Part shown: positions 1-14,431 of the stretch, piece by piece
How positions within the stretch are numbered: the first letter of the stretch is position 1
Layout of the letters: every line of letters begins with the position of its first letter
Source of the DNA: Hyphomicrobiales bacterium
Lineage (GTDB): Bacteria > Pseudomonadota > Alphaproteobacteria > Rhizobiales > Afifellaceae
Direction of reading: 5' to 3'
DNA: 14,431 nucleotides
Assembly (NCBI GenBank): GCA_013812985.1
Contig: JACCSN010000237.1
Location: 1 to 14,431, forward strand
The notes under the pieces: generated by a model
What the model was told of the DNA's origin: nothing
The model's database searches: none
What the model saw: the letters and a program-made list of their open reading frames with translations, nothing else
Program-made: the position numbers and the translations under genes

Positions 1-134
1 GCAATCCGGATCCCGAATGCGAGGAATGCTCCGCCCAACGCGAGCCTTGTATCGGCGCGCCCGGACATGCGATCGCGCAGACGCTGCAGCGCCAGCGCGC
101 CCGCGGCTGGCGCGACAGCTGTCCGGATGTTCAT
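1..134 (-). CDS. Probable partial CDS running off the left edge (N-terminus only)
   Basis: On the minus strand an ATG at 134 opens a frame that stays open to the window edge, giving about 44 residues beginning MNIRTAVAPAAGALALQRLR. It starts 11 nt after the stop of the upstream ATP-grasp gene on the same strand, the spacing expected of an operon partner. Roughly three quarters of its third codon positions are G or C, similar to the neighbouring genes. The visible part is rich in Ala, Leu and Arg and has a hydrophobic stretch near its end; I do not recognise a family. No strong Shine-Dalgarno sequence is visible. A competing plus-strand frame from base 3, cysteine-rich and open to about 311, has similar third-position bias. 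The minus reading is preferred for its position and composition, but it is uncertain. Confidence 0.38.
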   Translation of the reverse strand, partial: MNIRTAVAPAAGALALQRLRDRMSGRADTRLALGGAFLAFGIRI

Positions 135-145
135 CGGACCAGTAC

Positions 146-1390
146 TCACAACTTCCTGTCGGCTTTGGGCAAGCCTGGAAGCGCGGCGCTTCCCGATGAT
201 CTGCGCCGCACAAGAGAAGGTATGGCAAGGAGTTCCCTGAAACCGGGTTCAACGTCATCCCAGACAAAGGTGTCGGAGAACTCCTTGCCCGTGATCCAGC
301 CGACCGGCTGAAACGCGAAGTTGGCGAGCGACCCGGCCGTGCGGAGCGCCGATCCGGCGCCCTCCTCGGAGGTTCGAATCAGGATGTCGTATGCATTGAT
401 GAGAGCATTTCGCCCGCGCACGCCAATGCGGTAGGCCGGCTGCTGCGCCTCGCGGCCCTCGACCAACAAATCATAGAGCGCGCCCGGAAAGTCGACCCCG
501 AGGGCCAGGGGCAGCGGCATCGAGCCCCAGGGACGGGCATTAATTTCAAGCAGGACCCAATCCCTCGTGGTCGGGTTGAGACGGAATTCGAACATCGCAA
601 GGCCAGTGAACCCAAGGTGGCCAACGATTCGGGCGACTGCGGTCATGAGTTCGGAATCGAGCGCCTCGCTGACTCTGAGCGAACTGCCGCCGCCCGAATA
701 GGGCTCGTGAATCCGACGGTGCTGGAATGCCACCAGGATGCGGCCGGACGTCGCCAATACCGACACGCCGACCCCGACGCCAGGCACGAAAGCCTCGATG
801 ATATGGCCATCCGGATCCGATATGTCTTGAAGAGCTCGGCTAAGCTCGTTTGCATCTCTGAGGATTTCGACGCTGCCGCGTCGGTCGAGCGAGCGCAGCG
901 TGTAGGAGTGGCGGGGTTTCAGCACGAGCGGGAGGCCGAATCGCTCGATGGCGGACGCGGCGGATTCGACCTTTGAAACAACGTCGCCGCTGGCGACCGA
1001 GACCCCAAGCCGGCCTGCAAGCCGGCGCGTCCGGTGCTTGTCGAACAGCCAGCTTATGGCGGAAGGCGATGGTAGCGCGATGGTCGTGCCGTTGAACGCG
1101 TCTCGCCGGGAGTCGATGGCGAGGATCGAACGATCGCAACACGGGATCACAAGCGCGAAGCGGGTCGCCTCGAGATGGGCGCGAAGCGAATCGCACCAGG
1201 CGTCCAGGTCGCGGCTCAAATCAGGGAGCACGATCTTTTCGGCGACATAGCGCGACGTGAGGGCCGGCGCGTCAGGATCAAACGGGGCAACGTGGACGCG
1301 CAGCCCTTTGCGGCCGAGCGAGCGGACAATCGCCAGGAAACTCCTGGTGTCGTCCCCGATGACGAGCACATCCTGCTGTTTAGCCGGCAT
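146..1390 (-). CDS. ATP-grasp domain ligase, probably for a cell-surface or small-molecule conjugate
   Basis: A 414-residue protein with ATP-grasp architecture. Residues 7-40 are a Rossmann-like pre-ATP-grasp segment (DVLVIGDDTRSF). An ATP-binding lysine lies in VLKPRHS (K158), and the glycine-rich strand GGGSSLR is at 233-239. Metal-binding acids are E268 (AMFEFR) and E282/N284 in LLEINARPWGS. ATP-grasp enzymes join a carboxylate to an amine or thiol through an acyl phosphate; the substrate here cannot be read from sequence. The EINARPWGS form is one I associate with ATP-grasp proteins near exopolysaccharide genes, but that is recall, not a search result. The start is supported by GGAG 7 nt upstream of the ATG. 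The 3' end is followed after 11 nt by a probable co-transcribed gene leaving the window. No signal peptide is visible, so it is likely cytosolic. Confidence 0.85.
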   Translation of the reverse strand: MPAKQQDVLVIGDDTRSFLAIVRSLGRKGLRVHVAPFDPDAPALTSRYVAEKIVLPDLSRDLDAWCDSLRAHLEATRFALVIPCCDRSILAIDSRRDAFNGTTIALPSPSAISWLFDKHRTRRLAGRLGVSVASGDVVSKVESAASAIERFGLPLVLKPRHSYTLRSLDRRGSVEILRDANELSRALQDISDPDGHIIEAFVPGVGVGVSVLATSGRILVAFQHRRIHEPYSGGGSSLRVSEALDSELMTAVARIVGHLGFTGLAMFEFRLNPTTRDWVLLEINARPWGSMPLPLALGVDFPGALYDLLVEGREAQQPAYRIGVRGRNALINAYDILIRTSEEGAGSALRTAGSLANFAFQPVGWITGKEFSDTFVWDDVEPGFRELLAIPSLVRRRSSGSAALPGLPKADRKL

Positions 1391-1748
1391 TTATTTGCTC
1401 CGATGCGCCCCGAACGCGCTTGGATTGGCGGTGGTTATTCTGTTTGCCCACGCGGAGAATTTTAGTGATGTTGAAGCTTCACGATGCCCCTATATATTTC
1501 ACAATATGTTTAGAGCGCTTCGCCCCTTTTCCGGTATACTTGCTGAATGGTTTAGACGGTTGTGCGCCGCTCCGCTGCGGCGGACGTCTGACGGTCAGGA
1601 CCGAACGGTTTATGCCTTGAGAGCGGGAGTTTGAGCCGCAAGCCGGAGCCGCGTGCTTCTCGGCGAGCCGATGCCGCCGACCCTCGCGCGGACGGATGTC
1701 CGATTCTCGCCGGGCGTCCGGGAAAAATTCTAGGAGGACAGGCGAGAT
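1391..1748. other. Intergenic region with an AT-rich promoter island
   Basis: No convincing gene lies between the ATP-grasp start and the SRAP stop, both on the minus strand. Bases about 1440-1510 are strikingly AT-rich for this genome and probably carry the ATP-grasp promoter. The remainder (1560-1740) is GC-rich with a small stem (CGCCGC/GCGGCG near 1565-1582). I see no good intrinsic terminator for the SRAP gene: the hairpin near 1711-1724 has its A/T run on the wrong side for minus-strand transcription. The short open frames here lack codon bias or family resemblance. Confidence 0.5.
1471..1498 (+). promoter_or_regulatory. Candidate promoter elements and a 10-bp palindrome upstream of the ATP-grasp gene
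   Basis: TTGAAG (1471-1476) and TATATT (1493-1498) are 16 bp apart on the plus strand and resemble sigma-70 boxes pointing right. Overlapping them is a perfect 10-bp palindrome, TGAAGCTTCA (1472-1481), about 80 bp upstream of the ATP-grasp start. The same AT-rich stretch offers weak minus-strand -10-like hexamers (TAAAAT, TATATA). Which strand is used cannot be settled by reading. The plus-strand promoter would have no gene on its own strand for almost 1 kb, so an operator or minus-strand promoter for the ATP-grasp gene is at least as likely. Confidence 0.3.
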
Positions 1749-2444
1749 CTAAATGAGAAGCGGCTCGGCCAGGTCCGCTGCCACGTTCCACAACCCGGCG
1801 TCGTCATTGGCGGCCGCGTTCACCCGCGTGGACACCGGGACGCAGGTGAAGAGTTCGTCGGGCGCCGGCCTGAGCAGCGCCGCCGCCTCGTCCGGGTCCG
1901 TCTCCGGCGACAGCCACGCCGCGAAATTCTCCGGCGCCACCACAGCCGGCATGCGGTCGTGGATCGCCCTCAGGCATTCGTTGCAGGACACCGTGACGAT
2001 CGCCGCCGTGTCGATCTCCGCGCCGTCGTTTCCAGACCACGTCTCCCAGAGGCCGGCGAAGGCGAGGAGCTCGTCGCCTCCGGGGCGGATCGCGAAGGGC
2101 TGCTTGGGGCCGCTGGCGCGTCTCCGCCATTCGTAGAAGCCGGAGGCCGGGACGAGGCAGCGCCGGCGTCGGTAGGCGTTGCGGAACGCCGGCTTGTCGG
2201 CGACGCTCTCCGCCCGGGCGTTGATGAGGAGCGGCAGCTTCTTCAGATCCTTGGCCCAGGCCGGGATGAACCCCCACCGCATCGGCGCGAGCTCGCGGCC
2301 GCGCGGCGTCTGCCGGACGACGACGATCGGCTGCGTCGGTGCGATATTATAGCGCGGCGGGGTCAGCCGCTCGTCGACGGCCGGCAGCTTAAAGAGGAGG
2401 CGGATCGCCTCGGCATTGGCTATGAGCGTGTATCGACCGCACAT
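1749..2444 (-). CDS. SOS response-associated peptidase (SRAP) family protein, YedK/HMCES type
   Basis: A 231-residue protein beginning MCGRYT, the hallmark of the SRAP family. After removal of Met, Cys2 becomes the catalytic N-terminal residue. The other conserved residues are present: N75 and R77 in INARAES, E105 in GFYEW, and H162 in AIHDRMP. Family knowledge: YedK/HMCES sense abasic sites in single-stranded DNA and form a stable thiazolidine DNA-protein crosslink through Cys2, shielding the lesion during replication. Length is normal for the family. The start is fixed by the need for Cys at position 2. No clear Shine-Dalgarno and no GTTC-N7-GTTC alphaproteobacterial LexA box was seen upstream, so SOS control is not evident. 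It is transcribed divergently from the Nudix gene 26 bp away. Confidence 0.95.
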   Translation of the reverse strand: MCGRYTLIANAEAIRLLFKLPAVDERLTPPRYNIAPTQPIVVVRQTPRGRELAPMRWGFIPAWAKDLKKLPLLINARAESVADKPAFRNAYRRRRCLVPASGFYEWRRRASGPKQPFAIRPGGDELLAFAGLWETWSGNDGAEIDTAAIVTVSCNECLRAIHDRMPAVVAPENFAAWLSPETDPDEAAALLRPAPDELFTCVPVSTRVNAAANDDAGLWNVAADLAEPLLI

Positions 2445-2459
2445 CGGATAGGCTCAGGT

Positions 2460-2469
2460 TTCGCGCGAA
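2460..2469. promoter_or_regulatory. Perfect 10-bp palindrome between divergent SRAP and Nudix genes
   Basis: TTCGCGCGAA is self-complementary and lies within the 26-bp gap between the two divergent start codons, ending one base before the Nudix ATG. It could be an operator shared by both genes. At this GC content a 10-bp palindrome can also arise by chance. Confidence 0.25.
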
Positions 2470-2470
2470 G

Positions 2471-2908
2471 ATGGTGAGCTTGTCTAGCACCGGCAACGGC
2501 ACGTCCGAAACGGAGGCGTCGAGCATCGTCGTGCTGCGGCGCGATGCCGTCCTCATGGTGCAACGCGCCCGCGCCCCGTTTGCGGGACTCTGGAGCTTCC
2601 CGGGCGGCCGCGCGGAGTCAGGCGAGGACGCCGAGGCGACCGCGCGCCGCGAACTCATGGAGGAAACCGGGCTGACGGTCGGGCCGATCGTTGCCCTCGG
2701 CGACTTTCAGCCGGCGCCGGAACGCTCGGCACTGCGGCTTACGGTCTTCGCCGCCCGCGCCGGCGAAAGCGCTCCCAAGGCCGGAGACGACGCGCTCCGC
2801 GCCGAATTCGTCCCCTACGAGAGCGTGCTCCTGCGGCCGAGAACGGCCGGCTCGGCCGGCTGGATCGCGTGGGCTCTGGTGGCGCTTGCCGAGCCGCCCC
2901 TGCTATGA
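2471..2908 (+). CDS. Nudix hydrolase (small MutT-like)
   Basis: A 145-residue protein with a complete Nudix box at residues 46-68: G46, E52, then R60-E61-L-M-E64-E65-T-G67-L68, matching G-x5-E-x7-REUxEExGU. The preceding GLWSFPGG and a hydrophobic first strand (SSIVVLRRDAVLMVQR) are typical of the fold. Nudix enzymes use the box glutamates and a divalent metal to cleave nucleoside diphosphate-X bonds. The exact substrate (oxidised dNTP, ADP-ribose, nucleotide sugar) is not deducible, and calling it MutT itself would be unjustified. The first 17 residues are not conserved-looking and the start could lie slightly downstream. The 26-bp gap to the divergent SRAP gene means its promoter must overlap that gene's 5' end. 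The next plus-strand gene follows after 53 bp. Confidence 0.9.
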   Translation: MVSLSSTGNGTSETEASSIVVLRRDAVLMVQRARAPFAGLWSFPGGRAESGEDAEATARRELMEETGLTVGPIVALGDFQPAPERSALRLTVFAARAGESAPKAGDDALRAEFVPYESVLLRPRTAGSAGWIAWALVALAEPPLL

Positions 2909-2961
2909 TTCGCAGCGCAAGCAATTTCGCGAGTTGGACGCGGGCCGCAAGGAGACGCCCG

Positions 2962-3441
2962 ATGCGGCCCCCTTCTCGGGCCCTTGCGCTCGCGCTTTTC
3001 TTGGCTCTCACCCTGCTTTCAGGCCCGGCAGCCGCGCAGGAGCCGGAGGTGGAGCCTGACACCGAGCAATCCTCGGAGCCCGACGCGACCGGCGAGGCGG
3101 GAGAGGTCGGACCCCCGGCGCCGCCCGCCGAGGCCCCGCCGCCGATCTACGAGGAACAGCTCTTGCGGCTGTCGGAGATCCTGGGCTCGCTTTCCTTCCT
3201 GCGGCAGCTTTGCGGCGCGACCGATTCCGCCGTCTGGCGCGACGAGATGAGTGCGCTCCTGGCTGCGGAGCAGCCCGGGCCGCAGCGGCGGGCGCGGCTG
3301 ATCGGCCGCTTCAACCACGGCTTCGAGACCTTCAACGCCGTCTACCGGACCTGCACGCCGTCCGCCCGCCTCTCCATCAGTCGATACCTTGGCGAGGGGC
3401 AGACCCTTTCCAACAACGTGCGAAGCCGCTACAGCCAGTAA
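2962..3441 (+). CDS. TIGR02301-family exported protein of unknown function
   Basis: A 159-residue protein with a Sec signal peptide (residues 1-25, hydrophobic core ALALALFLALTLL, cleavage after AAA). A low-complexity Pro/Glu-rich linker spans about residues 26-65, and a conserved C-terminal domain begins at YEEQLLRLSEILGSLSFLRQ. That domain and the ending SLSNNV-like tail match my memory of TIGR02301, a family of alphaproteobacterial periplasmic proteins of unknown role. Two cysteines in the mature domain (LRQLCGA and YRTCTP) could form a disulfide. I chose ATG 2962 because AAGGAG sits 7 nt upstream and the signal peptide begins there. An in-frame upstream ATG at 2869 would overlap the Nudix gene and bury the signal peptide. 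Confidence 0.85.
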   Translation: MRPPSRALALALFLALTLLSGPAAAQEPEVEPDTEQSSEPDATGEAGEVGPPAPPAEAPPPIYEEQLLRLSEILGSLSFLRQLCGATDSAVWRDEMSALLAAEQPGPQRRARLIGRFNHGFETFNAVYRTCTPSARLSISRYLGEGQTLSNNVRSRYSQ

Positions 3442-3450
3442 CCTTGGGAA

Positions 3451-3466
3451 TTAACGTTCTCTTCAC
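3451..3466 (+). promoter_or_regulatory. CtrA-box-like motif (one mismatch)
   Basis: TTAA-N7-TTCAC lies 10 bp after the TIGR02301 stop and 46 bp before the candidate start at 3512. The alphaproteobacterial cell-cycle regulator CtrA recognises TTAA-N7-TTAAC; here there is one mismatch in the second half. The match stands out in GC-rich sequence, but a single degenerate site is weak evidence. Confidence 0.25.
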
Positions 3467-3511
3467 GTTTGCGTGCGCAGCGGGAAACGCTGTGCTACGT
3501 GGTGGGATCGA

Positions 3512-3784
3512 ATGGATGTCAGGGGCGACATGGACGATCTCAGCCAGCAGGAAACGGACGAGCTGCGCGTCCAGAAGCGAGAGGCTTTCGCCCGTTTGTC
3601 GGCGGTCTGGCAGGACGCGCTGGGCGCGGGCATCGAGCCCGACGTCCTCGCCCATGTCGCCCTCTTCGCGGCGCTTGGCGATCTCGTCGCCACCTATGGC
3701 GAGACCGCGGTCGCGGATTTCGCCGAGCGGCTGCCCGGCCGGATTTCTTCAGGTGAGTTCACGATCCCCCTCGTCCTGAATTGA
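3512..3784 (+). CDS. Small conserved-looking hypothetical protein
   Basis: A 90-residue acidic, soluble protein with the segment IEPDVLAHVALFAALGDLVATYGETAVADFAERLPGRI. This reads like a short helical protein I associate with rhizobial genomes, but I cannot name a family or function. It has no signal peptide or membrane segment. The start is ambiguous: ATG 3512 (GGTGGGA 4 nt upstream) and ATG 3530 (AGGGG 4 nt upstream) are both plausible, and an ATG at 3473 is also in frame. Conservation appears to begin around MDDLSQQE, which favours 3530. It follows the TIGR02301 gene on the same strand after about 70 bp that contain a CtrA-like motif. Confidence 0.65.
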   Translation: MDVRGDMDDLSQQETDELRVQKREAFARLSAVWQDALGAGIEPDVLAHVALFAALGDLVATYGETAVADFAERLPGRISSGEFTIPLVLN

Positions 3785-3879
3785 ATTTGCCGGGTTCTGG
3801 CGGAGGCTGTCGCGCGAGCTAGCTATCGTCGCGCGTCGCGGCCCGCTAGACAGGTAGAGAACCGTCTCGGACCGCCGCC

Positions 3880-4488
3880 ATGCCTCCAAGGTCGATCGCA
3901 TATTGCCTTGCTTTCGTCCTGTCGCTGCCGTCGGCGGGCGCCCTGGCGCTTTCGATCGAGCTGTCCCAGGCCGAGGTCGGGACGCAAGGCGCTGGCGCCG
4001 CGGCTCCGTCTGGGTCGCCTTCGCTGCCCCAAATTTTCCGCTCCGACGCCGATCTGCCGGAGCCGGTCCGGCAAATGCGGCTGCGGCTCATGGAGGCCGC
4101 GAGGACCGGTGACCTCAATCGGCTGCGCGCGCTCATGGACGAGCAGCCGGAGCCGCCGGCTGTTTCCCTCGGCAATGCTGGCGATCCGATCGAATACCTG
4201 AAGGCGCTGGCGACCGACGCCGAGGGCCGCGAAATCCTGGCGATTCTCCTGGAGGTGCTGGAGGCCGGGTTCGTCCGCGTTCAGGCCGGCGCGCCGGACG
4301 AGCTCTATGTCTGGCCCTATTTCGCGCAATATCCGCCGGATTCGCTGACCCCGCCGCAGCTCGTCGAATTGTTCACCTTGTTGACCGCCGCCGATTACGA
4401 GGAGATGCGCTCCTATGGCTCCTACACCTTCTTTCGCGTCGGCATAGCGCCGGACGGCCGCTGGCTGTTCTTCCTGGCCGGCGACTAA
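3880..4488 (+). CDS. Exported hypothetical protein
   Basis: A 202-residue protein starting with a signal peptide (MPPRSIAYCLAFVLSLPSAGALA), followed by a variable Gly/Ala/Ser linker. From about residue 60 there is a helical region (EPVRQMRLRLMEAARTGDLNRLRALMDE) that superficially resembles one ankyrin-like helix pair. The C-terminal part has many aromatic residues: LYVWPYFAQYPPDSLTPPQLVELFTLLTAADYEEM, then FFRVGIAPDGRWLFFLAGD. I recognise the pattern as a rhizobial conserved hypothetical but know no function. The ATG has no strong Shine-Dalgarno, but the signal peptide begins exactly there. It is convergent with the methyltransferase-like gene, with 51 bp between the stops. Confidence 0.75.
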   Translation: MPPRSIAYCLAFVLSLPSAGALALSIELSQAEVGTQGAGAAAPSGSPSLPQIFRSDADLPEPVRQMRLRLMEAARTGDLNRLRALMDEQPEPPAVSLGNAGDPIEYLKALATDAEGREILAILLEVLEAGFVRVQAGAPDELYVWPYFAQYPPDSLTPPQLVELFTLLTAADYEEMRSYGSYTFFRVGIAPDGRWLFFLAGD

Positions 4489-4539
4489 TTCCGCGTAGCC
4501 GGCGCTTATTCCGCCAGCGGGGCGCGGCCCGCCACGCTC

Positions 4540-5271
4540 TCAGCCCGCGTTGCAGGCTTTGATCGCCGAAGGCGCCGGCCGCGCGCCTTCGGCCGGTGGG
4601 GCGAAGACGGCGAGATAGCCGATGTTGCCTTCGAGCTGATGCATAGCGGTCTGGGTGTAGCCGACGGCCTCGAACTCGCACTTCAGCAAAGCGGGCGGCG
4701 TGCCGTGGTTTTCGGTCGGGCGGTCGAGGTCCACCACCCCGACCTTGGCGCCCGGCTTAAGCGCCGGGGCGAGGTTGTGCAGAAAGGCGTAGGGCTGCTC
4801 GATCTCGTGATACATGTGGACCATGAGAGCGGCGTCGATCGAGCCGGGCTGGAGGCGGGGGTCGTGCGGGTCGCCGAGCGCGAGCGTGATGTTCTGGAGG
4901 TTCTTCTCCTTCGCCGTCTTGTCCAGCATGGCGAGGTATTCGGGCATGATGTCCTCTGCGATGATGCGGCCGGTGTCGCCGACGACGGGCGACAGGCGGA
5001 CGCTGTCGTAACCAGAGCCCGCGCCGATGTCGGCCACGGTCATGCCGGGCTTCAGCTCCATGAGGCGGGTGAGCTGGCCGGCTTCGTCAGCGGCGTCGCG
5101 ATTTTGTTCCGTCCACCAGGTGTGGGACACGATCCCGGCCACCGGCCGGTCGGGCGCGGGGAAGGTCGCGGGCGCTTCGCCGGCGGGCGCGAGCGGCTGC
5201 ATTTGCTGCGCGCCGGCCGCGACCGGCAAGGCGAGCGCGAACACCAAAGCGATCTGCGAAACGAGCTTCAT
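4540..5271 (-). CDS. Exported SAM-methyltransferase-fold protein
   Basis: A 243-residue protein with class I SAM-methyltransferase motifs: motif I VADIGAGSGYD (D81 to G87), an acidic residue after strand 2 (IIAEDIMPE), GDPHDPRLQPGSIDAALMVHMYHEI as the motif II/III region, and LKPGAKVGVVDLDRP after it. It also begins with a convincing Sec signal peptide (MKLVSQIALVFALALPVAAGA, cleavage near residue 21), which would place it in the periplasm, where SAM is not expected. Signal-bearing predicted methyltransferases (COG4798-like) are known in proteobacteria, but their activity is unclear to me. ATG 5271 is chosen because AAGGG lies 9 nt upstream and the signal peptide starts there; in-frame extension upstream gives only basic low-complexity sequence. 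It lies 61 bp downstream of the flippase gene on the same strand, so co-transcription is possible. Confidence 0.85.
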   Translation of the reverse strand: MKLVSQIALVFALALPVAAGAQQMQPLAPAGEAPATFPAPDRPVAGIVSHTWWTEQNRDAADEAGQLTRLMELKPGMTVADIGAGSGYDSVRLSPVVGDTGRIIAEDIMPEYLAMLDKTAKEKNLQNITLALGDPHDPRLQPGSIDAALMVHMYHEIEQPYAFLHNLAPALKPGAKVGVVDLDRPTENHGTPPALLKCEFEAVGYTQTAMHQLEGNIGYLAVFAPPAEGARPAPSAIKACNAG

Positions 5272-5332
5272 GGAATCGGACCCTTGATCTGACCCCCGTC
5301 TCCTAAATGGGACGGTCGTGCACTTTGGCCCG

Positions 5333-6766
5333 TCAACTCTTCTTGAGGACCCGGTGCGCGCTCCAGCTTGGTAAGGTGGAGAATATCGAGGTGTTGATGC
5401 GGAGCCGCCTGCCGACCGCCGCCGAGAGCCAGGCTGCGCGCAGAGCAAGCGATATGGCGCTCGCCGCCGCCGCTCCGCCGATGCCGAATGGAATGACCAG
5501 CGCGACCGCCAGCGCCACGTTGACCGCGACGACCACCAGATAGGTTTTGGCGGACAGGCTGCCGTTGCCCGTCATGTTGAGGACGTCTTCCGCCGGCCCG
5601 GCCGCGACGCGGGCGACGATTCCGAGGGCCAGGATGGCCAGAGCCATATAGCCGGCCTCATAGCCCTGGCCGAACATGGCGAGCAGCCAGTCGCCCGCCG
5701 CGATGATGACGGCTACCGCCAGCCCGGCGACGGCGAAGGTGGTCACCGCCACATGGCGGGTCAGCCGCTGCAGCTCGCCCTGGTCGCCGCGCGTATGGCT
5801 CGCCGCGAGGAGGTGCGCCGTGCCGACGGTGGCGGCGAACGGCACCAGGTTGACCACCTGGATGATCCGCGTCGCGGCGAAGTAGACGGCGATCTCGGCC
5901 GGGCTCACGAAGAAGGAGAGCACGAGGATGTCGGCGAAGGAGGTGAGGTGGGAGGCGCCATAGAGGACGGCGAAGGGCACGGAGCCGCCGATCCACTCGC
6001 GCACGCGGTATGATCGCGGTCCGGCCGGCAGCACCCGCCGCAGCCGGATCAGGAGATCGACAGCCTGGTAGACGAGCGACACGACCAGCACCGCGACAAG
6101 GCAGACGAAGCCGTTCGCCGCGGTCGCTTCGAAGCCGAGCCACACCGCCGCCACCATGAAGAGGAGCAGAAGTGCGTGGCGCAGGATATAGATCGGCAGG
6201 AGCGCCCGCACCGTCCAGCCGAAGCTGCGGTCCACGGCCTCCAGGAAGCACTGCATGCAGGCGAAAGGGACCGCGAGCGCCATTAGCATCATGGGGATGA
6301 GATACGCCTCGCCAATCCAGCGCGCCGCCAGCGGGAGCGCCAGCACGAGCAGCACCCCGGTGGCCACCGAGACGAGGATGACGACGATCGGCGCGACCAG
6401 CAGGAAGCCGCGCAGATGCGCCGCCTCGCCGCGTTCCTTAAGCTCGGCGATGTAGCGAAGCGGAGAATTGCCGAAGCCGAGTGTGGACACGGCGGTGAAC
6501 ACCATGAACCAGACCCAGGTGTAAGCGAAGACGCCGTATTCGAACTGGCCCATCAGCCGCGCCAGGACGACCTGGGCCAGATAGGCGAGGGCGGCGTTGG
6601 CGAGCCGGACGAGGAGCGCCGCCGCAGAGCCGCGCCGCGCCGCCGATGCCGCGTCGGACCGCGTGAAGAAGCTGCGCGACAATCGAGCAAGGCTGCGCAC
6701 GCGTCTCTCCGATTTCGCTGGTCCGGTCGTCAGGGCGGATGCCGCGCATGAATCCGTCAGGTTCAT
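5333..6766 (-). CDS. Polysaccharide/lipopolysaccharide flippase of the MOP superfamily (Wzx-like)
   Basis: A 477-residue integral membrane protein with roughly 12-14 hydrophobic segments. It opens with a basic cytosolic N-terminus, then LLVRLANAALAYLAQVVLARLMGQFEYGVFAYTWVW, the characteristic first-two-helix region of polysaccharide biosynthesis flippases. The segment FGNSPLRYIAELKERGE and the C-terminal half, with VLNMTGNGSLSAKTYLVVVAVNVALAVALVIPFGIGGAAAASAIS, also fit Wzx/MviN-type exporters. It probably flips an undecaprenyl- or lipid-linked saccharide across the inner membrane; the cargo is unknown. The frame is open upstream to 6904, but that would run into the tRNA gene. ATG 6766, with GGGG 5 nt upstream, is the sensible start. 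No glycosyltransferases adjoin it, so it is an orphan or serves a distant locus. Confidence 0.88.
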   Translation of the reverse strand: MNLTDSCAASALTTGPAKSERRVRSLARLSRSFFTRSDAASAARRGSAAALLVRLANAALAYLAQVVLARLMGQFEYGVFAYTWVWFMVFTAVSTLGFGNSPLRYIAELKERGEAAHLRGFLLVAPIVVILVSVATGVLLVLALPLAARWIGEAYLIPMMLMALAVPFACMQCFLEAVDRSFGWTVRALLPIYILRHALLLLFMVAAVWLGFEATAANGFVCLVAVLVVSLVYQAVDLLIRLRRVLPAGPRSYRVREWIGGSVPFAVLYGASHLTSFADILVLSFFVSPAEIAVYFAATRIIQVVNLVPFAATVGTAHLLAASHTRGDQGELQRLTRHVAVTTFAVAGLAVAVIIAAGDWLLAMFGQGYEAGYMALAILALGIVARVAAGPAEDVLNMTGNGSLSAKTYLVVVAVNVALAVALVIPFGIGGAAAASAISLALRAAWLSAAVGRRLRINTSIFSTLPSWSAHRVLKKS

Positions 6767-6858
6767 GCTGCCCCAAACTGAATGAACGACGCGTTTCCTG
6801 CCGCTTGCCGCCGAACCTGCCCGAGGACGAACGGCTTCAGGCGTATCGTGGATGAATT

Positions 6859-6934
6859 TGGCTCCCCGGGAATGGATTCGAACCATCGACCCGGCGGGAA
6901 ACAACCGCCTGCTCTACCGCTGAACTACCGGGGA
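6859..6934 (-). tRNA. tRNA-Asn (GUU), atypical
   Basis: A minus-strand cloverleaf: acceptor TCCCCGG/CCGGGGA (7 bp), D arm GTTC/GAGC with loop AGCGGTA, anticodon stem GGCGG/CCGCC with loop TTGTTTC (anticodon GUU), T loop TTCGAAT, discriminator G and an encoded CCA (6859-6861). The U1-A72 pair, G73 and GUU agree with bacterial tRNA-Asn. Two oddities: position 37 is U where tRNA-Asn normally has A, and one extra nucleotide lies between T loop and acceptor, so stem GATGG faces the six bases CCATTC with a bulge. It is 73 nt without CCA; a regular molecule with this D loop would be 72. The flippase gene starts 92 nt downstream with no terminator seen between them. A degenerate or specialised tRNA are both possible. 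Confidence 0.8.
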
Positions 6935-7099
6935 CCATGCCGCTTCGTGCGCTGCTTCCTTGAGGAAACACACCGAATTAGCCGCGTAACCTTAATTAAA
7001 CTTGGACCGTCCGGGCGCGGTCGGGACTGGTAATGCTTGTCGCGGCTCTTCGTAAGCGGCCGTGGCGATCGATGAGATTAGCCTGCGGGAAAGGCTGAA

Positions 7100-8302
7100 A
7101 TGCGGGAAACCGATATCGCCATCGTCGGCGGCGGGCTGGCCGGCGCGACGGCCGCCGCCATGCTCGGGCGCGCCGGTGTTCGGGCGGTCCTGGTCGACCC
7201 TCATGCCGCCTATCCGCCGGATTTCCGCTGTGAGAAGCTTGACGCCTCGCAGGTCGAACTCCTGCGCAAGACCGGCCTCGCCGAAGCGGTGCTTCGAGCG
7301 GCCACGCCCGACGGCCAGGTCTCGATCGTGCGCTACGGCCGGTTGGTCGACCGGCGGCCGAACTCTCAGTACGACATCTTCTACGACACACTGGTCAATA
7401 CGATCCGGGCTAAAATTCCAGACAGCATCGAAGTCCTCGGCGCCAAGGCGAGGGTCGTCTCGACCGGGCCGGACCGGCAAAAAGTTGCGCTTTCGACGGG
7501 CGAAGAGATCTCCGCCCGCCTCGTGGTCATGGCGAACGGGTTGAACAGCGCCTTGCGTCAGACGATGGGGATGACGCGCCGAGACATCAGCAAATGCCAC
7601 TCGATCAGCATCGGGTTCGATCTGATCCCGGTTGGCCGGCCGAGCTTCGATTTCCGCGCCTTGACCTATTATCCCGCAAGCCCGGCCGATCGGCTGGCCT
7701 ACCTCACGCTGTTTCCGATCGGCGCCACGATGCGGGCGAATTGCTTCGTCTATCGCGACTTCGACGATCCCTGGCTGCGCCAGCTCCGCGAAGCGCCTTT
7801 GAAGACCCTGGCGCAAGCCATGCCGGGGCTCCTGGAGTTGACGGGGAAATTCGAAGTCCGCGGCTTCATCAAGATCCGCCCCGTCGACCTGTATGTCACC
7901 GAGGGGCACAGGCAGCACGGGATTGTGCTCGTCGGAGATGCTTTCGCAACGTCCTGCCCGGCCGCCGGAACCGGCGCCAACAAGGTCTTCACCGATGTGG
8001 AGCGCCTCTGCAAAGAGTACATTCCGCAATGGCTGCTGACGCCTGGAATGGGCGTGGAAAAGGTAAGCGCTTTTTACGACGATCCGGCCAAGCAAGCGTC
8101 GGATCGAGACTCCGCTTGGAAAGCCATGTATTTGCGCTCGCTGTCGATTGACACCGCGTTGCAATGGCGGGCGCGCCGCGCGGCGAAGTTTGTCCTCCAG
8201 CTTGGCCTGGGCAAGCTGCGGCGAATGTCGCATCTTATCTCGACGAGACCGGCATATCCGGACAGGCCCGCCCGCGCCGGGGGAGGCTCGAGCGTCCGAT
8301 GA
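7100..8302 (+). CDS. FAD-dependent oxidoreductase/monooxygenase (UbiH/PHBH-like fold)
   Basis: A 400-residue flavoprotein. The N-terminal Rossmann motif is GGGLAG (residues 10-15) followed by the ribose-binding acid D33 at the end of strand 2. The second FAD motif is VLVGDAFATSCPAAGTGANK, with G279-D280. In place of the usual (A/C)DG motif of class A monooxygenases it has ANGLNSALR (about residues 146-154), an Asn for Asp substitution. Such enzymes hydroxylate or otherwise oxidise small organic substrates using FAD, O2 and NAD(P)H; no substrate can be assigned. AAGG lies 6 nt upstream of the ATG. No signal peptide or membrane helix is evident. Its stop codon overlaps the start of the GNAT gene (ATGA), which implies translational coupling and a shared pathway. 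Confidence 0.85.
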   Translation: MRETDIAIVGGGLAGATAAAMLGRAGVRAVLVDPHAAYPPDFRCEKLDASQVELLRKTGLAEAVLRAATPDGQVSIVRYGRLVDRRPNSQYDIFYDTLVNTIRAKIPDSIEVLGAKARVVSTGPDRQKVALSTGEEISARLVVMANGLNSALRQTMGMTRRDISKCHSISIGFDLIPVGRPSFDFRALTYYPASPADRLAYLTLFPIGATMRANCFVYRDFDDPWLRQLREAPLKTLAQAMPGLLELTGKFEVRGFIKIRPVDLYVTEGHRQHGIVLVGDAFATSCPAAGTGANKVFTDVERLCKEYIPQWLLTPGMGVEKVSAFYDDPAKQASDRDSAWKAMYLRSLSIDTALQWRARRAAKFVLQLGLGKLRRMSHLISTRPAYPDRPARAGGGSSVR

Positions 8303-9678
8303 ATTCCGCTTCAGGGGGCTTCATGGTTCAGCTCAAGCGCGCCGCCACCGTGCCGGCGGCGTTCCGTCGCGCGGTTGATGCGGCGGCGTTGCGATCCCGG
8401 CTGCGTGGACAAGGACCCTCCGGCGGGTCGCGAACACAGCCTTCGTCTGTCAACTCGGCGGCGAGGATGTCGCGTTCCGGCGCAAGGCTCCGCGTCTATG
8501 ACGATCTGTTCGCCGTCGAGCGCGAGTGGAAACGCCTGGAAATAAGCGCCGAGGGCACGGCGTTTCAGAGCTTCGACTGGCTGGCCGCGTTCATCCAGCA
8601 TGTTGCTCCGAGCCGCGACATCAAACAGGCTATCGTCTGCGGCTGGGACCTGGACGGCGAGCTTCTCTTTGTCTTTCCTTTCGCCATTGAGAAGAAGGGG
8701 CCGATCCGGAGCCTGGTATGGCTCGGTTCGGACCTTTGCGACTACAACGCGCCGATCTGCTCGTCCGAATCCCTCACTAAGTTTTGCGCCGATAATTTCG
8801 ATCTGCTCTGGGCGGAGGTTATTGCGCTCTTGAGGAGTGATCCACGTTACCGTTTTGACCTGATCGATCTTCAGAAGATGCCGGACTGCATCAACGGCGT
8901 GAAGAACCCATTCCTGGCGCTGCCGGTTTTCCCCCACACGAGCAGCGGCCATCTTGTCGAGCTTGGGACGACCTGGGACAGCTTCTACGCCGCCAAGCGC
9001 TCCAGCTCGACACGGAAGCGGGAGAGGCGCCAGCTTCGGCAGATGTCCGACCACGGCGAGGTCCGCTTCGTCCGGATGCGCGAACCGGCGGAGATCGAAA
9101 CGACGCTGGAGACCTTGTTCCGGCAGAAATCCGCCTGGTTCGCCCGGACAGGCGTGGCGAACATATTTGCCCGGCCGGGGTATCGCGACTTCTTCCGGGA
9201 GCTTGCGACCGATCGCGGCATGCAGGACATGGTGCACCTGCACCGATTGGACATCGGCAGGGCCATCGCGGCGACCAGCTTCGGCCTCCTCTGGGGCACT
9301 CGCTTCTATCTCGTCCTCTCAAGCTATACGGACGGGGACCTGGCCCGCTTCGGCCCCGGGCGCGCCCACCTTCACGAGCTTTTCCGGTTCGCCATCGAGA
9401 ACGGCTGCACGGAGCTCGATCTCACGATCGGCGACGAGCCCTACAAGTTCGAATGGTCGGACCGGCAGGTCCTTTTGTTCGATTACCTCTCCGCCAGCAC
9501 CGTTCGAGGCGGCCCCGTCGTGGTGACGATGAAGGCGCTTCGGCAAGCCAAAGGCGTCGTGAAGACGACGCCGGCCTTGTGGAGCGCCTTTGTGCGCGCA
9601 CGGGCCTTGCTGGGATCGACTCGATCCAAGCAGCCGCAGTTGCAAGGTGAGCACGGCAACGGCGGCGCGCTGGCGTGA
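8299..9678 (+). CDS. GNAT-fold acyltransferase, CelD/BcsL/FemAB-like (Acetyltransf_6)
   Basis: A 459-residue protein. The first 55 or so residues are basic, low-complexity and probably disordered. A split GNAT domain follows: residues about 57-200 (LRVYDDLFAVEREWKRLE, AFQSFDWLAAFIQHV, typical of CelD-like N-lobes) and 200-410, with the helix YAAKRSSSTRKRERRQLRQM, the core IGRAIAATSFGLLWGTRFYLVLSSYTD, and the closing ELDLTIGDEPYKFEWSD, a signature of this family. Members are found with cellulose and exopolysaccharide genes and are presumed to acylate sugars; FemAB relatives transfer amino acids from tRNA. ATG 8299 overlaps the upstream TGA. ATG 8323, with AGGGGG 5 nt upstream, is an alternative. 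An in-frame extension to 8164 lies wholly inside the preceding gene and is rejected. Confidence 0.85.
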   Translation: MNSASGGFMVQLKRAATVPAAFRRAVDAAALRSRLRGQGPSGGSRTQPSSVNSAARMSRSGARLRVYDDLFAVEREWKRLEISAEGTAFQSFDWLAAFIQHVAPSRDIKQAIVCGWDLDGELLFVFPFAIEKKGPIRSLVWLGSDLCDYNAPICSSESLTKFCADNFDLLWAEVIALLRSDPRYRFDLIDLQKMPDCINGVKNPFLALPVFPHTSSGHLVELGTTWDSFYAAKRSSSTRKRERRQLRQMSDHGEVRFVRMREPAEIETTLETLFRQKSAWFARTGVANIFARPGYRDFFRELATDRGMQDMVHLHRLDIGRAIAATSFGLLWGTRFYLVLSSYTDGDLARFGPGRAHLHELFRFAIENGCTELDLTIGDEPYKFEWSDRQVLLFDYLSASTVRGGPVVVTMKALRQAKGVVKTTPALWSAFVRARALLGSTRSKQPQLQGEHGNGGALA

Positions 9679-9759
9679 CGAGCCAGATATGGTGCTGGTG
9701 ATGAGCCGAGGCCTGTAAGGAAGCCTGGCTTTTTGCTATCTGTCCGTCAGGAGGATGTG
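9679..9759 (+). promoter_or_regulatory. Intergenic region with weak terminator-like stem and the parD leader
   Basis: After the GNAT stop, AGGC (9709-9712) and GCCT (9723-9726) can pair and are followed by GGCTTTTT, a weak intrinsic-terminator-like arrangement. Downstream TGCTATCT may be a -10 region, but I see no good -35. AGGAGG at 9749-9754 is a perfect Shine-Dalgarno 5 nt before the parD ATG. The toxin-antitoxin promoter should lie here. Confidence 0.35.
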
Positions 9760-10029
9760 ATGAGCGACAGCCAAACCATCATGGTCGATCTCGGCGAGTT
9801 CGGGCCCCGCGTGCAGGCAAGGATTGATTCCGGCGAGTTCGAAACAGCCAGCGACGTGATCCGAGCCGGGATCGAGGCGCTGGACCGCGAAGATGCGGAT
9901 TTCGACCGATACCTTAGGGAAAAGGTCGCGGAATCGCTTAACGATCCGCGTCCGAGCATTCCGGCCGACGAGGTTTTCGATCGGATCCTGCGGAGGCACG
10001 AGGAGTTGATTCAGAAGCATAAATCGTGA
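9760..10029 (+). CDS. parD: ParD-like type II antitoxin
   Basis: An 89-residue acidic protein. Its N-terminal ribbon-helix-helix region (TIMVDLGEFGPRVQARIDSGEFETASDVIRAGIEAL, residues about 6-42) closely follows the ParD/CopG pattern, including the typical SGEFETASDVIR motif. The C-terminal half (REDADFDRYLREKVAESLNDPRPSIPADEVFDRILRRHEELI) is helical and should wrap around the toxin. Family knowledge: ParD dimers bind their own operator and neutralise ParE. The start at ATG 9760 is set by AGGAGG 5 nt upstream; a TTG at 9733 is in frame but lacks a ribosome site. Its stop overlaps the ParE start (GTGA), as in most such pairs. The module sits between the GNAT gene and ygfZ and is probably an acquired insertion. 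Confidence 0.92.
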   Translation: MSDSQTIMVDLGEFGPRVQARIDSGEFETASDVIRAGIEALDREDADFDRYLREKVAESLNDPRPSIPADEVFDRILRRHEELIQKHKS

Positions 10030-10328
10030 GCCGCGACGTTATCTACCGGCCTGCTGCCGAGGCTGATCTTAAAGCCATTTACGATTATATAGCTCGGGAC
10101 AGTCGTGAAAACGCGTTGCGTTTCCTAGAACGGATACGAACGAGGGCTGATTCCCTCTCCGACTTTCCACAACGGGGGACTCGGCGTGACGATGTTTCTC
10201 CGGGTCTGCGCACTTTTGGAATTGAGCGACGGGTAACGATTGTATTCCGCGTAACCTCGGACAGTGTTGAGATCGTCAACGTTTTGTATGGAGGACGGGA
10301 CATTGAACTCGCCCTGCGCAGCAATTGA
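10026..10328 (+). CDS. parE: ParE/RelE-family type II toxin
   Basis: A 100-residue basic protein with the ParE pattern: a first strand VIYRPAAEADLKAIYDYIA, a helix pair rich in Arg (ENALRFLERIRTRADSLSDFPQRGTRRDD), then GLRTFGIERRVTIVFRVTSDSVEIVNVLYGGRD, the C-terminal strands with conserved Arg and Tyr-Gly-Gly-Arg. Family knowledge: ParE toxins poison DNA gyrase, whereas RelE relatives cleave mRNA on ribosomes; the sequence sides with ParE. It uses a GTG start overlapping the parD stop by 4 nt. The gene appears intact, with no frameshift or truncation, so the pair is likely functional. Its stop lies 5 bp before the ygfZ ATG, leaving ygfZ dependent on read-through or on an internal promoter. 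Confidence 0.92.
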   Translation: MSRDVIYRPAAEADLKAIYDYIARDSRENALRFLERIRTRADSLSDFPQRGTRRDDVSPGLRTFGIERRVTIVFRVTSDSVEIVNVLYGGRDIELALRSN

Positions 10329-10333
10329 CAAGC

Positions 10334-11170
10334 ATGCCTCAAGCCTCCCTCCATGACCGCGCCGTCGTCCGGATCACCGGCCCCGATTCCGGCGCGGTTC
10401 TGCACAACGTGCTCACCCTCGACCTGCCGGACGTTGATCGTCACGGCAGCGGCTATGGCGCGCTGCTGACGCCGCAGGGGAAAATCCTGTGGGATTTCGT
10501 CCTTCATAGGCTTCCGGACGGCTATGCCGCCGACCTGCGCGCCGATCAGGCCGAAGCCTTCGCCAAGCGGCTGGCGCTTTACAAGCTTCGCGCCAAAGTG
10601 GAGATCGCCGCCGCGCCGGACCTGGCGGTCTTCGTGGAGTGGCCGGAGTCGCCGGAGCATCCCGCGGATCCGCGGCTGGCGCTGCTCGGCAGCCGCTGGC
10701 TTGCGCCGGCCGGCTCGGTCGCAACCGCCGCCGCCGCCGATTGGCATCGCCACCGGATCGCGCTCGTCATCCCGGAGGGCGGCGTCGATTTCGTCTTCGG
10801 CGACACGTTTCCGCACGACGCCGCCATGGACTCCCTGCACGGCATCGCTTTCGACAAGGGCTGCTACATCGGCCAGGAGGTGGTGAGCCGCATGCGCCAT
10901 CGGGGCACGGCGCGCCGCCGCATCGTCGCGCTCCACGCCGCCGGAATCCTGCCCGAGCCCGGCGCTGAGATTACTGCCGGAGATCGCCCTCTCGGCCGGC
11001 TCGGCTCGTCGGCGGACGGGCGCGGCATCGGTCTCGTCCGCCTGGACCGGCTCCGCGCCGCCCTTGATGCGGGTGTGCCTATCCTGGCCGGCGGCGAGGA
11101 GGTCGGCGTTGAGCTGCCTACCTGGGCCACCTATAGCTGGCCCGCCGACGCGGCGGCCGGGGAGGACTGA
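10334..11170 (+). CDS. ygfZ: Folate-binding YgfZ/CAF17 family protein
   Basis: A 278-residue protein related to GcvT. It carries the family signature KGCYIGQEVVSRMRHRG with the invariant Cys at residue 177. N-terminal ALLTPQGKILWDFVLHRLPDGYAADL (about residues 34-60) is also typical. YgfZ binds tetrahydrofolate and helps assemble or repair certain [4Fe-4S] enzymes such as MiaB. The domain order (GcvT-like N and middle domains, short C-terminal barrel from about residue 200) and length are normal for alphaproteobacteria. ATG 10334 is chosen; a TTG at 10325 overlapping the parE stop is in frame but adds only three residues. No clear ribosome site precedes either. Six bp separate its stop from the HD gene, so it heads a four-gene run. 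Confidence 0.93.
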   Translation: MPQASLHDRAVVRITGPDSGAVLHNVLTLDLPDVDRHGSGYGALLTPQGKILWDFVLHRLPDGYAADLRADQAEAFAKRLALYKLRAKVEIAAAPDLAVFVEWPESPEHPADPRLALLGSRWLAPAGSVATAAAADWHRHRIALVIPEGGVDFVFGDTFPHDAAMDSLHGIAFDKGCYIGQEVVSRMRHRGTARRRIVALHAAGILPEPGAEITAGDRPLGRLGSSADGRGIGLVRLDRLRAALDAGVPILAGGEEVGVELPTWATYSWPADAAAGED

Positions 11171-11176
11171 GCGGCG

Positions 11177-11839
11177 ATGCCCGACAAGGCTGGCGCGCCG
11201 CCCGGCGCCTGGCAGCGCATGCTGTCCGGCCGTCGGCTGGATCTGCTCGATCCCTCGCCGCTCGATATCGAGGTGGAGGACATCGCCCACGGCCTGGCTC
11301 GCGTCGCCCGCTGGAACGGCCAGACCGTCGGCGACCACGCCTTCTCGGTCGCCCAGCACTCGCTCCTCGTCCAGCGGATCTTTCAGCTCCAGCAGCTTGG
11401 CGCATCGGCCCGCGACGGCTTGGCGGCGCTCCTGCACGACGCGCCGGAATATGTGATCGGCGACATGATCTCGCCCTTCAAGTCGGTTCTCGACGGCGCC
11501 TACAAGGCGGTCGAGCGCCGCCTGCTCGCCGCCGTGCACCTGCGCTTCGGCTTGCCCGCCGAACTGCCTGAGCCGGTGCTGCGGCGGATCAAAAAGGCCG
11601 ATCAGGTGTCCGCCTATTGGGAAGCCGTGCGCCTCGCCGGCTTCGCGGAAGCGGAGGCGCTGCGCTTCTTTGGCCGGCCCGGCGGGATCGGCGGCGATCA
11701 GCTGGCTGGCTTTCTCGATCCTTGGCCTGCAAAGGAGGCCGAATCCCGCTATCTGGCGAGCTTCGAAGTTCTGGCCGGCAAGGCCGAAGCCGCCCAGCAC
11801 TCGCCTCCGAAAGCAGAGAAAAGGACGGGACGCCCATGA
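11177..11839 (+). CDS. HD-domain phosphohydrolase, YfbR-like
   Basis: A 220-residue protein with the HD metal-binding set H61 (SVAQHSLL), H87-D88 (LLHDAPE) and D142 (IKKADQ), plus E91, which parallels the catalytic acid of YfbR. The N-terminal WQRMLSGRRLDLLDPSPLDIEVEDIAHGLARVARWNGQT is the usual lead-in for alphaproteobacterial HD proteins that I have seen annotated next to ygfZ. YfbR itself is a 5'-deoxynucleotidase; whether this protein shares the substrate is inference. The C-terminal 20 residues are charged and low-complexity. GGAGGA (11161-11166) lies 10 nt before the ATG. The stop overlaps the next gene's start as ATGA, indicating coupled translation. Confidence 0.88.
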   Translation: MPDKAGAPPGAWQRMLSGRRLDLLDPSPLDIEVEDIAHGLARVARWNGQTVGDHAFSVAQHSLLVQRIFQLQQLGASARDGLAALLHDAPEYVIGDMISPFKSVLDGAYKAVERRLLAAVHLRFGLPAELPEPVLRRIKKADQVSAYWEAVRLAGFAEAEALRFFGRPGGIGGDQLAGFLDPWPAKEAESRYLASFEVLAGKAEAAQHSPPKAEKRTGRP

Positions 11840-12351
11840 CCGCCATCTATGTCTGCCCGCTGTCGCGGCTGGCGGAAACGGTTTCGCGCTCCGGCGCCCG
11901 CCATGTCGTGACGTTGATCGACAAGGACACGCCGGTGCCGAGGCCAACGGACGTGCTTGCCCCGGACCACCTCTTCATCGGCGTGAACGACATCTGCGAG
12001 CCGATGGACGGCATGATCTGTCCGGGCAACGAGCATGTGGAGGAGTTCCTCGATTTCGCCCGCCGCTGGGATCGCCAGGCGCCGGTTGTCGTGCACTGCT
12101 TTGCCGGCATCAGCCGCTCCACCGCGGCGGCCTATTCGGCCTTTTGCGCGCTCCGCCCCGACCTCGACGAGGCGGAGATCGCCACCCGCCTCCGCGGCCG
12201 CTCGCCGGAAGCCACGCCCAATGCCCGCATCGTGGCGGTCGCCGATGCAATCCTGAAGCGGGACGGGCGGATGGTTCGTGGAATCGAGGCCATCGGCCGC
12301 GGCGTCGATGCGATGGAGGGCAGCATTTTCGCGCTCCGCCTTGATGAATGA
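11836..12351 (+). CDS. Tyrosine/dual-specificity phosphatase-like protein
   Basis: A 171-residue protein with the cysteine-phosphatase P-loop HCFAGISRS: H87, nucleophile C88, R94, so C-x5-R is intact. The N-terminal half (YVCPLSRLAETVSRSGARHVVTLIDKDT) resembles the first strand-helix of compact bacterial dual-specificity phosphatases. PDHLFIGVNDICEPMDG may carry the general acid, D52 or D58. The substrate could be phosphotyrosine protein, a phosphoinositide-like molecule or another phosphoester. No signal peptide is seen, so it is cytosolic. ATG 11836 overlaps the HD stop by 4 nt, and an in-frame extension to 11617 lies inside the HD gene and is rejected. It overlaps the histidine phosphatase gene by 8 nt, so the three phosphohydrolases are probably made together. 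Confidence 0.88.
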   Translation: MTAIYVCPLSRLAETVSRSGARHVVTLIDKDTPVPRPTDVLAPDHLFIGVNDICEPMDGMICPGNEHVEEFLDFARRWDRQAPVVVHCFAGISRSTAAAYSAFCALRPDLDEAEIATRLRGRSPEATPNARIVAVADAILKRDGRMVRGIEAIGRGVDAMEGSIFALRLDE

Positions 12352-12973
12352 CGCGACCGCTTCGAAGGCGGCGGCAGCAGGACGGCAGGTCGCCAGCCGC
12401 GTGCCGCTCATCTTCATCCGCCACGGCGAGACCGACTGGAACCGGGAGGCGCGGCTGCAAGGGCAGCAGGACATCCCGCTGAACGGGCTCGGGCGCCGGC
12501 AGGCGGAGCGGAACGGCCGCGCGCTCGCCGGAGTGCTCGCCGCCGGCGACTGGCGCGCCATCGCCTCGCCGCTGTCACGCGCCGCCGAGACCATGCGCAT
12601 CTTGCTCGCGGCCGCCGGCAGGCCGGATGTTGGCTTTGAAATCGACCCGATTCTGAAGGAGATCTCTTACGGCGATTGGGAGGGGCTTACTCTGGCCGAG
12701 GTCGCTCACCGCGACGCGGACGGCGCCCGCGCCCGCGAGCGCGACAAATGGAGTTTCGTCCCGCCCGCCGGCGAAAGTTACGCGCTGGGCGCCGAACGCG
12801 TCGGAGCCTGGCTTGAGAGCCTCGATGGCCCGAGCCTCGTCGTCGCCCATGGCGGCATCCTGCGCATCCTGCTGCACCTTCTGGCCGGGCTGCCATCGCA
12901 TGACGCCCCGTACCTCGCCACGCCGCAGGACCGCGTCGTCCTTTTCACCCGGACGGCGGTGTTCACGATCTGA
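12344..12973 (+). CDS. Histidine phosphatase family protein (phosphoglycerate mutase-like)
   Basis: A 209-residue protein with the histidine phosphatase signature LIFIRHGETDWN (phosphorylated H27). It also has an acid region EISYGDWEG (about residues 105-113), the RLQGQQDIPLNGLGRRQAE segment and the second catalytic His in VVAHGGILRI (H169). The family covers cofactor-dependent phosphoglycerate mutases, alpha-ribazole phosphatases and sugar or lipid phosphatases. At this length and with this C-terminus it is a general phosphatase rather than a proven mutase. ATG 12344 overlaps the preceding gene by 8 nt; the 19 or so N-terminal residues before the first strand look non-conserved. A phosphatase gene of this type commonly precedes aroC in Rhizobiales, as I recall. 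Here a repeat element separates them. Confidence 0.9.
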   Translation: MNDATASKAAAAGRQVASRVPLIFIRHGETDWNREARLQGQQDIPLNGLGRRQAERNGRALAGVLAAGDWRAIASPLSRAAETMRILLAAAGRPDVGFEIDPILKEISYGDWEGLTLAEVAHRDADGARARERDKWSFVPPAGESYALGAERVGAWLESLDGPSLVVAHGGILRILLHLLAGLPSHDAPYLATPQDRVVLFTRTAVFTI

Positions 12974-13262
12974 GAGCTTGTGAATCGTTTCCAAGGTTCC
13001 GCAATCAAGTCTGAGTTTGACCAACCTCGAGGTTTGTCATCCCGGTTTGGCCGGAGGCCAAGACCGGGACCCATAAACGCCGGCGCATGCGCGGAGAGCG
13101 ACGACGTCGAAGCACTTTCGGCGAGCTTCAGCGTTTATGGGTCCCGGACAGGCGCTGCGCGCCTTCCGGGATGACAATCGCGCAAATGGGACGCGCATGT
13201 GTTCTGGGGAATCCACCCACGAAAGGGAGCGGGATGCGGTCGGGGATCGATTCACAAGCTCT
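12973..13262. repeat. Composite palindromic element bounded by a 15-bp inverted repeat
   Basis: AGAGCTTGTGAATCG at 12973-12987 recurs as its exact reverse complement at 13248-13262, enclosing about 290 bp with no gene. A related 12-bp direct repeat, CTGAGTTTGACC (13011-13022) and CTGAATTTGACC (13261-13272), lies inside and across the right end. The left repeat begins on the last base of the histidine phosphatase stop codon. I see no target-site duplication and no transposase, so a MITE is possible but unproven. The interior carries the REP-like hairpin pair listed separately and small palindromes GCGCATGCGC (13083-13092) and CGACGTCG (13102-13109). Confidence 0.7.
13034..13177. repeat. Inverted pair of REP-like hairpins (BIME-like)
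   Basis: The two arms, 13034-13080 and 13131-13177, are inverted copies: 12 nt (TTGTCATCCCGG / CCGGGATGACAA) and 17 nt (CCGGGACCCATAAACGC / GCGTTTATGGGTCCCGG) match exactly. The 18 nt between these blocks differ completely. Yet each arm folds by itself: the left as CCCGGT-TTGGCC-GGA-GGCCAA-ACCGGG with one bulge (13041-13068), the right as CCCGGA-C-AGGCGC-TGC-GCGCCT-TCCGGG (13143-13170). Repeats opening GTCATCCCGG are widespread in rhizobial intergenic regions, so this is probably a member of a genomic repeat family. It could act as a transcription attenuator between the phosphatase run and aroC. Confidence 0.8.
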
Positions 13263-13318
13263 GAATTTGACCGGCCCCAGCGCCGCGCCTAAGAAGCCGC
13301 GAGCTCGTCCCATCCTTC

Positions 13319-14413
13319 ATGTCCCATAACAGCTTCGGCCATCTCTTCAGCGTGACCACCTGGGGCGAGAGCCACGGGCCGGCGATCGGCTGCGTCGTCG
13401 ACGGCTGCCCGCCGAGAATCCCGATCACCGAGGCGGAGATCCAGCGCTATCTCGACAAGCGCCGGCCGGGCCAGTCGCGCTTCACCACACAGCGACGCGA
13501 GCCGGACCGGGTCCGGATCCTCTCCGGCGTCTTCGAGGACGACCGCACCGGCGGGCTCGTCACCACCGGGACGCCGATCGCGCTGCAGATCGACAACGTC
13601 GACCAGCGCTCCAAGGATTATTCGGAGATTCGCGACCGCTACCGCCCCGGCCACGCCGACTACACCTACGACGCCAAATACGGCATCCGGGACTACCGCG
13701 GCGGCGGCCGATCCTCCGCCCGCGAGACCGCCATGCGTGTCGCCGCCGGGGCGATCGCGCGCAAGATCGTGCCGGGGCTCGACATCCGCGGCGCGCTGGT
13801 CTCCATCGGCGAGATCGGGATCGAGCGCGCGCGCTGGAACTGGGCGGAAATCGACCGGAACCCGTTCTTCTGCCCGGACGCGGAAACGGCGAAAAGCTGG
13901 GAAGGCTACCTGGACGGCATCCGCAAGGCCGGCTCCTCGGTTGGCGCCGTGGTGGAGGTTGTGGCGGACGGCGTGCCCGCGGGCCTCGGCGCGCCAGTTT
14001 ATGGCAAGCTCGACGCGGAGATCGCCGCCGCCTTGATGTCGATCAACGCGGTCAAAGGCGTCGAGATCGGCAACGGTTTCGAAGCTGCCCGCATCCGTGG
14101 CGAGGAGAATGCGGACGAGATGCGCGCCGGCAACGACGGCCGGCCGATCTTCCTGTCCAACCACGCCGGCGGCATCCTGGGCGGCATTTCCACCGGCCAG
14201 CCGATCGTGGTCCGCTTCGCTGTCAAGCCGACCTCCTCGATCCTGACGCCCGTGCGCGGCGTGACGCGCTCAGGCGAGGACGTGGACGTGGTCACCACGG
14301 GCCGCCACGACCCTTGCGTCGGCATCCGCGCCGTGCCCGTCGGCGAGGCGATGCTCGCCCTGGTCCTGGCCGATCACTACCTGCGCCACCGAGGCCAGAC
14401 CGGAGGGGTCTAG
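13319..14413 (+). CDS. aroC: Chorismate synthase
   Basis: A complete 364-residue chorismate synthase, the last step of the shikimate pathway: it converts 5-enolpyruvylshikimate-3-phosphate to chorismate with reduced FMN. Family signatures are all present: [18 protein letters not shown] near the N-terminus (H19), the [18 protein letters not shown] loop, [24 protein letters not shown] around residues 123-145, and the C-terminal [17 protein letters not shown]. Length fits the usual 360 or so. The ATG at 13319 begins the conserved [11 protein letters not shown]. No strong Shine-Dalgarno is seen, and no clear promoter stands in the 56 bp between the repeat element and the start. Expression may therefore depend on a promoter within the repeat or on read-through from the phosphatase run. 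The last 18 bp of the window after the stop contain nothing identifiable. Confidence 0.98.
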
Positions 14414-14431
14414 CTGTCGCTGCCCGTCTCG

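Follow-up and report, generated by a model that had tools for sequence, protein, structure and literature searches.

A probable specialised tRNA-Asn gene beside a FemX-like transferase and a flavin monooxygenase in Hyphomicrobiales

The window analysed here, a stretch of 14,431 nucleotides (contig JACCSN010000237.1, positions 1 to 14,431), comes from a bacterium known here from metagenome DNA only. It carries an odd tRNA-Asn gene on the minus strand (6859-6934) and, on the plus strand and divergent to it, the genes of a flavin monooxygenase (PF01494, 7100-8302) and of a GNAT-fold transferase (PF13480, 8323-9678). The tRNA and the monooxygenase gene are separated by 165 bp (6935-7099), and no sigma-70-like promoter or terminator was found in 6650-7150. 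ARAGORN called tRNA-Asn(gtt) at 6863-6934 of the minus strand, and the same stretch matched the Rfam tRNA family RF00005 at 45.0 bits against a cut-off of 29; with G73 and the encoded CCA the gene spans 76 nt. The anticodon GUU, G73 and the U1-A72 pair of a canonical tRNA-Asn are all present, as a previous sequence-only reading had stated, and G18-G19, the T-loop and all stems are intact.

Two regions depart from the canonical molecule. The anticodon loop, UUGUUUC (6898-6904, minus strand), differs from the CUGUUAA of normal tRNA-Asn at positions 32 (U, at 6904), 37 (U, at 6899) and 38 (C, at 6898), around an unchanged anticodon (6902-6900). The sequence-only reading was right about U37, at the place of the canonical A37, the t6A site, and had passed over U32 and C38. 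U37 precludes t6A. The second change is in the T-arm, whose 3' strand CCATTC (6870-6875, minus strand) is one nucleotide longer than its 5' strand GATGG can pair. Of four tRNAs submitted to free folding only one, and not that of the window, came out as a full cloverleaf, so we assessed the cloverleaf by a pairing check. This gave 21 standard pairs in the 76-nt sequence once a single nucleotide in the 3' strand of the T-arm was left unpaired, either a C following a G49-U65 pair or, with G49-C65 paired, a U that bulges out. The Rfam alignment instead forces a C-C mismatch into the acceptor stem. The pairing check thus bears out the extra T-arm nucleotide noticed earlier, and the molecule lacks the uninterrupted 5-bp T-stem joined directly to a 7-bp acceptor stem that is seen in canonical tRNA-Asn.

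The monooxygenase was assigned by Pfam and by a predicted structure (pLDDT 87), whose best Foldseek matches were PnpA, UbiI and other flavin monooxygenases; homologues at 34-43% identity occur in six plasmid records. For the transferase, which had no plasmid match at E 1e-20, we took the start from the homologue P0241, the open reading frame itself opening at 8164. Its homologues are named CelD/BcsL acetyltransferases, and a sequence search of solved structures returned no match. An AlphaFold2 model of the residues coded by 8467-9675 (pLDDT 91) has the double-GNAT fold of FemX, and structure comparison of the model was led by FemX, FemA and Sbb17. Because Pfam gave only PF13480 and a sub-threshold DUF1127 match (E up to 10), and no FemAB family match, we call the protein FemX-like in fold and not a member of that family. 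An invariant Lys327 following Tyr326, picked from the sequence, is a candidate for the catalytic lysine, a role held by Lys305 in FemX and Lys329 in DhpH-C according to the available text of PMC12945691.

A search for the monooxygenase in 397 genomes of the order found 17 at E 1e-100 or better, and a class-wide search found 4 of 385 at E 1e-80. When 21 monooxygenase loci were scanned with ARAGORN, a single tRNA appeared, in locus L256 of genome G263; Rfam, run on 20 sources, detected a tRNA only in L264, a longer stretch at the same place. This second copy, divergent to the monooxygenase gene at a distance of 180 bp, has a loop and a T-stem identical to those of the window, extra nucleotide included, so a sequencing error is excluded as the origin of that base. 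The two tRNAs agree at 70 of 76 positions, the six differences being unpaired or keeping the pairing, and the G263 copy scores 44.0 bits with RF00005 and again forms 21 of 21 standard pairs. Beyond the monooxygenase lie the transferase and then a second transferase paralogue. Protein identities to the window are 54.8% (monooxygenase), 47.6% (transferase) and 45.7% (second paralogue), fourfold-degenerate sites of the flanking genes agree at only 59 of 121 and 40 of 101, and blastn around both tRNAs gave one significant match, of 79 nt, with flanks that do not align. To judge by these comparisons, a non-functional tRNA would be expected to have lost its fold, its oddities or both over such a distance.

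The sequence-only reading had allowed that this might be the only tRNA-Asn of its genome. That is not the case in G263, where one of the stretches analysed also contains a normal tRNA-Asn (loop CTGTTAA, 74.6 bits), making the odd gene an additional isoacceptor there; we infer that the genome of the window has a canonical tRNA-Asn as well. Compared with their 70/76 agreement with each other, the odd tRNAs each match the normal tRNA-Asn of G263 at 60 of 77 positions and the normal ones of relatives at 64 of 77 at best, a pattern suggesting that the odd type arose once. We also observed in G263 that the two transferase paralogues stand tail to tail (L264 6207-7496 and 7573-8874) with 50% mutual identity, the window having one, and that a 258-aa open reading frame and a PgaB-like polysaccharide deacetylase lie downstream of the odd tRNA (L264 10541-12399). 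The 258-aa frame corresponds to the N-terminal part only of an AMP-binding enzyme and weakly resembles exosortase-associated acyl-CoA ligases. These downstream genes hint at a surface-glycan product. Elsewhere in G263, ARAGORN called a 69-nt candidate tRNA-SeC(tca) at L308 1391-1459.

In order to see how rare the odd tRNA is, we relied on pattern searches. All 11 genomes of the related family have one GTT-anticodon tRNA each, with the loop CTGTTAA. In the order, 162 of 199 genomes had a match to a pattern that allows any base at position 37, and every tRNA-Asn among the matches listed has CTGTTAA, and hence A37. Two stricter U37 patterns, demanding GGTAGAGC or NTCC, matched 0 of 397 and 0 of 398 genomes, counts that overstate the rarity because both patterns are too strict and would also miss the G263 copy. 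A search allowing up to 3 mismatches found the odd tRNA in 1 of 28 genomes of the family of G263. A DNA search of the genome of Faunimonas pinastri with the odd tRNA was uninformative, giving no match and missing that genome's normal tRNA-Asn too. In viral contigs the U37 pattern had 4 matches (by ARAGORN one tRNA-Asn, two tRNA-Thr and one 8-base loop) versus at least 120 for the A37 pattern, and the specific odd-tRNA pattern occurred in 0; nor did the odd tRNA have a match of at least 90% identity in phage or plasmid collections.

As to charging, the sequence-only reading had assumed that AsnRS relies mainly on the anticodon and G73, a premise that is probably not applicable here. None of the 11 related genomes reached the asnS cut-off, which 7 of 14 control genomes reach, and the weak matches in the related genomes, in frames of 612-778 residues, are probably AspRS. 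Given the lack of matches above the cut-off in these relatives, charging would go by way of a non-discriminating AspRS and GatCAB. The available text of earlier work describes A37 as an AsnRS determinant (PMC9976931), recognition of G34, U35, C36, C38 and G73 by AspRS, and recognition of U1-A72 by GatCAB (PMC9976931, PMC4206432). The combination in the odd tRNA of U1-A72, G73 and C38 without A37 fits, at the level of sequence, this AspRS/GatCAB route. The amino acid finally carried could be either Asn or Asp.

We consider it probable, at roughly 0.6, that the gene is a specialised extra tRNA-Asn, joined in a conserved cassette to the genes of a FemX-like aminoacyl-tRNA transferase and of a flavin monooxygenase. 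It is probably no broken gene but a tRNA dedicated to donating its amino acid. The features on which charging should rest in its lineage (G34-U35, G73, U1-A72) are all kept; Asp would be attached by AspRS, for which C38 is a determinant, and would then be converted to Asn by GatCAB. Lacking A37 and hence t6A, altered at 32 and 38, and with an extra nucleotide in the T-arm contacted by EF-Tu, whose binding depends on T-stem pairs (PMC4052509, available text), the molecule would decode poorly, so that its amino acid would stay available to the transferase encoded next to it. This enzyme would add the amino acid to a small molecule, a glycan or a lipid, and the monooxygenase would oxidise the product or its precursor. 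The fuller version of this proposal, to which we give even odds, is a biosynthetic cassette of Hyphomicrobiales encoding its own tRNA, which would be charged by AspRS and GatCAB and used off the ribosome by the FemX-fold transferase and the flavin monooxygenase to make a metabolite or surface glycan bearing Asn or Asp. Of the interpretations offered by the sequence-only reading, a donor outside translation gains support from the linked gene, with FemX-type aminoacyl-tRNA transferases as the closest matches to the predicted fold of its product, and a pseudo-tRNA is contradicted by the conservation of the odd loop and the extra base beside the same genes in a distant genome. Since the tRNA lies beside its presumed transferase and deviates in a few defined positions, the question of a dedicated donor becomes directly testable.

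Four other explanations were weighed. It is unlikely that the gene supplies a back-up tRNA-Asn, protected by its altered loop from an anticodon nuclease or a toxin that cuts tRNAs, to sustain translation under attack. The loop does differ from that of normal tRNA-Asn at 32, 37 and 38, three of its four positions beyond the anticodon, changes in the anticodon loops of phage tRNAs have been proposed to block cleavage (PMC10264068, available text), and one viral contig with 22 tRNAs (L089) has two tRNA-Asn genes (5620-5692 and 9641-9716), the second with U37 and outside the main tRNA array. However, the window offers no phage or prophage context: PHROGs, searched with 10 window proteins, matched only a toxin-antitoxin pair, a methyltransferase and a phosphoglycerate-mutase-like protein, with no structural or replication family, so that near the tRNA the toxin-antitoxin pair alone had a match and the flippase, monooxygenase and transferase had none. 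As for defence genes, PADLOC gave no more than two matches to E1-E2, both weak, at 18.9 and 17.6 bits. Nuclease resistance would, moreover, leave the conserved T-arm nucleotide, the loss of the t6A site and the linkage to a FemX-fold gene unexplained.

Similarly doubtful is a regulatory tRNA-like RNA, which would, for instance, act as a decoy, with AspRS, GatCAB or an enzyme that modifies tRNAs as its target, or belong to a longer regulatory RNA. The intact fold with a disturbed decoding loop would suit it, Bacillus cereus has a documented pseudo-tRNA of regulatory function (PMC3399842, available text), and the divergent position could let the RNA sense charging for the monooxygenase operon; but the encoded CCA, G73 and U1-A72, dispensable for a decoy, are all retained, the conserved block is the tRNA alone between unalignable flanks, and the FemX-like neighbour is a simpler partner. 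That this is an ordinary decoding tRNA-Asn, an isoacceptor carried along that tolerates U37 and the extra nucleotide, seems quite improbable: its GUU anticodon, G18-G19, T-loop and stems would serve, yet A37 is universal in the tRNA-Asn of the order among the matches listed, G263 already has a normal tRNA-Asn, and two separate contacts with the translation machinery have changed jointly and stayed so. A decaying duplicate or an assembly or sequencing error is very improbable, since the score of 45.0 bits, below all 83 tRNA matches of two relatives (lowest 51.6), stands against oddities shared with G263 while fourfold sites nearby agree at only 40-49%, and the relaxed constraint and broken stems of a tRNA pseudogene were sought in vain, with 70/76 identity despite diverged neighbours and no pair broken in either copy.

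The dedicated-donor reading has partial precedents, described here from the available text of each source. Of the five tRNA-Gly isoacceptors of Staphylococcus aureus, three carry features compatible with weak binding to EF-Tu and are possible donors for FemXAB (PMC4052509, PMC4810233). As in our case, changes in the isoacceptors are expected to weaken EF-Tu binding and a GNAT-fold transferase, there building pentaglycine bridges, is thought to be fed; here, in contrast, the isoacceptor is a tRNA-Asn, the tRNA gene lies beside the transferase gene and the host is Gram-negative. The changes also differ, lying at 18-19 and in pairs 49-65 and 51-63 in S. aureus and at 32, 37, 38 and in the extra T-arm nucleotide in the window, with GG at 18-19 kept in both odd copies. 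The natural-product GNAT-fold transferases VlmA, DhpH, DhpK, PacB and Orf11 use aminoacyl-tRNA and share the FemX-like double-GNAT fold (PMC12945691), and the structures solved for their relatives Sbb17 and Sba18 rank among those nearest to the window transferase. Unlike the cassette described here, with its own tRNA gene, a dedicated tRNA is unmentioned in the available text of that review, which contains neither the term 'tRNA gene' nor 'isoacceptor'. The tRNAOther of B. cereus is likewise an accessory tRNA-like gene, without a function in translation (PMC3399842), but its place is at the flank of a genomic island and its proposed action lies within longer regulatory RNAs, whereas the window tRNA has CCA and a FemX-fold gene as its neighbour. 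Mutations in the anticodon loop of phage tRNAs similarly leave the anticodon itself intact (PMC10264068); these tRNAs are phage-encoded and presumed to decode, and no phage context was seen here. The window would join a special tRNA and its own transferase in one cassette, and in the open-access literature, as far as its available text goes, we found no report of a FemX-like transferase whose gene cluster includes a tRNA gene. The arrangement in the window suggests that loci of PF13480 'acetyltransferases' merit a search for tRNA genes, and that some of this large family may use aminoacyl-tRNA.

A search with the flippase gene of the window found one genome, that of Faunimonas pinastri, of the order Hyphomicrobiales, and the flippase occurs at E 1e-40 or better in 9 of the 11 genomes of its family. 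The nine loci have the same flank order as the window, as far as each stretch extends: SRAP, NUDIX, DUF2385 and flippase, then YgfZ, HD, phosphatase, PGM and AroC. Between the flippase and YgfZ sides the tRNA, monooxygenase and transferase are all absent from them, and the prospect that relatives carry a normal A37 tRNA at the same site found no support, with no tRNA of any kind in the eight scanned stretches or in L001. One of the 11 family genomes has the monooxygenase, at another place and without a tRNA. The simplest reading is that the lineage of the window gained tRNA, monooxygenase and transferase as a block. That the tRNA served as an integration site was rejected, no direct repeat of it of at least 16 nt having been reported in 5200-11300. 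In two relatives a putative dihydroorotase-like open reading frame, named from its sequence, lies between flippase and ygfZ (L075 7328-8671, L077 6341-7726), approximately where the window has its three genes. Between transferase and ygfZ the window has a ParD/ParE-type toxin-antitoxin pair (9733-10328); because a pair also precedes ygfZ in G010 (L075 6699-7248), and the ParD half in G009 (L076), it seems older than the tRNA cassette. Finally, across window 5333-9678 the flippase has a near-identical protein (P0001, 100% over 95%, on a short JGI contig of 7435 bp) and so does the transferase (P0241, 98%, on a short JGI contig of 1729 bp), so a close strain has been sampled more than once.
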